Shown: piece by piece, positions 1 through 64,000 of the stretch
Numbering within the stretch: position 1 is the first letter of the stretch
Layout of the letters: each line of letters opens with the position of its first letter
Origin: Adhaeribacter aerolatus
Lineage (GTDB): Bacteria; Bacteroidota; Bacteroidia; Cytophagales; Hymenobacteraceae
Length of the DNA: 64,000 nt
Direction of reading: 5' to 3'
Assembly (NCBI RefSeq): GCF_007991635.1
Contig: NZ_BJYS01000003.1
Location: 1 to 64,000 of the forward strand
Position numbers and translations under genes: made by a program
Notes under the pieces: model-generated
Seen by the model: the letters and a program-made list of their open reading frames with translations, nothing else
Told to the model about the DNA's origin: nothing
Database searches by the model: none

Positions 1-218
1 ACTTCTCTTGCAGCCTCCCATCTTTCAAGCAATATAATTTGAGTAAAAAGCTATATTTTAATTTATTCTTTTTCTTCCTACTGGCGAGAAGGAGTCGATC
101 TTACAGCAAAACACTTATTCTGCCAGCAAGAAAGGCAATGTCGTAGCGGTCGTTCAAGATAAATACAAAAAGTGAAATGACATCATCAAGTAAATTCCAC
201 CTGATTAGTAGATCTGTT

Positions 219-1955
219 ATGAATAATTTGTTCCTTTTATTTTGTACGTTATACACCACTATTTCATTTGCTCAAACCGCCTACCAGGAGTTGCCGGACC
301 CCAAACCAAAGAATGAAGAATTGTGGAAGCAGGTGAAAACCGGTACCTATGTCAGTTTTGCTTCTCCTGATAACCGTTATGCTAAAAGCAATGTTCCAGC
401 CGTATCGCCCGTTTTAACTAATTGGCAAACCAAAGCCTGGAAAGGAGAAAAAGTACATACGCAGATTCTGATATGGACAACCAAACCACTTAAAAATACC
501 AGCTTGTTCGTTAGTGATTTGAAGGGTTCTAAGCAAAATAAAATACCTGCCGGAAAAATAAAAGCAAGCTTTTTGCGCTACGTTATGGTAGATGGATTAA
601 ATGAAAAGGGTGTTGGCTGTGGCATCCCGTCTAATCTTGAGCCAAGTTTGGAGGCAGATGTGATAGATAACGCGAAAGCTTCTCCTATTGCAGCTAATAC
701 CACGCAGCCGGTGTGGTTGAGTATTTCAATTCCCGCTGATGCTCCTGCTGGTGTGTATAAAGGCGCTGTTAGGGTAATAGAGGGGAAAAACGAAATTCTG
801 GGTAATTTAGATTATTCCGTAGAAGTTATTAATCGTACTTTACCAGCGCCAAAGCAATGGCAATACCACCTTGATCTTTGGCAGAACCCAGATGCTATTG
901 CCCGGATGCACCAGGTTGAAAAATGGTCAGACGACCACCTGAAAGTGATGAAGCCTTACATGGAATCGCTGGCCAATGCCGGACAAAAAGTTATTACCAC
1001 CACGCTTATTCATGACCCTTGGAATAGCCAGACTTATGATGTTTATAGCTCCATGATTAAGTGGACCAGGAAGAAGAATGGTTCCTGGAGCTATGATTAT
1101 ACCATATTTGATAAGTGGGTTTCCTATATGATGGCTCTGGGGATAGACCGGGTAATCGAATGCTATAGCATGATCCCTTGGAATCTTAAGTTTTACTACT
1201 ATGATGAAGCATTAGGCAAAGAAACTGTCTTGGTTGCAGAGCCGGGTACGCCGGAATATAATGCCCATTGGCAGCCCATGCTGGCTGATTTTGCTAAGCA
1301 TCTTAAGAAAAAAGGGTGGTTTAATAAAACTACGATTGCCATGGATGAACGTCCGATGGTGGCTATGCAAAAAGCGATTGCTGTCATAAAAGGTGCTGAC
1401 AAAGATTTTAAAATATCACTTGCCGGAAATTATCATCCTGAAATTGAGAAAGACCTTTTTGATTATTGTGTTGCCTCCAATCAAAAAATAGATGAAAAAA
1501 CGATGCAGGCCAGGAAAAAGGCCGGTTCAATAACAACTTTTTATACCTGTTGTGCGGAGGGATTTCCGAATACCTTTACTTTTTCACCGCTTGCGGAATC
1601 TGCGTGGCTGGCCTGGCATGCCGCCAACAAAGGCTATGACGGCTATTTGCGGTGGGCGTTCAACAGCTGGCCCCAAAACCCCTTGCAGGACAGCCGTTTT
1701 GGGAAGTGGTCTTCCGGAGATACTTATTTTATATATCCGCAGAACAGATCTTCCATTCGCTTCGAAAGGTTGATAGAAGGGATTGAGGATTTTGAAAAGA
1801 TCAGAATCCTGAAAGAAGAATTCAAGCGGAAAGATCAACCTAAAAAGCTTCAACAGCTCGATACTATCTTAGCAGGATTTGAAATAGATGCCTTAAAAAC
1901 CCAACCCGCCGGGCCGATGCTTACCCAGGCGCAGCAGGTTCTTAATAATCTATAA
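219..1955 (+). CDS. Secreted GH123/DUF4091-type glycoside hydrolase-like protein
   Basis: Predicted exported protein related to glycoside hydrolase family 123 and DUF4091 proteins. An ORF opens at 177, but the methionine at 219 gives a textbook signal peptide (MNNLFLLFCTLYTTISFAQ), so I choose that start, giving 578 residues. The N-terminal part looks like a beta-sandwich. The centre has the barrel-like stretch with paired aspartates and a WAMDERP-like AMDERPM segment around residue 383. The C-terminal third carries the DUF4091 signature: YLRWAFNSWPQNPLQDSRF, then GDTYFIYP and IRFERLIEGIEDFE. GH123 members cleave beta-N-acetylgalactosaminides by a substrate-assisted mechanism, but most DUF4091 proteins are uncharacterised, so the substrate here is unknown. 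No operon partner is visible. The stretch 1956-2078 downstream holds no gene. Confidence 0.8.
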   Translation: MNNLFLLFCTLYTTISFAQTAYQELPDPKPKNEELWKQVKTGTYVSFASPDNRYAKSNVPAVSPVLTNWQTKAWKGEKVHTQILIWTTKPLKNTSLFVSDLKGSKQNKIPAGKIKASFLRYVMVDGLNEKGVGCGIPSNLEPSLEADVIDNAKASPIAANTTQPVWLSISIPADAPAGVYKGAVRVIEGKNEILGNLDYSVEVINRTLPAPKQWQYHLDLWQNPDAIARMHQVEKWSDDHLKVMKPYMESLANAGQKVITTTLIHDPWNSQTYDVYSSMIKWTRKKNGSWSYDYTIFDKWVSYMMALGIDRVIECYSMIPWNLKFYYYDEALGKETVLVAEPGTPEYNAHWQPMLADFAKHLKKKGWFNKTTIAMDERPMVAMQKAIAVIKGADKDFKISLAGNYHPEIEKDLFDYCVASNQKIDEKTMQARKKAGSITTFYTCCAEGFPNTFTFSPLAESAWLAWHAANKGYDGYLRWAFNSWPQNPLQDSRFGKWSSGDTYFIYPQNRSSIRFERLIEGIEDFEKIRILKEEFKRKDQPKKLQQLDTILAGFEIDALKTQPAGPMLTQAQQVLNNL

Positions 1956-2078
1956 TTTAAGGAAAGGAGATAGCATGCTCCGGAAAGCCTTATCCAGGAC
2001 AAATGGCTGCTTCAGACAATTTAAGATGGTTGAGCGCTTAAGGTTGTTGCATTTTCAGAGGCATTTGTCAGGTAATAT

Positions 2079-2150
2079 AAAGCCAAAAGCTGATTGGGGT
2101 AACTAATCCAAAAACGTAATGGGTACCAACCCCGGCAAGCCGCTGTAACC
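2079..2150. pseudogene. Remnant: partial REP hairpin plus duplicated 3' end of the RAYT gene
   Basis: Bases 2110-2150 repeat the 3' end of the neighbouring RAYT gene almost exactly. GGTACCAACCCCGGCAAGCC occurs both here (from 2122) and inside the intact gene (from 2251), and on the minus strand both encode YSGLPGLVPITF. Just before it, 2079-2102 is a degenerate copy of the repeat's second hairpin (AAAGCCAAAAGCTGATTGGG). The order hairpin, RAYT tail, full repeat, intact RAYT suggests tandem insertion or duplication of a repeat-plus-transposase unit followed by loss of most of one copy. Confidence 0.7.
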
Positions 2151-2223
2151 GCGCTTTCGTTGTGCGTAGAGTTAGCGTAGCGCTCTACACACTTTCCGGA
2201 AAGCCAATGGCTGATTGGCGTAA
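2151..2223 (+). repeat. REP-like palindromic repeat, copy A
   Basis: Two-hairpin repeat. Hairpin 1 pairs TGCGTAGAG with CTCTACaCA around TTAGCGTAGCG. Hairpin 2 pairs GCCAAT with ATTGGC around GGCTG. A TTTCCGGAAA palindrome lies between them. It sits directly downstream of the RAYT gene (2232-2795, minus). Copy B on the other side has opposite orientation. Confidence 0.85.
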
Positions 2224-2231
2224 TAAAAGAT

Positions 2232-2795
2232 TCAGTCAATAAAAGTTATCGGTACCAACCCCGGCAAGCCGCTGTAATCCCGCGCGCTGCTGTACAGGTA
2301 ATGTTGCGCTTCATCTACCCAACCTTCCTGCACCGGATTCTGGTGAATATATTGTAGCTTTTGCTCGGTAAAATGATTTGTCAGTAATTCCTCGGCGTGG
2401 TTGTTTTGCTGCCAGAACTGGTACTGCGTATTGCGGCTGTTTTTACCCGCGGCAAACCGAAACTTATCCAGTAACCATTCCTGCCGGCTTTCCGGACCAG
2501 CTTCTATTTCCCGGACAATTTGGGCAGCCGTAAACTTTTTCAAATCCCGGATAATGTCCGATAAATTAATCTTTCCGGGTTGTTGCGCCGAAATAATTAA
2601 ATGAGCATGGCTGCTCATGAGGCACCAGGCATGTACCTGTAAACCTTTGTTTTTAATGCAGAAGTTCAAGCTTTCCACAAACATCTCTTTATACCGGGCG
2701 CGCACAAACACATCCAGCCAGAACACTACCGTAATCGTGACAAAATAAATACCTTCGGGATTGTTGAAACTGTAGGGTCTTGGCGTCAGCTGCAT
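2232..2795 (-). mobile_element. REP-associated tyrosine transposase (RAYT, IS200-like Y1 family)
   Basis: A 187-residue single-strand DNA transposase of the Y1/HUH superfamily, RAYT subgroup. The HUH motif is visible as H63-A-H65 in CLMSSHAHLII, and the catalytic tyrosine is probably Y149 in LQYIHQNPV, a hallmark segment of RAYTs. The N-terminal PRPYSFNNPEGIYFVTITVV is also typical. Length is normal for the family and the frame is intact. RAYTs are single-copy domesticated relatives of IS200 that bind and mobilise short palindromic REP sequences; here matching inverted palindromic repeats flank the gene on both sides. An alternative annotation would be simply 'transposase'; the catalytic residues argue that it could still be active. 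Confidence 0.92.
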
Positions 2796-2832
2796 GGGAA
2801 TTGGCAGGCAGATGGTTTGTTTGTATTACGGA

Positions 2833-2905
2833 TTACGCCAATCAGAGATTGGCTTTCCAGAAAATGCGTAGAGCGCTACGCTAACTCTACGCATAACGAA
2901 AGCGC
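2833..2905 (-). repeat. REP-like palindromic repeat, copy B
   Basis: Reverse-orientation copy of the repeat at 2151-2223, upstream of the RAYT gene. It includes the shared leader GCGCTTTCGTT, hairpin 1 (TGCGTAGAG/CTCTACGCA) and hairpin 2 (GCCAATCTCTGATTGGC). Together with copy A it brackets the transposase as an inverted pair. Confidence 0.85.
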
Positions 2906-2951
2906 TGCGCATGACAAAGGTTTTTACTTGATTAAGTTATTTAGATAAGAT

Positions 2952-3581
2952 TTAATTTGTATTATCCATTTCAGACAAAATGTATTGTTGGGTTTTTTCA
3001 GAAAACTCTAATATATGTTTTAAGCAATTTAAACTCAAAAATGCGACACCTTTTCCGGATAAATCTCTATTTTCATTATAATATATTGAATACCAACCAA
3101 TAGAACCCTCCAAACTTGTAAACACTGGCTCACTCAAAAATGGAAATAAGTGTTTATTAATAAAACCATAGAATTGAACTTGGGAATAGACATTTTGTAA
3201 TATTTTTCCTCGCCCTGATTCTTCTCCCAAATCACCTAACTTTCTTAATTCGCTACCAATTCTTCTGAATTCGCTTTCCCTTAATTCGGTTAATAACTTC
3301 CTTCTTTCAAAGCTTAAATTTCTTTCATTTCTTTTTTCCTCTAAATTTGATATTTCATAAGCAATATAGATTGTAATCAATAATGTCAATAAAGAAAAAT
3401 AACTATTCAAAATACCACCAAAGAAATCACCGAAAGTTCCCCAATCAGAAGGGTTATCAGAAAGACTAGTATCGAAAAAATTTAATAAATAAATAAAAAT
3501 TGGTATTAATGGTAAAACAACCAAGAATGTTGTCACCAATTTCAATTTATTTCTAGATATTCTAAAATCACGTTCCTGCAT
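2952..3581 (-). CDS. Two-TM membrane protein, AbiC-like putative phage abortive infection protein
   Basis: A 209-residue membrane protein with a transmembrane helix at about 14-34 and another at about 58-78. Between them is DWGTFGDFFGGILNSYFS (47-64), the signature of the 'putative phage abortive infection' family (putAbiC-like proteins). A charged, probably coiled-coil segment follows (about 80-125), then a cytoplasmic C-terminal domain. Members of this family have been linked to phage exclusion, although the mechanism is not settled. The gene is AT-rich compared with its neighbours and lies between REP-like repeats, which fits horizontal acquisition. Function is inferred from the motif and topology only; no toxin catalytic residues are visible. 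Confidence 0.6.
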   Translation of the reverse strand: MQERDFRISRNKLKLVTTFLVVLPLIPIFIYLLNFFDTSLSDNPSDWGTFGDFFGGILNSYFSLLTLLITIYIAYEISNLEEKRNERNLSFERRKLLTELRESEFRRIGSELRKLGDLGEESGRGKILQNVYSQVQFYGFINKHLFPFLSEPVFTSLEGSIGWYSIYYNENRDLSGKGVAFLSLNCLKHILEFSEKTQQYILSEMDNTN

Positions 3582-3670
3582 CTTGGAGCAATAAAATATT
3601 AGTAAATTATTAGTTTAAAATCAAACCTTAAGTTAATAAAGATTCTAGCAATGTAAAGGGTTAGCACAAA

Positions 3671-3711
3671 GCTCTACGCACATTACAGAAAACCAATTTT
3701 TAATGGCGTAT
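3671..3711 (+). repeat. Degenerate partial REP-like repeat
   Basis: GCTCTACGCACATTACAGAA followed by ACCAATTTTTAATGGCGTA aligns with the second half of the RAYT-associated repeat, with a decayed second hairpin. It lies 24 bp before full copy C. Confidence 0.55.
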
Positions 3712-3734
3712 TCCTATTAACCAAACCTTACCAA

Positions 3735-3799
3735 CGCTGTGTGTAGAGTTAGCGTAGCGCTCTACGCACTTTCCGGAAAGCCAATCTCTGATTGGCGTA
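3735..3799 (+). repeat. REP-like palindromic repeat, copy C
   Basis: Full-length copy: GTGTAGAG TTAGCGTAGCG CTCTACGCA, then TTTCCGGAAA, then GCCAATCTCTGATTGGC. Same orientation as copy A. Confidence 0.85.
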
Positions 3800-3956
3800 G
3801 CTAAAGAATAAAATTACCAAGCCCAGCCCCTATCAGCTGTTGTAAATGTGGCAAAATATTTCCTTCTTCAATTTAAACAGAATGACTTTGCATTTTTCGG
3901 CCAAAGCGTTAGGTACGCCAGCTGTTTATAGAACAGATTAGTTTTTCTTTTTCTTA

Positions 3957-4003
3957 TTCCGCCAATCGGAGATTGGCTTTCCTAAAATTGAGTAAGCGCT
4001 ACG
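3957..4003 (-). repeat. REP-like palindromic repeat, copy D (partial)
   Basis: Reverse-orientation partial copy: GCCAATCGGAGATTGGC retains hairpin 2 with a paired stem, followed by a degenerate half of hairpin 1 (GTAAGCGCTACG). It is the last repeat before the atypical gene cassette that begins near 4399. Confidence 0.7.
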
Positions 4004-4009
4004 AATCCA

Positions 4010-4398
4010 GAAGCTCGTTATGTTCTATGTTGCACTTGTTTAGAAATTTCATTTATCAAGTGGGCCTTGCAAAATAAATTTATTTCTATCAATTAATGAA
4101 AAATTCCAATTTTGATTTGCATTATACAATAATATATTGTAAATTCCTCTTAATGTTGATACTGGTAGGAGAATATTTTGTTGTGCTGCTTGCGCGCGGA
4201 TTGGATAGGTTATAATAACGGAGCAGTAGAATCGAGGCGAAAAATGTGAAAGTATTTGCCATTAATTATCTTTTCTCTTTTGTTATAAGATAAACATAAT
4301 CGTGCAACTTCAAAACGTTCCGATCATTAAAAAGAATGTTTAAACTTTGGGCAGTCTTGCTGCGCTGCTCCCGTAAAATCCTTTAATAGAGCCGTATT
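4010..4398. other. Gene-free AT-rich stretch
   Basis: About 390 bases between REP-like copy D and the first cassette gene. I find no supported ORF or RNA gene. It is AT-rich and could carry the promoter of the downstream cassette. A small imperfect palindrome (TACAATAATATATTGTA, near 4125-4141) is visible and has no obvious partner elsewhere in the window. Confidence 0.4.
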
Positions 4399-4716
4399 AT
4401 GCGCACATCATCATCAGGCATCATGTACAACCGTTGGACCGAGCCTAGTTATGAAATCAAGGTTCGTGGGACGATGAATCTTTGGGGCTCCTTCGGCATT
4501 AAGAAAAACATCGTATTTGAGAAGCAACTCCTGCTTCATATTCACAACGACCTTTTCGGCGAACCCATTTCCTTGGGAACGCAGACGGCATCGGGCCCCG
4601 AAGAAGATATAGGAACGCTTAATCGCGGCGAATTCGTCACAATCCCTCTTAATGAAATCTCCCGCGTCTTTGCCTCCTGCAAAAAAGAATCCACTGTTTG
4701 TTGCCTGATCAAATGA
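4399..4716 (+). CDS. Hypothetical protein, first gene of the atypical cassette
   Basis: A 105-residue protein with no signal peptide or membrane segment and no family I recognise. It looks like a small beta-rich domain (YEIKVRGTMNLWGSFGI, then EKQLLLHIHNDLFGEPISLG) ending in a Cys-containing tail (ASCKKESTVCCLIK). The start could also be the methionine nine residues in. It lies 53 bp upstream of the HlyD-like gene on the same strand, so co-transcription is likely. Base use is more GC-rich and less Bacteroidota-like than the flanks, as in the next two genes. Because it precedes an adaptor-like protein, a structural or chaperone role is possible, but nothing in the sequence proves it. Confidence 0.55.
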   Translation: MRTSSSGIMYNRWTEPSYEIKVRGTMNLWGSFGIKKNIVFEKQLLLHIHNDLFGEPISLGTQTASGPEEDIGTLNRGEFVTIPLNEISRVFASCKKESTVCCLIK

Positions 4717-4769
4717 CAAGCAGACCCCGTACCAGAGCAAACTTAATGAATAATTAAAATAAGACTATT

Positions 4770-6038
4770 ATGGCAGAACCTGCAAAACCCCTTTCCCTAA
4801 CCGTGCGACCATTCCAGGTGTCACATCTTTGTTTCGAGGTCGGAGGTATTCTTGGTGGTTCCTTTGCCGAGCTAGGCACAAAGGTATCTGCCTTTAATTT
4901 AGACAATCTCTACGATGCGTTCCGGGCCGCCAAAACCCTCTCGGGGAATACAGGTCGTCTGGAGTTGAATTCTGACAGTATCGATTTTCTGACCAAAACC
5001 AAAAGTAAGTTGGAGGGTACCCGCCCCCCGGCTCTGGCAGCGCTGCGGGCGGAACCCATTAAGGCGGCTTTGAACAAGGCGGTTATTGCACGAGAGAACG
5101 CGTTCATCACCAAATATGGGAAGGTCACTGAGATTGCTTCCCTTTTGAAGGCAAATGCTGCCGTTAAAAGCGGCCGGCTAGCGAACCTTCAGCTTCGCTC
5201 CCAGCAGCGATGTGACACGCTCCTCAACGAATATACGCGGTCAATTCCCAGGCGGGGTTTAGGCGATGTGGTAGCAAGCACGACTACTCATATTTTTGCG
5301 TTTAGGCATGAAGCACCCATTGAGACAAAGACGACAGTAGTCAATGAAAAAGAAACTACTTCGAGCGCTGATCACAAAGGTGATGTTAAGAAACAATTAG
5401 TCAAGGATATTGAGTCAGCTGGCGCTATCGAACGTCAGACAATCGAAAACTTTGGGTATGATTTTAGGATGCCGTTTATCGAAGAGGATATGCGCAATGA
5501 CCGGGACCAGAATATGATGATTGACCAGATCATCTCCCACTTCCTGCAAAGCCATTACCTGGACCGCCTGGAGGAGGTATACAAAAATGAAGTGGCGGCA
5601 ATGGATGCCGATATCAACCAGTTACAGGTCGCTTATTTGAACACAATCCTTCTGTCGCCCATTAACGGCATTGTCACTGGCGTCTACAAAAATCCAGGCG
5701 ATGTGGTCAGTCCGGGCGAGCCTGTCTTTCGCGTGGAAAACAATGACGACCTCCTCATCGTGGCAAAGGTTGTTTGCCGCGGACTGATCTCGATTGGTTC
5801 CGTGCTCCATGTTGAGTCAAATCTGTTCGGCGTACCAAGCTTACCTGTGAAAATCGATGCTGAAATCGTGGCCGTCCGCAGCGAAGGCGAGGACGACCAG
5901 TGGGAGGTAATCGCCAAGCACAAGAACACCGACAAAGCCGGCAAAGGCCCTCTTTTCCCACTCGGCTACAATTTCGACTACGACAATATGCAGGTTTTCA
6001 TTTTGGCGGCAGGCGAAGTGTTTGTGCTTGATAGTTGA
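4770..6038 (+). CDS. HlyD-like (biotinyl-lipoyl domain) protein without membrane anchor
   Basis: A 422-residue protein whose C-terminal part (about 290-360) reads like the second half of a HlyD/membrane-fusion-protein barrel-sandwich plus beta-barrel: TILLSPINGIVTGVYKNPGD, then VVSPGEPVFRVE and VGSV-type turns. The segment before it (about 100-290) is helical with coiled-coil character. Normal HlyD proteins have an N-terminal transmembrane helix or lipoprotein signal and a first lipoyl half-motif before the hairpin. Here there is no signal peptide, no membrane segment and no clear first half-motif. The protein may be cytoplasmic, or secreted by an unrecognised route. The gene is followed by a decayed-looking gap and a glycine-rich protein. 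A part in toxin export or packaging is inference only. Confidence 0.65.
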   Translation: MAEPAKPLSLTVRPFQVSHLCFEVGGILGGSFAELGTKVSAFNLDNLYDAFRAAKTLSGNTGRLELNSDSIDFLTKTKSKLEGTRPPALAALRAEPIKAALNKAVIARENAFITKYGKVTEIASLLKANAAVKSGRLANLQLRSQQRCDTLLNEYTRSIPRRGLGDVVASTTTHIFAFRHEAPIETKTTVVNEKETTSSADHKGDVKKQLVKDIESAGAIERQTIENFGYDFRMPFIEEDMRNDRDQNMMIDQIISHFLQSHYLDRLEEVYKNEVAAMDADINQLQVAYLNTILLSPINGIVTGVYKNPGDVVSPGEPVFRVENNDDLLIVAKVVCRGLISIGSVLHVESNLFGVPSLPVKIDAEIVAVRSEGEDDQWEVIAKHKNTDKAGKGPLFPLGYNFDYDNMQVFILAAGEVFVLDS

Positions 6039-6128
6039 ACAATAAGAGGCGCAAAACCACACGCAGTCGAAAGTCAAGCTATGCCTTAGTCATTTGCTTA
6101 GTGCCGTTCGCAGTGCAGCTACGATTTT

Positions 6129-6269
6129 ATGGCCCGTTCCAAAAGTTCTGCACTACCAATCTTGGCACATCCTGATGAGTATTCACGATCGCGGGCACCA
6201 TGGTTTGGTTACACCTATCCGACGCTGGAAATCCGGCGGGGCGCGGTTGATGCGGTACGAGTGGAGTAG
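6129..6269 (+). CDS. Possible small protein or gene fragment (46 aa)
   Basis: The 458-base gap between the HlyD-like gene and the next cassette gene has several overlapping open frames, none convincing at full length. The most protein-like is this 46-residue ORF beginning MARSKSSALPILAHPDEYSR and continuing with APWFGYTYPTLEIRRGAVDAV. It has ordinary codon use and ends at TAG 6267. The same frame stays mostly open afterwards (LPISVVARSYRTMVHSLVVP, then a stop), so this could be the 5' part of a broken gene. No family recognised. Confidence 0.3.
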   Translation: MARSKSSALPILAHPDEYSRSRAPWFGYTYPTLEIRRGAVDAVRVE

Positions 6270-6496
6270 CTCCCGATCTCGGTTGTCGCGCGGTCGTACC
6301 GGACTATGGTTCATTCGCTGGTTGTCCCAGTATGACGGAGCCGGCGACGCGCGGCTGTCGCATGGCTCCCGTGAGCCGCGGGCCAAGGAAACTCGTTGGT
6401 TTGGACGGGCAGGCGTTTTGGAACAATCTATATTTCCCTGGCCGCATCAACTGGAAATCGGACAACCGACGAAATAACTCAAGGAGGAATAATCAC

Positions 6497-8095
6497 ATGT
6501 TAAACAAAGACCCCAAGGACAGAGGTTGGACAATCGGCTCTTACCCTTCCTTATCCCCTAATTTTACGGAGTATACAGTCGCACCGGAGTACCGCGACAA
6601 TGAGAAGTTCAAAGAGGAGCTCAGGAATTATGGACTGGCTATCGGTCCAGGCGGTCAACTAATAGCATATTCGCCAAGTTTGTCAAGCGTAGCTACTTTG
6701 TCAAGGGAAGCTGGAGCTGCTTTGTATTACGAACTTACCGGCAGAACAGACTTCAGACGAGGACCAGAGAGGCTGGTGAATAGGCCGGATGCGCTGGCCC
6801 AGAGAATAGCTGCCAATATAGATGACGCTGGGGAACCTTTCTATATAATTAACGGTGCCCCGTATGACAAATACGGAATACTCACCACGATCAATCTCTC
6901 AGACACGGTAGAAGTTACAGCCCAGGAGCCGCTACCCTTGGATTCACCTCCATCAGCACCTCACACAGTCGAGCCGTATCGGCCCCCAACCCTGCCTGCT
7001 AAAGACTCTCTTGGCGTTAGTGTGTCGTTGGCAGGGTCTGTTGTAAACCAGGCTGTGCGTAATATCTTTTTGCCAAGAGATCCTCTTGGCAACCCACTGC
7101 CAGGATCACTCAATCTCTATACAGGGAAAACCGCGTTTGATCTGGCTGAGAAAGCCCCAGGGCACATGATACAACAGACGAAATACGCTGTGTCAGCGAA
7201 TAGGAACGAAGTCGAAGTACGTAAATTCCTGAAGATTCCAGCTGGAAACCTGCCATCGAACGACCTTCCCAAGGGCATCTACGACAATATCTGGGGCAGG
7301 GACGCATCGGCCCCTGCCGCCCGAGACGCCTTTTTGAGCAGTAGCGTGGCCACGCACAACGATTTGCCAACGCTTAGGACCGACTCAATCCAAGCGCTCT
7401 ACGAGCTGCCCAGATGGAGGTCCGGCGCTGTAATGGGTGCCTTGGGAGTCGCTTCGGGAGCGGCACTCATCTACGGCGGCACTCACCAGCAAAATCAGAC
7501 ACTCAAGACTCTAAGTATTTCGGGCGGCTCGCTCGAAATCGCTGGCGGGGGTGCGCTCGCAGCGGGATCTTTTCTGAATTCGCCAACAATAATGCGGGTC
7601 GGCGGTATCCTTGGCAGTCCGGCCGCCCGGGCGGCGGCACCACGGCTCATGAACGCGGGGCGCTTTTTTGGCACCACTGGTTCCTTGGCCACAGCTCCGT
7701 TGACAGCAAATTCGTTTTACGAAGATGTTGCGACAGGGCAATGGTTTGATGCCGTGGTCGATGCGACCTCGTTTGCATCAGCCGGTGCGACATTTGGCGG
7801 AACTTTGTTCGGCTCGGTCGGGGGCACAGGCGCATTGACATTGTCGACCGTGAGTTTGACCGAGGCTGGTTTGGTTCTTGGCTCGTTCGGTATCGGTGTT
7901 TTGGTTGGAACAGGTATCGACAAGGGCGCCGAATGGGCAACAAAAAGCGCGCTCGGCGTAGATCTGTCCCCATCCGCACAAATAGCCTTCCGACTCTCCA
8001 CCTTGGATAATTTGATAAGTTACTTATGGCGCGATCCATCCCAGCCTGTGTATACCCAGTCTATAGCCTGGAAGCTCCTGCAATGGCTTGAATAG
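6497..8095 (+). CDS. Glycine-rich hydrophobic protein, possible pore-forming or polymorphic-toxin type
   Basis: The open frame extends back to 6332, but AAGGAGG at 6481-6487 lies nine bases before the ATG at 6497. This is a rare clear ribosome binding site for this window, so I take 6497, giving 532 residues. Residues about 1-200 are soluble and proline-rich towards the end (PLDSPPSAPHTVEPYRPPTL). About 200-300 is a mixed domain (TGKTAFDLAEKAPGHMIQQT). From about 313 to 490 there is an alanine/glycine-rich hydrophobic run with glycine-zipper repeats (GALGVASGAALIYGG, GGSLEIAGGGALAAGS, LVLGSFGIGVLVGTGID). Such runs occur in pore-forming and polymorphic toxins and in membrane-inserting proteins. 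No signal peptide. I know no exact family. The final gene of the cassette; a REP-like repeat follows at 8248. Confidence 0.6.
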   Translation: MLNKDPKDRGWTIGSYPSLSPNFTEYTVAPEYRDNEKFKEELRNYGLAIGPGGQLIAYSPSLSSVATLSREAGAALYYELTGRTDFRRGPERLVNRPDALAQRIAANIDDAGEPFYIINGAPYDKYGILTTINLSDTVEVTAQEPLPLDSPPSAPHTVEPYRPPTLPAKDSLGVSVSLAGSVVNQAVRNIFLPRDPLGNPLPGSLNLYTGKTAFDLAEKAPGHMIQQTKYAVSANRNEVEVRKFLKIPAGNLPSNDLPKGIYDNIWGRDASAPAARDAFLSSSVATHNDLPTLRTDSIQALYELPRWRSGAVMGALGVASGAALIYGGTHQQNQTLKTLSISGGSLEIAGGGALAAGSFLNSPTIMRVGGILGSPAARAAAPRLMNAGRFFGTTGSLATAPLTANSFYEDVATGQWFDAVVDATSFASAGATFGGTLFGSVGGTGALTLSTVSLTEAGLVLGSFGIGVLVGTGIDKGAEWATKSALGVDLSPSAQIAFRLSTLDNLISYLWRDPSQPVYTQSIAWKLLQWLE

Positions 8096-8247
8096 TCGCC
8101 AGGCTGCCGTATTGATAAGTATTCAAGCGCCCCTGATGGTGACTGACGTTCCTTAGAACGCAGAGCCGAATCGACGAATGGTGAAGCACCACGGCGCAGA
8201 AGCCCTAACGCATTCGGTTGTACAGAGGCACATGAAAATCGCCCTCA

Positions 8248-8310
8248 GTTGTGCGTAGAGTTAGCGCAGCACTCTACGCACTTACCGGAAGCTAATCTAT
8301 GATTGGCGTA
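8248..8310 (+). repeat. REP-like palindromic repeat, copy E
   Basis: GTGCGTAGAG TTAGCGCAGC ACTCTACGCA keeps the hairpin-1 stem with a shared loop change, followed by a weakened second hairpin (GCTAATCTATGATTGGC). This is the right-hand edge of the repeat-studded accessory region, just downstream of both converging genes. Confidence 0.8.
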
Positions 8311-8326
8311 ATTAAATTATCCCAAA

Positions 8327-11300
8327 TTACTTAAACAACCCCAATAAATCCCTCTTCGATAGTGATTTCAGCAAAACGTTATCCGTTTTAACTAAATCTT
8401 TCACCAACGCCTTCTTACTTTCCTGCAGCTTCTGAATTTTTTCTTCCACAGTATTGGGGCAGATGAGGCGGACGGCTACTACATGTTTTTCCTGCCCGAT
8501 GCGGTACACCCGGTCGATGGCCTGGTTTTCGACGGCGGGGTTCCACCAGGGGTCTACAAGGTACACGTAATCGGCACGGGTTAAATTAAGGCCGGTGCCG
8601 CCGGCTTTTAAACTAATTAAAAACACCCGTACGTTAGCGTCATCCTGGAACTGGTTAACCGCCGCGGCCCGGTCCCGGGTTTGGCCGGTAAGCAGGGCAA
8701 ACGGAATGTGCCGGGCGCTTAATTCTTTTTTTATGAGCTCCAGCATGGTTACAAACTGCGAGAACACCAGTATTTTGTGGTGCGGCGCTTTGCTTTGGAT
8801 TTGCTCCAGCAAAGTTTCTATTTTGGCCGAGGAAGCCAGGCTATAGTCGCCGCCGGTGAGCAAGGCCGGGGAGTTGCAGATTTGACGCAGTTGGGTAAGG
8901 CCGGTGAGCACGTGCATGCTGTTTTTCAGCACTTCGCCATCGCCTTGCGCCGATATAAAATCGCGGATTTCCCGCTCGGCGGCATCGTATACGCGGCGCT
9001 GCTCCGCCCCCATTTCGCAATAGATCACCATTTCGGTTTTGTCGGGCAGTTCGGGGGCCACCTGCTCTTTGGTGCGCCGTAATACGAAGGGGCTTACCTT
9101 TTGCTGTAGTTCGGCGGCCCGGCGGCTATCCTTAAACTTATCGATGGGCGTGGAATAATGGTCGCGGAAATAGCGCTTGTTGCCCAGCAAACCGGGACAG
9201 GCAAACGACAACTGCCCGTACAAATCGAAGGTGTTGTTCTCGATGGGCGTACCCGTCAGCACCAGTTTGTTCCGCGCTTGCAGCAAGCGCACCGCCCGGT
9301 ACCGCTCGGTTTCCGGGTTCTTAATATTCTGCGATTCGTCGAGGATAATGTAATTAAACGGATATTCCTTCAGCACCCGGATATCCGACAGCAGCGTGCC
9401 GTAAGAGGTCAGCACAATTTCGTATTGGTTTAGCTCGGCAATATTTTTTATGCGGGTGGCGCCGTAAACCGTTAATATTTTAAGCGAAGGAGCAAATTTG
9501 GCTACTTCGTCCTGCCAGTTAAATAGCAAAGAAGTAGGTACCACCACCAGGTTGGTGTTTTGTTTAACCCGTCCGCGCTGCGCCAATAAAAAAGCTAATA
9601 CCTGGATGGTTTTACCCAAACCCATGTCGTCGGCGAGACAGCCGCCAAAGTTAAATTCGTCCAGGAAAGAAAGCCAGTTCAGGCCTTGTTTCTGGTAACC
9701 GCGTAAGGTGGCGTGCAGGCCGGCGGGCACTTCGGCTTCGGGCAAGGCTTTAAAGTTGGCCAGCTTCTGGCGGTACTGTATTAGTTCGGTTTGCACTTCC
9801 TGGCTCAGCACTTCGTCTTCGTACAGCTCCGTTATTACCGAATAATTTATTTTGGGTGTCCGGATGTGTTCGCCGGCTACTTCGCCCACCGCCAAATAAC
9901 GGGCAAATTTTTCCAGCCATTCCTGGGGCAACAAACCCTGGGTGCCGTCGCCGAGCTGCACAAACTTGCTTTTGTTCCGGATGGCCTGGTGCAGGTATTT
10001 GAGCGAGGCCTGCTGCTGCCCAAACTTTACTTTAACGGTGGTGTCGAACCAGTTAATGCCGCTTGTAACCTGGATGCTGATTTTGGCTTTGTGCGGGTTG
10101 AGGCGGTTATTTTTCAAGTCTTTAAAACCCAGCACGGTAATATTTGCCTGGTGCCAGGCCTCGAAGGCATCCAGAAACCAACCCTCTTCCAGGAAGCGGT
10201 CACGGTGCAGGTAAAAGCAATCTTGGTGGAGTTGTTCGTAAAAAAACGGGTGCTGCTTCAAAATGTCGGCCACCAGGTTGTGTTCGGCTTCCTCGTCGCG
10301 GGCCAGCGTAAAGGCCTGGCCCCGGGCATCGGTGCCGTAAATTTGCTTGTGCGTGAGCACCGGTATTTCCAGGGGGCCGTACTTCATTACCGGCGTCAGC
10401 AAAATAAAATCCTCCGACTCCGATAAATAAATGATTCCTTCCCGGGTTTCGGCCAGGCCAAAATCGACTATTTGCTTCGGCGTAGCTGGTTTTAGGTAAG
10501 CGTAATTTACCTTTATTTTACTTTCGAGGCTGGCCAGCACCGTTTCCCGGAACTCGGCAAACTTAGATTCGTGGATTAATATTTTGTGGTTGTGCTTTTT
10601 GAAAAACCGGATAATCCGGAGCAAATCGGGGTTATCCAGCAAATACAAATTTTTCTTAACCTGGATAAAATATTCGTGCTGCACCGCCAGGTGTTGCAAA
10701 TCGTAGGGCTGGTCCAGGAGGGTTAGGGTGCCGGTAATCTCGTAAAAATTATCTTTCACCACCACGTCCAGCACCAGGTTTACCGGCAAACTTTGCACCG
10801 CCACCGGCACCAGCGAACTAGCCGTAAAATTGCCCGAAGCCCGGTTATTATTAGGATTGTGCTGGTAAAATTTAAAGCCCAGCGGATTTCTAACCAGTGC
10901 CTTCAAAGCCGCCAAATCCGCCTCGCCCGGTTCGGCCTCGTAGCTGCGCTGAAACTTAGTTATAGCCGTAAAGAATTTAAGTTCTTCGGGGTTTTCGGTG
11001 AGCCAAATAAGGTCGGCGGGGTTAATTTGCTGTAAGGGATTTTTTAGTTTGCCGCCAGCCGTAACCCCCGCCTGGTAAAGTTCCAGGTACAAATGCTTGT
11101 AATATTTATGCTCCGCGATAACCACAATGTAGGTTTTGTCCGGGGTAGTTGCCACGGTGCGCGGCGGTACCGGTGGTTTGGGCTGGGGCAATAATTGTTC
11201 CTGCAAAATAGCCTGGGTGGCGGGGTTCACCGGCAGCAACTCTTTTAGCCGCGGCTTTATGGTAATATTTTTGTTCGCATATTCCAGGTCGAAATATTTG

Positions 11301-11806
11301 TCCAGGTTTTTTTCGGCGGCCAGGCCGTAATCCTGGGCCACGGGTAATATTTTGTTCCGGCGCAATTCGGCATCGAAAAACACCCGGAAGTCGGGCCGGG
11401 TTAGCAGGGCCTGCAATACCTGGGCCTGGTGTTCGCATAAGTAATTTTTAGGCCGGGTGCAGGCACAGGAAAGCCATAAACCCGTAGGAAACTGCACCAC
11501 CTTTACTTCCGGCCGCTGGCCGCCGCCCGCACTCGTGAACAAACCCTGATTCAGTTGCAAATAGGCCGGGAAAATATCGTACGACGAGCCAATATAGGAG
11601 ACTGCCTCGGCGGCCGTGTGTTGTAAAATAAAGTTATAATTCACCTCCGCGAGCGCGCTTACCGCCAGCAGGTAATCCGTGGCGTGGGCATTGGTGCTCG
11701 CGGTGTTTAGGGTTCCGGGATCTTTTTCGGGCATCTTTCCTGGTTTCGCTGCCGAAGTTAAACAGAAACTTTTTGCTTTGGCGGAGAAAGTAATTGTTTT
11801 AACCAA
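8327..11806 (-). CDS. SNF2-family helicase with SWIM zinc finger
   Basis: A 1159-residue DNA translocase of the Swi2/Snf2 superfamily. A SWIM-type zinc finger lies near the N-terminus (C114, C116, C124, H126 in CACTRPKNYLCEH). A long middle domain follows. The two RecA-like lobes occupy about residues 690-1159: Walker A in ADDMGLGKTIQ (near 725), Walker B DESQ in IILDESQNIKN, the VLTGTPIENN motif, and the motif VI region DPWWNPAVENQAIDRVYRIG. SWIM-SNF2 proteins are common, conserved Bacteroidota chromosomal genes whose specific substrate is unknown. A second possible start is the methionine at residue 25. It transcribes toward the accessory island and has no operon partner. Confidence 0.93.
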   Translation of the reverse strand: MVKTITFSAKAKSFCLTSAAKPGKMPEKDPGTLNTASTNAHATDYLLAVSALAEVNYNFILQHTAAEAVSYIGSSYDIFPAYLQLNQGLFTSAGGGQRPEVKVVQFPTGLWLSCACTRPKNYLCEHQAQVLQALLTRPDFRVFFDAELRRNKILPVAQDYGLAAEKNLDKYFDLEYANKNITIKPRLKELLPVNPATQAILQEQLLPQPKPPVPPRTVATTPDKTYIVVIAEHKYYKHLYLELYQAGVTAGGKLKNPLQQINPADLIWLTENPEELKFFTAITKFQRSYEAEPGEADLAALKALVRNPLGFKFYQHNPNNNRASGNFTASSLVPVAVQSLPVNLVLDVVVKDNFYEITGTLTLLDQPYDLQHLAVQHEYFIQVKKNLYLLDNPDLLRIIRFFKKHNHKILIHESKFAEFRETVLASLESKIKVNYAYLKPATPKQIVDFGLAETREGIIYLSESEDFILLTPVMKYGPLEIPVLTHKQIYGTDARGQAFTLARDEEAEHNLVADILKQHPFFYEQLHQDCFYLHRDRFLEEGWFLDAFEAWHQANITVLGFKDLKNNRLNPHKAKISIQVTSGINWFDTTVKVKFGQQQASLKYLHQAIRNKSKFVQLGDGTQGLLPQEWLEKFARYLAVGEVAGEHIRTPKINYSVITELYEDEVLSQEVQTELIQYRQKLANFKALPEAEVPAGLHATLRGYQKQGLNWLSFLDEFNFGGCLADDMGLGKTIQVLAFLLAQRGRVKQNTNLVVVPTSLLFNWQDEVAKFAPSLKILTVYGATRIKNIAELNQYEIVLTSYGTLLSDIRVLKEYPFNYIILDESQNIKNPETERYRAVRLLQARNKLVLTGTPIENNTFDLYGQLSFACPGLLGNKRYFRDHYSTPIDKFKDSRRAAELQQKVSPFVLRRTKEQVAPELPDKTEMVIYCEMGAEQRRVYDAAEREIRDFISAQGDGEVLKNSMHVLTGLTQLRQICNSPALLTGGDYSLASSAKIETLLEQIQSKAPHHKILVFSQFVTMLELIKKELSARHIPFALLTGQTRDRAAAVNQFQDDANVRVFLISLKAGGTGLNLTRADYVYLVDPWWNPAVENQAIDRVYRIGQEKHVVAVRLICPNTVEEKIQKLQESKKALVKDLVKTDNVLLKSLSKRDLLGLFK

Positions 11807-12137
11807 CTACCGCAAGCGAAGTGGCTGTTACCACGAGCCGGAAAGCGCGGCTATCATCTAACTGCCCCTTGGGTAAAACTACGAAAGTGCCGTTTATTTG
11901 CCTTTGCCTAGCTAAATATTCAGACATATCTATCTGACTATCAATTCATATATTTAAAAAAGCTGCTTCTTTTTTACACCGGCAGCCGTTTCGCCCAAAG
12001 GTAAATTTCCCGCATTCAAAGCCCGAAAAGGCATACTTAACTTATTAAAATTGCGCAGGCACCACTATCGCAATTACCTTCACCCCAATATTTACCAGAC
12101 AATTACATAATTATCAACCCATTACCTCCTAAAAACT
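11807..12137. other. Divergent intergenic region
   Basis: 331 bases between the minus-strand helicase and the plus-strand lipoprotein gene. It must hold both promoters. I see no ORF, hairpin terminator or RNA gene in it. Confidence 0.5.
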
Positions 12138-12719
12138 ATGAAAGCTTTAAATCAACCTTCTCTCCTGCATAAAGGATTATTTGCCTCTTTGTTACTGCTC
12201 ATGAGCGTGCTGCTACCAGGTTGTTTTTTATTTGATGACGACGATCCGGCGCCGGAACCGAAGCACGAAGTACCAACTGAATTAGCCCGGAAATGGACGG
12301 CGGGGCAATTTTCGATGAGCGAGTTCTGGGATTACAACGGCAGCTATACCGGCAATGCCTTTGAGGCGGGCCTGGCCTTCGATTTTAAACCCGACGGCAA
12401 ATGCGAATTTTACCTCGTAGCCGGCGGTACTTCTTACGGCTGCCGCACCGAAACTTTTGTTTACAAGAAAGGCACCGTGCAATTTAACGAAGATAACCAG
12501 TCTTTTACCTTTACCCCCACGGAAGGGCGGGCCCGGGGATTCTACAAAGGCTGTGCCTCGGCTTACCAGAACTACGATAATAAAACGGAAAAGAAAGACC
12601 TCAAACCCGAAACCTACTATTACACCCTGCAACCCGGTAGTAATGGCCAAACCAACCTCATCATCCGGTTCGAACCGCAGGCAACTTCTTATACTACCTT
12701 TTGGCCGGCTAACTGGTAA
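12138..12719 (+). CDS. Hypothetical lipoprotein
   Basis: A 193-residue protein with a lipoprotein signal peptide: hydrophobic core FASLLLLMSVLLPGC, lipidated cysteine at about 29, then an acidic Asp-rich stretch (FDDDDPAPEP) typical of Bacteroidota surface-exported lipoproteins. The mature part is a small beta-rich domain resembling lipocalin-like 'lipoprotein of unknown function' folds (FDFKPDGKCEFYLVAGG, then FTFTPTEGRARGFYKGC). No family I can name confidently. Monocistronic; a 15-bp perfect hairpin follows the stop. Confidence 0.75.
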   Translation: MKALNQPSLLHKGLFASLLLLMSVLLPGCFLFDDDDPAPEPKHEVPTELARKWTAGQFSMSEFWDYNGSYTGNAFEAGLAFDFKPDGKCEFYLVAGGTSYGCRTETFVYKKGTVQFNEDNQSFTFTPTEGRARGFYKGCASAYQNYDNKTEKKDLKPETYYYTLQPGSNGQTNLIIRFEPQATSYTTFWPANW

Positions 12720-12731
12720 GGCTAACGGCGA

Positions 12732-12769
12732 CCAAACCAAAGCGCTCATCTGGCAGCGCTTTGGTTTGG
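12732..12769 (+). terminator. Long perfect hairpin after lipoprotein gene
   Basis: CCAAACCAAAGCGCT pairs with AGCGCTTTGGTTTGG (15 bp, 8-base loop), starting 13 bases after the stop codon. There is no long T tract, so it may be a terminator or a transcript-stabilising hairpin. Confidence 0.55.
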
Positions 12770-13002
12770 CCTAATTGCCGATAAAGGTCTGGTGCTAAAA
12801 GCTAGGCAGCGGGGAACCTGTCAGGATAAATCCCGGAAACAATTTATTTCAAAGGCTAGCCCTAAACATTATAAAAAGCATTTTCTGGCAGGGAGCCAAT
12901 ATTTAATCCCATTCCGAATTAAGCGTATTTCATAAATATCTGGTTAAGTATTAGTTTAAACTTAAGGTGATTTTAATTCATTCCAGGTTAATATTTATTA
13001 AC

Positions 13003-13388
13003 CCTTTTTCTGTTCGTTAGCATTCGCCAATGCGGTGGGTACTTGCTTTTCTCCTGGATGTGATTAACCCTTCCGCCCTCCGGGCACCTTCCCTAAATTA
13101 GGGAAGGAACTAGGCCGAACCAGAACGTCGCCGATTAGCGATGAAGATAAAGTTTATAATCCTGTTTTGATAAATGATTATTTGAGACTAGTAAAGCAGT
13201 AGCGACAGGCAATTGACAGCAGTTTGGGCGATGAGGGCCTTTCAACTTTCCGGTGCGTAGCATTGCGAGGTACGAGCAAAGGAAAGATGAGCATCCCGCA
13301 TGGCCAAACGGGGCCCGCCGGCCGGGAGGCTTCTTAGGCTTTGGCAATCAGTTAGCATCTGACCATCGAAAGATGGAATCTTTCAAAA
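13003..13388 (-). repeat. Interspersed structured repeat, copy R1 (about 386 bp)
   Basis: Reverse-orientation copy of a repeat also found at 18106 and 48889. Shared blocks, read on the minus strand: a hairpin TTGAAAGAT..ATCTTTCGA; AAGAAGCCTCCCGGCCGGCG; CCAAACTGCTGTCAATTGCC; TTCGGCC; the perfect palindrome at 13087-13107 (arms CCTTCCCTAA/TTAGGGAAGG); GTGCCCGGAGGGCGGAAGGG; and the tail AACAGAAAAAGG. The 70-residue minus-strand ORF inside it (13135-13347) shares a peptide with the ORF inside R3, but R2 breaks that frame, so it is repeat sequence rather than a gene. Confidence 0.8.
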
Positions 13389-13722
13389 GAGAGACAAATA
13401 AAACATGGTAGCATTTATGCCATATTATTTAAGAAAATTGGTGTAAGATGATTCTCTCTGCCAGAAATTGCTTTTTAAGGACGTTGGTACATCCGGCAAT
13501 ATTCATTCAGTCCCCATTATGTTTCTGCCGGGCTTAAGCAAAGTAAACCTGGCTATCAATTTTTAAGCATACCCTAAACTTTAGCGGTTATAACGCTGGT
13601 ATCCAAATAATATTTTGAAAGAACAGCCAGATGCTTATCTTGCAACTATAATATTTACCCTGCCTAAATTTATTTACCAACTAACTAATTAGTAAAATAA
13701 TTAAAACCAAAATAATTCAGAT
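13389..13722. other. Intergenic region upstream of the hexosaminidase gene
   Basis: About 330 AT-rich bases between repeat R1 and the GH20 gene. No ORF or RNA gene supported; presumably holds the promoter. Confidence 0.4.
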
Positions 13723-15612
13723 ATGATGCGTGTACGTACCCTATTGCTATTCTGGCTTTGTATTTTTTTTACCACCCTGGTCGGGGCCCAAACGCCTGCC
13801 CCTACCAACCAGCTCGCTATTATTCCCCAGCCGGTAAGTTTAAAACAGTTGCCCGGCAATTTCCAGCTTACCCCTAAAACCAAAATTTACATCGACTCGC
13901 AGGATCCGGAGTTGAAACTGCTGGCCGGTATGCTGGCCGATCAGTTAAAGAGCACCACCGGCTTTGCCCTAAGCGTAACGGAAAAGGCCAACCAGCTTAA
14001 AAGCAAAAATGCCATTGTTTTAACCAAACAACCAGTCGGCACACCGCTGGAGAAAGAAGCTTACTCTTTAGTGGTGCGGCCGGAAAACATCGTGGTGCGG
14101 GCATCGCACGGGCACGGTCTGTTTTACGGTTTACAAACCATTTACCAGTTGCTGCCGGCCGGCCCCGAGGCGGTAGTCGGTAAAGCTGCCGTTGCTATTC
14201 CGGCGGTAGATATTCAGGATCAGCCCCGGTATAGCTGGCGCGGCCTGATGCTGGATGTAGGCCGCTATTTCTACCCGGTCGAGTTTATTAAAAAGTATCT
14301 CGATTACATGGCGATACACAAGCTGAACACCTTTCACTGGCACTTAACCGAAGACCATGGCTGGCGCATCGAGATAAAAAAACACCCGCGTTTAACCCAG
14401 ATTGCCTCCAATCGCGAAGGTACCCAGGTAGGTAACCGCGACCAGATTGATTACCGGCCCCACAGCGGCTATTACACCCAGGAGCAGATTAAAGAGGTGG
14501 TAGCTTACGCCAGTGCCCGTTACATAACCGTGGTACCCGAAGTAGAAATGCCCGGCCATACGCTGGCTGTACTGGCAGCCTATCCGGAGCTGTCGTGCAC
14601 GGGCGGGCCGTTTAAAATGCCGCTGCAATGGGGCATTCAGAAAGATATTTACTGCGCCGGCAACGACCAGACGTTTGCTTTCCTGGAAGATGTTTTAACT
14701 GAGGTAACCGCGCTGTTTCCGAGTCCCATCATTCATATTGGCGGCGACGAAGCGCCCAAAGACCGCTGGAAAGCCTGCGCCAAATGCCAGGCCCGCATCA
14801 AGGCCGAAAATTTAAAAGACGAGCACGAACTGCAGAGTTATTTTATCAAGCGGATTGAAAAATTTCTGTTGACTAAAAACAAAAATATTATTGGCTGGGA
14901 CGAAATACTGGAAGGTGGTCTGGCGCCCAATGCGGCGGTTATGTCGTGGCGCGGTGTTAAAGGGGGTATTGCGGCTGCTAAAGAACGTCATAATGTGGTG
15001 ATGTCGCCTAATTCTTTCCTTTATTTAGATTATTACCAAGGCGACCGGGCGCTGGAACCGAAAGCCATTGGCGGTATGCTGCTGCTGGAAAAAGTATATT
15101 CTTACGAACCCACGCCGGCCGAGTTAACGCCCGAAGAAGCCAAATATATTATTGGTACGCAAGGCAATGTCTGGGCCGAATACATTCATACCCCCGAAAA
15201 AGCAGAATACATGACATTCCCAAGGGCCGCGGCGCTGGCCGAAGTAGCCTGGACGCCGGCTAACCTGAAAAACTGGGATAGCTTTAAAAGAAGAATGGAA
15301 ACCCAGTACCAACGGTATGATGCGGCCGGTATTAATTATGCCAAAAGCGCCCACAACGTTTTTCTGGAAGTAGCGCCCGACACTGAAGCCAAAAATGTGA
15401 CGGTTTCTTTAAAAAACGGCAGCCACGATTCTAAAATATTCTACACCCTGGATGGCACCGAACCTACTTTGGAAGCTTTGCAGTATACCATACCCTTTAA
15501 AATTAATAACCCCACCATGGTAAAAGCAGCCACTTTCCGGAATAAGGAGCAAATAGGCAAAGTAACCTCCCGTGCTATCAGCGAACAGGATTTAACCGGC
15601 AAGAAAGAATAA
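13723..15612 (+). CDS. Secreted beta-N-acetylhexosaminidase (GH20)
   Basis: A 629-residue exported glycoside hydrolase family 20 enzyme that removes terminal N-acetylglucosamine/galactosamine from chitin fragments or glycans. Signal peptide at 1-23 (LLLFWLCIFFTTLVGAQ). An N-terminal GH20b-type alpha/beta domain (about 30-160) precedes the catalytic barrel, which begins at YSWRGLMLDVGRYF. The catalytic pair is D342-E343 in HIGGDEAPKDRW, and NTFHWHLTEDHGW is a second family signature. The C-terminus carries the chitobiase/beta-hexosaminidase C-terminal domain (FYTLDGTEPT). Probably periplasmic or surface-associated. Its own terminator follows, so it is monocistronic. Confidence 0.95.
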   Translation: MMRVRTLLLFWLCIFFTTLVGAQTPAPTNQLAIIPQPVSLKQLPGNFQLTPKTKIYIDSQDPELKLLAGMLADQLKSTTGFALSVTEKANQLKSKNAIVLTKQPVGTPLEKEAYSLVVRPENIVVRASHGHGLFYGLQTIYQLLPAGPEAVVGKAAVAIPAVDIQDQPRYSWRGLMLDVGRYFYPVEFIKKYLDYMAIHKLNTFHWHLTEDHGWRIEIKKHPRLTQIASNREGTQVGNRDQIDYRPHSGYYTQEQIKEVVAYASARYITVVPEVEMPGHTLAVLAAYPELSCTGGPFKMPLQWGIQKDIYCAGNDQTFAFLEDVLTEVTALFPSPIIHIGGDEAPKDRWKACAKCQARIKAENLKDEHELQSYFIKRIEKFLLTKNKNIIGWDEILEGGLAPNAAVMSWRGVKGGIAAAKERHNVVMSPNSFLYLDYYQGDRALEPKAIGGMLLLEKVYSYEPTPAELTPEEAKYIIGTQGNVWAEYIHTPEKAEYMTFPRAAALAEVAWTPANLKNWDSFKRRMETQYQRYDAAGINYAKSAHNVFLEVAPDTEAKNVTVSLKNGSHDSKIFYTLDGTEPTLEALQYTIPFKINNPTMVKAATFRNKEQIGKVTSRAISEQDLTGKKE

Positions 15613-15634
15613 TATTATTAAAACCTGCGCTATA

Positions 15635-15669
15635 GGGGTAAAGGGTGAAAAAGCACTTTACCCCTTTTT
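15635..15669 (+). terminator. Rho-independent terminator of the GH20 gene
   Basis: Stem GGGGTAAAGgGTG / GCaCTTTACCCC followed by TTTTT, 22 bases after the stop codon. Confidence 0.85.
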
Positions 15670-15939
15670 GTTATCCTCACTCTAGGAGGTTGCAATACAG
15701 GCTTCGGAAGAATATCTTATAAGTGTTCGCCGGTGCAAATATTCCCGAAACAGCGAAAACCAGCTTATCGTTTGCCGAAACAAAGGACTAGAAAAACTAC
15801 TAATTGGTCAGAAGTACAGTGTTAAGTGCATTAAAATCATAGCTTTGCCTCATAATTTACCGGGGAAAACACCCGGCGCGGGCTACCAACGGACGAATGA
15901 TTAACCGGCCTTGCAGCATTTGAATAAAGCTGTTTACCG

Positions 15940-16506
15940 TTAATTTACTTTGGGAAGATAAGCCGCTAATTTACCTTTGTTTTGTTCATATAAGCGCTGG
16001 CTGCCACTAATCTGAAAGTTTTTACTCCGGTGGCCAATGAGTATTCCAATACCACTACCCGTAAGGACACCTAACCCCGCCCCAATTAAGGTGGCACCCG
16101 TTTGGTCGATAATTGTAAATGAGCATTCGCTCAAGCCAAGGAAGCCGGGCGTAGCGTCACAGGGTTGGTAGGCAATACTGCCGATGATGCCGCCCAGCAG
16201 CAAACCACTTAGTCCGCCTAAAACACCACCGCTGGTAACTGCATGGCCTTTCCGGAGTTTTATACCCGCAATATCTTTTACCGCTAGTTGCTGGTTGTTC
16301 ATGCCTGCTGGGTTTAAGTTCATAACCCTACTGCTCCGGCTCAATTCAAGACTCGAATCATTCAGGGAGAATAAATATCCGAATACTGCGCGCCCCCCTA
16401 CCAGTTGTACTTTTGCTTTGGCTAATTTTATACCAGGTGGTGAAGTAAACCCGATGCCAGGTAAGCATAGCAAAAGAAATAACCAGAGAATTTTGGCTGT
16501 TTTCAT
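15940..16506 (-). CDS. Exported hypothetical protein with glycine-zipper segment
   Basis: A 188-residue protein with a signal peptide (LWLFLLLCLPGIGFTS). A small beta-rich domain (VQLVGGRAVFGYLFSLNDSS...) reminiscent of an SH3-like 'response to change' fold follows. Two glycine-rich hydrophobic helices (GGVLGGLSGLLLGGIIGSIA and LIGAGLGVLTGSGIGILIG, about 90-165) are of the kind found in glycine-zipper envelope proteins. Two cysteines lie between the helices. Function unknown; the helices suggest insertion in a membrane. Intergenic 15670-15939 holds nothing else I can support. Confidence 0.65.
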   Translation of the reverse strand: MKTAKILWLFLLLCLPGIGFTSPPGIKLAKAKVQLVGGRAVFGYLFSLNDSSLELSRSSRVMNLNPAGMNNQQLAVKDIAGIKLRKGHAVTSGGVLGGLSGLLLGGIIGSIAYQPCDATPGFLGLSECSFTIIDQTGATLIGAGLGVLTGSGIGILIGHRSKNFQISGSQRLYEQNKGKLAAYLPKVN

Positions 16507-16811
16507 AGCGGCTTTAACATAAATATTCGTATTTCTAACAGAAAAGCATTCGGGCAGGCTGGTAATAAAATCCCACTACGCTTACCTGTAGGAACAGGAA
16601 TTCTAGATGCTAAAATTCAGATAACCTTGCCCCTTGGTAGTAGTTAGCCCATAATAAAGCTAACTTTATTTATTATATTATACAAACAAAAAATTAGACT
16701 ATTTGTACAACCAACTGCTTTAAAGCTTTAAATAATATTGAGCAAGTATAAAGTGGTGACTTTTAGGACAACTTCTTCAGAAAGGAGAAACCGGCGGGTA
16801 GAAACCTGTCT
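16507..16811. other. Intergenic region
   Basis: 305 AT-rich bases between two minus-strand hypothetical genes. No ORF, hairpin or RNA gene that I can support. Confidence 0.4.
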
Positions 16812-17135
16812 TTAAAAATAAATGTCAGCGTTCTGGTTAATGGAAGCACCTCTTTTGAATAATTCCAGGTCGGTGCAGTAAGCCTCGTGCAACAAGTTAA
16901 TAAGGGAGGAGTCGTCTTTTCTTTTATCTAGCAGTTTACAAATCTTCTGCAAATGACACAGGTGGGCATCCGATAAAAATATATTAAAGTAAATTGAATT
17001 TATTTCCTTTTTAAGAACAGCCACCTCCGGATAGGCAGTCTCGTAAACCGCTATTGTTTTGTATAGGCGAGCCAAAATCGACTTATAATCAATCGTAATT
17101 TGTTGCGGATTATTGTACTTATCGCTGTATAACAT
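16812..17135 (-). CDS. Hypothetical protein, all-helical
   Basis: A 107-residue acidic, predicted all-alpha protein (YKSILARLYKTIAVYETAYP, then LHEAYCTDLELFKRGAS) with no signal peptide or known motif. Codon use resembles the neighbouring chromosome, and the frame is intact. No family recognised and no operon partner. Confidence 0.5.
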   Translation of the reverse strand: MLYSDKYNNPQQITIDYKSILARLYKTIAVYETAYPEVAVLKKEINSIYFNIFLSDAHLCHLQKICKLLDKRKDDSSLINLLHEAYCTDLELFKRGASINQNADIYF

Positions 17136-17670
17136 TAAACCAAAAATAAACCTCTCTACAACCAGATTCTAACGGATCTATAAATTTCGTCCACTCCATA
17201 TAAGTACCCTACTTTTTATTTTTCATAAATATGGGAAAAATAAAGCCTTAAAAAAATAAAATTTCGATGAACAAACCCCTTTAAGCGACCAAACGCTATT
17301 TCCAAACCCTTTATATACACCTTTGTGGGCAGTATTCCTTTTTACGCCGGTTACCCCTTGTAATCCTTATATCCTATTAACCCATCCTCTCATCTATTTA
17401 TTGTTCTACCTGATTTTTAACATGGCAGCCAATCACCTGAGCTTTAAACGATTACCTCTGTTCCAGCAAATCTTACCTAAATCTAAAAAAAATTTTATTT
17501 TAAAAAATTAGGTTTCTTTGATAAGTTCTTTATTTTTACTCAATAACTAACTATAAAAGCATAATTATTAAATATTATCTTAATATTAAAACCAATATTT
17601 TAAGACAACTAATATAAGTAAAATACCATTATTATAATATTTTTCATAAAATAGGTTAATAATATAACTC
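17136..17670. other. AT-rich intergenic region
   Basis: 535 bases, strongly AT-rich towards 17510-17670. A 62-codon ORF (17323-17511) is present, but its composition and lack of any recognisable feature do not support a gene. No RNA gene seen. Confidence 0.4.
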
Positions 17671-17952
17671 ATGAATTTTGATTATACCGGATTAGTAGTA
17701 ACAGAGTGCGGACGCAAACTAAAAATTGATTTGTTTGATCAACTGGCAGTTGGTGTGCTGGAATGCGATGATTTTTTAAATAACCCGTCTTTTATACCTT
17801 CTACTTTTTCAGTTTACAAAACAAGCTCAGGATTGTACTTATTACAGACAACTTCTTTTAACGAAGAGAACGATACGCTCGACACCACTTATAAAATAAT
17901 TCCGGAATCTGAAGTTTCGGTTTACCTGGAAAACTGCTGTTACAACATCTAA
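17671..17952 (+). CDS. Small hypothetical protein
   Basis: A 93-residue acidic protein (MNFDYTGLVVTECGRKLKID...) ending in CCYNI. No signal peptide or transmembrane segment. The balanced amino-acid composition and predicted beta-rich pattern suggest a real small cytosolic protein. No family recognised. Preceded by an AT-rich region that could contain its promoter. Confidence 0.45.
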   Translation: MNFDYTGLVVTECGRKLKIDLFDQLAVGVLECDDFLNNPSFIPSTFSVYKTSSGLYLLQTTSFNEENDTLDTTYKIIPESEVSVYLENCCYNI

Positions 17953-18105
17953 ATAACGGTTAGCCGTCTAGCTTTCAACTCATACCGCTCTATCTATCAA
18001 ACAGCAGGAAAGGTCTACAATACCAACTCTTCTAAAAAGTATTCGGTAAATTGTTTGATGTTTTATTTGCCTGGAGTGTGTCAATCACAATATCTGATGT
18101 TCTTC

Positions 18106-18392
18106 TTTTGAAAGGTTACATCTTTCAATGCACAGGCGCTAACTCATAGCAGGAACCTAAGAAGCCTCCCGGCTGAAAGGCCCTCGCTGTCCAATCTGCT
18201 GTCAGTTGCCTGTAGTTACTGCCTTTCTAAGCTCAATTATAAATGAATAAACTTTCTCAACAAAGCGATTCCATAATGTTCCGGTTCGGCCGAACTCCTT
18301 CCCTGATTCAGGGAAGGTGCCCGGAGGGCGGAAGGGTTAATGCCATCCAAGATAAAAATCCGCAACTCAGGCGAAAGCCAGCAAACAGAAAA
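18106..18392 (+). repeat. Interspersed structured repeat, copy R2 (internally deleted)
   Basis: Plus-orientation copy. Hairpin TTGAAAGGTTACATCTTTCAA (arms paired) at 18108; AAGAAGCCTCCCGGC, then a deletion of about 75 bases relative to R1 and R3; CTGCTGTCAGTTGCCTGTAG; the palindrome at 18297-18317 with arms CCTTCCCTGA/TCAGGGAAGG, i.e. an A-T pair replaced by G-C compared with R1; GTGCCCGGAGGGCGGAAGGG; CGCAACTCAGGCGAAAGCCA; tail AACAGAAAA. The deletion breaks the ORF seen in the other copies. Confidence 0.8.
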
Positions 18393-18462
18393 GCTAAGTT
18401 AACGGCAGGAACAGATTTTTTGTGAAATAATGGTTATGACTATTAGTATAAGTCTCTGCTGT

Positions 18463-19689
18463 TTACTCTTCCAAAAAATTAAGGTCTTTGCCAAAAGTTT
18501 CGGAAAGCTTCCAGAGTGCCAGCAACGCAATAACTATTGTAAGCAAACCAACCATGCCGGCTCCCTGGATTATACCGTATTCGCTTCGTAAAGTCAGAAA
18601 AAGCGGGGTTATAATATTAACGCTGCCCCGCACAAAATTGGGGACGGTGGTTGCCACGGTGGCCCTTAAGTTGGTACCAAACTGCTCGGCAGCAATGGTT
18701 ACAAACAAGGCCCAGTAGCCAATGGCAAAACCCAGGCACAAACAAACGGTATAAAATAAACCTACTGTTTGTATCGGCACAAACAAATAAATGAGGATAA
18801 ACAAACTGGTTAACAAAATAAAGGCCAGCACAATTTTTTTCCGGCTACCCACATACTGGCTAAAGAACCCGCTGGAAAAGTCGCCGAGCGATAAGCCGAT
18901 GTAAGCAAACATAATGGCCCGGCCAGCCACAATGGGTTCCTGTACACCCAAGGCTACTCCAAACTCCGGCGAAAAGGTGATGAGGATGCCAATAACATAC
19001 CAGATAGGCAAACCAATTAAGATACAGCGCAGGTATTTCATAAACTGCTTCCCCGAAGAAAAAAGCTGGAAGAAGTTGCCCCGGCTTACGGGCATTTCTT
19101 TTACGGTTTTAAAAATACCCGATTCGAACACACTTACCCGCAACAGCAGCAGCAACAAACCTAAACCACCACCAATAAAATAGGCAATCTGCCAGTCAAA
19201 TAAATCAGCGACAAAATAGGCCAGCACCGCTCCCAACACCCCTACGGATGCTACCAAAGAAGTACCGTAACCCCGGATTTCTTTCGGTAATATTTCAGCT
19301 ACCAGGGTTATACCTGCGCCCAATTCGCCGGCTAGCCCAATGCCCGCAATAAACCGCAAAATAGCGTACTGATCGACGGTGGTTACAAAGCCGTTGGCAA
19401 TATTAGCCAACGAGTAAAGCAAAATAGACCCAAACAACACCGACAACCGGCCCCGTTTATCGCCCAACACCCCCCACAATACGCCTCCAACCAGCATGCC
19501 GGCCATTTGCATATTTATCAGGTAAATGCCCTCCTCCAGCAATATCCCTTCGGGTACCCCCAGGTATTTCAGGCTCGGCACCCGGACAATGCTAAACAGT
19601 AACAAGTCATAAATATCAACGAAATAGCCAAGAGTGGCTACAATTACCGGTACTTTAAGCAGTTGCCGGAATTTTGATGGCTGGGTCAT
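18463..19689 (-). CDS. MFS transporter, metabolite/sugar:H+ symporter type
   Basis: A 408-residue inner-membrane major facilitator with about 12 predicted transmembrane helices. The family loop motif lies between TM2 and TM3 (GVLGDKRGRLSVLFGS, close to the consensus GxxxDRxGRR), and an acid/charged motif follows TM4 (RFIAGIGLAGELGAGITLVA). This pattern fits the metabolite:H+ symporter/sugar porter branch. It lies 72 bp downstream of a ROK-family sugar kinase gene on the same strand, so uptake of a hexose or amino sugar followed by phosphorylation is likely. The exact substrate cannot be read from the sequence. Confidence 0.88.
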   Translation of the reverse strand: MTQPSKFRQLLKVPVIVATLGYFVDIYDLLLFSIVRVPSLKYLGVPEGILLEEGIYLINMQMAGMLVGGVLWGVLGDKRGRLSVLFGSILLYSLANIANGFVTTVDQYAILRFIAGIGLAGELGAGITLVAEILPKEIRGYGTSLVASVGVLGAVLAYFVADLFDWQIAYFIGGGLGLLLLLLRVSVFESGIFKTVKEMPVSRGNFFQLFSSGKQFMKYLRCILIGLPIWYVIGILITFSPEFGVALGVQEPIVAGRAIMFAYIGLSLGDFSSGFFSQYVGSRKKIVLAFILLTSLFILIYLFVPIQTVGLFYTVCLCLGFAIGYWALFVTIAAEQFGTNLRATVATTVPNFVRGSVNIITPLFLTLRSEYGIIQGAGMVGLLTIVIALLALWKLSETFGKDLNFLEE

Positions 19690-19761
19690 TGGGGTTTTAA
19701 CCGGTTTATCAGGTATAAATAAAAGTAGCTATTAAGGTAATTATTTAAAGTAGTATTAAAT

Positions 19762-20670
19762 TTAAGCAGTTAGCATGGCTGCGCCAAAAACACCGCCACT
19801 GTCGCCGAGTTTGGGCTTTAAAAGAGAAATATCCGGCTTTAAATTGAAAACATATTTTTTCACCGATGCCGCCCCTTCGGAATAAAGCAACGGAATATTA
19901 CCAACCCCGCCGCCAATAACAATGGCATCCGGATCCAGAATATTTACCAGCACGGCCACTCCCCGGCCAAAAAAATCTATCAAACGCGCCACTGTGCTTT
20001 GTGCATGTGCATCGGTACCGGCCTCGGCCCGGGCCACAATTTCTTTTAAAGTAAGCTTTTCGCCGCTGAGGCTGGTATAATAGCGTTGCAGCGCCGGCCC
20101 CGACAAAATAGTTTCCACGCAACCTACCCGGCCGCAGTAACAAGGCCCGCCCGATTCGTCTAAGAAGTTATGTCCCCATTCGCCCGCAATGCCTTGCCGG
20201 CCCTGTAGTACTTTGCCGTTTACCACAATACCGCTGCCGACACCCGTTCCTAAAATTAAGCCCACTACTACTTCGGCGCCCGGCGTTACCTCCGGCACAA
20301 TGCCTAATAAGGTTTCGGCTAAGGCAAAACAGTTGGCATCGTTGCTGATAATAACGGATAAGCCCAAAGCAGCTTCCAAATCGGCTTTCAACGGTTTTTT
20401 GTTCAGGCAGATGGTATTGCTGTTTTTGAGCAGTTGGGTAGCCGGGTCGAGGGAACCCGGCGTGCCAATCCCTATTTGGGTAGGCCGCTCGCTGGTTTCG
20501 GTGGCCAGTTTATTTACCAGGTTGGCTATCTGGTTTATTATATGTTCATACCCCTGGTCGGCTTCGGTCGGTAATCGTAAGCGGTTGAGTACTTTAAACG
20601 ATGGCCCCGCTTCCAGCACCACGCCTTCTATTTTGGTGCCACCTAAATCAATTCCCCACAATAGTTGCAT
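19762..20670 (-). CDS. ROK-family sugar kinase
   Basis: A 302-residue cytosolic kinase of the ROK (repressor, ORF, kinase) family, here without a DNA-binding domain. It should phosphorylate a hexose or N-acetylhexosamine with ATP. ATP-binding motif LLWGIDLGGTKIEG at the N-terminus; ROK signature around 125-165 (GLILGTGVGSGIVVNGK); zinc site HNFLDESGGPCYCGRVGC with the GHx...CxCGxxGCxE pattern; catalytic aspartate in ISNDANCFALAE. Likely the first gene of an operon with the MFS transporter. A fructokinase or glucokinase assignment would be a guess. Confidence 0.92.
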   Translation of the reverse strand: MQLLWGIDLGGTKIEGVVLEAGPSFKVLNRLRLPTEADQGYEHIINQIANLVNKLATETSERPTQIGIGTPGSLDPATQLLKNSNTICLNKKPLKADLEAALGLSVIISNDANCFALAETLLGIVPEVTPGAEVVVGLILGTGVGSGIVVNGKVLQGRQGIAGEWGHNFLDESGGPCYCGRVGCVETILSGPALQRYYTSLSGEKLTLKEIVARAEAGTDAHAQSTVARLIDFFGRGVAVLVNILDPDAIVIGGGVGNIPLLYSEGAASVKKYVFNLKPDISLLKPKLGDSGGVFGAAMLTA

Positions 20671-20842
20671 ATCATAATAGTCTGGTAAATATTAAAGTCT
20701 CAAGCGTTTAAACCTCCTGCCTAATCAGAAGAATTTAAACTTACCGTTCCGGTAATTGGCGCCAAAATTTTGGTGCTAAAGATAAAAATTTAAATATATA
20801 AATGAATATTCTTTACTGGCTCTTCTATCACCCGGAAGGCAC

Positions 20843-20875
20843 AAAAAAACTCCTGCCACTATACCGCGGCAGGAG
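20843..20875 (-). terminator. Rho-independent terminator of the GSDH gene
   Basis: Stem CTCCTGCC / GGCAGGAG with a T7 tract on the minus strand, 20 bases downstream of the sugar dehydrogenase stop codon. Confidence 0.85.
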
Positions 20876-20894
20876 CACCTTCAAAAACAAATAT

Positions 20895-22088
20895 TTATTC
20901 TTGTACCGGACTGAACTTGTAAATTTTGCCGGAACCATAAGCCAACACATAAATGCCGTTTTTGCTGTCTTCGCCAAACGACGAAAGGCCGTTGTCCAGC
21001 TTCGTTACCAGTTCGTTTTTTACAGCTTTGTTATTTGCAAAAGTTAAGGCCCAGATGTTGCCCGTCACAAAATCGCCGTAAATATATTTTCCTTCCAGGC
21101 CCGGCAGGTTCTTGTCGCGTACCACGTAGCCGCCGGTAATAGAACGACCGGTATCGCTACCCTGCTGATAGGCATAAATCGGCTCCTGCAGGTTTGTTTT
21201 ATCGCAATTCTGCGCTTCAAAACAGGCATCACCTTCCATTATTTTCCAGCCGTAGTTACCGCCTTTCTGAATAATACTTACCTCTTCTATTTTATTCTGG
21301 CCTACATCGCCGGCCCACAAAGTACCGGTTACCCGGTCGAAATTCATGCGCCAGGGATTACGCAAACCATAAGCAAATATTTCCGGACGATTACCCTCAG
21401 TATTGCCTTTAAAAGGATTATCGTTCGGGATGGCGTACTTCTGGTTACCTTCGGTTTTGTTTACGTCGATGCGGAGCACTTTGCCCAATAGTTCTTTCCG
21501 GTTTTGCGCATAATTCTGGGGGTCGCCGCCACTGCCGCCATCGCCCACCGCAATATATAAATAGCCGTCGTTGCCAAACGTAACTTTGCCGCCGTTGTGG
21601 TTAGCATAAGGCTGATTAAAGCGCAGCAATATTTCTTCGCTGCCGGGGTCGGCCTGGTTGGGGTTACCGGCACTTACTTTAAACCGCGAAATAAAAGTTT
21701 GCAAGGGGCTGCCACCGGTGTAGTTCACGTAAAAATAGCCGTTGGATTTATAATCCGGATGAAAGGCCAATCCCAGCAAACCCCGTTCGCCCCCTTCTAC
21801 CACCCGGTTCGAAATATCCAGGAATACCGGCGCACTGTTAACATCGGACTTATTCTGGAAAACATGAATCTTTCCTTTTTGGGCCACCACAAAAATACGG
21901 TCGGTACCATCGTTCGGGCTGGTTAGTTCTACCGGCTGTTCTACCGTTAAGTTCGGAAAAGCGGCAACCAGTTCGTATTTGCCCGGTGGCGTATTGCCGT
22001 TGTTGCTGTCTTGCTGGGAATCCGATAAATCGCAACCGGCCAGCAGCAAGACCAGGTTCAGTAGAGATATAATGAAAGGCATTTTCAT
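20895..22088 (-). CDS. PQQ-dependent sugar dehydrogenase-like lipoprotein (GSDH family)
   Basis: A 397-residue lipoprotein with a six-bladed beta-propeller of the glucose/sorbosone dehydrogenase family. Signal peptide ends in LNLVLLLAGC. Family signatures: RGLLGLAFHPDYKSNGYFYV, FNQPYANHNGGKVTFGNDGY (with the histidine expected to act as general base), LYIAVGDGGSGGDPQNYAQN and NPWRMNFDRVTG. Members oxidise sugars or related alcohols in the periplasm using PQQ and calcium, although many homologues have no proven substrate. No PQQ synthesis genes are in the window, so cofactor would come from elsewhere. Monocistronic. Confidence 0.9.
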   Translation of the reverse strand: MKMPFIISLLNLVLLLAGCDLSDSQQDSNNGNTPPGKYELVAAFPNLTVEQPVELTSPNDGTDRIFVVAQKGKIHVFQNKSDVNSAPVFLDISNRVVEGGERGLLGLAFHPDYKSNGYFYVNYTGGSPLQTFISRFKVSAGNPNQADPGSEEILLRFNQPYANHNGGKVTFGNDGYLYIAVGDGGSGGDPQNYAQNRKELLGKVLRIDVNKTEGNQKYAIPNDNPFKGNTEGNRPEIFAYGLRNPWRMNFDRVTGTLWAGDVGQNKIEEVSIIQKGGNYGWKIMEGDACFEAQNCDKTNLQEPIYAYQQGSDTGRSITGGYVVRDKNLPGLEGKYIYGDFVTGNIWALTFANNKAVKNELVTKLDNGLSSFGEDSKNGIYVLAYGSGKIYKFSPVQE

Positions 22089-22331
22089 AAAATAAGGTTG
22101 TTAATTTAAATTACAGTTGATGACCCGCTGCCTACAAATACGGCCAGGCAGCGTCATTGCTTACAAAACCAGTTAAAGCATAAATTATAAGTATGCCGCT
22201 GATAATCGGGAGCCGTTTTCAAATGGGTATAAACGGTTAAATATTAGGCATTAATCGTATTTATTATTTTCTACTGTTACGTTTCCCGGAAAACTACGTA
22301 CAGAAAATCCGAAACAAAATCCAAAATTAAA

Positions 22332-22925
22332 TTGGACCAAATAAAGCATACATTCCACAATTACCGGGTAAGCGACCAGAAACGCGAATTTCTAAATCAA
22401 CGGGCCGTGGCCATTTGGATTACCGGCTTACCGGCTTCGGGCAAAAGCACCTTGGCCAGTAATCTGGAGGAGGCCCTGCTGGCAAAAGGCTATTTTACCC
22501 AATGGCTCGATGGGGATTACCTGCGCAACGGCCTCACCAAAGATTTAGGTTTCACCGATACTGATCAGGAAGAAAACATCCGGCGTTGCGCCGAAGTGGC
22601 CAAACTTTTTTTGGAAAGCAATATTATAACTATTTGCACCTTTATCAGCGCGTCGGAACGGCTCCGGAATATTGCCCGCGATATAATCGGGACCAGCCAG
22701 TTTCTGGAAGTTTATGCCAATTGCCCTTTAGAGGTTTGCGTGCAACGCGATGGGAAAAATATGTACGGGCGGGCTTTGCGCGGCGGCATTACCAATTTAT
22801 CGGGAGTAGATTTTCCGTATGAGCCGCCCCGGTTTCCGTGGTTACAATTATATACCAGCTACCACTCGGAAGAAGACTGCAGCAATCAGCTACTGGAGGC
22901 TTTACTGCCGCGGATCAAAATCTAA
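22332..22925 (+). CDS. cysC: Adenylylsulfate (APS) kinase
   Basis: A 197-residue kinase that phosphorylates adenylylsulfate to PAPS, the sulfate donor. Walker A GLPASGKST at about 32-40. APS-kinase signatures are DGDYLRNGLTKDLGFTDTDQ and the AEVAKLF segment; the usual FISPFR-like segment here reads TFISASERLRNIARD. No ATG precedes the P-loop: the best start is TTG at 22332, so translation begins at an alternative codon. The usual partners (cysD/cysN sulfurylase, sulfotransferases) are absent from the neighbourhood, so this is an orphan copy, perhaps serving sulfated glycans or lipids. Confidence 0.88.
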   Translation: MDQIKHTFHNYRVSDQKREFLNQRAVAIWITGLPASGKSTLASNLEEALLAKGYFTQWLDGDYLRNGLTKDLGFTDTDQEENIRRCAEVAKLFLESNIITICTFISASERLRNIARDIIGTSQFLEVYANCPLEVCVQRDGKNMYGRALRGGITNLSGVDFPYEPPRFPWLQLYTSYHSEEDCSNQLLEALLPRIKI

Positions 22926-23160
22926 AATTATCAGCACTTATGCCCAACAGTTAGATAGCTGCCTTTGCCGCATCTTCTGTTAAACCAATAGCAGGTAAAA
23001 ACCCGCCGGAAAGGCAAACAGCGTTGGTTTAGTTATTTTATGCCTAAATCATGGTTATAATTCTGCAAGCGGCCGGTTTAAATAAGTGCTTTATATTTTG
23101 GGCCTTCAGATTGTTCTCCTTAATTTACCCCCTTAGTTTTCATTTTTTACCTTATTTTTC

Positions 23161-24267
23161 GTGATTCATCTTTTTAAAAGCGCATCGTCTGCCGGTTTAT
23201 TTTCCGGTAAATTATCCTGGAGTTTGTACCTGCTGCTTCCGGCATTACTCTTTAACAGCAGTTGCCAAACAAAACAAAAGCCGGTTCTAACCCCGGCTGA
23301 AGCTTCGGAAGTAAAAAAGCCGATAGTTTTACCTGATACAGCCATAAAAGCGGCGCCACCCGCCACCGATACTTTAGCGAAGGCCGAACCGGCAAAACCT
23401 GCCCCGGAAACGGCGGCTAAAACCGAAACCGTAGCCAAAGACCCACCGGGCTGGCCGGTAAAAATGCCAAAGGCTTTGCCCGGCGCTATTCTACCCGAAA
23501 AACGCATAATTGCTTTTTATGGTAATCCGCTGTCGAAACGGATGGGTATTTTGGGTGAATTGGAACCCGAGCAAATGTTTGCCCAATTAGATAAAGAAGT
23601 AGCGGCCTGGGAAAAAGCAGATCCAAGTACGCCGGTACAACCCGCTTTTCACGTGATTGTGGTTACGGCCCAGGGGCAACCTGGCAAAGGAGACAAATAC
23701 CGGCTCCGGATGTCGGACCATGTGGCTGAAAAGGTAATTGGCTGGGCTGAACAAAAAGATGCTATCGTTTTTCTGGATTTACAAATCGGCCGCAGCACGT
23801 TGCAGGAAGAAATACCCCGGCTAGAACCGTTTCTGAAACTGCCTAATGTACATTTAGGCATTGATGCGGAATTTGCCATGAAAAGTAACGGCGTACCCGG
23901 GCGCCGTGTTGGTTCTTACGATGCGGCTGATATTAATTACGCTACCTCTTTTTTGGCCAGTATGGTTGATAAATACCAGATACCGCCCAAGTTGCTGATT
24001 GTGCACCGGTTTACCCAGCGCATGATTACCAATTATAAAAATATTAAACTAGACCCCCGGTACCAGATTGTGATGCACATGGATGGCTGGGGTAACCAGA
24101 CACTTAAAAAAGATACTTACCGCGCATATATTCAAAAAGAACCGGTACAATACACCGGATTTAAAATCTTCTATAAAAATGACAAGCGGAAACCCGGCTG
24201 GCGCATTATGGCACCCGAAGATGTTTTAAAGCTTAACCCCAAACCACTTTACATTCAGTACCAGTAA
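23161..24267 (+). CDS. Hypothetical lipoprotein, predicted TIM-barrel-like
   Basis: A 368-residue protein starting at GTG (23161). The signal peptide ends LLPALLFNSSC (lipidation at about C35). Residues about 40-100 are a low-complexity Pro/Ala/Lys linker (KAAPPATDTLAKAEPAKPAP). The folded domain (about 110-368) has a conserved-looking alternating beta/alpha pattern: RIIAFYGNPLSKRMGILGEL, FHVIVVTAQGQPGKGDKYRL, HLGIDAEFAM, LLIVHRFTQRMI and VMHMDGWGNQ. That suggests a barrel with acidic active-site residues, as in polysaccharide-lyase or hydrolase families. I cannot assign a family. Its own terminator follows. Confidence 0.7.
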   Translation: MIHLFKSASSAGLFSGKLSWSLYLLLPALLFNSSCQTKQKPVLTPAEASEVKKPIVLPDTAIKAAPPATDTLAKAEPAKPAPETAAKTETVAKDPPGWPVKMPKALPGAILPEKRIIAFYGNPLSKRMGILGELEPEQMFAQLDKEVAAWEKADPSTPVQPAFHVIVVTAQGQPGKGDKYRLRMSDHVAEKVIGWAEQKDAIVFLDLQIGRSTLQEEIPRLEPFLKLPNVHLGIDAEFAMKSNGVPGRRVGSYDAADINYATSFLASMVDKYQIPPKLLIVHRFTQRMITNYKNIKLDPRYQIVMHMDGWGNQTLKKDTYRAYIQKEPVQYTGFKIFYKNDKRKPGWRIMAPEDVLKLNPKPLYIQYQ

Positions 24268-24273
24268 AAAAGA

Positions 24274-24308
24274 AAGCGCCTGCAAATATCCGCAGGCGCT
24301 TTTGTTTT
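24274..24308 (+). terminator. Rho-independent terminator
   Basis: AAGCGCCTGC pairs with GCAGGCGCTT around AAATATCC, followed by TTGTTTT, a few bases after the stop at 24267. Confidence 0.85.
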
Positions 24309-25024
24309 ATGCAGAATCAAGGCCCCGCTAGAATTAAAGAGCAGCCATATATGAAAATATAAATCACTTGCTTCCCAATCATTCCTGAGAAATCTTCTAC
24401 CAAGAAAGCGTTATAAGCAAATACCAGGCTCTGAAGCCGTTCCGTATTACCGTTTTAAGCAGAATCTAGTGCCATTGGTGGTGGTGTCACCGCCAATTAT
24501 AAAGTTCCTCCCAAGCTACTTGCTGGTGAAAGCACGCAGCAAGGGCAACGGTTCTTTCCAATAAAAAAATGCTAAACAGCTTCACTGGTTATTACCTGTT
24601 TTTTAAGCTTTTCGGAATATTTTTTGAATTTTTCGGATTTTAAATAATGACAGGATTAGGAAAGCCAGTTGCGGTGCTGTCAGAGGATCTACTAAGTACT
24701 ATTGGAATAACACTGGCGTAGAATATTTAAGAAATGAAAGTATTCCAAAGCCCAAAAGGGGCGCAAGCTATTAGCGATGGGTGAAGCCTATCGCTAATGG
24801 CCTATTTTACATAAGCCCTGGAAGGGCGGAATATGACTCAGGTTGGTTTAGAAGGACACTCCTTGAGAGCTTTGTTGGTTTTTTGCGAATTCTTAAGATT
24901 ACACCCTGGGTTAGGTATTAGCCTTTTGGAGTAATTGCCTTTTAATGGGTTAGTTTAAAGGTTGATATTATTGCTGTTTCAGGAAACAATTGTCTGAATA
25001 AATCTGAATACAGAACAAATTCCT
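24309..25024. other. Gene-free stretch
   Basis: 716 bases with no supported gene. It contains a short repeat-like element (24748-24832, listed separately). Fragments of open frame are short and lack any recognisable motif. Confidence 0.45.
24748..24832. repeat. Short palindromic repeat-like element
   Basis: AGCCCAAAAGGGGCG, TTAGCGATGGGTGAAGCC with TATCGCTAA (an imperfect hairpin TTAGCGAT/ATCGCTAA) and AAGCCCTGGAAGGGCG. Sequences of this 'agccctgaaagggcg' type recur in many Bacteroidota genomes and often surround decayed insertion elements; from memory only. Only one copy is in this window. Confidence 0.4.
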
Positions 25025-25438
25025 TTAATGTACGGGGGCTAAACTGCGCACGGATATTTCTGTCACAGGTTCCCGGTGACTTACGGCTAAAGGCTCCCGG
25101 CTGGTCAGGTACAAGTCGCCGGCATGAAAAGGCAGCTCCGGATTAACCAGATGCATATAATCTTTCAGGAAATTCGTAAATAGTTCTTCGAGGTACACCG
25201 ACTCGGGTGCTTTATTAACCAGGCTTACCGTTATAGAAAGCAAATGATTTATTTGCCCGTCTAAAGTAAAAGTAACTTGCTCCGGAACATCAAATCGGCC
25301 CTGAAACTGGGCTATAACTGCCAGGTTACTGTATTCCTGTACGGTAGCGTTTAATTTAGAAATAATATGGTGGTAAAACCTTGTTTTTGCTTCCAGCCTT
25401 AGTTCCTCAAGCGTATTCATGGGCAGTATTACGTGCAA
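25025..25438 (-). CDS. Hypothetical protein
   Basis: A 137-residue soluble protein without signal peptide or membrane segment. The start could also be M7 (MNTLEELRLEAK). Predicted alpha/beta; no motif I recognise (FTLDGQINHLLSITVSLVNK, VYLEELFTNFLKDY). It lies 193 bp downstream of the AraC regulator on the same strand, with an AT-rich gap, so separate transcription is more likely. Confidence 0.5.
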   Translation of the reverse strand: MHVILPMNTLEELRLEAKTRFYHHIISKLNATVQEYSNLAVIAQFQGRFDVPEQVTFTLDGQINHLLSITVSLVNKAPESVYLEELFTNFLKDYMHLVNPELPFHAGDLYLTSREPLAVSHREPVTEISVRSLAPVH

Positions 25439-25631
25439 CTTTTACTTTGGATACAAATTATTTAATTTTTTTATACTTAAACTATTAATTAGTTTAATTT
25501 TTTTCATAAGTCATTTTTAGTACTCCCAATTAATTAAATAACTAAACTGTTTAGTACTTTAGTAATGCGAATTTTAGAATAATATTAATTTTATTTATGA
25601 TTTTATCTATACGAAACAATTACGTAAAAGA

Positions 25632-26504
25632 TTAAGAAATTTTTGCGTATTCTTTCCGGTATTCAAAAGGTGTCTTATGCATTAAATTTCTAAACTGTTT
25701 ATTAAAGTTCGATAAGGTATTAAAACCACATTTATAGCAAATCTGGGAAATAGATTCTTCTTCTTCCATCAGTAGTTTACAGGCCAGGCCAATCCGCAGT
25801 TCACTGATGAAAACCGAAAAAGGTTTGTTTGTGCGGGCCTTAAAATACCGGCTAAAGGTAGTCGGCGACATATTGGCCAGGGCAGCCACTTCTTCCAGCA
25901 TAATATTCCTTTTAAAGTTCTGTAAAATGTAATTATATACCCCACTCATCTTATCCTTATCGGTTTCTTTGGAAGTATTATAATAGCCAATGCTGGAAAT
26001 AAATTCTATTTCTTCGGCCTCGGCCAGCACCTGTAAAATGGAAAGCAGTTGAATAATGCTTTCAATTCCTTTCAGGGCCAGCAATTCCTGCATCATTTGA
26101 GTTAACCGCGCGGCAGTACCACCGTGAATCTGGATTCCCCGGGCGGCCTTTTCAAATAATTGCCTAATCAACAGCATCTCCTCTTTCTTCAGCGAACCCT
26201 CACCCAAAAAATTCTCCGGTATGTAAATAACAATGCCCTGCACCCGCAACGGGTTGGCTTTATCAAAATAAATCTCGTCGTTTCGCCAGAGGTGAGGCAG
26301 GTTGGGGCCGGTAAAAACCAGGTCGCCTTCCTGAAAATGACTTATATTATCGCCGATAAACCGGGTACCCGAGCTTTCCAGCACCACAAACAACTGGTAC
26401 TCCGAATGGAAGTGCCATTTTGTATCAAAACAAGGATCGTTCAGGTATTTGATAACAAAGGTTTTGGCCTCCGGAATTTGCGATTTATGTAATGCATGTT
26501 TCAT
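25632..26504 (-). CDS. AraC-family transcriptional regulator with cupin sensor
   Basis: A 290-residue regulator. The N-terminal cupin-type ligand-binding half (about 15-100) includes DTKWHFHSEYQLFVVLE and the GDLVFTGPNLPHLWRN segment. The C-terminal double helix-turn-helix (about 190-290) reads LANMSPTTFSRYFKARTNKP then ISQICYKCGFNTLSNFNKQF and ends with TPFEYRKEY, the classic AraC signature. Probably senses a sugar. Divergently transcribed from the large ThuA/dehydrogenase lipoprotein gene at 26645 with about 140 bp between starts, so it is a good candidate regulator of that gene and the following sugar-metabolism genes. Confidence 0.93.
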   Translation of the reverse strand: MKHALHKSQIPEAKTFVIKYLNDPCFDTKWHFHSEYQLFVVLESSGTRFIGDNISHFQEGDLVFTGPNLPHLWRNDEIYFDKANPLRVQGIVIYIPENFLGEGSLKKEEMLLIRQLFEKAARGIQIHGGTAARLTQMMQELLALKGIESIIQLLSILQVLAEAEEIEFISSIGYYNTSKETDKDKMSGVYNYILQNFKRNIMLEEVAALANMSPTTFSRYFKARTNKPFSVFISELRIGLACKLLMEEEESISQICYKCGFNTLSNFNKQFRNLMHKTPFEYRKEYAKIS

Positions 26505-26644
26505 AGCAACACTTATTTGCCTTAAAATAGCAGCAATTAACCTAAATTTGGCATAAAACAGTCAGATTTAGGCAAGATAAAGAATGTTTTTGATTTTTAT
26601 ATTTTGTATAATTGTATAATCTACACCACAATAATTCACCCGCA

Positions 26645-29600
26645 ATGAAAAATTTAAGCGTAATAGTACTCCTCCTGGTACTGGTGCTTGTGAACGGCTG
26701 TACCAAAACAGGTAGTTCTACCAGCAATCTTACCGGGAAAGAACCTCGTCGGATAGAAATATTATTTCTGGGGCATAAAAGCGAGCATCATAACTCGGCT
26801 AAGTACGCCCCAATGCTGATGACGGCATTATTTAACAAAGGAATTAATATTTCCTACACCGACAACCCGGACGATTTAAATAAAGAAAACCTGGCCAAAT
26901 ACGATGGGCTGCTGGTTTATGCCAACCACGACAAAATTACGCCGGCGCAGGAATCTGCCTTGCTCGAGTTTGTAGAAAGTGGCAAAGGCTTTATTCCGAT
27001 TCACAGCGCTTCTTTCTGCTTCCGGAACTCTGAACCGGTGGTAAAAATGATTGGCGGCCAGTTTAAATCGCATAAAGTAGGCACCTTTACTACCCAAATA
27101 GTAGATCCCAAACACCCCACTATGGCAGGTGTTACCGAATTTGAAACCTGGGACGAAACGTATGTACACGATAAATTGCAGGCGGATAACCAGGTGCTGA
27201 TGGTACGCGACGAGAACGGGCGTAAAGAGCCCTGGACCTGGGTACGGACGCAAGGCAAAGGCCGCATTTTCTATACGGCTTACGGCCACGATGAGCGCAC
27301 CTGGGGCAATCCGGGATTTCTTAAACTGGTAGAAAACGGCATATTGTGGGCCGTAGGCGATCCGTTAAAAAAACAATTAGCCAAACTTAAATTACCTGTT
27401 TTAACTTATGTAGATGCCCAGGTGCCGAATTACGAAAAACGGGATCCGGCGCCAAAGCTGCAAAATCCATTATCTCCAGCCGAATCGATGAAACTGATTC
27501 AGGTACCAGCCGGCTTTGATTTACAATTATTTGCCGCTGAACCAGACGTAGTAAACCCTATTTCGATGGCCTGGGACGAACGGGGACGTTTGTGGGTGGT
27601 AGAAACGGTTGATTACCCGAACGAAGTACGCGAAGAAGACGGAGTGGGCGATGACCGCATTAAAATTTGCGAAGATACCAACGGCGACGGCAAAGCCGAT
27701 AAATTCACCATTTTCGCCGATAAACTGAATATTCCGACCAGTATTGTTTTTGCCAACGGTGGCATTATAATTTCGCAAGCACCCGTATTTATATTTCTGA
27801 AAGATACCAACGGCGACGACAAGGCTGATGTACGGGAAGTGATTATGGAAGGCTGGGGTAAATCCGATACCCACGCGGGTCCATCTAATTTAAAATACGG
27901 CCTGGATAACCGCATTTGGGGTACCGTTGGTTACTCGGCTTACCGCGGCAAAGACGGCGACCGTGAAATTCAGTTCAGCTCCGGTTTATATAATTTCCGG
28001 CCCGACGGCAAAGATTTACAATACATGGGCCGCACCACCAATAATACCTGGGGCTTGGGCTTTAACGAAAACTTCGAAGTATTTAACTCTACGGCCAACG
28101 GTAACCACAGCGACTTTTTTTACATGCCTGAGCATTACCTGAAGCGCGTTTTGGTAGGTGGCACGGCGCAGGCCATCCGCAAAAACGACGGCCACGCCAA
28201 CATGCCAACCGTAACCGATAAAATCCGCCAGGTAGATTTTCACGGTGGTTATACAGCTGCCGCCGGGCATAATTTGTACACCGCCCGTAGTTTCCCGAAA
28301 GAATACTGGAACCGCATTGCTTTTGTGTGCGAACCAACCGGCCGGGTAGTACACCAGGCCATTCAGGAACCAGATGGCGCCGGCTACAAAGAAGTAAACG
28401 GCTTTAACTTAATGGCCAGTTCCGACGACTGGATGGGCCCGGTACACGCCGAAGTTGGTCCGGATGGCGCGGTATGGGTAGCCGACTGGTACGATTTTAT
28501 TATTCAGCACAACCCTACCCCATCGCCGGAACGCGGTGGCTACCAGGCTAAAAATGGTAAAGGTAACGCTTACGAAAACCCCTTACGCGATCACGAGCGG
28601 GGCCGCATTTACCGCATTGTTTACAAAGGCGCCAAGCCTTATACCCCGGTTAAACTGGACCGAAACAACGCTGCTACTATGGTAAAAGCCCTGGAAAACG
28701 ACAATATGTTCTGGCGCACCACGGCCCAGCGTTTATTAGTTGAAACCAAAAATACTTCGGTATTACCGGAGTTATACAAGCTGGTAAACAACAAAAATGT
28801 AGACGAAATTGGTTTAAATGCCCCAGCCGTTCATGCTTTATGGACCATGCATGGTTTAGGCGCTTTAAACGGTTCTAACAACGAAGCCATGCAGGTAGCC
28901 ATTAATGCTTTGTCGCACCCGGCCGCCGGCGTAAGAAGAGCCGCTGCCCAGGTATTACCCAAAAACCAGCAAGTTCTGGATGGCTTAATTAAATCAGCTT
29001 CTTTGAGCGATCCGAACCTGAATACCCGGATGACCACGTTTTTAGCTGTATCGGAGATGCCTGCATCGGTGGAAACCGGCCGGGCCCTGTATACCGCCAG
29101 CCTGAATCCGGAAAACGAAAAAGACCCCGCTGTAGCCCAGGCTCTATTTGTAGCGGCTGCTACCCACCACGAAGGCTTCCGGGCCGGTGCCAAAGCCCAA
29201 CCCGAAACCAGTGGAGCAGGTTTAGCCAATCGCATTCTGCAAAGTTTAGATAAAGACATTCGGGTACTCGAAAGATGGGTGGGTATTTCGCCCGCCAATG
29301 CTCCTGATTTGGTAGGCAAAGAAATCACTTTCCGGACCAATGTTACCCGTCGCGGACGGCCAGGCGGTGGCGGCAATAATAACCCGAATTTCACCCCACC
29401 GCCATTCGAAGGTACTTTAATGGCCCACGGCGACAAGCAAAACGGCTACGCGGTGTTTATCCAGGACGAGAAATTAAACATGCGGGTAAACCAGAATAAC
29501 AAAGCTACTACTATTTCAGCACCACTACCAGAAGCACAACGCTTTAGCGTAGTAGCCCAACTGAAGCAAAACGGCGCCATGGTACTGGAAGTAGATGGCA

Positions 29601-30211
29601 AACCAGTAGCCCAGGGCAAAGCCGCCGGCTTATTTAAACAGCCTTTAACCAACGGCGTACGGGTAGGCCTCGATGGTAAAAACGATGTTAAAGTTGGTGA
29701 TTACAAAGAGAATTTCAACCTGTCCAGCAGCGATATTGCCCAGGCTTTTCTGGAAATAGGCTCTACCAGCAATAACCAGTTAGCGAAAGCCGCAGGGGCC
29801 GCTGATGTAACCATTAATATAAAGGTGGTGAAAAACGAGATGAAGTTTGATAAAACTTCTTTTACGGTAAAAGCCGGCCAAACGGTAGAACTGGTACTGG
29901 ATAACCCTGATTTCATGCAGCATAACCTGGTATTGGTACAAGCCGGTACGGTACAAAAAGTAGGTGCTGCCGCCGATAAAATGGCTGGCGATCCGAAAGG
30001 GGCTGAGAAAAATTATGTTCCGGCCATGAAAGAAGTAATTGCGGCTACCGAATTAATTGATACCGATGGCCGTTCGGTTATCCGGTTTAAAGTACCGGAA
30101 AAAATAGGCGATTACCCGTACATCTGTACCTTCCCCGGTCACTGGCGCATCATGAACGGGGTCATGAAAGTAGTTGCCAATACCGGCTCCAGCAGCGCTA
30201 ACGCCCGTTAA
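26645..30211 (+). CDS. Large multidomain lipoprotein: ThuA, PVC-type dehydrogenase, HEAT-like, cupredoxin
   Basis: About 1188 residues from ATG 26645, which begins a lipoprotein signal (LSVIVLLLVLVLVNGC); the longer frame from 26612 would disrupt it. Domains in order: ThuA-like (about 35-245; GLLVYANHDKITPAQ, GFIPIHSASFCFRNS); PVC-type membrane-bound dehydrogenase beta-propeller (about 280-690; FDLQLFAAEPDVVNPISMAW, GRLWVVETVDYPNE, GPSNLKYGLDNRIW, DGAVWVADWYDFIIQHNPTP); a helical HEAT-like region (about 700-880); a jelly-roll-like segment (about 900-1050); and a C-terminal cupredoxin with a type-1 copper site (H in FMQHNLV, then C, H and M in CTFPGHWRIMNGVM). No CxxCH heme motif is present. 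Likely a periplasmic or surface oxidoreductase for a sugar derivative. The sugar epimerase and oxidoreductase genes downstream support this. Confidence 0.87.
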   Translation: MKNLSVIVLLLVLVLVNGCTKTGSSTSNLTGKEPRRIEILFLGHKSEHHNSAKYAPMLMTALFNKGINISYTDNPDDLNKENLAKYDGLLVYANHDKITPAQESALLEFVESGKGFIPIHSASFCFRNSEPVVKMIGGQFKSHKVGTFTTQIVDPKHPTMAGVTEFETWDETYVHDKLQADNQVLMVRDENGRKEPWTWVRTQGKGRIFYTAYGHDERTWGNPGFLKLVENGILWAVGDPLKKQLAKLKLPVLTYVDAQVPNYEKRDPAPKLQNPLSPAESMKLIQVPAGFDLQLFAAEPDVVNPISMAWDERGRLWVVETVDYPNEVREEDGVGDDRIKICEDTNGDGKADKFTIFADKLNIPTSIVFANGGIIISQAPVFIFLKDTNGDDKADVREVIMEGWGKSDTHAGPSNLKYGLDNRIWGTVGYSAYRGKDGDREIQFSSGLYNFRPDGKDLQYMGRTTNNTWGLGFNENFEVFNSTANGNHSDFFYMPEHYLKRVLVGGTAQAIRKNDGHANMPTVTDKIRQVDFHGGYTAAAGHNLYTARSFPKEYWNRIAFVCEPTGRVVHQAIQEPDGAGYKEVNGFNLMASSDDWMGPVHAEVGPDGAVWVADWYDFIIQHNPTPSPERGGYQAKNGKGNAYENPLRDHERGRIYRIVYKGAKPYTPVKLDRNNAATMVKALENDNMFWRTTAQRLLVETKNTSVLPELYKLVNNKNVDEIGLNAPAVHALWTMHGLGALNGSNNEAMQVAINALSHPAAGVRRAAAQVLPKNQQVLDGLIKSASLSDPNLNTRMTTFLAVSEMPASVETGRALYTASLNPENEKDPAVAQALFVAAATHHEGFRAGAKAQPETSGAGLANRILQSLDKDIRVLERWVGISPANAPDLVGKEITFRTNVTRRGRPGGGGNNNPNFTPPPFEGTLMAHGDKQNGYAVFIQDEKLNMRVNQNNKATTISAPLPEAQRFSVVAQLKQNGAMVLEVDGKPVAQGKAAGLFKQPLTNGVRVGLDGKNDVKVGDYKENFNLSSSDIAQAFLEIGSTSNNQLAKAAGAADVTINIKVVKNEMKFDKTSFTVKAGQTVELVLDNPDFMQHNLVLVQAGTVQKVGAAADKMAGDPKGAEKNYVPAMKEVIAATELIDTDGRSVIRFKVPEKIGDYPYICTFPGHWRIMNGVMKVVANTGSSSANAR

Positions 30212-30444
30212 TATAAAACTGTAAAATTTCAACTATATCAGCCCTTAAAGCAAGTTACGCCAGCATCTGGCAGTACTTGCTTCAAGAGGCATGAAACCAT
30301 AGTTTATAGTTTACCCTATTAAGCAAATTACCAAAGCTGCCGGATACTTTAAAACCGACTTGCAATACCTTACTTATCCGGCAACGGAATAATATTTACA
30401 GATTATTCCAATCAATTCGCATCTTTAAATCAGCATTAAACCAA

Positions 30445-31353
30445 ATGAGCTTAAACGTTAAATTTGGAGTGAGCACCTGGCTTTGGACCTCTCCTTTTAG
30501 TACCGAATCCGTTTCGCTGTTTCCGAAAATAAAAGCAATGGGCTACGATAAAGTGGAAATTGCCGTAGAGGATCCCACCCTTATTGATACCAGCCTTGTA
30601 AAAGCCGCCCTCCAGGAAAACGGCTTGGCAGCCATTATTTGCGGCGCCTTTGGCCCCACCCGCGACCTGACCAGCGAGGACGAAGCGCTGCACCAGAACT
30701 GCTTTAATTATATCCAAAGCTGCCTGAATATTTGTGTAGACCTGGACGCTACTTTCCTGGCCGGCCCCATGTATTCGGCTGTAGGCAAAGCCCGCCTGGT
30801 ATCGCCGGAACAGAAACAGGTTGAATGGAACCGGGCCGTTACCAACCTCCGCAAAGTCTGCGACATGGCCAGCGAAAAAGGTTTATTTATTGCCTTGGAG
30901 CCGCTTAACCGCTTTGAATCTGACTTAATTAATACCGCCGAAGATGTGGTAAGATTAGTTAACGACATTGACCACCCGGCTGCTAAAATTATTCTCGATG
31001 GTTTCCACATGAATATAGAAGAGCCGGACATTGAAGCGGCGATACGGGCAGCAGGAGATAAATTAATACATGTACAGGTTTCTGAAAACTACCGGGGCAC
31101 GCCGGGTACCGGCCAGACCCGCTGGGATGCTTTCCGCCGCGGCTTAGAAGCTATTAACTACACCGGCACCGTTTCCATCGAAAGCTTTACGCCGGCCATT
31201 AAGGAGCTGGCGGGGGCAGTTTGCATCTGGAAGCCCCTGGCTGAAAGCCAGGATAAATTTGCCGCCGAAGGCCTGCAGTTTTTAAAAAAATGGGCGGGTA
31301 ACCCGGAGCAGCAACCGGTAGCTGCCACCCAAACTGTAGCATCTAACTATTAA
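30445..31353 (+). CDS. Sugar phosphate isomerase/epimerase (tagatose/psicose 3-epimerase-like)
   Basis: A 302-residue cytosolic TIM-barrel enzyme of the xylose-isomerase-like superfamily (AP endonuclease family 2 fold), closest in pattern to D-psicose/D-tagatose 3-epimerases. Metal ligands and catalytic residues that I can place: E152 in ALEPLNRFES, D185 and H188 in ILDGFHMNIEE, R217 in SENYRGTPGTG, and E246 in SIESF. Where several characterised epimerases have a second metal-binding histidine in an HxH segment, this protein reads H209-V-Q211. It likely interconverts keto-sugars. It lies 23 bp upstream of a Gfo/Idh/MocA oxidoreductase gene, clearly an operon. Confidence 0.88.
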   Translation: MSLNVKFGVSTWLWTSPFSTESVSLFPKIKAMGYDKVEIAVEDPTLIDTSLVKAALQENGLAAIICGAFGPTRDLTSEDEALHQNCFNYIQSCLNICVDLDATFLAGPMYSAVGKARLVSPEQKQVEWNRAVTNLRKVCDMASEKGLFIALEPLNRFESDLINTAEDVVRLVNDIDHPAAKIILDGFHMNIEEPDIEAAIRAAGDKLIHVQVSENYRGTPGTGQTRWDAFRRGLEAINYTGTVSIESFTPAIKELAGAVCIWKPLAESQDKFAAEGLQFLKKWAGNPEQQPVAATQTVASNY

Positions 31354-31376
31354 TTATTTCATACACCGCAATTTTT

Positions 31377-32513
31377 ATGAGAAAAGACAAAATTAACGTT
31401 GCCATTATTGGCCTGGGGTTTGGAGCCGAATTTATTCCGATTTACCAGAAACACCCCAACGCCAACATGTACGCTATTTGTCAGCGTAACGAAGATAAAC
31501 TAAACGAGATTGGCGATGCCTTTGGTATTGAACACCGTTACACCGACTACGACGAATTGCTGAAAGACCCGAATGTTGATGCCGTTCATATTAATACGCC
31601 TATTCAGGCACACGCCGAACAATCTTTAAAAGCCATAAAAGCCGGCAAACACGTGGCTTGTACGGTGCCCATGGCTACTACCGTAGAAGAATGCCGCCAG
31701 ATTGTAGAAGCCGTAAAAGAAACCGGCCTGACTTACATGATGATGGAAACCGTTATCTACAGCCGGGAATTTTTGTTTGTGAAAGAAATGTACGAGAAAG
31801 GCGAACTGGGCAAAATTCAGTTTTTGCGGGCTTCGCACCAGCAGGAAATGGCGGGCTGGCCAGGTTACTGGGAAGGTTTGCCACCCATGCACTATGCCAC
31901 CCACTGCGTAGGTCCGGTATTAGCCCTGCCGCGGGCCGAAGCCGAATACGTTTCGTGCCTGGGCTCCGGCCGCATCGACGAAAATTTAATTCCGAAGTAC
32001 GGTTCTCCGTTTGCCATTGAAACCTGCCATATTAAATTCCGGAACTCCGATTTAGCGGCCGAAGTTACCCGTTCTTTATTCAATACCGCCCGCCAGTACC
32101 GCGAGAGCTTTGATGTATACGGCTCTAAAAAATCATTTGAATGGACGCTAATCGAACACGAAGGCAACGTAATTCACACGGGCGAGCAGCCGGAGCGTGT
32201 TAAAACACCGGATTACGCCCACCTGCTTCCGGAAGAGATTCAGTCTTTTACCTCTGCCGGGGTATACGACAGCGAAGGTAACCAGCATTTATCTTTTATC
32301 CAGGGTTCCGGCCACGGCGGTTCTCACCCGCACCTGGTACACGAATTTGTAAGTGCGTTGGTAGAAGGCCGCGAGCCTTTCCCAAATGCCGTGCAGTCGG
32401 CTAATATTACCTGCGTTGGCATTTTGGCCCACGAATCGGCTATGCAAGGAGGTAAAATTATGTACTTACCCGAGTTTACCCTTTCGGAAGTTTCCGAGGT
32501 GGCTACCTCGTAA
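31377..32513 (+). CDS. Gfo/Idh/MocA-family oxidoreductase
   Basis: A 378-residue NAD(P)-dependent sugar or inositol dehydrogenase-like protein. The N-terminal Rossmann fold has IIGLGFGAEFIP. The family's usual EKP motif (catalytic lysine) is here CTVPMATT at about 96-103, so the lysine is replaced. The C-terminal alpha/beta substrate domain follows (about 125-345; THCVGPVLALPRAEA). Absence of the EKP lysine suggests either a different chemistry or a subfamily with the lysine elsewhere. Likely works with the upstream epimerase on an oxidised sugar. Confidence 0.88.
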   Translation: MRKDKINVAIIGLGFGAEFIPIYQKHPNANMYAICQRNEDKLNEIGDAFGIEHRYTDYDELLKDPNVDAVHINTPIQAHAEQSLKAIKAGKHVACTVPMATTVEECRQIVEAVKETGLTYMMMETVIYSREFLFVKEMYEKGELGKIQFLRASHQQEMAGWPGYWEGLPPMHYATHCVGPVLALPRAEAEYVSCLGSGRIDENLIPKYGSPFAIETCHIKFRNSDLAAEVTRSLFNTARQYRESFDVYGSKKSFEWTLIEHEGNVIHTGEQPERVKTPDYAHLLPEEIQSFTSAGVYDSEGNQHLSFIQGSGHGGSHPHLVHEFVSALVEGREPFPNAVQSANITCVGILAHESAMQGGKIMYLPEFTLSEVSEVATS

Positions 32514-32593
32514 AAGGCTTTACATACTTCCGAAAGTCCGCTGTTTACTTAAATAGCAGGGCTTTATGGAAATGGGATTCCGCACAAAGAGAA

Positions 32594-32626
32594 ACTCACC
32601 TGGTAATTACCCCAGGTGAGTACTTC
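32594..32626 (+). terminator. Hairpin terminator of the epimerase-oxidoreductase operon
   Basis: ACTCACCTGG pairs with CCAGGTGAGT around TAATTACC, followed by ACTTCTTT. Weak T tract. Confidence 0.65.
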
Positions 32627-32780
32627 TTTCAAATATTGAATCTTCTCATGATTGTATATGCTCCAGCATATTTCAGACAAGCGCACCGACGTAAAGGCAT
32701 AGAAAGACAACGCACTACGTAAATTCCTTTCCCATAGTGTAAAGACTTATTTTTCAGTCCTGCAGAACATTTTTAAATTT

Positions 32781-32807
32781 TTATAAATGTTAAAAAAACA
32801 TTTATAA
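32781..32807. promoter_or_regulatory. 27-bp palindrome, candidate AraR operator upstream of susC
   Basis: Perfect inverted repeat TTATAAATGTT / AACATTTATAA around AAAAA. The same palindrome, differing at only a few central bases, occurs at 43297-43323 upstream of a GH43 arabinanase gene. The two sites bracket a locus that also encodes an AraR/NrtR-type regulator. Site-regulator pairing is inference. Confidence 0.65.
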
Positions 32808-33078
32808 TATTAAATGTAAACATCCTAATATGTTGTTCGGCAACAAACATTTCAACGAACGGTTAAAACTATTGGTTTTTAATTAATTCGGCCTCGCCAG
32901 CATTCGGGGTGTCCACTTGGGAATCCAGTTTTTTCTTAGTAAATCGTTGATGAAAAAAAATAATGTTAAAATGACAATTATTACACCTCCCCCTTCCTGA
33001 CTTTAAGGATTATAATCAGGACGAATTTTTACCATTTAGCTTTTATCCACAATTAAATCAGTCCAAACAATTTCTTTT

Positions 33079-36000
33079 ATGAAAAACCAATTACCTAAAA
33101 ATTTACCTCCTTCCGGCGATCCCTTCTTCAGGCGGCTGTTCCGGAAAGCTGCTTTCACTTTAGTAATGGTTTCGACCATTGTGTTTATTTGTGCCAACCA
33201 GGCTGTATCCCAGGCCAGAACGCTTACCGGAACCGTTAAAGGCGAAACCGGCGAAGGCTTACCGGGTGTAACGGTGCTGGTGAAAGGTACGACTAATGGT
33301 ACTGCTACCAACCCGGAAGGCCAATTCTCTTTGGATGTTACTGATGGCGCAGGCACACTAGTAGTTTCTTTTATTGGTTATGTAACCCAGGAAATTCCGA
33401 TTAATAACCGCACTTCTGTTAGCATAACCCTGTTACCGGATGCGAAAGCGCTGGAAGAAGTGGTGGTAGTAGGTTATGGTACGCAAACCCGCGGTACGGT
33501 AACTGGTGCCGTAAGCCAGATTCAAGCCACTGATATTGCCCGTACTACGGCCACCACCGCTACTGGTGCTTTGGTTGGTAAGGTACAGGGTATTACCGCT
33601 CGCCAGGCCGATGCCCGTCCGGGCGCTGGTACCAGCATCCAAATTCGGAATATGGGTACGCCCCTGTATGTAATAGACGGGGTTACATCCGATGCCGGTC
33701 AGTTTAACAACCTGGGTATTGACGATATCGAAAGTGTTTCAATTTTGAAAGATGCTTCGGCCGCTATTTATGGTTTACGGGCTGCCAACGGCGTAATATT
33801 GGTTACTACCAAAAAAGGTAAAGCCGGTATGAAGCCTCAAATTAATGTGGGTGCCTATTACGGTATCCAAGATTTTACCCGTTATCCAAGACCAGCCAAT
33901 GCCTATCAGCACATGCGCGCCTTAGCTGAATCGGAGCAGAATCAGGGCAGAAACCCGGCAGGCGTTGTGACAAAAGAAGACCTGGAAAAATGGCGGGTAG
34001 GCACAGAAAAGGGGTTTATCAGCACCGACTACTATTCAGAGGTAATGGATAAATCTGCACCGCAATATAATTTAAATGCCAGCGCTTCCGGCGGCTCCGA
34101 AACCATGAATTATTATTTCTCGGTAAGCCACGTTAACCAGGATGCCATTATCAAAGATTACAACTTTAACCGGACTAATATTCAGGCAAATATTGATGCC
34201 GGGGTAGCCAAAGGTTTGCGGGTAGGTACTCAAATTTACGGTCGTTTGGAAGATCGCTCTCAGGCTGGGGTTCCGGGCTTGGATGATTATTTCAATCCAT
34301 TCCTAAGTATCTTTAGTATGTGGCCAACGGAGCGCCCTTACGCTAACGATAACCCTAATTATATTGCACAAAACCACAACGTAAACGTAAACCCAGCCAC
34401 TTATAAAAAGAGTGTTACAGGGTATATCGACGAAATCTGGCGGGGTGCGAAAGGTAACTTCTACGCCCAATATGACTTTAATTTTGGTTTAAGCGCTCGG
34501 GGTACTTACTCTTATAATTTCACCAATTTTGACTTTGATGGTTTTGAATATACCTACAACGCTTATTCTTATAACCCTACTACGGATACTTATAAGCTTG
34601 AATCAGGTAACCAGAACCCTTGGCGGGAGCGCCGCAAGCGCAATATTATAGACCGGTTTGCCCAATTTCAGTTAACCTACAACAAGCAATTCGGTGACCA
34701 CGGCTTATCAGCGGTAGCAGCGTACGAGCGTAACGATAGAAAAGATAATAATTTCATCGTACATACCGTACCGCCTAATAATTACATCCCCATCCAGTAC
34801 TTTGCAAACCAGGATTTTTTACTTGACGAATTCAATCAGGAAGCCCGCGCCGGTTATATTGCCCGTGTTAACTATAATTTTAAACAAAAATACCTGCTTG
34901 AAGTATTAGGCCGTTACGATGGTTCCTTCCTGTTCCGGAAGGACAGCCGCTGGGGCTTATTTCCAGGTATATCGGTTGGTTACCGTATTTCCGAAGAGGA
35001 CTTTATGAAAGAGCGCTTTGGTGGTTTCTTAAATGATTTGAAACTACGTGCTTCTTATGGTTTAACCGGTTCCGACCGCTTAAACAACGATGCTTATGTG
35101 GTAGATCCGTATAGCTACACTCCAGGTTATAACTGGGCCCAGGGCAGCGCCCTATTCGACGGAAACTATTACACAGGTGTTCGCCCGAGAGGTCTTCCAA
35201 TTACCACTTTATCCTGGATTAAAAACCATACCCGTAACGTTGGTTTCGACTTTACCATCTTTAACCGTTTAACTGGTCAGTTTGATATTTTCGAACGGAG
35301 ACGCAGCGGTTTACCAGCTACTTTAACCGATGTTTTGTTACCAACCGAAGTAGGTTACACCTTGCCTCAAGCCAATTTACTAAAAGAATCTAACCGGGGT
35401 GTAGAAGGTGCTTTAACTTACACTGGTAAAATTCAGGATGTTACTTTCTCCATAGGTGGCAATGCTACACTGGCTCGCAGATGGGATATCTATCAACGTT
35501 ATAATCCGCAATGGGGTAACTCCTGGCAGGAATACCGCGATGCCTGGGAGGATCGATGGGGCAGCGTAAACTGGGGATACGAAGTGGTTGGTCAGTTCCA
35601 ATCGCAGGAACAAATTGATAACTACGATGTAGATAACGACGGACAAGGCAACCGTACGCACCTACCCGGCGACTTAATTTACAAAGATACTAATGGCGAT
35701 AAAGTTATCAATAATCTGGACGAAAGACCGATTGGTTTCCAGGAAGGTGCCAACCCCTACATGAGCTTTGGTTTAAATACCAGTGTGGGTTGGAAAGGTT
35801 TTAACCTGGCTATAGACTTTGCGGGCGCTACTTTGCAGACTTTCCGCCGGGAAGTAGAGATGAAAATTCCGTTCCAGAACAATGGCACCTCTCCTAATTA
35901 TATGTTCGAAGACCGCTGGCACCACGAAGATCCTTACAATAACGATAGCCCGTGGATTGCGGGCAAGTATCCTGCCATTAGAAAAGATCAAAACAGCCAC

Positions 36001-36264
36001 GTTAATTTCTCGCGTAGAAGCAATTACTGGAATACTAACGTTAGTTATGTACGGTTGCGGAACCTCGAATTAGGCTATACCATTCCGCAAGCCATTGTTA
36101 CCCGTTTTGGCCTGAACCGGCTGCGGGTATACGTTACCGGTACCAACCTCTTCTCCATTGATAATACGAAAGAATTTGGTTTAGACCCGGAAGTTTCCTC
36201 GAATGGTGGTTTGGTGTATCCGCAGCAAAAAGTATTTACCGCTGGTTTTAATTTAAGCTTATAA
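33079..36264 (+). CDS. susC: SusC/RagA-family TonB-linked outer membrane transporter
   Basis: A 1061-residue outer membrane TonB-dependent receptor that imports oligosaccharides with its SusD partner. Order: signal peptide (FTLVMVSTIVFICANQAVSQ); carboxypeptidase-D regulatory-like beta domain (about 47-125; GLPGVTVLVKGTTNGTATNP); TonB box region ALEEVVVVGYGTQTRGTVTG; plug domain (about 135-235; SIQIRNMGTPLYVIDGV, SVSILKDASAAIYGLRAANG); 22-strand barrel; C-terminal phenylalanine-type ending (FTAGFNLSL). SusD follows 15 bp downstream. The palindrome at 32781 upstream and the nearby GH43 genes point to arabinose-containing glycans. The leader of about 270 bases may be regulated. Confidence 0.96.
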   Translation: MKNQLPKNLPPSGDPFFRRLFRKAAFTLVMVSTIVFICANQAVSQARTLTGTVKGETGEGLPGVTVLVKGTTNGTATNPEGQFSLDVTDGAGTLVVSFIGYVTQEIPINNRTSVSITLLPDAKALEEVVVVGYGTQTRGTVTGAVSQIQATDIARTTATTATGALVGKVQGITARQADARPGAGTSIQIRNMGTPLYVIDGVTSDAGQFNNLGIDDIESVSILKDASAAIYGLRAANGVILVTTKKGKAGMKPQINVGAYYGIQDFTRYPRPANAYQHMRALAESEQNQGRNPAGVVTKEDLEKWRVGTEKGFISTDYYSEVMDKSAPQYNLNASASGGSETMNYYFSVSHVNQDAIIKDYNFNRTNIQANIDAGVAKGLRVGTQIYGRLEDRSQAGVPGLDDYFNPFLSIFSMWPTERPYANDNPNYIAQNHNVNVNPATYKKSVTGYIDEIWRGAKGNFYAQYDFNFGLSARGTYSYNFTNFDFDGFEYTYNAYSYNPTTDTYKLESGNQNPWRERRKRNIIDRFAQFQLTYNKQFGDHGLSAVAAYERNDRKDNNFIVHTVPPNNYIPIQYFANQDFLLDEFNQEARAGYIARVNYNFKQKYLLEVLGRYDGSFLFRKDSRWGLFPGISVGYRISEEDFMKERFGGFLNDLKLRASYGLTGSDRLNNDAYVVDPYSYTPGYNWAQGSALFDGNYYTGVRPRGLPITTLSWIKNHTRNVGFDFTIFNRLTGQFDIFERRRSGLPATLTDVLLPTEVGYTLPQANLLKESNRGVEGALTYTGKIQDVTFSIGGNATLARRWDIYQRYNPQWGNSWQEYRDAWEDRWGSVNWGYEVVGQFQSQEQIDNYDVDNDGQGNRTHLPGDLIYKDTNGDKVINNLDERPIGFQEGANPYMSFGLNTSVGWKGFNLAIDFAGATLQTFRREVEMKIPFQNNGTSPNYMFEDRWHHEDPYNNDSPWIAGKYPAIRKDQNSHVNFSRRSNYWNTNVSYVRLRNLELGYTIPQAIVTRFGLNRLRVYVTGTNLFSIDNTKEFGLDPEVSSNGGLVYPQQKVFTAGFNLSL

Positions 36265-36279
36265 TTTTTAGCGTGATTT

Positions 36280-38145
36280 ATGAAAAGTATATATAAGTAT
36301 TTAATATTAGGAGCCTCTTTATTGCCGCTTGCGGCCTGTGAAGATGATTTTTTAGAGCGGCAGTCGCCCACGCTCATCCTTGAGGATCAGGTATGGAATG
36401 ATCCAAAGATGATTACCAGTGTGCTGGCTAATTATTACGATCGCTTACCAACTTCTCTTTCTACGCTTTCGAACTGGGCCGATTTTGCTGCTTATGACGA
36501 AGCCATGTGGTCGGGTAATAACGATGACCGGAATAACCTGGTAACTTATGGCACCAACCGCTGGGAGTTGTGGGATTACGGCCTGATCCGGGACATTAAC
36601 TTGGCCATGGAAAACATGGATAAATTTGGAACCGCTTTAACCGCCGACCAGAAAACCCAATTTCAATCAGAATTGCGCTTTTTGAGAGCTTACACGTATT
36701 TCGAGCACGTTAAAAGAATGGGTGGGGTACCCATTATTACCAATCAGCTTATTTACGATTTAAGCGGCAACGTAACTCCCCTGCAGAAGCCCCGCAATAA
36801 GGAAGAAGAAGTTTATGATTTTATAGCTAAGGAACTGGATGAAATTAAAAACACAATAGGCAACGGTATCAGCCAGACCCGGGCTAATAAATTTACCGTA
36901 CTGGCCTTAAAAAGCCGCGCTATGTTATACGCCGGCTCTTTAGCTAAATATAATAACCTGATGGGTGCACCTATTACCACACCGGGTGGGGAAGTAGGAA
37001 TTCCGGCTGCCAGAGCTACTGATTATTTTACCAAATCTTTGGCGGCCTCCAAAGAGATTATTAGCAGTAACACTTACACTTTGTACAACCGGAACCCTGA
37101 CATAGGAGAGAATTTTTTTGATGCTATCACAAAGAAATCTAATAACCCGGAAGTAATATTTGCGCAGGACTTTTCTGTTACAAAAGATAAACGGATTTCG
37201 TTTACCTATGATAATATAGCCCGCAATGTTCGAGAGGATAACCTTTCTTCTTCTAACGTTACGCCAATATTAAACCTGGTGGAAGATTTTGAATATCTGG
37301 ACGGCACCCCAGGCATTTTGAAAAACCGGACTGCCGATAACAGTGATTATATCTACTACAACCGGCCACAGGATATTTTTGCGAATAAGGATGCCCGTTT
37401 ATACGGAACCGTTATTTATCCAGGCACTTCATTCCGAGGCCTTCCTGTTGAAATGCAGGCTGGTGTTAAAGTTTGGACAGGTTCTAACTACAACACGATA
37501 GAAGGCGATCAATTAGGGGCTAATTATAGCCCCCCCAAATATCCTAACGGGGATGGCAAATTACTTACCGGCTCTTCTGGTCCTCACCGCTCCATCACGG
37601 AGGTTTCTAATTCTGGTTTCTATATGCGTAAATATATCGATCCAACGCCCATGTCGAGTACCCGGGGTGTCCGGAGCGAAATGTGGTGGATCAGATTCCG
37701 TTATGCCGAAATTTTATTAAATGCCGCCGAAGCTGCCCTGGAATTAAATATGGCACCCGAAGCTTTAACACATGTAAATAAGGTACGGGAAAGAGCCGGT
37801 TTCGGACCTAACAGCCTTACAACTTTAACCATGGCCAGGATTCGTAACGAGCGGCGGGTTGAGTTAGCCTTTGAAGACCACCGCGTTTGGGATTTAAAAC
37901 GTTGGCGAATTGCCCACGAATTATGGAATGGTAGTGCCAGCAACCCTAATGCCATCCCGTTGGCCTTGTATCCTTACCGGGTAGTTCGTCCGGGGCATCC
38001 GACCCATGATAAAATTGTTTATGACAAGTTAACTGCTCCCCGGTTCCGGGCACCACGTAACTTCCAGTTAAATAATTATTATTCGGCCATACCGCAAGGT
38101 ACCCTTAACAATAATCCCCTAATTACCAGAAATCCATTCCAATAA
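36280..38145 (+). CDS. susD: SusD/RagB-family nutrient-binding outer membrane lipoprotein
   Basis: A 621-residue lipoprotein, the lid partner of the SusC transporter that binds glycans at the cell surface. The signal peptide ends GASLLPLAAC, followed by acidic residues (EDDF) typical of surface-exposed lipoproteins. The N-terminal SusD-like domain (about 25-200; FRSELRFLRAYTYFEHVKRM, with FLRAY and VPIIT-type helices) and C-terminal RagB domain (about 270-621; RYAEILLNAAEAALELNMAP, VNKVRERAGF, RRVELAFEDHRVWDLKRW) are both clear. Middle gene of an operon with susC (15-bp gap) and a DUF3823 gene (9-bp gap). Confidence 0.95.
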   Translation: MKSIYKYLILGASLLPLAACEDDFLERQSPTLILEDQVWNDPKMITSVLANYYDRLPTSLSTLSNWADFAAYDEAMWSGNNDDRNNLVTYGTNRWELWDYGLIRDINLAMENMDKFGTALTADQKTQFQSELRFLRAYTYFEHVKRMGGVPIITNQLIYDLSGNVTPLQKPRNKEEEVYDFIAKELDEIKNTIGNGISQTRANKFTVLALKSRAMLYAGSLAKYNNLMGAPITTPGGEVGIPAARATDYFTKSLAASKEIISSNTYTLYNRNPDIGENFFDAITKKSNNPEVIFAQDFSVTKDKRISFTYDNIARNVREDNLSSSNVTPILNLVEDFEYLDGTPGILKNRTADNSDYIYYNRPQDIFANKDARLYGTVIYPGTSFRGLPVEMQAGVKVWTGSNYNTIEGDQLGANYSPPKYPNGDGKLLTGSSGPHRSITEVSNSGFYMRKYIDPTPMSSTRGVRSEMWWIRFRYAEILLNAAEAALELNMAPEALTHVNKVRERAGFGPNSLTTLTMARIRNERRVELAFEDHRVWDLKRWRIAHELWNGSASNPNAIPLALYPYRVVRPGHPTHDKIVYDKLTAPRFRAPRNFQLNNYYSAIPQGTLNNNPLITRNPFQ

Positions 38146-38154
38146 TTTAAAATC

Positions 38155-38856
38155 ATGAAACTTAGCATATATTCTTATTTAACCGTACTCCTGGCTATAA
38201 TGATGGCCGGCTGTGAATACGATAATTACGAGCCACCAAAATCAACCTTAACCGGAAGAGTGGTTTACAACGATCAGGTGATTGGCGTTAGATCAAATGC
38301 TGTCCGGCTGGAGTTACGACAGCCCGGCCCGGACTATCCGTTATGGCGGACTACCCCAATTAACGTTAATATTGCGCAGGACGGCACCTTTTCCGCTGTG
38401 TTATTTGATGGTAACTACAAACTTACCCGGGTACGCGGTAATGGGCCGTGGGTTGATCAAACAGACACAATAAATGTGGAAGTAAGAGGCACGGCTGTAG
38501 TAGATGTTCCCGTTAATCCGTTCTTTGTAATCAAAAATGAGCAGATTAAGAAGGGTACCAGTACTATCGATGCCACCTTTAACCTGCAACAGGTAAATAC
38601 AACGCGTCAGTTAGAACGGGTAAACCTGTATATCAGCAGCACTAATATTGTAGATGCAACAAACCAAAGAGCCAGTGCTGAAAAAGCAGCTTCTGGAATA
38701 ACTAACCTAAGTCAGCCGATAACCTTAAATGTCAATTTATCGAGCTTACCAGCTGCAGTAGCCGGAAAAGAATATGTTTTTGCCCGCATTGGTGTAAAAA
38801 CTGTGGGTATTCAGGAATTAGCGTATAGTGCCCCGTTAAAAATTCAGTTAAAATAG
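38155..38856 (+). CDS. DUF3823 lipoprotein of the PUL operon
   Basis: A 233-residue lipoprotein (signal peptide ends LLAIMMAGC). DUF3823 proteins follow SusC/SusD pairs in many Bacteroidota polysaccharide utilisation loci; they are surface lipoproteins thought to bind glycan or cap the complex. Visible features: N-terminal beta-sandwich (TLTGRVVYNDQVIGVRSNAV, GPDYPLWRTTPINVNI, FSAVLFDGNYKLTRV) and a C-terminal Ig-like segment (VNLYISSTNIVDATN). It lies 9 bp after susD, so it is translated from the same mRNA, and a strong terminator follows. Confidence 0.85.
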   Translation: MKLSIYSYLTVLLAIMMAGCEYDNYEPPKSTLTGRVVYNDQVIGVRSNAVRLELRQPGPDYPLWRTTPINVNIAQDGTFSAVLFDGNYKLTRVRGNGPWVDQTDTINVEVRGTAVVDVPVNPFFVIKNEQIKKGTSTIDATFNLQQVNTTRQLERVNLYISSTNIVDATNQRASAEKAASGITNLSQPITLNVNLSSLPAAVAGKEYVFARIGVKTVGIQELAYSAPLKIQLK

Positions 38857-38879
38857 GCCCCAAGTACCTCTAAATAAGA

Positions 38880-38931
38880 AGCATTATACCATAGGTTTAC
38901 CTTTTGGTATAATGCTTTTTATTTTTTTATC
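38880..38931 (+). terminator. Rho-independent terminator of the susCD operon
   Basis: AGCATTATACC pairs with GGTATAATGCT, followed by TTTTATTTTTTTAT, 24 bases after the last stop codon. Confidence 0.85.
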
Positions 38932-39113
38932 GTTCTTGCATTTTTAATTTACTAAAATGCCCGACTAATCCGTTTAAAGTAAATCCGTTTGCGGATAAAT
39001 ACCTTAAACTTGGGTTTGGTTGGTTCGTTTTTAAATATTTGTTTAGCTTTAAACCATTATCAAGAGAAGACTTAAACTTAATTCTAAATTCCTAACCCAG
39101 AGAATCTGCTTAT

Positions 39114-40322
39114 ATGAAAAAAAGTAATTTGCGTTACACGCTGCTGCTGCTGGCCGGCTTAGGCCTGGCTGCTCCTACCCTGTACAGTTGCAACAGCAAA
39201 AGCACCAAAACCGAAGAAAATACCACCTCAACCAGTAACGAAGAAACCAACGCTAACATGAGCATTCAGAAAGAAAGCTTTGGCAAAACCAAAGACGGCA
39301 CCGAAGTACAACTGTATACCCTGCGCAACGAAAAAGGCGTGGAAGTTAAAATCACCAACTACGGTGGCATTGTTACCTCTTTAATCACGCCGGATAAAAA
39401 CAATAAACCCGGCGACGTGGTGCTGGGCTTCGACAACGTAGAAGGTTACCAAAGCGATGCTTATTTAAAAAGTGGCCCTTACTTTGGTGCTCTGATTGGC
39501 CGCTATGGCAACCGTATTGCCAAAGGCCAGTTTACCCTGGATGGAAAAACCTATACCCTGGCTAAAAACAACGGCGCCAACCACCTGCACGGCGGCATAA
39601 AAGGGTTTGATAAAGTAGTGTGGCAGGCCGAAGAAGTACCGGGCCAGCAGGCGCTGAAACTGACTTACGTGAGCAAAGACGGCGAAGAAGGCTACCCCGG
39701 TACCTTAACTACCCACGTTACTTACACCTTAACGCCCGATAACGAGCTGCGCATCGACTACGAAGCTACTACCGACAAAGCCACCCCAATAAACCTGACC
39801 AACCACAGCTATTTTAACTTAGCTGCCGGCCAGGCACCCGATGCTTTGGGTCATATTCTAACCATTAATGCAGATCGTTACACGGTGGTAGATGCCAGCC
39901 TGATACCAACCGGCGAATTGCGCCCGGTAAAAGGTACGGTAATGGACTTTACCCAACCAACTGCTATTGGCGCCCGCATTGCTCAGGTAGAGGGTGGTTA
40001 CGACCACAACTATGCGTTAAGCAATACCGATGGCTCTTTGAAGCAGGCCGCTACCGTGTATGAACCTACCAGCGGCCGGGTAATGGAAGTATCTACCACT
40101 GAACCCGGCATTCAGTTTTATTCCGGCAATTTTCTGGATGGTTCTTTAACCGGTAAAAACAACACGGCCTACAAAAAGCATTACGGTTTCTGCCTCGAAA
40201 CCCAGCACTTCCCGGATTCACCGAACCAACCAAGCTTCCCGTCTACTATTTTGAAACCAGGCGATACTTATAAAACCAGTACCATCTACAAGTTTTCGGT
40301 AAAAGACCAGGCAGCCCAATAG
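39114..40322 (+). CDS. galM: Aldose 1-epimerase (mutarotase) lipoprotein
   Basis: A 402-residue mutarotase that interconverts alpha and beta anomers of aldoses. Lipoprotein signal ends LAAPTLYSC (C26), so unlike cytosolic GalM it acts in the periplasm or at the surface, where it would accelerate use of sugars released from polysaccharide. The linker after the lipobox is Ser/Thr/Lys-rich. Family signatures: KITNYGGIVTSLITPDKNN, NHLHGGIKGFDKVVWQ, INLTNHSYFNLAG (catalytic His), VEGGYDHNYAL, and CLETQHFPDSPNQPSFPST with the catalytic Glu. Convergent with the GH43 gene downstream; both use the hairpin at 40346. Confidence 0.94.
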   Translation: MKKSNLRYTLLLLAGLGLAAPTLYSCNSKSTKTEENTTSTSNEETNANMSIQKESFGKTKDGTEVQLYTLRNEKGVEVKITNYGGIVTSLITPDKNNKPGDVVLGFDNVEGYQSDAYLKSGPYFGALIGRYGNRIAKGQFTLDGKTYTLAKNNGANHLHGGIKGFDKVVWQAEEVPGQQALKLTYVSKDGEEGYPGTLTTHVTYTLTPDNELRIDYEATTDKATPINLTNHSYFNLAAGQAPDALGHILTINADRYTVVDASLIPTGELRPVKGTVMDFTQPTAIGARIAQVEGGYDHNYALSNTDGSLKQAATVYEPTSGRVMEVSTTEPGIQFYSGNFLDGSLTGKNNTAYKKHYGFCLETQHFPDSPNQPSFPSTILKPGDTYKTSTIYKFSVKDQAAQ

Positions 40323-40345
40323 CCACAGGTGGTTTTTAAACTAAT

Positions 40346-40386
40346 ATAGCCCGGTTAGTTAAAACTAACCGGGCTATTATTTTATT
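40346..40386. terminator. Bidirectional terminator between galM and GH43 gene
   Basis: ATAGCCCGGTTAGTT pairs with AACTAACCGGGCTAT (13-15 bp stem, loop AA) with T-rich flank on the plus side and an A-rich loop. It lies between convergent genes. Confidence 0.85.
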
Positions 40387-40400
40387 AGACTAAGTATTTG

Positions 40401-41504
40401 TTAAGGGTTCGGGCTGCGCTGGAGATTCACAACCGGCCAGCCGTCCTTAGCCCAGGTTAAGGTTTCGATGCGTAATTTAGATTTACCGTTATCGGCTGCT
40501 TCGTACCCGTGAAACACCAGGTAATCTTTTTTATCGAAGGTATACACCGAATTGTGCCCCACGCCATACCAATCTTTGTTACCTTCCAGCACCAAAGTAC
40601 CACCGCCCTTCGACAGGGACACACCGTTTTTATCCAGGTAAGGACCTTGCACCTCTTTTGCCCGGCCCACAATCATTTTGTAGGTACTGTTTACCCCTTT
40701 GCAGCAATAATCGATGGAGGCAAACAGGTAATAATATTTATCTTTTTTAAAAATAAAAGGAGCCTCAATGGCATTGCCGCCTGCATCAACCGGATTATCG
40801 CCTATTGCCGGTGGATTCACGTTCCCTGTTTCTTTCTTCCGGCTGGCTATGGTAGGAATTTTATTTGAGTCTTCGGCAATGCTTAACCGGTCTTTACTTA
40901 ATTTCACCAGCTTTAAACCATCCCAGAAAGAGCCAAACGACATCCAGGCGGTGCCGGATTTATCCGCAATAATATTCGGGTCGATGGCATTCCAGTTGGT
41001 TTTGCCGGGATACGACTGAATGACTTTACCGTGGTCGACCCATTTAAAATCTTTATCGGTGGGGTGCAAAGTGGTATTGGTAGCTACGCCAATGGCCGAA
41101 GTATTTTTCCCGAAAGCCGAAACCGAATAGTAAAGGTAATATTTGCCATTATGATAGCTGATATCGGGCGCCCAGATGTGGTTACGGAAAGTGGGAACCG
41201 CCTCCAGCGCCCATTCGGGTGCGGTGGCAAAAACCGGACTTTCGCGCTTCCAGTTCTCCATATCTTTAGAAGACCAAACCGAAATTCCCCGCCCGGTGCA
41301 AAATAAATAATAGGTATCGTCCTGCTTAATCATTACCGGGTCGTGTACCTGAATATTTTTATAAAGCTTGTTAGGTTCGTATTGAACAGGCTGCTGATTA
41401 GCCGGAGCCGGGGGTTGCCCGCCCGCCGGCGGTGTGGTTTGAGCCTGGCTTTCCTGCAGCACAAAAGCCAGGGCAGGAATAAAAAGTAAATGTTTATATT
41501 TCAT
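40401..41504 (-). CDS. GH43 arabinan endo-1,5-alpha-L-arabinosidase-like enzyme
   Basis: A 367-residue exported five-bladed beta-propeller hydrolase of glycoside hydrolase family 43. Signal peptide (LLFIPALAFVLQESQA) and a Pro/Gly-rich linker. The catalytic triad of the family is recognisable: base D55 in VHDPVMI, D175 in NAIDPNII, and acid E247 in NAIEAPFIF. Other signatures are HIWAPDISYHNGKYYLYYSV and GSFWDGLKLVKL. The pattern matches arabinan endo-1,5-alpha-L-arabinosidases, but GH43 also contains xylosidases and galactan exo-enzymes, so the substrate is inferred partly from the neighbouring AraR-type regulator and second GH43 gene. Confidence 0.85.
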   Translation of the reverse strand: MKYKHLLFIPALAFVLQESQAQTTPPAGGQPPAPANQQPVQYEPNKLYKNIQVHDPVMIKQDDTYYLFCTGRGISVWSSKDMENWKRESPVFATAPEWALEAVPTFRNHIWAPDISYHNGKYYLYYSVSAFGKNTSAIGVATNTTLHPTDKDFKWVDHGKVIQSYPGKTNWNAIDPNIIADKSGTAWMSFGSFWDGLKLVKLSKDRLSIAEDSNKIPTIASRKKETGNVNPPAIGDNPVDAGGNAIEAPFIFKKDKYYYLFASIDYCCKGVNSTYKMIVGRAKEVQGPYLDKNGVSLSKGGGTLVLEGNKDWYGVGHNSVYTFDKKDYLVFHGYEAADNGKSKLRIETLTWAKDGWPVVNLQRSPNP

Positions 41505-41709
41505 AAATATGAATATCTGTTTATTGATCGTAGAGATTTAAGAAGGTCTCTTTTAAGTGAATAGCACATGACCTCCTTACTTTTTAGGCCTTGGCTTCCA
41601 CCATTGTCAGGCAGAAGGAACCTTTTGGCCGACTGCTCCTTAGTTTCTGCCTGCCCGAAAGGAGTTAATATCAGCAATCTGAATATTTATTGAATATTTT
41701 TAGTATAAT

Positions 41710-43188
41710 TTACAAGGGCTTCTTTCCCCAAATGGCTGCACCGGCATTATTTAAACCGGTAAATAAGAGCGCCGGCTTTTTGTTTTCCCAATCGCGGCCC
41801 CGGACTACCCGCACTTTATCGGTAAAGCCATTGCTCCATTTCATTTCCAGCCAGGGCATTTGGTAAGTCCAGTTGCTGTTGGCATCGGCGTTTAAAGTAC
41901 CATCGGCGTTAATTTTTAACGGAAAAGCCACCTGGAAATCCGGCGTAGTTTGTTCGTTGGCGTAACCCGGCACAACCCGGTAACCCAGCACAATTTGCTC
42001 CCAGTTACCCACCAGTTCGGTTGGGGCTACTGGCGTTTGGCTGATGCCTGCGAACCGCTCCGGCGAAACAATGGGCCAGCCATCCGGAGTCCAGAATATT
42101 TCGCGCACGTGCAGCACCATAAAATATTTGTTTACGCCGGGTCGCCCCTGGTGCGCCATATAAAATTGCCCATTCTCTTGGAAAACTGCCGGGTGCGACA
42201 CGCCCTGCCAACCGCCGTGGCCGGTAAACTGGTAAGGTGCCAGAATCATCGGGCCATTATCCTGGTTGTTGTTTATGTCATTTCCGGCGAAATCGTAAAA
42301 AGGGCCTTCCGGCGAATCGGACCGGCCCACCCGTACGTTGTACTTGGTTTCGAGCCAGTCGTAAGAAATAAAAAGGTAATATTTCTTTAGTTCCGGGTTA
42401 TAAATAATCTCGGGACCTTCGATATTGCCGTTAATTTGTCCGCCGGTAAAACCCCGCTGGGCTATACGCTTGCCCTTATCGTTGGGGGTAGCCGCCAGGC
42501 CGGTAGCCGCATTCAGTTTCAGGAGGTAAATGCCATCCCACGCCGAACCGTAATATAGCCAATGCTGGCCCGCGGCATCCACGATTACCGAAGGGTCAAT
42601 GGCATTGGTCATTGGAATATCATCGCGGGAAGTAACAACCAATCCCTTTTCGGTCCAGGGACCTTCGGGCGAAGCCGCCGTTGCCAAACCAATGGTACTG
42701 AGTTTAGGCGTTGGCGACGATAACGAATAATATAACCGGTATTCGTTGTTCACTTTTAAGACGTAAGGCGCCCATAAAGAAGAAAAAGGCGTACCGCCAT
42801 TCTGTTTAATATAGTTGGTGCCCTGCTGGGGTAAATCAGGAAACACCAAACCCACAAACTGCCATTGAATTAAATCTTTTGATTTCCGAACCTGAATACC
42901 CGGCCGAACCGTGATGCTGAAAGCCACATCGGTGCTGTAACAGTAGAAATATTCACCACTTTTAATAATTGACGGGTCATGCACATTATAAGGGCCCCAC
43001 TGTGCCACATTGCTGAAAGGCGCCAGTTCGGCGTAGGTATCGTTTATAGAATTTATATCGAAAGCAGCCGGATCCGGGGTTTGGGGAGTAGGCTTAATAT
43101 TGATCTCCGAATCTTTTTTGCAGGAAACCGTGCCAAAGGTTAGCCAGGCACAGAAAAGAAATAAATAAATTTTAACCTGGCTTTTCAT
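41710..43188 (-). CDS. GH43 arabinan endo-1,5-alpha-L-arabinosidase-like lipoprotein
   Basis: A 492-residue GH43 enzyme with a lipoprotein signal (C23 in TFGTVSC). Catalytic residues: D71 in NVHDPSII, D198 in NAIDPSVIV, E257 in GNIEGPEII. Blades include SLWAPYVLKVNNEYRLYYSL and GSAWDGIYLLKL. After the catalytic propeller (about 60-385), a C-terminal beta domain resembling the endo-arabinanase C-terminal domain follows (about 400-492; WKMQL-like fold with TPDFQVAFPLKINADGTL). Its promoter region carries the 27-bp palindrome at 43297 shared with susC. A 205-bp gap separates it from the other GH43 gene, which it may or may not share a transcript with. Confidence 0.9.
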   Translation of the reverse strand: MKSQVKIYLFLFCAWLTFGTVSCKKDSEINIKPTPQTPDPAAFDINSINDTYAELAPFSNVAQWGPYNVHDPSIIKSGEYFYCYSTDVAFSITVRPGIQVRKSKDLIQWQFVGLVFPDLPQQGTNYIKQNGGTPFSSLWAPYVLKVNNEYRLYYSLSSPTPKLSTIGLATAASPEGPWTEKGLVVTSRDDIPMTNAIDPSVIVDAAGQHWLYYGSAWDGIYLLKLNAATGLAATPNDKGKRIAQRGFTGGQINGNIEGPEIIYNPELKKYYLFISYDWLETKYNVRVGRSDSPEGPFYDFAGNDINNNQDNGPMILAPYQFTGHGGWQGVSHPAVFQENGQFYMAHQGRPGVNKYFMVLHVREIFWTPDGWPIVSPERFAGISQTPVAPTELVGNWEQIVLGYRVVPGYANEQTTPDFQVAFPLKINADGTLNADANSNWTYQMPWLEMKWSNGFTDKVRVVRGRDWENKKPALLFTGLNNAGAAIWGKKPL

Positions 43189-43837
43189 GTACTAAGCTTT
43201 CATTTAATCCGGTGCGTAGCTTAATCTTTTAGCCTTTAAGTAAAGCATTAGCGCAAGCAACCTCCCTTGTTTGGCCGGTAAACAAATATAAATAATTTAT
43301 AAATGTAAAAATAACATTTATAAATTTTCTTAAGCAGAAGACGCATTTAATATGCGGTCCATTACTTTGCTGTTTTAGCCTGCGTCAATAACAAACATCA
43401 AACCTAAAATATTAATCTTCAATATTTAAAACCACTAAATAATAAAGCAGCGCTTTATCCGGATACAGAATGCTTTTACCGTTGGAAGTTAAAACATACC
43501 TAAAAGTGTTCTTTACGGAGCCGGTATATCTCTTTAATCTTTCGGTCTATTTCCCAGGATTAGGCCGGTAAACCGCTATTCAGCGATATTTAGCTATTAA
43601 CAGACCAAATAATGGATTAAAATGATTAGAATTTAAGTTATACTGCCTTTTACCGAATAAAGTAGAACCGCTAAGCCAAAGGAAATTGGAAAATATGCCA
43701 GAAAATTACAATTTGCAGCTATCAATTCCGGATTCGAAGGAATAAATTGTTTATTCTTATTCTGGAAAGCACTCTTATTCCTATTCTTTAATTTTATTCG
43801 CTGGGATACTGTTTTTAAAGCAGGTTTTTAAAACATC
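43189..43837. other. Divergent intergenic region with candidate operator
   Basis: 649 AT-rich bases between the divergent GH43 and araR-like genes. It contains the 27-bp palindrome at 43297-43323. No further ORF or RNA gene supported. Confidence 0.6.
43297..43323. promoter_or_regulatory. 27-bp palindrome, candidate AraR operator upstream of GH43 gene
   Basis: Inverted repeat TTATAAATGT / ACATTTATAA around AAAAATA, nearly identical to the palindrome at 32781-32807 upstream of susC (same arms, same 27-base length). It is 109 bases upstream of the GH43 start codon and 515 bases upstream of the AraR-like gene. Confidence 0.65.
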
Positions 43838-44539
43838 ATGAAATATTCGGGTCAAACAAGATTTCTGATTGCAGTTGATTGTATTGTTTTTGGTTTTGAT
43901 GGCGAAAAATTTAAAGTATTACTCATTCAGAGAGGCTTTGCTCCCGAAAGAAAGAAATGGAGTTTAATGGGCGGTTTTATTCAGCCGGAAGAAAGCCTGG
44001 AAATAGCGGCCAACCGCGTGCTGAAACAATTAACCGGCTTAGAGGGTGTATATTTAGAGCAATTACAGGTTTTTGGCGATCCTCACCGCGATCCGGTTGA
44101 AAGAACCCTGGCTGTGGCTTACTTTGCCTTAATCGATATTCAGCAGTACGAAAAGCAGATTAACCACGAGTACAATGCCGAGTGGTTTCTGCTGGATGAA
44201 ATGCCCCAGCTTATTTTCGACCACGAACAAATGGTAGAAGCGGCCAAGAAGCGGCTGCGCTACAAAGCCGCTTTACACCCGGTTTTGTTTGAATTACTGC
44301 CCGAAAAATTTACCATACCGCAGCTAAAAAACCTTTACGAGGGCTTATACGGCACTACTTTCGATAAGCGCAACTTCAGCCGCAAGGTATTATCGACGGG
44401 TTTGCTGGTTAAACAAAAGGACAAAGACAAAGGCAACTCCCGCAAAGGCGCTTTTTATTATAAGCTGGACAAGCAGAAATATTCCGAAAACTTCCAGGCC
44501 TTCCTGAAATTTATTCCTAATCCGGATAAGTTTCTGTAA
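43838..44539 (+). CDS. araR: Nudix-fold transcriptional regulator, AraR/NrtR type
   Basis: A 233-residue cytosolic protein: N-terminal Nudix domain (about 10-140) plus C-terminal winged-helix DNA-binding domain (about 150-230; KFTIPQLKNLYEGLYGTTFD, KRNFSRKVLSTGLLV). The Nudix box is GGFIQPEESLEIAANRVLKQ: the REuxEE glutamates needed for pyrophosphate hydrolysis are replaced (V61, Q64, L65), so it should bind a ligand rather than hydrolyse one, as in NrtR-family regulators. In Bacteroides a regulator of this architecture, AraR, controls arabinose use. Here it sits beside two arabinanase-like genes and a SusCD locus, so AraR-like repression relieved by arabinose is the likely role. The symbol is by context, not proof. 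Confidence 0.8.
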   Translation: MKYSGQTRFLIAVDCIVFGFDGEKFKVLLIQRGFAPERKKWSLMGGFIQPEESLEIAANRVLKQLTGLEGVYLEQLQVFGDPHRDPVERTLAVAYFALIDIQQYEKQINHEYNAEWFLLDEMPQLIFDHEQMVEAAKKRLRYKAALHPVLFELLPEKFTIPQLKNLYEGLYGTTFDKRNFSRKVLSTGLLVKQKDKDKGNSRKGAFYYKLDKQKYSENFQAFLKFIPNPDKFL

Positions 44540-44619
44540 AGCATAAAAGGTAAATTAAGAACAGCCCCTTGTTAATTTTCGTAAGCTGAAAAGTTTAAAA
44601 GTGCTAAAAACCAACAGCT

Positions 44620-44841
44620 ATGAAAAAAATATCTTTAATATTACTCCTGGCCGGTGCCATTTATTTACCTGCTTGTTCCGGCGAGAAAACCAGTACCACT
44701 ACCGAATCGGAAAGTGCGGAGGCTGATACTGCCAACGACTCCAGCACGACCAACCCCATCAACTCGGAATACGGCACACCTAATTCTTCCGAAAACCCGA
44801 CTGACTCTGCTCAGAGCGCGAACAAAAGTAATAACCAGTAA
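44620..44841 (+). CDS. Small Ser/Thr-rich lipoprotein
   Basis: A 73-residue protein: a lipoprotein signal peptide (ISLILLLAGAIYLPAC), then a fully low-complexity, acidic, Ser/Thr/Asn-rich tail (STTTESESAEADTANDSS) with no folded domain. Probably a surface-exposed, disordered lipoprotein. No family recognised. 80 bp after the regulator gene. Confidence 0.6.
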   Translation: MKKISLILLLAGAIYLPACSGEKTSTTTESESAEADTANDSSTTNPINSEYGTPNSSENPTDSAQSANKSNNQ

Positions 44842-45110
44842 TAAAGTACCCTGCTATTAAACCCGACCTGCAATATTGGCGAGTGCTTTATTTAATGGTA
44901 ATTTCCTTACGCCTGCGGAAAGGGTTACTCTTTACTAACCTGGTAAATTGGATTTATTTCAGAGTTCTCCGGTAATAAGATTTCCTTGTTTTGTCCCTGG
45001 AAAATTGCATGCTGATATAAATATTCCTTCGGGCAAAAGAACTATCTGTTAATGGAAGCCGTAAACCCATGCAGTTCCTCTTTAGTTACAAACTTTAAAC
45101 ACTTAAGAAG

Positions 45111-45659
45111 ATGAAGGGAAATCATAAAGGCAACAGTGGCAACAGCGATCATCGCTCACCAGATAATATACACAACCGCCACCATATGGATGAGGCCATG
45201 CAGCATCCGAGCGGCGACGATAACGGCACTACCGCCGAATTTAAAAGCGGCGAGCGTGGGCCGGTAACCGACAGCGGCGATAATAAACAAGGCCGGCAAG
45301 GCGGCGGACCTGGCGAACACCAGAGCAAAGCCGGCGAACAAGGTTATAAATCAGAGAACAATTATCATACTACTAAAAAAGGCAGCCATACTTCTGCCGG
45401 CGAGGTGCGCGGAGCCGGTTCTTTAAAAGATGGTTCCAGTGCCGATCAGGATATGAAATACGGCTACACCAACGCCGACTATTCAGATGAAATAAAACAA
45501 ACCCGCTGGAGCCGGCAAGATTCCGGACCGGGCGCCGTAACCGGCAGCGCTAACCGCGAGGGCGGCGATAAAGACGGACGCGGCGGCGGCAAAAGCAGCG
45601 GCCACGAAGGCATAAATAATCCGGATAACAAAGTAAAGGTTAATAAAAGGAACGACTAG
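45111..45659 (+). CDS. Disordered hydrophilic Gly-rich protein
   Basis: A 182-residue protein made almost entirely of Gly, Ser, Asp, Lys, Asn, His and Glu (NHKGNSGNSDHRSPDNIHNR at the start, DKDGRGGGKSSGHEGINN near the end), with no hydrophobic core, signal peptide or cysteine. This resembles hydrophilin or general-stress/desiccation proteins. Strong composition bias suggests an intrinsically disordered protein induced by osmotic or drying stress, which is inference. Flanked downstream by a strong bidirectional terminator. Confidence 0.65.
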   Translation: MKGNHKGNSGNSDHRSPDNIHNRHHMDEAMQHPSGDDNGTTAEFKSGERGPVTDSGDNKQGRQGGGPGEHQSKAGEQGYKSENNYHTTKKGSHTSAGEVRGAGSLKDGSSADQDMKYGYTNADYSDEIKQTRWSRQDSGPGAVTGSANREGGDKDGRGGGKSSGHEGINNPDNKVKVNKRND

Positions 45660-45670
45660 CTTAATATTAA

Positions 45671-45720
45671 CCCAAATAAAAACGCCTGCTCCGGAAAAGA
45701 GCGGGCGTTTTTATTTGGGT
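45671..45720. terminator. Bidirectional terminator
   Basis: CCCAAATAAAAACGCCtGCTC pairs with GAGCgGGCGTTTTTATTTGGG: a long stem with A/T tracts on both sides. It serves the convergent stress-protein and amidohydrolase genes. Confidence 0.9.
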
Positions 45721-45723
45721 TAT

Positions 45724-46818
45724 TCAGGATTTGGGAAAAGCCTTGGCATCAATGCCCGGAATAACTTTCAAGGCATTTTTATAGTACAGCTTTCTCAACA
45801 CTTCGTCCGGTAAATCCAAGCCATACATTTTCCAGAAAGCGTGGCGCTTGCGGTAATAATCAAAATATTCGTCTTTGGTTTCCAGCACCCGGAAATAGGT
45901 GTGGTATTCGGTTGGCTCCCAACTGTCTTTACCAAACATAATGCGGTCCTGGTATTTAATAAAAAACTCGCGGGCATACCGCGGTTGTCGCCCCAACTCC
46001 GCCAATACAGCCCCTATTTCGGTGTACATATTAGGCATCTCATCCATTAACTTGCCTAAACGGGTCAAATCGCCGCCGAGCCAGCCCAGGTGCGCGTTAA
46101 TAAATTTAGTTTTAGGGTGCTTCTTAAACATGCGGTGCTGCTCGGCCATTACCTGTTCCCAGCCTGGGTATTTATCGGTGGGCCGGGCCCGGCTGGGGTA
46201 TTGTTTCAGTTCCAGCCAGCGCTCGTTGTTTTTATCCTGCGGATCGAAAAATTGCTTGGGTTCGCCGGTATGTATGAGCACCGGAATTCCCAATTGGCCG
46301 CATTTTGCCCAAATCAGATCCAGCCGTGGGTCGTCGGTAGCGATGCGCTTGCCATTTTTATCGGTTAAGGTCAGACCCAGGTTCTTGAATATTTTTAAGC
46401 CTTGGGCACCGTTTTTCACATCCTGCTCCAGTTGGGTCGCGGCTTTCCGGCCAAAATCCGGGTCATCAATATTTTTGAAATCGACGTTGGCAAACAGCAG
46501 AAACCGGGTCGGGTAATTACCTTTCAGGTTGGCAACGCCGCTTTTTAAATTATCGCCGTAGCCGCCGCTTAAATTTACCATGGTTTGTAAATTTAAGCCG
46601 TCCATATCTTTCACCAGTTTCGCCAAAGCTTCTTTACTCATATTGGAGTTCTGGTGGTTGTGCACATCTATAAACGGATATTTAGCGCGCTTAGTGGGAT
46701 GTTCCGGCACCGTTAAACCCGATTTAGGTTCGTATTCTTCAAAGGACATTTCCTGGGCATAGCCCGCAAAGGTTAGCCCAAGGCTGAGGCTAAGTAATAA
46801 TATTTTATTCTGGAGCAT
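45724..46818 (-). CDS. Secreted amidohydrolase-family metal-dependent hydrolase
   Basis: A 364-residue exported TIM-barrel amidohydrolase (amidohydrolase_2 type). Signal peptide LLSLSLGLTFAGYAQ. Metal-binding HxH in FIDVHNHQN near residue 53, a later histidine in VLIHTGEP, NAHLGWLGGD, and an aspartate in RIMFGKDSWEP. Members decarboxylate or hydrolyse small aromatic or lactone substrates; the actual substrate here is unknown. The protein would act in the periplasm. Monocistronic. Confidence 0.85.
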   Translation of the reverse strand: MLQNKILLLSLSLGLTFAGYAQEMSFEEYEPKSGLTVPEHPTKRAKYPFIDVHNHQNSNMSKEALAKLVKDMDGLNLQTMVNLSGGYGDNLKSGVANLKGNYPTRFLLFANVDFKNIDDPDFGRKAATQLEQDVKNGAQGLKIFKNLGLTLTDKNGKRIATDDPRLDLIWAKCGQLGIPVLIHTGEPKQFFDPQDKNNERWLELKQYPSRARPTDKYPGWEQVMAEQHRMFKKHPKTKFINAHLGWLGGDLTRLGKLMDEMPNMYTEIGAVLAELGRQPRYAREFFIKYQDRIMFGKDSWEPTEYHTYFRVLETKDEYFDYYRKRHAFWKMYGLDLPDEVLRKLYYKNALKVIPGIDAKAFPKS

Positions 46819-46995
46819 AAATTGAAAACGCTGAAACCAAATATAATAAATTGCACCAAACCATAAAATTGCCCGAATTATTTATTATTACCCGGAGAAA
46901 TTTCGGGGAAGCATCCTACTTGCCGGAGAAATTTATTTAACTGGGTCGTCTTATTAATCTAAGTATCCCAGTTTTAATCTGGTAGCCAGTAGCAT

Positions 46996-48339
46996 TTACA
47001 ATTTGGACCACAGCAGACGAACCATTTCGGATAAATAAGCGCCGTTTCCCGGCCCGAAAAAATTCATGTCGCGGGTTTCGTACTTTTTGAGGTTATAATA
47101 TTTATCTGGAGTAATGTACCCGATGTACCCCCCGTTAAAACTGGTAACTACCAATTTAGCCTGATTAGAAGTTAAGGACGGCTGCAAATCCAAAACCAAC
47201 TCGCCCGAAAAATCGCAGGGTGTGCCGATAAATACGATATCGCCGATGCGCAGCCCCGACAAGGTAGCCGGATATTTGCCGAAGACCAGGTAAAACATAG
47301 CCGGGTGGAAGCGCCAGTTTTCGGCGAACCGCCAGTGGGGTTTCCGCAGGTAAAGCGGCACCTCCACCGCATTTAATGTAGACTGATAACGGAGGGGAAT
47401 CTCGCGGTATTCTCGTTGAATAATAGTGGCTAAGCCCTGGGCCATGTTGTTAACCTTTTCGTAACCACTACCCGAAGCTGCCGGACTATGACTCGCCACG
47501 CCACCTGCTCCAAAGGCTGCAAAATTTATTCCGGGTTCCTGTTCCAACAGTTTTACCAGCGCAGTTGGGTAGTCGCCGGAAATATGAAGCTCGGCAGCCG
47601 GCAAACAGGTAGCATGAGCCGCATACGTAACCAGCACTGCCGTTTCGCTGGTATTTTTCCGGATTTTAACTATCCGCAAAGCGGTATCGCGGGAACCTCC
47701 GGCGCCTACCAACCGGTTGGCTACCAGGGAGTCGGCTATTAAAGCGGCATAACCAATTTGAGCGGGCACGGCTCTTTGTTCGGCAGTTTTAATGGCTTGC
47801 AGAATAGCCTGGGTTAAACCCGCTACAATTTTTGGTTCGTATTTACCGGCCATTAAGAAACCCGCCGGCCTTTTGGCCCAACCGCCCAGGCTGCTGTGGG
47901 CATGACTGGCGGTTAGGTATACTTGCTCTTTTTGGTAACCAATGTTGGGCAATGCTTTTACCAATGCTTCCCGCACCGACATAGGCGCTATGAGCAAATC
48001 CATGGTTACAAAGGCAACCCGTTGCCTTTTATTTTTAAATACAAAGGCCCGCACCCAGATAGAATCATGAATACCGGTCAGGCGTTTGCCTTTGCGTTTG
48101 CCATAGCCGGCCAGCGGAGCCTGGTGCCTGGGCGTTATGTTCACCTTGGCCCAGCCCACTTGCACCGTATCAGGTTGGTTTTGGGGATTTGGTAAACCCG
48201 CAATAGCGGCTTTGGTTTTATGGTAATATTTCTTTTGCGTATACGGTGTTTTGCTTACCGGCAAACAGGCGGGCAGCAGGGCTACGCCCAGTACTAACAG
48301 CAAAATATAAAATAGATCTTTAGATTTATTGGCTGGCAC
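46996..48339 (-). CDS. Neutral/alkaline ceramidase N-terminal domain lipoprotein
   Basis: A 447-residue lipoprotein (signal ends LLVLGVALLPAC). The body matches the N-terminal catalytic domain of neutral/alkaline nonlysosomal ceramidases: VGWAKVNITPRHQAPLAGYG, FVTMDLLIAPMSVREALVK, YLTASHAHSSLGGW (zinc histidines) and THATCLPA-type ITYAAHATCLPAAELHISGD. It lacks the C-terminal Ig-like domain of full ceramidases, as do many Bacteroidota homologues in polysaccharide or lipid loci. It may hydrolyse a ceramide-like or N-acyl lipid (Bacteroidota make sphingolipids), but this is not shown by sequence alone. Confidence 0.85.
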   Translation of the reverse strand: MPANKSKDLFYILLLVLGVALLPACLPVSKTPYTQKKYYHKTKAAIAGLPNPQNQPDTVQVGWAKVNITPRHQAPLAGYGKRKGKRLTGIHDSIWVRAFVFKNKRQRVAFVTMDLLIAPMSVREALVKALPNIGYQKEQVYLTASHAHSSLGGWAKRPAGFLMAGKYEPKIVAGLTQAILQAIKTAEQRAVPAQIGYAALIADSLVANRLVGAGGSRDTALRIVKIRKNTSETAVLVTYAAHATCLPAAELHISGDYPTALVKLLEQEPGINFAAFGAGGVASHSPAASGSGYEKVNNMAQGLATIIQREYREIPLRYQSTLNAVEVPLYLRKPHWRFAENWRFHPAMFYLVFGKYPATLSGLRIGDIVFIGTPCDFSGELVLDLQPSLTSNQAKLVVTSFNGGYIGYITPDKYYNLKKYETRDMNFFGPGNGAYLSEMVRLLWSKL

Positions 48340-48393
48340 CGTTACCCGCTGTAATTTTGTGCGTAATTTATTTCTGATTTAAAAGTACAAAGG

Positions 48394-48789
48394 ATGCTCC
48401 GTAAAGCAATAGAGTTTGGTTTATACCCTTGGTTTCCGGCACACGGTTATTCGTATATTCACCCGTCTAACCGCCGCGATTTTGAAGCCATTACGCCGCA
48501 CGACAAGGTTTTTGAGAAAATAGACGAAAACGAACGCTGGATTTTACTGCAGTACGGCCACAAACAGTTTAAAGTAGAACCCGACCTTTATTCGAGGATT
48601 CCAGCTTTGCCTTTTAGCTTCGGCGATTTGGTAGAAGAAGTAAACCGCACGCCCGGCCAGTTGCGGCTGCGCGGCGAAGTATTTAATATTTTCTGGCATC
48701 CTTCCGAAGACCAGGCTTATTTCCAAATCAGGCAAGGCAAGCAGGAAATTGCCCGGCGCTTTCGCGCCGATGAGTTGCGGAAGGCGTAG
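48394..48789 (+). CDS. Conserved hypothetical protein
   Basis: A 131-residue soluble protein, divergent from the ceramidase gene with 54 bp between starts. Compact alpha/beta protein with several aromatic residues (GLYPWFPAHGYSYIHPSNRR, EERWILL-type DENERWILLQYGHK, VFNIFWHPSEDQAYFQIR). No motif I recognise. No signal peptide. Context gives no function. Confidence 0.65.
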   Translation: MLRKAIEFGLYPWFPAHGYSYIHPSNRRDFEAITPHDKVFEKIDENERWILLQYGHKQFKVEPDLYSRIPALPFSFGDLVEEVNRTPGQLRLRGEVFNIFWHPSEDQAYFQIRQGKQEIARRFRADELRKA

Positions 48790-48888
48790 TTAGAAGTTAA
48801 TTATTCCGCTTCTTCTTAATGGTATTTCATAAATGGCCTGATTTCTTATTTGTCTAGGACGTATAAATCCAACTATCAATGTCTATCT

Positions 48889-49282
48889 TTTGAAAGATTT
48901 CATCTTTCAAGGTGCAGGTGCTAACTGTATTTGTAAGTTTAAGAAGCCTCCCGGCCGGCGGGCCCCGTTTGGCCACTCGGGCTGTCTAAGTTTGTTTTCC
49001 TCCTTCGTCGGAATGCTGCGCACCACAACCTTAGAAGAGCATCTTCCAGAAGATCCTCGTTGTCCAAACTGCTGTCAGTTGCCTGTAGCTGCCGCCTTCT
49101 AAGGCTCAATAGATACAAATCATTACTAAATAATAAGCCTCTTCATAGCTAATCGGCAACGTGCTGGTTCGGCCGAACTCCTTCCCTATTTTAGGGAAGG
49201 TGCCCGGAGGGCGGAAGGGTAACACGCTTCCAGGAGAAAAGTGCGCCCGCAACTCAGGCGAAAGCCACCTAACAGAAAAAGC
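48889..49282 (+). repeat. Interspersed structured repeat, copy R3 (full length)
   Basis: Plus-orientation, undeleted copy. Hairpin TTGAAAGAT TTC ATCTTTCAA (48890-48910), AAGAAGCCTCCCGGCCGGCG, CCAAACTGCTGTCAGTTGCC, palindrome at 49180-49200 (CCTTCCCTA/TAGGGAAGG), GTGCCCGGAGGGCGGAAGGG, GCAACTCAGGCGAAAGCCAC and the tail AACAGAAAAA. The 70-codon ORF inside shares the peptide KKPPGRRAPFGH..GC with the R1 ORF, a by-product of the repeat. Confidence 0.8.
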
Positions 49283-49383
49283 ACGAAAGAATATTAGACT
49301 CGGGCTGACTAAATTTAATTTAACTCCAAACTTACGCTTAACCAGATTTTTTATGAAATGCGCTTTATTAAAGTCTATAATCT

Positions 49384-49429
49384 AAAAAAAAAAGCTCCGC
49401 GTGTAATTAAAACACCCGGAGCTTTTTTG
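49384..49429 (-). terminator. Rho-independent terminator of the SGNH hydrolase gene
   Basis: AAGCTCCGcGTGT pairs with ACACcCGGAGCTT. T tract on the minus strand (A10 on plus), and also T6 on plus, so it may work in both directions. Confidence 0.85.
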
Positions 49430-49448
49430 TGCGTTTTTTATTGCCGAT

Positions 49449-50120
49449 TTACTTCAAATAAGGTTTCAGAACCTGGGCCCAGATATCGTAGCCGGCTTTG
49501 GTCATGTGCAGGCTATCGGCCCGGAATAGTTCGGGCTTGGGCTTGCCGCTGGGCAACAGCATGGGATTGTAAATATCAACGTAAGCCGTCCGTTTTTCCT
49601 TTGCTAAAAAGTCTTTGATGAGCGCATTAGCGCGATTAATACTGGGCAAATGCTGCTTGCGCGATGGGCTGGGCTTAATAGAAATATAAGTTACCGTGGC
49701 ATTGGGCGAGGCTTGCCGTATTTTAGAAAACAATATTTTAAAATCAGCTAAAACTTTCTCGGCCGTTTTTCCCGAAGCAATGTCGTTATCGCCGCTGTAA
49801 ATTACTACTTGCTTGGGTTTGTACGGGGCAATTACCCGGTCGGCGTAATACACTACTTCGTCGGTTTGCGAGCCACCAAAACCCCGGTTCAAAATAGTTT
49901 TGCCCGGAAAATATTCTGTTAAGTCGTTCCATAACCGGATAGAAGAACTGCCGGTAAAAACAATATTGCCTTTTTTAGGCGGATTGGCTTTATCAGCTTG
50001 CTCAAAAGCGACAATTTCCTTCTCAAACTTCTGAAGCGTTTGCGCCAATGCTTGTTGTTGAAGCGACAGGCTTACTAAAGTAAAAACCAAAAACAGGAAG
50101 AATTTCCGAAAGAACAGCAT
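49449..50120 (-). CDS. Exported SGNH/GDSL-type hydrolase (esterase)
   Basis: A 223-residue secreted or periplasmic esterase of the SGNH superfamily. Signal peptide FLFLVFTLVSLSLQQQALAQ. Block I is FTGSSSIRLW with the likely nucleophile S59. Block II glycine is in NRGFGGSQTDEV, block III Asn in YSGDNDIASG, and block V Asp-x-x-His in ADSLHMTKAGY. This subgroup often deacetylates carbohydrates or lipids, but the substrate is unknown here. Monocistronic. Confidence 0.9.
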   Translation of the reverse strand: MLFFRKFFLFLVFTLVSLSLQQQALAQTLQKFEKEIVAFEQADKANPPKKGNIVFTGSSSIRLWNDLTEYFPGKTILNRGFGGSQTDEVVYYADRVIAPYKPKQVVIYSGDNDIASGKTAEKVLADFKILFSKIRQASPNATVTYISIKPSPSRKQHLPSINRANALIKDFLAKEKRTAYVDIYNPMLLPSGKPKPELFRADSLHMTKAGYDIWAQVLKPYLK

Positions 50121-50664
50121 AGATTAATATTCTGGTAATTAATAATTGAACTTACCGGCTATTGCCAGTATTGCACAGGGCAAAATAAAGAAATTAAATT
50201 TAATGCACTATATAATAATTGGTGTTAGGTAGGTGTGCGTTTAGGAGGCGATAAATTTTTGTTTCGGAGATAAATGGAACTCCTTAAAATTTAGCATAAC
50301 GTCCATTGAATAAAGCAGATGCACATCACTGCCCTTTGCCGAAATTACGTGAAATTGCTTTCTACATTAGCAATGGCTAAATGCTGTTGGGGCATTTGCT
50401 TTATTCTGTTGTTGGGGGCAGTTTACATCTAATTTTACCTTTTAGCTCTATTTAGACTATACGAATTATGACTTAATCAGTAAAATATGTAATAGCTGAG
50501 ATTCAACCTACAACTAATATAGATAAATTGAATAGAACTTCTTGGGGACTCAATCTAGTTTTACCCAGCTTCAGAAAGCCAATTGCAGTTACTCACCAGT
50601 AACTATTTTACTTTCTAATTACCTTTTAAGAGAAGTATGTTGAGTATGAAAATAGCTTCTATGG
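50121..50664. other. Intergenic region
   Basis: 544 bases with no supported ORF, repeat or RNA gene. Contains the promoter side of the SGNH gene. Confidence 0.4.
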
Positions 50665-51075
50665 TTAATGTTTAAAATAAAGGAATAAACCCGCCTTATC
50701 GCCGCTCATTTCGAAAGCAACCAGGTACTCTAAATTAAAATAATAGTAGCCGGCCATTTGATGTGTAGGGGTATTATTTATTGGATAGCTCTTAGATGAT
50801 GCACCATTCAGAAAGAAATAAGGGCCCTCTACATAGAAAAAAGTTTCATTCTCTACCCATAACTGACTATCGGCGGCTAACCTCCAATCCCCTGTTAATG
50901 GGTTGTATTCATAGATTCTAGCAAATCTAAGAGTGCTCTGATTATCACTCAATATTTTTTTTACGGATTGTGCATTCTTCTCCGCTTTGGATGGTATGAC
51001 CTCAGCGGCATCATCTTTACAACTACTAAAGATTATTGCAAAAGCAAGCACAATAAAAAAATTCAGGATTTTCAT
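50665..51075 (-). CDS. Small hypothetical lipoprotein
   Basis: A 136-residue lipoprotein: signal peptide FIVLAFAIIFSSC, then a short KDDAAEVIPSKAEK linker and a beta-rich domain (RFARIYEYNPLTGDWRLAAD, FFYVEGPYFFLNG). No family recognised. No operon partner. AT-rich surroundings. Confidence 0.6.
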   Translation of the reverse strand: MKILNFFIVLAFAIIFSSCKDDAAEVIPSKAEKNAQSVKKILSDNQSTLRFARIYEYNPLTGDWRLAADSQLWVENETFFYVEGPYFFLNGASSKSYPINNTPTHQMAGYYYFNLEYLVAFEMSGDKAGLFLYFKH

Positions 51076-51258
51076 TAAAGTGAATATAAGGTTATAAATA
51101 TTTATTAGAATATTATTCTGAATGATATAATGATTTTATAGGTGATAACTTACCAATAATACTCATTGTAAGTTTTCTCGTATCTATGATACTATGGGAA
51201 ATATCAGTAAAAGTACAATATTTTCATTTTATATAATGTTGTGAATTGTCCCCAACGT

Positions 51259-51309
51259 ACTTGGCTAAACTATGGCGTAGCTAGAGTTTAGGCGTGGTTG
51301 TGCCAAGTT
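51259..51309. repeat. Hairpin element left of SUKH gene (attC-like)
   Basis: Quasi-palindrome with outer arms ACTTGGC (then TAAAC) and GCCAAGT (preceded by GTTGT), and an inner stem CTAAACT / AGTTTAG. It overlaps the stop codon of the SUKH gene. A related element lies on the other side of the gene at 51971-52017, alignable both directly and inverted. Confidence 0.65.
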
Positions 51310-51928
51310 ATTTTATTATTATATTAGTGTTGTCTAGAATTTCTTCCTTCATCATTTCTTCAGCCTTTTCAATTTCATCTTTTAAGAAACCGTTGAAGTC
51401 GTACCACTTATTAATTGTCTCCCCATTTTGCCTGATGCTGATTATTTCATCTTTCCTATAAAAATATCCAACATTTTCATCAAAAGTGTAGGCTCTGCCC
51501 CCAAAATGGAAATGCTCTCTCTCAATTTCATAATTTATAATCCAGCTATTGTTTGCTGAAGTTAAGTCATGACATTGAAGTAGTGCCCTCGAAAGTAATC
51601 CACTGTTATATAGTGAAGGAGGTAAGCCATACAATGACAAATCATAGATAAACCCTCCATTAGTTGTTTTCAGAAAGTCTTCATAGAAATCAGGTATTAC
51701 TCTATTTGTTCTCTCTTGAAAATCCTTATTCCAACTAATTCTTATAGGTTCAAACAGTTTAATTCCCCAGTTCTGGGGAGCAAGCCAAGGTCTATGGAAT
51801 ATTTTAATAGTGTTATTATTGTCAATATTTGAATTATTCTCGATATACTTCAAGCATTGGTGGGCAATCGCAGGATACTTCGTATTAATACCTTCTAACT
51901 GTTTTTTTATCTGGTCAACCATATTCAC
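51308..51928 (-). CDS. SUKH (SMI1/KNR4) family immunity-like protein
   Basis: A 206-residue cytosolic protein of the SMI1/KNR4 (SUKH) superfamily: the signature IPDFYEDFLKTTNGG followed by the DLSLYGLPPSLY segment lies at about 75-110, and ENVGYFYRKDE is the conserved second motif. SUKH proteins in bacteria are mostly immunity proteins against polymorphic toxins, usually found beside a toxin gene. No toxin is present here: the gene is an orphan bracketed by two related hairpin elements, as in a gene cassette. Function could also be housekeeping. Strongly AT-rich compared with its neighbours, consistent with transfer. Confidence 0.75.
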   Translation of the reverse strand: MNMVDQIKKQLEGINTKYPAIAHQCLKYIENNSNIDNNNTIKIFHRPWLAPQNWGIKLFEPIRISWNKDFQERTNRVIPDFYEDFLKTTNGGFIYDLSLYGLPPSLYNSGLLSRALLQCHDLTSANNSWIINYEIEREHFHFGGRAYTFDENVGYFYRKDEIISIRQNGETINKWYDFNGFLKDEIEKAEEMMKEEILDNTNIIIK

Positions 51929-51970
51929 TTCTTGATTTCAAGCCAACTATTCTTTGCAAAATCAACTATA

Positions 51971-52017
51971 ATTTGGCACAACTATAGTGTAAACGGAGTT
52001 TATTCCGTTTAGCCAGC
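51971..52017. repeat. Hairpin element right of SUKH gene (attC-like)
   Basis: TTGGCACAACTATAGTG and GTTTAGCCA form weak outer arms, and TAAACGGA / TCCGTTTA forms a strong inner stem-loop. Shares with the left element the blocks TTGGC, AACTAT, GTA and GAGTTTA in the same order. Confidence 0.65.
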
Positions 52018-52080
52018 CAAAATCAACGGATAACCGGAACTTGAATAACAAATATACTATATACTTAAATAAGTATAAAT

Positions 52081-52121
52081 AAAAAGGAAAGCATCTTTTG
52101 GTCTTAGATGCTTTCCTTTTG
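52081..52121 (-). terminator. Rho-independent terminator of galK
   Basis: AAAGGAAAGCATCT pairs with AGATGCTTTCCTTTT around TTTGGTCTT. Long A/T tracts on both flanks. Located 91 bp after the galK stop. Confidence 0.9.
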
Positions 52122-52211
52122 TAAGGAGATTAAGGTTTCAAAAAAATAGTTTGTTGCCTTGCTCGCCTCAACAGTAGCCTGGCAAAACGCGATTAGAAAA
52201 TAATTGCAGTT

Positions 52212-53378
52212 TTATAGTTTGTAGCTGCCGGCACCATCTACTAATTGGTAATTATTTATTTCGGTTACAATGTCGTATTCGCGGGCATATTCGTCGGTTA
52301 AGAAATTGCTGAATTTATGAACGGCATCTTTCCGCACCAAACTAATAGTACAGCCGCCGAAACCGCCGCCCATCATGCGGCTGCCGGCGCAGTAAGGCAA
52401 TTGCAAAGCCGCATCCACCAGAAAATCGAGCTCGGGACAGCTAACTTCGTAATCGTCGCGCAACGATTGGTGCGAAGCGGTTAACAGCGCGCCCAGTTCT
52501 TCAAAATTTTTCTGGCTCAACGCTTCAGCCGCTTTTAACACCCGCTGATTTTCCAAAACCAAATGACGGATGCGTTTCTGCTGCACCGGGTCCGAAATAA
52601 GCGATAAGTGTTTTTCGGTTAAATCGCGGAAGCCCTGTACGCTGCTATCTTTGCTTTTAATTTCCTTTAGCGCATCGGCCGTTTCGCGCACCCGTTCCGA
52701 ATATTTGCTACCGGCCAGCTCGCGTTTTACTTTCGTATCAGCCAAAATCCAGGCCCATTCTTTCATGTCGGCATCTACATAATCGGAGCTCAGCTGGTTA
52801 AAATCCAGAATCATGAGTTTGCCTTCCCGCGAAAACTGGGAGGCATACTGGTCTAAGAGGCCGCTGTTTACTTTTAAATATTCGTGCTCTACGCGCTGGC
52901 ACATTTTCACCAAAGTCAGATCGTCCATATCGGCGGCATAAGCAGCGCGTAGAGCATTCATCAGGGCTACTTCGATAGCGGCCGACGACGAAACCCCGGA
53001 ACCAATAGGCACATTGCCCCAGATGACGGCTTCAAAACCCTGGTTTAATTTATATTGATTGCCAAAAATGGTGATGCAGCCGTACACGTATTTCTCCCAG
53101 CTATCGGCCGGCGTAAAAGGCTGGCCCAGGGTGTATTCCATTTTATCGTGGTAGTTCTGGCTGGTAACCGAAATAACCTGGTCGGGGCGCGGGCGCAGGC
53201 AAACAATTACCCAGCGGTTAATAGCAGCCGGCATCGAAAGCCCCAGGTTATAATCGGTATGTTCCCCGATAATATTAATGCGGCCAGGGGCATAAGCTAC
53301 CAAGGTGGGCGCACCGCTATATTTTTCTTCGAAATAACTGCTGGTATTTTGGATATATTTTTCCAGTTCGGCATTCAT
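52212..53378 (-). CDS. galK: Galactokinase
   Basis: A 388-residue GHMP kinase that phosphorylates alpha-D-galactose to galactose 1-phosphate with ATP in the Leloir pathway. Motif 1 (galactokinase signature) GRINIIGEHTDYNLGLSMPA, the GHMP ATP-binding motif PIGSGVSSSAAIEVALM, a conserved aspartate in LLDQYASQFSREG, and motif 3 SRMMGGGFGGCTISLV are all intact. Length typical. Likely regulated by the LacI-type gene upstream (same strand, 123 bp gap), although galE/galT are not in this window. Confidence 0.97.
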   Translation of the reverse strand: MNAELEKYIQNTSSYFEEKYSGAPTLVAYAPGRINIIGEHTDYNLGLSMPAAINRWVIVCLRPRPDQVISVTSQNYHDKMEYTLGQPFTPADSWEKYVYGCITIFGNQYKLNQGFEAVIWGNVPIGSGVSSSAAIEVALMNALRAAYAADMDDLTLVKMCQRVEHEYLKVNSGLLDQYASQFSREGKLMILDFNQLSSDYVDADMKEWAWILADTKVKRELAGSKYSERVRETADALKEIKSKDSSVQGFRDLTEKHLSLISDPVQQKRIRHLVLENQRVLKAAEALSQKNFEELGALLTASHQSLRDDYEVSCPELDFLVDAALQLPYCAGSRMMGGGFGGCTISLVRKDAVHKFSNFLTDEYAREYDIVTEINNYQLVDGAGSYKL

Positions 53379-53501
53379 AGTTTCTGCGGTTTGAATATAG
53401 TTTCTTTAACAATTTGGTACTTACTAGACGCAGACCAGTTTATTAGGTTTTAACTTCCGTATTTCTATGCCTTCCGGCTTTTACCTAAAACCACTGCTCA
53501 G

Positions 53502-54524
53502 TTATAAGCGCTTCGAAGATTTATTTAAAATGAGTTCGGTGTTTAATACTTCGGTTTTAGGCACGTATTTTTCCGGGTCGGTATTTACTTGTTCCAGAAA
53601 AAGCTGCGCGGCAATTCTACCCATCTCAGAAGGATGTTGCATTACGGTGGTTAAAGCCGGGTCCAGAATAGACGATGTGGCTTCGTTACCAAAACCAACT
53701 ACCGCCACATCTTCCGGAATGCGCTTATTCCGGTCTTTCAGGGCCATAATGGCACCGATGGCTACCCGATCGCTGATGGCAAAAATGGCATCGGGCGGGT
53801 TAGGCAAATCAAGCAGTTGGTTCGTGGCTTCGTAAGCTTTTTTGCGGTTAAATTCGGAATGAATAATTAAAGTGGGGTCTACGGGCACGTTGTGCTTTTG
53901 CAAGGCATCGAGGTAGCCTCTTTTGCGATTTTGGGTAAGCTTCAGCAATTCCGGCCCAGCCAGATGCGCAATCCGTTTATTACCCATCTGAATTAAATGC
54001 TCCACTGCTTTAAAAGCCCCGTTGTAATCGTCGGCTAAAACTTTGGCGGCTTCAATTTCTTCCGGAACCCGATCAAAAAACACCAATGGCACGCCCCGGC
54101 GCTGCACATTTCTAAAATGATCGAAATTTTTGGTCTGGCCCGAAACCGAAACAATCAGCCCGGCCACCCGGCTCGAAAGCAAAGCCTGCGTATTGTTTTT
54201 TTCAATCTCTTCCGACTCGCCCGACTGGCAAATCATAACGTTATACCCGGCCGCCGAAGCCACCTCCTGAATACCTTTAATGGCTGATGCAAAAAACGGA
54301 ATGGTAATATCCGGAATCATAACGCCCACAATATTGGTTTTGCTTTTCACCAAACTTAAAGCAATGGTGTTGGGCTGGTAATCGAGTTCGGCGGCTAAAT
54401 CCAGTACTACTTTTTTGGTTTCGGGATTAATATCGGAGGAACCCCGAAGTGCCCGCGAAACCGTAGAAACCGATATATTTAATTTGCGGGCAATATCTTT
54501 GATGGTAACGGGCCGATTTTTCAT
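53502..54524 (-). CDS. LacI-family transcriptional regulator
   Basis: A 340-residue repressor: N-terminal LacI helix-turn-helix (VTIKDIARKLNISVSTVSRA, hinge LRGSSDINPETK) at residues 5-45, then the periplasmic-binding-protein-like ligand domain (about 60-330; VGVMIPDITIPFFASAIKGI, VPLVFFDRVPEE, NRKRGYLDALQKHN, PDAIFAISDRVAIGAIMALK). It lies upstream of galK on the same strand, so galactose or a related sugar is a plausible effector, but the effector residues cannot be identified by eye. Confidence 0.94.
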   Translation of the reverse strand: MKNRPVTIKDIARKLNISVSTVSRALRGSSDINPETKKVVLDLAAELDYQPNTIALSLVKSKTNIVGVMIPDITIPFFASAIKGIQEVASAAGYNVMICQSGESEEIEKNNTQALLSSRVAGLIVSVSGQTKNFDHFRNVQRRGVPLVFFDRVPEEIEAAKVLADDYNGAFKAVEHLIQMGNKRIAHLAGPELLKLTQNRKRGYLDALQKHNVPVDPTLIIHSEFNRKKAYEATNQLLDLPNPPDAIFAISDRVAIGAIMALKDRNKRIPEDVAVVGFGNEATSSILDPALTTVMQHPSEMGRIAAQLFLEQVNTDPEKYVPKTEVLNTELILNKSSKRL

Positions 54525-54663
54525 GATAGCTTATTGCTGCAAGCGAGGCCCCAAATATATCAACATCCCCGTGGTTTCGGCAAGTATTGTTCTTTTTTCT
54601 TCCAGCAGTTGATTTTAGCAGGGCGTAAACGGGCGCAATATTTAATATAATGGCCAAATTAAA

Positions 54664-54733
54664 AAAACAAACTCCGCCTGTGGTTTAAACTACCGTACGC
54701 TGGTTTAGTAGTTTTACCCACGGGCGGAGTTTA
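54664..54733 (-). terminator. Hairpin terminator after T9SS protein gene
   Basis: AAACTCCGCC (with TGTGG) pairs with (CCCACG)GGCGGAGTTT. T tract on the minus strand from A7 at 54661. Downstream of the T9SS gene at 54759. Confidence 0.75.
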
Positions 54734-54758
54734 TGCCGCTATTCCGGCCAAGCCGAAG

Positions 54759-55142
54759 TTAGTTAATGATTATTTTCCTGATTTCGCTGTAATCTTCCGA
54801 TTGTATTTTGATATAGTAAAGTCCGCTCGCCTCTTTTGTCAGGTCTAGCACTTTCCGGTTCGTTTCATTATCATTCAGCACATCCCGGTAAATAACGCTG
54901 CCAATTACGTTTACAACCTGCACTTCTGTTTTTTTACCTTTAAAACCAGTCAGCGTCAGGTTTACAATGCCCGTGCTGGGATTCGGATAAACCTCAATCT
55001 TCTTATCTTCGTTATCAGCAAACCGGTTAGAAGGGCTGGTTTGCTGCGAGCTTTTTTCGACTGTCGCATCTGCTCCGGATTGGGCGAACGCCAACGACCC
55101 CATCATTATATAGGTAAATACCAGTAGTAATTTTTTTTTCAT
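54759..55142 (-). CDS. Miniature type IX secretion cargo (signal peptide plus T9SS sorting domain)
   Basis: A 127-residue protein: signal peptide (LLLVFTYIMMGSLAFAQ), about 28 residues of Ser/Gln-rich linker, and a complete type A T9SS C-terminal sorting domain (about 49-127): VYPNPSTGIVNLTLTGFKGK, VNVIGSVIYRDVLN, KEASGLYYIKIQSEDY ending in KIIIN. There is no effector domain at all. Either a small surface protein or a truncated cargo. It implies the organism has a T9SS. Confidence 0.88.
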   Translation of the reverse strand: MKKKLLLVFTYIMMGSLAFAQSGADATVEKSSQQTSPSNRFADNEDKKIEVYPNPSTGIVNLTLTGFKGKKTEVQVVNVIGSVIYRDVLNDNETNRKVLDLTKEASGLYYIKIQSEDYSEIRKIIIN

Positions 55143-55280
55143 ACGTCAGAGAAAAATTCATTTATGCGATAACCTTATTCAGTTTTGCTAACGTGCTAAA
55201 AATTACTATGGTTTTGCTTTTATTCGTAAAATTAATAGCTTCTGTCTTAATTTATTGGATTTTACTTATAGCCCGGTTGT

Positions 55281-56405
55281 ATTATCGAAAATTCTAAAAA
55301 TATAAGCATAATTGGCGGTGGCCTGGCCGGGCTGGTAAGTGCTTTAGCGCTGGCGCGGGCCGGCGTACCAGTTACTTTATTCGAGCGAAAAAAATATCCT
55401 TTCCATAAAGTTTGCGGCGAGTACGTTTCGAACGAGGTCCGGCCGTATCTGGCCAGTTTAGGAGTTGAGATAGATGCGCTGGGCCCGGCGCACATCAACA
55501 ATTTTCTGCTGAGTGCGCCTTCGGGTAATACTTTAAGGGAGCCGCTGGATTTAGGTGGGTTTGGCATTAGCCGCTATACCTTAGATTATTATTTGGCCCA
55601 ACAGGCCCGCCAGGCTGGGGCAATTATCCGGGAAGGTACTGCGGTGCAGGAATTGCAATACCAGGAAAATAAATTCTGCCTAAAACTCGCTACCGGCGAA
55701 GCACATTTCACCGACCTGGTAATTGGCTCGTACGGCAAGCGAACTAACCTCGACCGCCATTTGCAACGGCCGTTTTTCCGGCAGCCATCACCCTACATTG
55801 GCGTTAAATATCACCTGCGCTACCATCAGCCCAAAGATTTAATTTGCCTGCATAATTTTAAAGATGGCTACGCCGGCATTTCGGCTATTGAAGATGATAA
55901 ATATTGCTTTTGCTACTTAACTACCCGGGCCAACTTAAAAGCATCCGGCACTATTTCGCAGATGGAGGCCAGTATTCTTTCGCAAAATCCGCATCTGAAA
56001 AAAATATTCCGGGAAGCCGAATTTTTATACCCGCAGCCCGAAGTAATAAACGAAATTTCTTTTGCTTCAAAAACCTGCATCGAAAACCACACGCTGTTTT
56101 GCGGGGATGCCGCCGGGTTAATTACGCCTTTGTGCGGCAACGGCATGGCCATGGCCATACACGCCGCTAAGATTGCCAGCAATTGTATTCTGGAATATTT
56201 AACCGGCCGTTTGAACCAGGAGCAGCTCGAAAAAAAATATACCCAGCTATGGCAGCAGGAATTTAGCCGCCGGCTCCAAACCGGCCGGTTGGTGCAGCGG
56301 CTGTTTGGGCGGCCTATCCTAACCGAAATGGTTTTGCATACGTTTAAACAGTTTCCGGCCGGTGTGCGCTTTTTAATGAAAAAAACCCATGGCAAGCCTT
56401 TTTAA
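55281..56405 (+). CDS. FAD-dependent oxidoreductase (geranylgeranyl-reductase/monooxygenase type), ATT start
   Basis: The reading frame is open from TAG 55269 to the stop at 56405. The dinucleotide motif IGGGLAGLVSALALARAGVP sits only 14 codons after position 55281, so the gene must start there or nearby. No ATG, GTG or TTG precedes it in frame; the only reasonable start is ATT at 55281, giving MIENSKNISIIGGG. The 375-residue product has the FAD-binding fold, the YPFHKVCGEYVSNEV segment, GISRYTLDYYLA, and the C-terminal GDAAGLITPLCGNGMAMAIH motif typical of geranylgeranyl reductase-like flavoproteins and monooxygenases. It leads a three-gene cluster with a type III polyketide synthase and a methyltransferase. 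A longer annotated frame from 55593 would lose the FAD site. Confidence 0.85.
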   Translation: MIENSKNISIIGGGLAGLVSALALARAGVPVTLFERKKYPFHKVCGEYVSNEVRPYLASLGVEIDALGPAHINNFLLSAPSGNTLREPLDLGGFGISRYTLDYYLAQQARQAGAIIREGTAVQELQYQENKFCLKLATGEAHFTDLVIGSYGKRTNLDRHLQRPFFRQPSPYIGVKYHLRYHQPKDLICLHNFKDGYAGISAIEDDKYCFCYLTTRANLKASGTISQMEASILSQNPHLKKIFREAEFLYPQPEVINEISFASKTCIENHTLFCGDAAGLITPLCGNGMAMAIHAAKIASNCILEYLTGRLNQEQLEKKYTQLWQQEFSRRLQTGRLVQRLFGRPILTEMVLHTFKQFPAGVRFLMKKTHGKPF

Positions 56406-56500
56406 TATTCCTGCATTTTGTACCGAAAAACATTAAGCATCTGCGCTGGTTTACAATATCTGTTTAAACAAATTGGGATTAATTTGCTTATTATAGCAAG

Positions 56501-57610
56501 ATGAAGAGTTATATCTGTGCCATCGGCACTGCCAACCCGACCGTGTGTATTCCCCAAATGCAAATTGCCGGCTTTATGGCTGATGCGCTGGGCTTTGATG
56601 CTGCCGAAACCCGCAAGTTACAGGCCTTATACCGGGTATCGGGCATAGAACAACGCTTTACGGTTCTGGAGGATTATAACAAATCGGTGGGGGACTTTAC
56701 TTTCTTTCCGAACACAGCCAATCTGGAACCATTCCCGACGGTAAAGAGCCGGATGGCGCTGTATAAGCAGCATGCCCTGGACCTTTCGGTAGCGGCTATC
56801 CTGGATTGCCTGAACCAGATTCCGGAAGTTACATTGGCCTCTATAACCCACCTGGTTACGGTTAGCTGCACCGGTATGTACGCTCCCGGCCTGGATATTG
56901 AAATTCTGGAAGAGCTGCTCTTACCCAGCACCATCCAGCGCACCGCCATTAATTTTATGGGTTGCTACGCAGCTTTCAACGGCTTAAAAGTAGCCGATAA
57001 TATTTGCCAATCTAACCCCAAAGCCAAGGTTTTGATTGTTTGTACCGAAATCTGCACCATTCATTTTCAGAAACACAAAGAACCCGACCATTTGGTTTCA
57101 AATGCTTTGTTCGGCGACGGTGCGGCCGCCGTACTCATGCAGGCGCGACCTACCGAGAGTACTTGTCTGCAGATAGAATCTTTTCATTGCGATTTGGTAC
57201 CCGCCGGTAAAAAAGATATGGCCTGGCATATATCTGATTTTGGCTTTGAGATGACTTTATCGTCGTACGTGCCCGAAATGATAAAAAAAGGCATTCGGCA
57301 ATTAACTAACAATTTACTGGCCAGTTTAAACACCAACTTCTCCGATATAAATTTATTTGCGATACACCCGGGTGGGCGCAAAATACTCGAATGCATCGAA
57401 CACGAACTGGGCTTAACTAAACACCACAACCGCTACGCCTACGAAATCCTGCGGCATTTCGGCAATATGTCGTCGGCTACGGTATTATTCGTGCTGAAAG
57501 CCATGCTGGAATCTTTAGGTACCGAGCACCACAACGAGCCGGTGCTGAGCTTTGCCTTTGGCCCCGGACTAACGCTCGAATCGATGTTAACCCGGGTACA
57601 TTATGTTTAA
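56501..57610 (+). CDS. Type III polyketide synthase
   Basis: A 369-residue chalcone/stilbene-synthase-like enzyme that condenses malonyl-CoA onto a fatty acyl starter. The catalytic triad is visible: C155 in NFMGCYAAFNGL, H289 in FAIHPGGRKILE, N322 in FGNMSSATVLF. The C-terminal GPGLTLESM motif is typical. Bacterial homologues (SrsA, ArsB/ArsC, BpsA) make alkylresorcinols or alkylpyrones. It overlaps the methyltransferase gene by 8 bp and lies 95 bp after the FAD gene, so the three form an operon that resembles srsABC. Confidence 0.93.
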   Translation: MKSYICAIGTANPTVCIPQMQIAGFMADALGFDAAETRKLQALYRVSGIEQRFTVLEDYNKSVGDFTFFPNTANLEPFPTVKSRMALYKQHALDLSVAAILDCLNQIPEVTLASITHLVTVSCTGMYAPGLDIEILEELLLPSTIQRTAINFMGCYAAFNGLKVADNICQSNPKAKVLIVCTEICTIHFQKHKEPDHLVSNALFGDGAAAVLMQARPTESTCLQIESFHCDLVPAGKKDMAWHISDFGFEMTLSSYVPEMIKKGIRQLTNNLLASLNTNFSDINLFAIHPGGRKILECIEHELGLTKHHNRYAYEILRHFGNMSSATVLFVLKAMLESLGTEHHNEPVLSFAFGPGLTLESMLTRVHYV

Positions 57611-58316
57611 GCACCGCTCCCAGGAACCGGAGCTTATGGACGATTTGAACTTAACGGGCGAGGCGCTGCGCAAAAACCTGGATGAGCTCGAAATAATTAA
57701 CCATTGGCTGGGCGGCAATAAAGTAGTCACCAATGCCTTGGCCAAAGTTATCCGTCAGCCAACCAATTCCCCCTCTCCTTTTCAACCGCTAAATATTGCC
57801 GATATTGGTTGCGGCGGCGGCGATATTCTGCGCGTAGTAGCCCGATGGGCAAAAAGCCGGCAAATACCGGTAACCCTTACCGGCATCGATGCCAACGATT
57901 TTATGGTAAACTACGCCCGGCAAAAATGCCATAATTACCCCAATATCAATATTATACAAGAAGATATTTTTGCGCCTGCCTTTAAGAACCAACAGTTTGA
58001 TGTTATTATTTGCAGTTTGTTTTGCCACCATTTTACAGATGCACAATTGCGAATAATGTGGCAGCAATTATACCAACAGGCAACCCGGGCCGTTATTGTT
58101 AATGATTTGCACCGGCATCCGTTAGCGTATTATTCTATAAAATGGCTGACAAAGCTGTTTTCGGGCTCTTATCTGGTTAAAAACGATGCGCCTTTATCGG
58201 TGCTGCGGGCTTTCCGGAAACCCGAAATAGGGAAAATATTAGATGAAATAAATATTACAAAATATTCCCTTCAGTGGCAATGGGCTTTCCGGTGGCAATT
58301 AATCTTGCACAAATAA
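57603..58316 (+). CDS. SAM-dependent methyltransferase
   Basis: A 237-residue class I methyltransferase. Motif I IADIGCGGGDILRVVARWAK near residue 62, motif II-like GIDANDFMVNYARQKC, and motif post-II/IV VIICSLFCHHF. It overlaps the polyketide synthase gene by 8 bp (translational coupling). In srsABC-like pathways the methyltransferase O-methylates alkylresorcinol or its hydroxylated product, which is the proposed role here. Confidence 0.88.
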   Translation: MFKHRSQEPELMDDLNLTGEALRKNLDELEIINHWLGGNKVVTNALAKVIRQPTNSPSPFQPLNIADIGCGGGDILRVVARWAKSRQIPVTLTGIDANDFMVNYARQKCHNYPNINIIQEDIFAPAFKNQQFDVIICSLFCHHFTDAQLRIMWQQLYQQATRAVIVNDLHRHPLAYYSIKWLTKLFSGSYLVKNDAPLSVLRAFRKPEIGKILDEINITKYSLQWQWAFRWQLILHK

Positions 58317-58382
58317 TTTCGATATAAGGCTGATTTACATTAAATTAGCTTTAGAACCAATAGCAGTAGTGCTTGTTAAAAC

Positions 58383-58595
58383 ATGATAGGTAAAACTTTT
58401 CATTTCTGGCTTTTACTCTTTTGCTCTTTATTTATTTCTACCCTCATCCTCTCTCTTGCTTTTCAAATAGTGAAAGCAATATTTTTCCTGTTGCTTTTAG
58501 CCGTACTTACGCCCGTTATTTACACCTTGCTTAAATATTTAATTTCGTCGGGTAATATTACGGGGCGTTCTGATAAACTCAAAAGCCGGCAATAA
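58383..58595 (+). CDS. Small membrane protein
   Basis: A 70-residue protein with two probable transmembrane helices (FWLLLFCSLFISTLILSLAF and AIFFLLLLAVLTPVIYTLLK) and a basic C-terminus (SDKLKSRQ). 67 bp after the methyltransferase gene on the same strand, so it may belong to the operon. No family known to me. Could be chance because it is short. Confidence 0.45.
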   Translation: MIGKTFHFWLLLFCSLFISTLILSLAFQIVKAIFFLLLLAVLTPVIYTLLKYLISSGNITGRSDKLKSRQ

Positions 58596-58599
58596 TTTC

Positions 58600-59502
58600 T
58601 TAAAAATACAGGTATTGCGCCAGCCGGAAAGTATTGGCGTGCGCCTCCACTATATCGGCTATTTTTTCGGAGTAGCCGCCACCCATACTGGCGGTTACGG
58701 GTAATTTATGCCGCCGACAGGTTTCCAGTACCAGGCGGTCGCGTTCTTTGCAGCCGGCCATGCTCACTTTCAGCCGACCCAGTTTGTCGGTTTCCAAAAT
58801 ATCCACGCCCGATTGGTAAAACACAAAATCCGGCTGTACCTGGTCAAACAATTGGGGCAAGTGGGACTGCAATATTTTTAAATAACCCGCATCTTCCAGT
58901 CCGTCGGGCAAAGGTACATCCAAATCTGATTTTTCTTTATGGAAAGGATAGTTATGCCCCGAGTGCATACTAAAGGTAAATACCCGTGGTTCATCGGCAA
59001 AAATCTGGGCGGTACCGTTGCCCTGGTGCACATCTAAATCTATTACCAAAATGCACGAAATGGCGGTATGCTTGAGTAAATAATTGGCCGCAATGGCAAT
59101 ATCGTTCAGCAAACAAAACCCTTCGCCCCGGTTGGTAAAAGCGTGATGGGTGCCCCCGGCTATATTCATTCCGATGCCAAATTCCAAAGCGAAGAGCGCT
59201 GCTTGTACCGTGCCGTTCATAATAATTATTTCGCGCTGCACCAAACCCGCGGATAGTGGAAACCCGGTTTTCCGGATTTCTGAGGGAGTTAGTTGCAAGT
59301 GGCTTAGGCGGTGCCAGTAATCGGGGTCGTGGGTAAGCAATATTGTTTCTTCGTCGAGCGGTTCCGGCGAAAAAAGATTGTCTGGGGTAATAGTGCCTTC
59401 GTAAAGTAATTGTTCGGGCAGCAATTCGTATTTTAGCATCGGGAACCGGTGACCAGCAGGTAACGGGTGCGCATACCGGTGGTTCCAGGCAATTTTAAGC
59501 AT
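58600..59502 (-). CDS. Histone-deacetylase-family hydrolase
   Basis: A 300-residue zinc-dependent deacetylase-superfamily protein (class II-like HDAC, as acetoin utilisation or acetylpolyamine amidohydrolases). Catalytic histidines H119-H120 in GGTHHAFTNRGEG, zinc ligands D157 and H159 in VIDLDVHQGNGTA, a later aspartate in GVDILETDKLG, and the SMGGGYS segment near the C-terminus. It would deacetylate an N-acetylated small molecule or protein in the cytoplasm. Convergent with the small membrane protein gene, only 4 bp apart. Confidence 0.93.
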   Translation of the reverse strand: MLKIAWNHRYAHPLPAGHRFPMLKYELLPEQLLYEGTITPDNLFSPEPLDEETILLTHDPDYWHRLSHLQLTPSEIRKTGFPLSAGLVQREIIIMNGTVQAALFALEFGIGMNIAGGTHHAFTNRGEGFCLLNDIAIAANYLLKHTAISCILVIDLDVHQGNGTAQIFADEPRVFTFSMHSGHNYPFHKEKSDLDVPLPDGLEDAGYLKILQSHLPQLFDQVQPDFVFYQSGVDILETDKLGRLKVSMAGCKERDRLVLETCRRHKLPVTASMGGGYSEKIADIVEAHANTFRLAQYLYF

Positions 59503-59780
59503 GTAAACAATTATTTTTCTTCATTACAAACAAACGGCTTTTTTGTTTTGGTTTATTACCGGCAAAGCTGTTTTCCAATCCCTTGAATCAAGCCATTGTG
59601 GCCCAATTATTTCCAAAATTTGGAAGTGCCTGTCAGAAAAACAACAGAAATATGCCGAATTTTGTGGTTTTTCTATTCTTCTTGCTACCTTCATCCTTTA
59701 AATAGAACTCCGGCACTTTTATTGCGCTATAAAATCAAAGAAAAGGCCGAAATATTTATTAAGCATTAATGTACCCGATT

Positions 59781-60410
59781 ATGAAAAAGTCATTTTTACT
59801 TTTTTTAACCTTTCTGTTTATTTCCGGAGCAGAACTGGCCAGTGCGCAAACTGCTACCAGTACCCAGGCACCCACCCAAGATCTGCAGCCTTCCCGGTTA
59901 AAAGATGGCTATGCCATGCACCAGGGCAAAATGATACAAATTAAAAACGGCGAAATTACACCGCTTACGCAAGATGTAACTTTACCTAACGGCACCAAGG
60001 TTTTACGCGACGGTACCGTATTGTTGCCTAAAAAGAAGCGGCAGAAAATACAGGAAGGTTATGTACTGAACAACGAAGGAAAAATTGTTATGCTGGATTA
60101 CGACATGTTCCGGTACGATGTAATTCAGGACCATGCTCATAAAACCGTTGGCAGCACGGCCACCGAACTACTGGTAACCGATAATGGCATGGCGGTTGCT
60201 CCCAACTCTACTGAAGGCGAAATGTTTAACCGCAAAGTTGCCATTATTAACGAGCGGAATAGCTTAGTTAAAGAAAAAGCGGTTTTACTAAACAAAGCTA
60301 AAAACGTAAAAGAGCAAAAAAACAGTCCGGCCATAAAAAAAATAGACGAGCAGTTACAGAAGTTAGAGCAGGAGCTTAAACAAATAGAAGCGAACTTGCA
60401 AAAGAAATAA
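59781..60410 (+). CDS. DUF6799 exported protein with C-terminal coiled coil
   Basis: About 209 residues from ATG 59781 (a longer frame opens at 59769), with signal peptide FLLFLTFLFISGAELASAQ. Two DUF6799-like repeats: KDGYAMHQGKMIQIKNGEIT with TLPNGTKVLRDGTVLLP, then QEGYVLNNEGKIVMLDYD. This short duplicated domain is common in Bacteroidota and of unknown function. The C-terminal 60 residues form a coiled coil (AIIN ... KKIDEQLQKLEQELKQIEAN). Probably periplasmic. Confidence 0.8.
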   Translation: MKKSFLLFLTFLFISGAELASAQTATSTQAPTQDLQPSRLKDGYAMHQGKMIQIKNGEITPLTQDVTLPNGTKVLRDGTVLLPKKKRQKIQEGYVLNNEGKIVMLDYDMFRYDVIQDHAHKTVGSTATELLVTDNGMAVAPNSTEGEMFNRKVAIINERNSLVKEKAVLLNKAKNVKEQKNSPAIKKIDEQLQKLEQELKQIEANLQKK

Positions 60411-60430
60411 GTTATATTATAAGCAAACGG

Positions 60431-60460
60431 AAAAGCCCGTCTCTGCCGAGCCGGGCTTTT
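60431..60460 (+). terminator. Rho-independent terminator of DUF6799 gene
   Basis: AAAAGCCCG pairs with CGGGCTTTT around TCTCTGCCGAGC, followed by CTATTTTAA, 20 bases after the stop. Confidence 0.8.
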
Positions 60461-60881
60461 CTATTTTAAGGTAAGTAAAACAGACCAGTATTTTTAGTGG
60501 CCTAATTTTTGAGCAACTATTTTTTCAGTTAGTTGTTAAGGTGTGTTTTGACTTTTGAAAATAATTTTTTAAACTTTTTTTCTCACACCTAGCAACCATT
60601 ATCGTGTTTGTGGAGTCTCGTAAGAAAGAGCTATTTATCGGGGAAAGTTGATTAACTGTTTTATTATTAAAAATCAGTGAGTTATACCCTGTTGGGTAAA
60701 ATTTAGAAAATTTGAAAAAAGAGAGGCAGTTAAACTTTATTTTTAAAAAAACTTTTTTAAACTCATTGCTTTTCTGATAATACTTACATAAATTTGAATA
60801 AAGACAAAATAAAATTTACATAAACTTTTAACCGCAACCCGCATGAATAAAGCTCTACATTAATCCTTATGTAGCTTTAAA
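60461..60881. other. Intergenic region upstream of the ECF sigma gene
   Basis: About 420 strongly AT-rich bases with no ORF. Probably carries the sigma-factor promoter; no unmistakable motif. Confidence 0.4.
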
Positions 60882-61478
60882 ATGAATATTGTACAACTTA
60901 GCGATTCCGCTTTAGTTTCGCTCTATATTTCAGGTAACGAAAACGCTTTTGAGCTTTTAGTTAACCGCCATAAAAACAAAGTTTATACTACTATTTTACT
61001 GATCGTAAAAGATACTGAAACAGCCGAAGATCTGTTGCAGGACACTTTTATTAAGGCTATTCATACCATGAAAAGCGGTCGGTATAACGAAGAAGGCAAG
61101 TTCTCCTCGTGGATCTGCCGGATAGCGCATAACCTCGCGATCGATTATTTCCGGAAAGAAAAACGCAATCCGATGATAAATATCGAAGATAACGGCAATA
61201 TTTTTAACACGCTGTCGTTTTCAGAAGAGTCAATCGAAGCATTGCAGATTAAAGAGGAAACGCATGATCGTCTGCGGGAGTTAATTCAGCAGTTACCGGA
61301 AGCCCAAAAGGAGGTGCTTATTATGCGGCACTACGCCGATATGAGCTTCCAGGAAATAGCCGAAACCACAGGTGTTAGCATTAATACCGCTTTAGGCAGA
61401 ATGCGGTATGCCCTCATTAATTTGAGAAAGAAAATGACTAACCCTCAAATTTATGATAAAAACCTTTACTCAGAATGA
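60882..61478 (+). CDS. ECF-type RNA polymerase sigma factor
   Basis: A 198-residue sigma-70 family extracytoplasmic-function sigma factor. Region 2 (about 25-95) has ENAFELLVNRHKNKVYTTIL, DTETAEDLLQDTFIKAIHTM and SSWICRIAHNLAIDYFRKEK; region 4 (about 135-190) has LPEAQKEVLIMRHYADMSFQ, EIAETTGVSINTALGRMRYA. Regulates a stress or envelope regulon under control of its partner. The last codons overlap a 76-residue ORF at 61453 that may be the anti-sigma. Confidence 0.96.
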   Translation: MNIVQLSDSALVSLYISGNENAFELLVNRHKNKVYTTILLIVKDTETAEDLLQDTFIKAIHTMKSGRYNEEGKFSSWICRIAHNLAIDYFRKEKRNPMINIEDNGNIFNTLSFSEESIEALQIKEETHDRLRELIQQLPEAQKEVLIMRHYADMSFQEIAETTGVSINTALGRMRYALINLRKKMTNPQIYDKNLYSE

Positions 61479-61683
61479 ACTGGTTCAGTATGTATACAAC
61501 GAGCTGAACGGAAAAGCTAAAACCCAACTGGAAACCGCTCTGCTGCAGGACCAACATCTGGCCGAGCAATGTGCCGAACTTTTAATCGCGAAAGCCAACC
61601 TGGAACAATTAGAAAAAGGGCCCCGCGAAAAAACCATAAGTGCTATTTTAAGTTATTCTAAAAATTTAAGTTTGCAGCATTAA
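61453..61683 (+). CDS. Small putative anti-sigma protein
   Basis: A 76-residue soluble, helical protein overlapping the sigma gene by 26 bases. It begins TFTQNELVQYVYNELNGKAK and has an EQCAELLIAKANLEQLE helix, similar in layout to the N-terminal sigma-binding helices of zinc-finger-like anti-sigmas, but without the usual HxxxCxxC zinc motif or a transmembrane segment. Overlap implies translational coupling. The role is inference from position and length. Confidence 0.6.
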   Translation: MIKTFTQNELVQYVYNELNGKAKTQLETALLQDQHLAEQCAELLIAKANLEQLEKGPREKTISAILSYSKNLSLQH

Positions 61684-61702
61684 AAGCTGCAAACTTTTTT
61701 TA
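61668..61702 (+). terminator. Terminator overlapping the anti-sigma stop region
   Basis: AGTTTGCAGC pairs with GCTGCAAACT around ATTAAAA (containing the stop codon), followed by T7, directly before the nth start codon at 61702. It separates the sigma operon from nth. Confidence 0.85.
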
Positions 61703-62376
61703 TGCGCAAATCCGAACGCTTTCAGCACTTAATTAATTATTTCACGTCTAATTTTCCGGAACCCGAAACCGAATTACAGTACGGCAATGCTTACGAACTA
61801 CTGGTAGCGGTAGTACTGAGTGCCCAATGCACCGATAAAAGGGTAAACATGGTAACCCCGGCTTTGCTCGAAGCTTACCCCACGCCCGAGCACCTGGGAG
61901 TTGCTACGCCCGAAGAAATATTGCCTTACATTAAAAGCATTTCGTACCCGAACAACAAAGCCAAACATTTGAGCGGCCTGGGTAAAATGCTGGCCGAAAA
62001 ATTTAATTCCGAAGTACCCAGCACCGTAGAAGATCTGCAGAAATTACCCGGTGTAGGCCGTAAAACCGCAAACGTCATTGCCTCGGTTATTTACAACCAA
62101 CCGGCCATGGCCGTAGATACGCACGTGTTCCGGGTTTCGAAACGGATTGGCCTGGCTACTAAAAATGCGCATACGCCCCGCGAAGTAGAAAACCAGTTGA
62201 TGAAATATATTCCGACGGACCTGGTGCCGAAGGCGCACCACTGGCTTATTTTGCACGGCCGCTATATTTGCGTGGCCCGCCGCCCTAAATGCGAAGTATG
62301 TCCGCTTACCTTCTTCTGCGAGTTTTACCAGAAATATTACCCCAATCTCCCCGACGATCCGGAGAATAAACTTTAA
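61702..62376 (+). CDS. nth: Endonuclease III (DNA glycosylase/AP lyase)
   Basis: A 224-residue base-excision-repair enzyme that removes oxidised pyrimidines and nicks AP sites. Helix-hairpin-helix LPGVGRKTANVIASV with catalytic K121, aspartate D139 in AVDTHVFRVSKRIG, and a C-terminal [4Fe-4S] site C190-x6-C197-x2-C200-x5-C206. Normal length. Immediately downstream of the terminator, so it probably has its own promoter, which must overlap the end of the anti-sigma gene. Confidence 0.97.
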   Translation: MRKSERFQHLINYFTSNFPEPETELQYGNAYELLVAVVLSAQCTDKRVNMVTPALLEAYPTPEHLGVATPEEILPYIKSISYPNNKAKHLSGLGKMLAEKFNSEVPSTVEDLQKLPGVGRKTANVIASVIYNQPAMAVDTHVFRVSKRIGLATKNAHTPREVENQLMKYIPTDLVPKAHHWLILHGRYICVARRPKCEVCPLTFFCEFYQKYYPNLPDDPENKL

Positions 62377-62744
62377 TGTGCGAATGATTGAATACTGAAT
62401 GAGGGAGTTTTGAATGCATGAATTTTTAATAGGTGAGATAATTCGGAAATTCTTATAAACATTTAATACCTCTTTCTGGCCATTCTTCTGGAGAAGCGCT
62501 AAACGCTAAAAGCATAGTTTCCTCCACTATAGACGCTGGTAGGATAAGGAATTAACACAGTTTCCCAGAGGAACCTTTGGCAGGCAACTAATTTTTAAAT
62601 TATTATAAATCCTACTTTCCTGATTTGGGTTACTCCCATGTGCCCCCTACCTTTGCAAACCTAACCGGCCATTTACTTATCAATTATTAAAGCTTTACGC
62701 ATTCACTATTCAATCACTCTTTAAATATTCACTCCTTAGAACCT
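62377..62744. other. Intergenic region
   Basis: 368 bases with no supported ORF, repeat or RNA gene. Confidence 0.4.
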
Positions 62745-64000
62745 GTGTGCGGGATTAATCTGATAATTGATAAAAAAGGTAAACTTTCGGAGGAAACTAT
62801 CCGGCAGATGACCGCTGCCACAGCACACCGGGGGCCCGATGTTACCGGTTTGCGGGTTGATTCGTACGGTTCCGGCGTTATTTATTTCGGACACAACCGG
62901 CTTAAAATTATTGATCCTTCGGATAATGCGAACCAACCTTTCTTTTCGGCTGATAACCGTTACGTGCTGCTCTATAATGGCGAGTTATACAACTACCGCG
63001 AGTTAAGAAAAGCGCTGCAACAGAAAGGCTGCACCTTCCGGACCAATTCTGATACCGAAGTAATTCTGCAAATTTTAATCCGGGAAGGTCAGCGGGGTTT
63101 AAGCCAGTTAAACGGCATGTTTAGCTTGGCCTTTTACGACCGGCAGGAACAGCACCTGTGGCTGGCCCGCGATCGCTTTGGCATTAAACCTTTATACTAT
63201 GCCGAAACCCCGGATTACTTTCTGGTATCTTCCGAGATTAAAGCCATCGTTCGCACCAATCTGGTTCCGAAAGAATTAGACGAGACCCAACTGGCGCATT
63301 ATTTGTATTATAAACATGCCGCTAAGCCCCAAACATTTTACCGGCACATTCATGAGCTAAAAGAAGGAACATCCTTATATTATGCCAAGGGTAAAAGTAA
63401 CCTGGTAGCCTTTAACACTTCCAAACACTCAACTGTAAAAGCCGATAACCCTGCCCAATTAGTGCATTATACCGAAAGGTTATTAATGGATAGCGTGGAA
63501 AAGCACTTAATAGCCGATGTACCGGTAGGTTTGTTATTGAGTGGCGGCATTGATTCTACCTTATTGCTAGCCTTGCTGCACAAGGCCGGGCACCGGCACT
63601 TCCCGGCATTTACCATAGCGCACCAAACCACTGCCGGCACTTTTGGCACCCAGGATACCCGTTTTGCCCAAAAAGCTGCCCAGCAGTACGAAGCCAATCA
63701 TACCATCTTTCAGATTGACGACTCGCTGTTAACCGGTACAGATGCCTTTGTGCAGGAACTGGACCAGCCCATTGCCGATGGCGCGGCTTTGTTAACGGGG
63801 TATCTGTCGGGCCAGGTAAAACCCCATATTAATGCAGTGCTTTCGGGTGCCGGAGCTGATGAATTATTTGGCGGGTATAACCGCCATTGGGCATTTTACA
63901 AATATTTACAAAACCAGGGTAAATCGGTGTTATTTAAGAATTTAGCCAAACCCTTGGTTCCGCTGTTGCCTACTGGTTTTAGCCATCCGTTCCGGAAAAA
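62745..64000 (+). CDS. asnB: Asparagine synthase (glutamine-hydrolysing), 5' part
   Basis: Starts at GTG 62745, which gives MCGINLIIDKKG, so that C2 is the N-terminal glutaminase nucleophile after processing. The frame stays open to the window end (about 418 codons, no stop seen). Glutaminase (Ntn) domain about 2-200: AHRGPDVTGL, LLYNGELYNYRELRK, ARDRFGIKPLYY. Synthetase domain from about 240: ADVPVGLLLSGGIDSTLLLA (PP-loop), then LSGAGADELFGGYNRHWAF. It converts aspartate to asparagine, or amidotransferase chemistry on another substrate (asnB-like genes also occur in glycan or peptide pathways). The partner genes lie beyond the window. Confidence 0.95.
   Translation, partial: MCGINLIIDKKGKLSEETIRQMTAATAHRGPDVTGLRVDSYGSGVIYFGHNRLKIIDPSDNANQPFFSADNRYVLLYNGELYNYRELRKALQQKGCTFRTNSDTEVILQILIREGQRGLSQLNGMFSLAFYDRQEQHLWLARDRFGIKPLYYAETPDYFLVSSEIKAIVRTNLVPKELDETQLAHYLYYKHAAKPQTFYRHIHELKEGTSLYYAKGKSNLVAFNTSKHSTVKADNPAQLVHYTERLLMDSVEKHLIADVPVGLLLSGGIDSTLLLALLHKAGHRHFPAFTIAHQTTAGTFGTQDTRFAQKAAQQYEANHTIFQIDDSLLTGTDAFVQELDQPIADGAALLTGYLSGQVKPHINAVLSGAGADELFGGYNRHWAFYKYLQNQGKSVLFKNLAKPLVPLLPTGFSHPFRK

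Follow-up and report, generated by a model that had tools for sequence, protein, structure and literature searches.

Two palindromes beside arabinan genes of Adhaeribacter aerolatus as probable operators of a neighbouring AraR-type regulator

The closest described system is that of BtAraR (BT0354) from Bacteroides thetaiotaomicron, an L-arabinose-responsive repressor which binds two predicted promoter regions and is released from them by L-arabinose (PMC4666351). The same study assigns Arg34, Arg86 and His131 to the sugar and Lys179, Arg180, Asn181, Lys184, Lys204 and Arg205 to the DNA, calls these six DNA contacts absolutely conserved in the AraR orthologues studied, and quotes three sites of the form GTGT-N7-ACAC (PMC4666351). 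NrtR of Shewanella oneidensis is described there as an ADP-ribose-responsive repressor that leaves the DNA on ligand binding and has its targets in NAD metabolism (PMC4666351). XylR (BT0791) has been predicted to act in xylose use (PMC3878776). An AraR-type arabinan regulon in Adhaeribacter or its relatives was not found in the literature searched; the AraR regulon papers that were found concern Bacteroides.

The stretch of DNA analysed here, called the window, comprises positions 1-64000 of contig C3 of the 6.68-Mb A. aerolatus genome. A first-pass annotation had reported two near-identical palindromes with the same arms and spacing, O1 and O2, the second of them beside a gene for a Nudix-type AraR-like regulator, and had predicted an arabinan regulon and its operator. 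The coordinates, the 10-bp arms and the 7-bp spacers of both palindromes were verified. The features of the locus were as follows.

32781-32807, no strand: O1, predicted AraR operator, an exact palindrome 271 bp upstream of the susC start
32960-32980, no strand: tentative AraR site, a degenerate second one upstream of susC, ATAATGT-N7-ACAATTA, 3 of 14 core positions off, found by eye
33079-36264, forward strand: SusC-type TonB-dependent transporter, TIGR04056 above cut-off
36280-38145, forward strand: SusD-type lipoprotein, Pfam SusD_RagB
38155-38856, forward strand: DUF3823 protein, Pfam DUF3823 and DUF3823_C
39114-40322, forward strand: aldose 1-epimerase (mutarotase), Pfam Aldose_epim
40401-41504, reverse strand: GH43 protein, Pfam GH43, closest model endo-arabinanase AbnA (NF053747, 312.6 bits, below its cut-off of 480)
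41710-43188, reverse strand: GH43 protein, Pfam GH43 and GH43_C, closest model BT0367 endo-arabinanase (NF049888, 468.3 bits, below its cut-off of 800)
43283-43290, reverse strand: TATATTTG, possible Bacteroidota -7 promoter box, 6 bp from O2
43297-43323, no strand: O2, predicted AraR operator, an exact palindrome 108 bp upstream of the GH43 gene 41710-43188
43838-44539, forward strand: araR, NrtR-family regulator with a Nudix-like domain and a winged helix, by Pfam and PDB matches

The AraR-like character of the regulator was supported by profile searches, by its nearest solved relative and by its gene neighbours. The protein encoded at 43838-44539 matched the Pfam families NUDIX PF00293 (51.0 bits), NrtR_WHD PF21906 (75.4 bits) and AraR_C PF19368 (32.9 bits; cut-off 23.8), all above cut-off, and its best PDB match was BtAraR 5bs6, with an E value of 8.5e-64 and 44.7% identity over 215 residues. 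It shares with BtAraR the architecture of a Nudix-like domain and an NrtR winged helix, the L-arabinose-contacting residues Arg34, Arg86 and His131, and half-sites 7 bp apart (PMC4666351). Tyr5, Phe36, Phe49 and Phe129 are likewise kept, as are Lys179-Arg180-Asn181 of the recognition helix; three of the six DNA contacts are thus identical, whereas the other three are Lys/Arg swaps (K184R, K204R and R205K), and a further difference from BtAraR is V92T. The Nudix catalytic signature, given as GX5EX7REUXEEXGU (PMC4666351), is impaired in the window protein, where it reads GFIQPEESLEIAANRVLKQLTGL, with RE changed to RV and EE to QL. NrtR of S. oneidensis also combines a Nudix domain with a winged helix, but is 35.1% identical to the window protein over 194 residues and has Gly179, Arg204 and Pro205. 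In a phylogenetic tree, BtAraR, the window AraR and its orthologues were placed apart from three further NrtR proteins of the genome (98/92, with a long-branch warning and with BT0791 absent from the tree). The counterpart in Adhaeribacter rhizoryzae is 96% identical to the window AraR, and its gene adjoins araB with a gap of 682 bp. As araR and araB are on separate contigs in A. aerolatus, this locus appears to have been split in the genome or in its assembly. In contrast to the BtAraR system, araR here lies by GH43 and susCD genes, araB-araD-araA are on another contig, and no tandem pair of sites 3 bp apart was found at O1 or O2 with the 27-bp pattern.

O1 reads TTATAAATGT-TAAAAAA-ACATTTATAA and O2 reads TTATAAATGT-AAAAATA-ACATTTATAA; the arms are identical and the spacer sequences differ. 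With up to three mismatches allowed, the 27-bp palindrome occurred in the window only at these two places, and it did not occur in 100 dinucleotide shuffles. The genome scan proposed with the first-pass annotation was carried out and yielded O1 and O2 as the sole exact 27-bp copies in 6.68 Mb. At up to three mismatches there were 6 places in the whole genome versus 4 for a reversed control, indicating that weaker 27-bp matches are near background and that only strong matches carry weight. The conserved part proved to be shorter than the 27 bp first described, namely a 21-bp core, TAARTGT-N7-ACAYTTA. Three exact copies of this core are present in the genome (reversed control, none), and they precede the susC gene of the window, a GH43 gene of the window and a GH43 gene on contig C21. 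When two mismatches were allowed, 100 cores were found versus 149 in the reversed control, i.e. without enrichment. A low-stringency pattern, AANTGT-N7-ACANTT, was also tried and rejected, with 8 places in the genome and 8 in the reversed control. Since such counts are at or below the control, weak matches alone mean nothing. In A. rhizoryzae (G019), the counterpart of O1 differs only in its last two bases, while the surrounding leader has changed more; the counterpart of O2, at the same place, is weaker, both of its arms being altered and the spacer differing at one position.

Several further elements were observed around the two palindromes. Both halves of the degenerate sequence at 32960-32980 are kept in A. 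rhizoryzae except for the outermost base, but matches of such quality are frequent and the case for a second AraR site at this position is weak. The block 32936-32985 between O1 and susC, which includes AATGT-N7-ACAATT, has changed far less than the surrounding leader in A. rhizoryzae and may represent a promoter or a second operator. The box TATATTTG beside O2 was assigned on the basis of TAnnTTTG, which we take to be the -7 promoter consensus of Bacteroidota, and is kept in A. rhizoryzae, the one relative compared; TAnnTTTG was not found at a fixed distance from the core over 44 site-gene pairs. The DUF3823 protein may be a surface lipoprotein belonging to this locus, and the aldose 1-epimerase is perhaps AraM-like in role; in a genome of the same genus (G029), an exact core lies 33 bp upstream of a homologue 54% identical to this epimerase. 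Upstream of susC are genes for a ThuA-DUF7133-plastocyanin protein (26612-30211), a xylose-isomerase-like TIM barrel protein (30445-31353) and a Gfo/Idh oxidoreductase (31377-32513). An exact core precedes a ThuA-DUF7133 gene in two relatives (G002 and G074), and none was found before that of the window.

Co-occurrence of the core with the regulator was investigated in a family set of 80 genomes, in which an AraR orthologue was called at E 1e-40 or better. The exact core was present in 25 of the 26 genomes with an orthologue and in 1 of the 54 without (Fisher p 1.8e-18, the test treating related genomes as independent), and the link was also seen within genera: in genus g3 the core was found in 6/6 genomes with the orthologue versus 1/17 without, and in genus g6 in 12/12 versus 0/4. 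Two genomes were discordant, G034 (78% complete) with the regulator only and G060 with the site only. With the reversed control, 7 matches were obtained, spread over 6 genomes of the set. A second test drew on 442 loci from named genomes, each around a relative of the regulator, and covered the best 80 of them. These 80 contained 15 exact cores in 13 loci, and neither the reversed control nor cores with a 6- or 8-bp spacer occurred in them. For 22 of these 80 loci the families were determined via the tree and were chiefly Hymenobacteraceae, Sphingobacteriaceae and Chitinophagaceae. At least six of the 80 loci (L157-L161 and L165) come from genomes of the family set, so that the two tests partly overlap.

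The core says less when the whole class is considered, and there it is not specific to the regulator. Among 198 genomes, A. aerolatus included, 42 carried the core, namely 5 of the 8 with an orthologue and 37 of the 190 without (Fisher p 0.012). The exact core was absent from the orthologue-bearing genomes G114, G158 and G253, and G192 had two cores on contigs other than those of its AraR matches. The distance between core and araR varied: in G093 a core lies 114 bp upstream of araR, in G179 three of four cores lie within 5 kb, and the two cores of G100 share a contig with araR at a distance of 9-14 kb.

Target genes in the loci of relatives were named by their best blastp match to 21 reference proteins, among which the labels SusC_C22 and SusC_C37 are based on reading of the sequence and on the SusD gene that follows. 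Of 51 exact cores, 43 were situated at most 400 bp upstream of GH51, GH43, GH127, mutarotase, xylulokinase, araR or SusC genes, with GH51 as the target of 19 of these; SusC targets weigh little, because SusC genes are abundant and form a loose class. A position more than 40 bp inside an open reading frame was found for one of the 51. The remaining eight comprised cores before an arabinofuranosidase of a second type (584 bp), an alpha/beta hydrolase, a transketolase, a transaldolase, two ThuA-DUF7133 genes and an exonuclease (G060), and one core inside a peptidase M13 gene. The kinds of target shared with the BtAraR regulon are arabinose catabolism, GH43, arabinofuranosidase, SusCD and mutarotase (PMC4666351).

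In the A. aerolatus genome, nine one-mismatch cores were found, three inside open reading frames of at least 100 aa and six outside. The only clear arabinan target among them was an arabinofuranosidase gene on contig C31 (Pfam Alpha-L-AF_C), with the core 90 bp upstream of its start; the encoded protein is presumably a GH51 enzyme. One-mismatch cores before susC-type genes on contigs C22 (beside GH92), C37 and C4 were considered doubtful as sites, and further ones lie on contigs C23 and C24. Contig C4 also carries genes for AraB ribulokinase, AraD ribulose-5-phosphate epimerase and AraA arabinose isomerase, each identified by NCBIfam above cut-off, and a weaker site is located about 20 bp upstream of araB, one off the inner 12 and two off the 14 core positions. 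Equivalents of this site were present at the same place in five congeners. When 23 araB upstream regions, that of A. aerolatus included, were searched with a loosened pattern and at most one mismatch, 17 had a site (the one in L068 chance-like) and 6 had none. The proposed arabinan regulon was thus supported by the co-occurrence with the regulator and by the target genes, and it probably extends past the two operons to a GH51 gene, another GH43 gene and araB-araD-araA.

Very probably, O1 and O2 are operators through which the neighbouring AraR controls arabinan and arabinose use. From the analogy with BtAraR we infer DNA binding, repression and L-arabinose as the releasing signal. An AraR dimer would occupy the TAARTGT-N7-ACAYTTA core when L-arabinose is absent, with one RTGT half-site read by each of its winged helices, and would keep expression of the susCD-DUF3823-epimerase genes and of the GH43 genes low. 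L-arabinose derived from arabinan would bind to the Nudix-like domain, the DNA-binding domains would move and the promoters would be freed, whereupon the transporter and hydrolases of the window and the GH51, further GH43 and araB-araD-araA products of other loci would be made together. The location of O1, 271 bp from the susC start codon, speaks against a simple block, being far away unless the leader is long.

The sites might be operators of another regulator, either one of the three further NrtR proteins, encoded on contigs C34, C35 and C16, or an AraC-type or hybrid two-component protein. An AraC-type gene is present in the window at 25632-26504; a hybrid two-component regulator was not found among the 11 window proteins that were profile-scanned. 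The C34 paralogue is 43.7% identical to BtAraR, nearly as close as the window AraR, and keeps four of the six DNA contacts (the window AraR keeps three) together with Arg34, Arg86 and His131, so that the window AraR cannot be picked out by its residues only. Of the same family as the XylR type, the C34 protein lies beside a xylulokinase-like gene (TIGR01312, 291.8 bits, below the cut-off of 380.25), and in one relative (G056) an exact core precedes a xylulokinase-like gene. The C35 paralogue adjoins a kinase gene, rhamnulokinase-like on reading of its sequence, and is situated 5.4 kb from rhaT, before which a weak site was observed. All three paralogues, however, differ from BtAraR at the base-reading position 179, where they carry Thr, Gln or Pro; the C34 protein, by which the XylR type was judged here in place of BT0791 itself, has Thr179 and is 37.2% identical to the window AraR. 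What the residues do not decide between the window AraR and the C34 paralogue is decided by co-occurrence in genomes. At E 1e-60, orthologues of the C34 protein were found in 8 of the 80 genomes, all of genus g1. Relatives of the C35 protein and of the C16 protein were found in one and the same group of 19 genomes, 12 of which carry the core. In this comparison, which covers the NrtR proteins, the C34 orthologue was missing from 19 of the 26 core-bearing genomes and the C35 and C16 relatives from 14, while AraR was missing from one. The window AraR accounts for the sites better than any of the three NrtR paralogues, and control by another regulator is considered very improbable.

The ligand is a separate matter, as a protein reading DNA in the manner of AraR could respond to an arabino-oligosaccharide, L-ribulose, D-xylulose 5-phosphate or D-xylose. 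Neighbours of the pocket vary, with Phe36 replaced by Leu, Ile or Met in several orthologues and V92 replaced by Thr or Ala throughout the 23 sequences of the branch. Arg34, Arg86 and His131 are common to the C34 paralogue and are consequently no proof of arabinose as the ligand, and a broader role in pentose use is suggested by relatives in which cores precede genes of the transketolase, transaldolase and xylulokinase-like kinds. Such a change of ligand is nevertheless improbable, given that the window AraR keeps all three residues that hydrogen-bond L-arabinose in BtAraR, that the targets are mostly of the arabinan type and that the xylulokinase-like gene of A. aerolatus adjoins the C34 paralogue instead. 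It is extremely improbable that the palindromes act in leaders as RNA hairpins or weak terminators. Their folding does exceed that of shuffled sequences (z -3.82 and -4.42 for the two palindromes), but the stems are A/U-rich, and 28 of the 49 exact cores that have a gene starting no more than 400 bp away would have an A-C stem mismatch on the gene-sense strand, which is harmless to a protein site and not to a hairpin.

The predicted operator of the window AraR is slightly changed from that of BtAraR. The half-site is RTGT, compared with GTGT on both sides in the three sites quoted in the BtAraR study (PMC4666351), and over 42 distinct cores from the loci of relatives its first base was A in 68% and G in 32%, the positions set by the search pattern being invariant by construction. 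Of the 49 exact cores lying no more than 400 bp before a gene start, 28 had the A-type half distal and the G-type half proximal to the gene, 4 had the reverse arrangement and 17 had A-type halves on both sides, these counts being inflated by orthologous GH51 sites. A tentative and rather unlikely extension of the AraR reading would combine a changed DNA code (either A or G where Lys179 of BtAraR reads its base, together with the Lys/Arg swaps at 184, 204 and 205) with a rule of orientation and a switch that is pentose-wide instead of arabinan-specific, the last on account of the cores at transketolase, transaldolase and xylulokinase genes in some members.

The proposed regulon is of a known kind, in a group for which none was found described. 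For Adhaeribacter and related bacteria, the analysis gives a testable operator and a list of targets in the use of arabinan, and suggests that the AraR logic of Bacteroides reaches Hymenobacteraceae, Sphingobacteriaceae and Chitinophagaceae. The altered half-sites, together with the changed DNA-contact residues, offer a natural case of an NrtR winged helix changing its DNA code.

AraR-like genes in loci without recognised ara genes, many of them from Mucilaginibacter, were set aside as not AraR proper; all four Mucilaginibacter proteins included in the tree (L181, L195, L213 and L227) have Asp at BtAraR position 179, and araB, araD and araA were not recognised in their loci. Perhaps these regulators have another specificity. 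In L181 two ABC exporter genes precede the regulator, and in L213 a rhamnosidase-type gene does. No exact core was found in 19 closely examined loci without recognised ara genes, some of them from other genera; near the regulator, a one-mismatch site was present in L235 and two-mismatch sites in L185, L193 and L235. A locus from a record titled Beijerinckiaceae (L225) has the order araR-araB-araD-araA and a regulator 71% identical to the window AraR, which may reflect transfer or a misbinned contig. In G024, two exact cores are arranged in tandem, 32 bp apart (L127, positions 2167-2219), before a SusC homologue 71% identical to that of the window. In L077 (positions 12264-14866), araB-araD-araA and a gene for a sodium/solute symporter are followed by two more genes, which encode a DnaQ-type exonuclease and a protein of cNMP-CBS-DUF294 type, and genes matching this pair in size were observed downstream of araA in L056 and L059.
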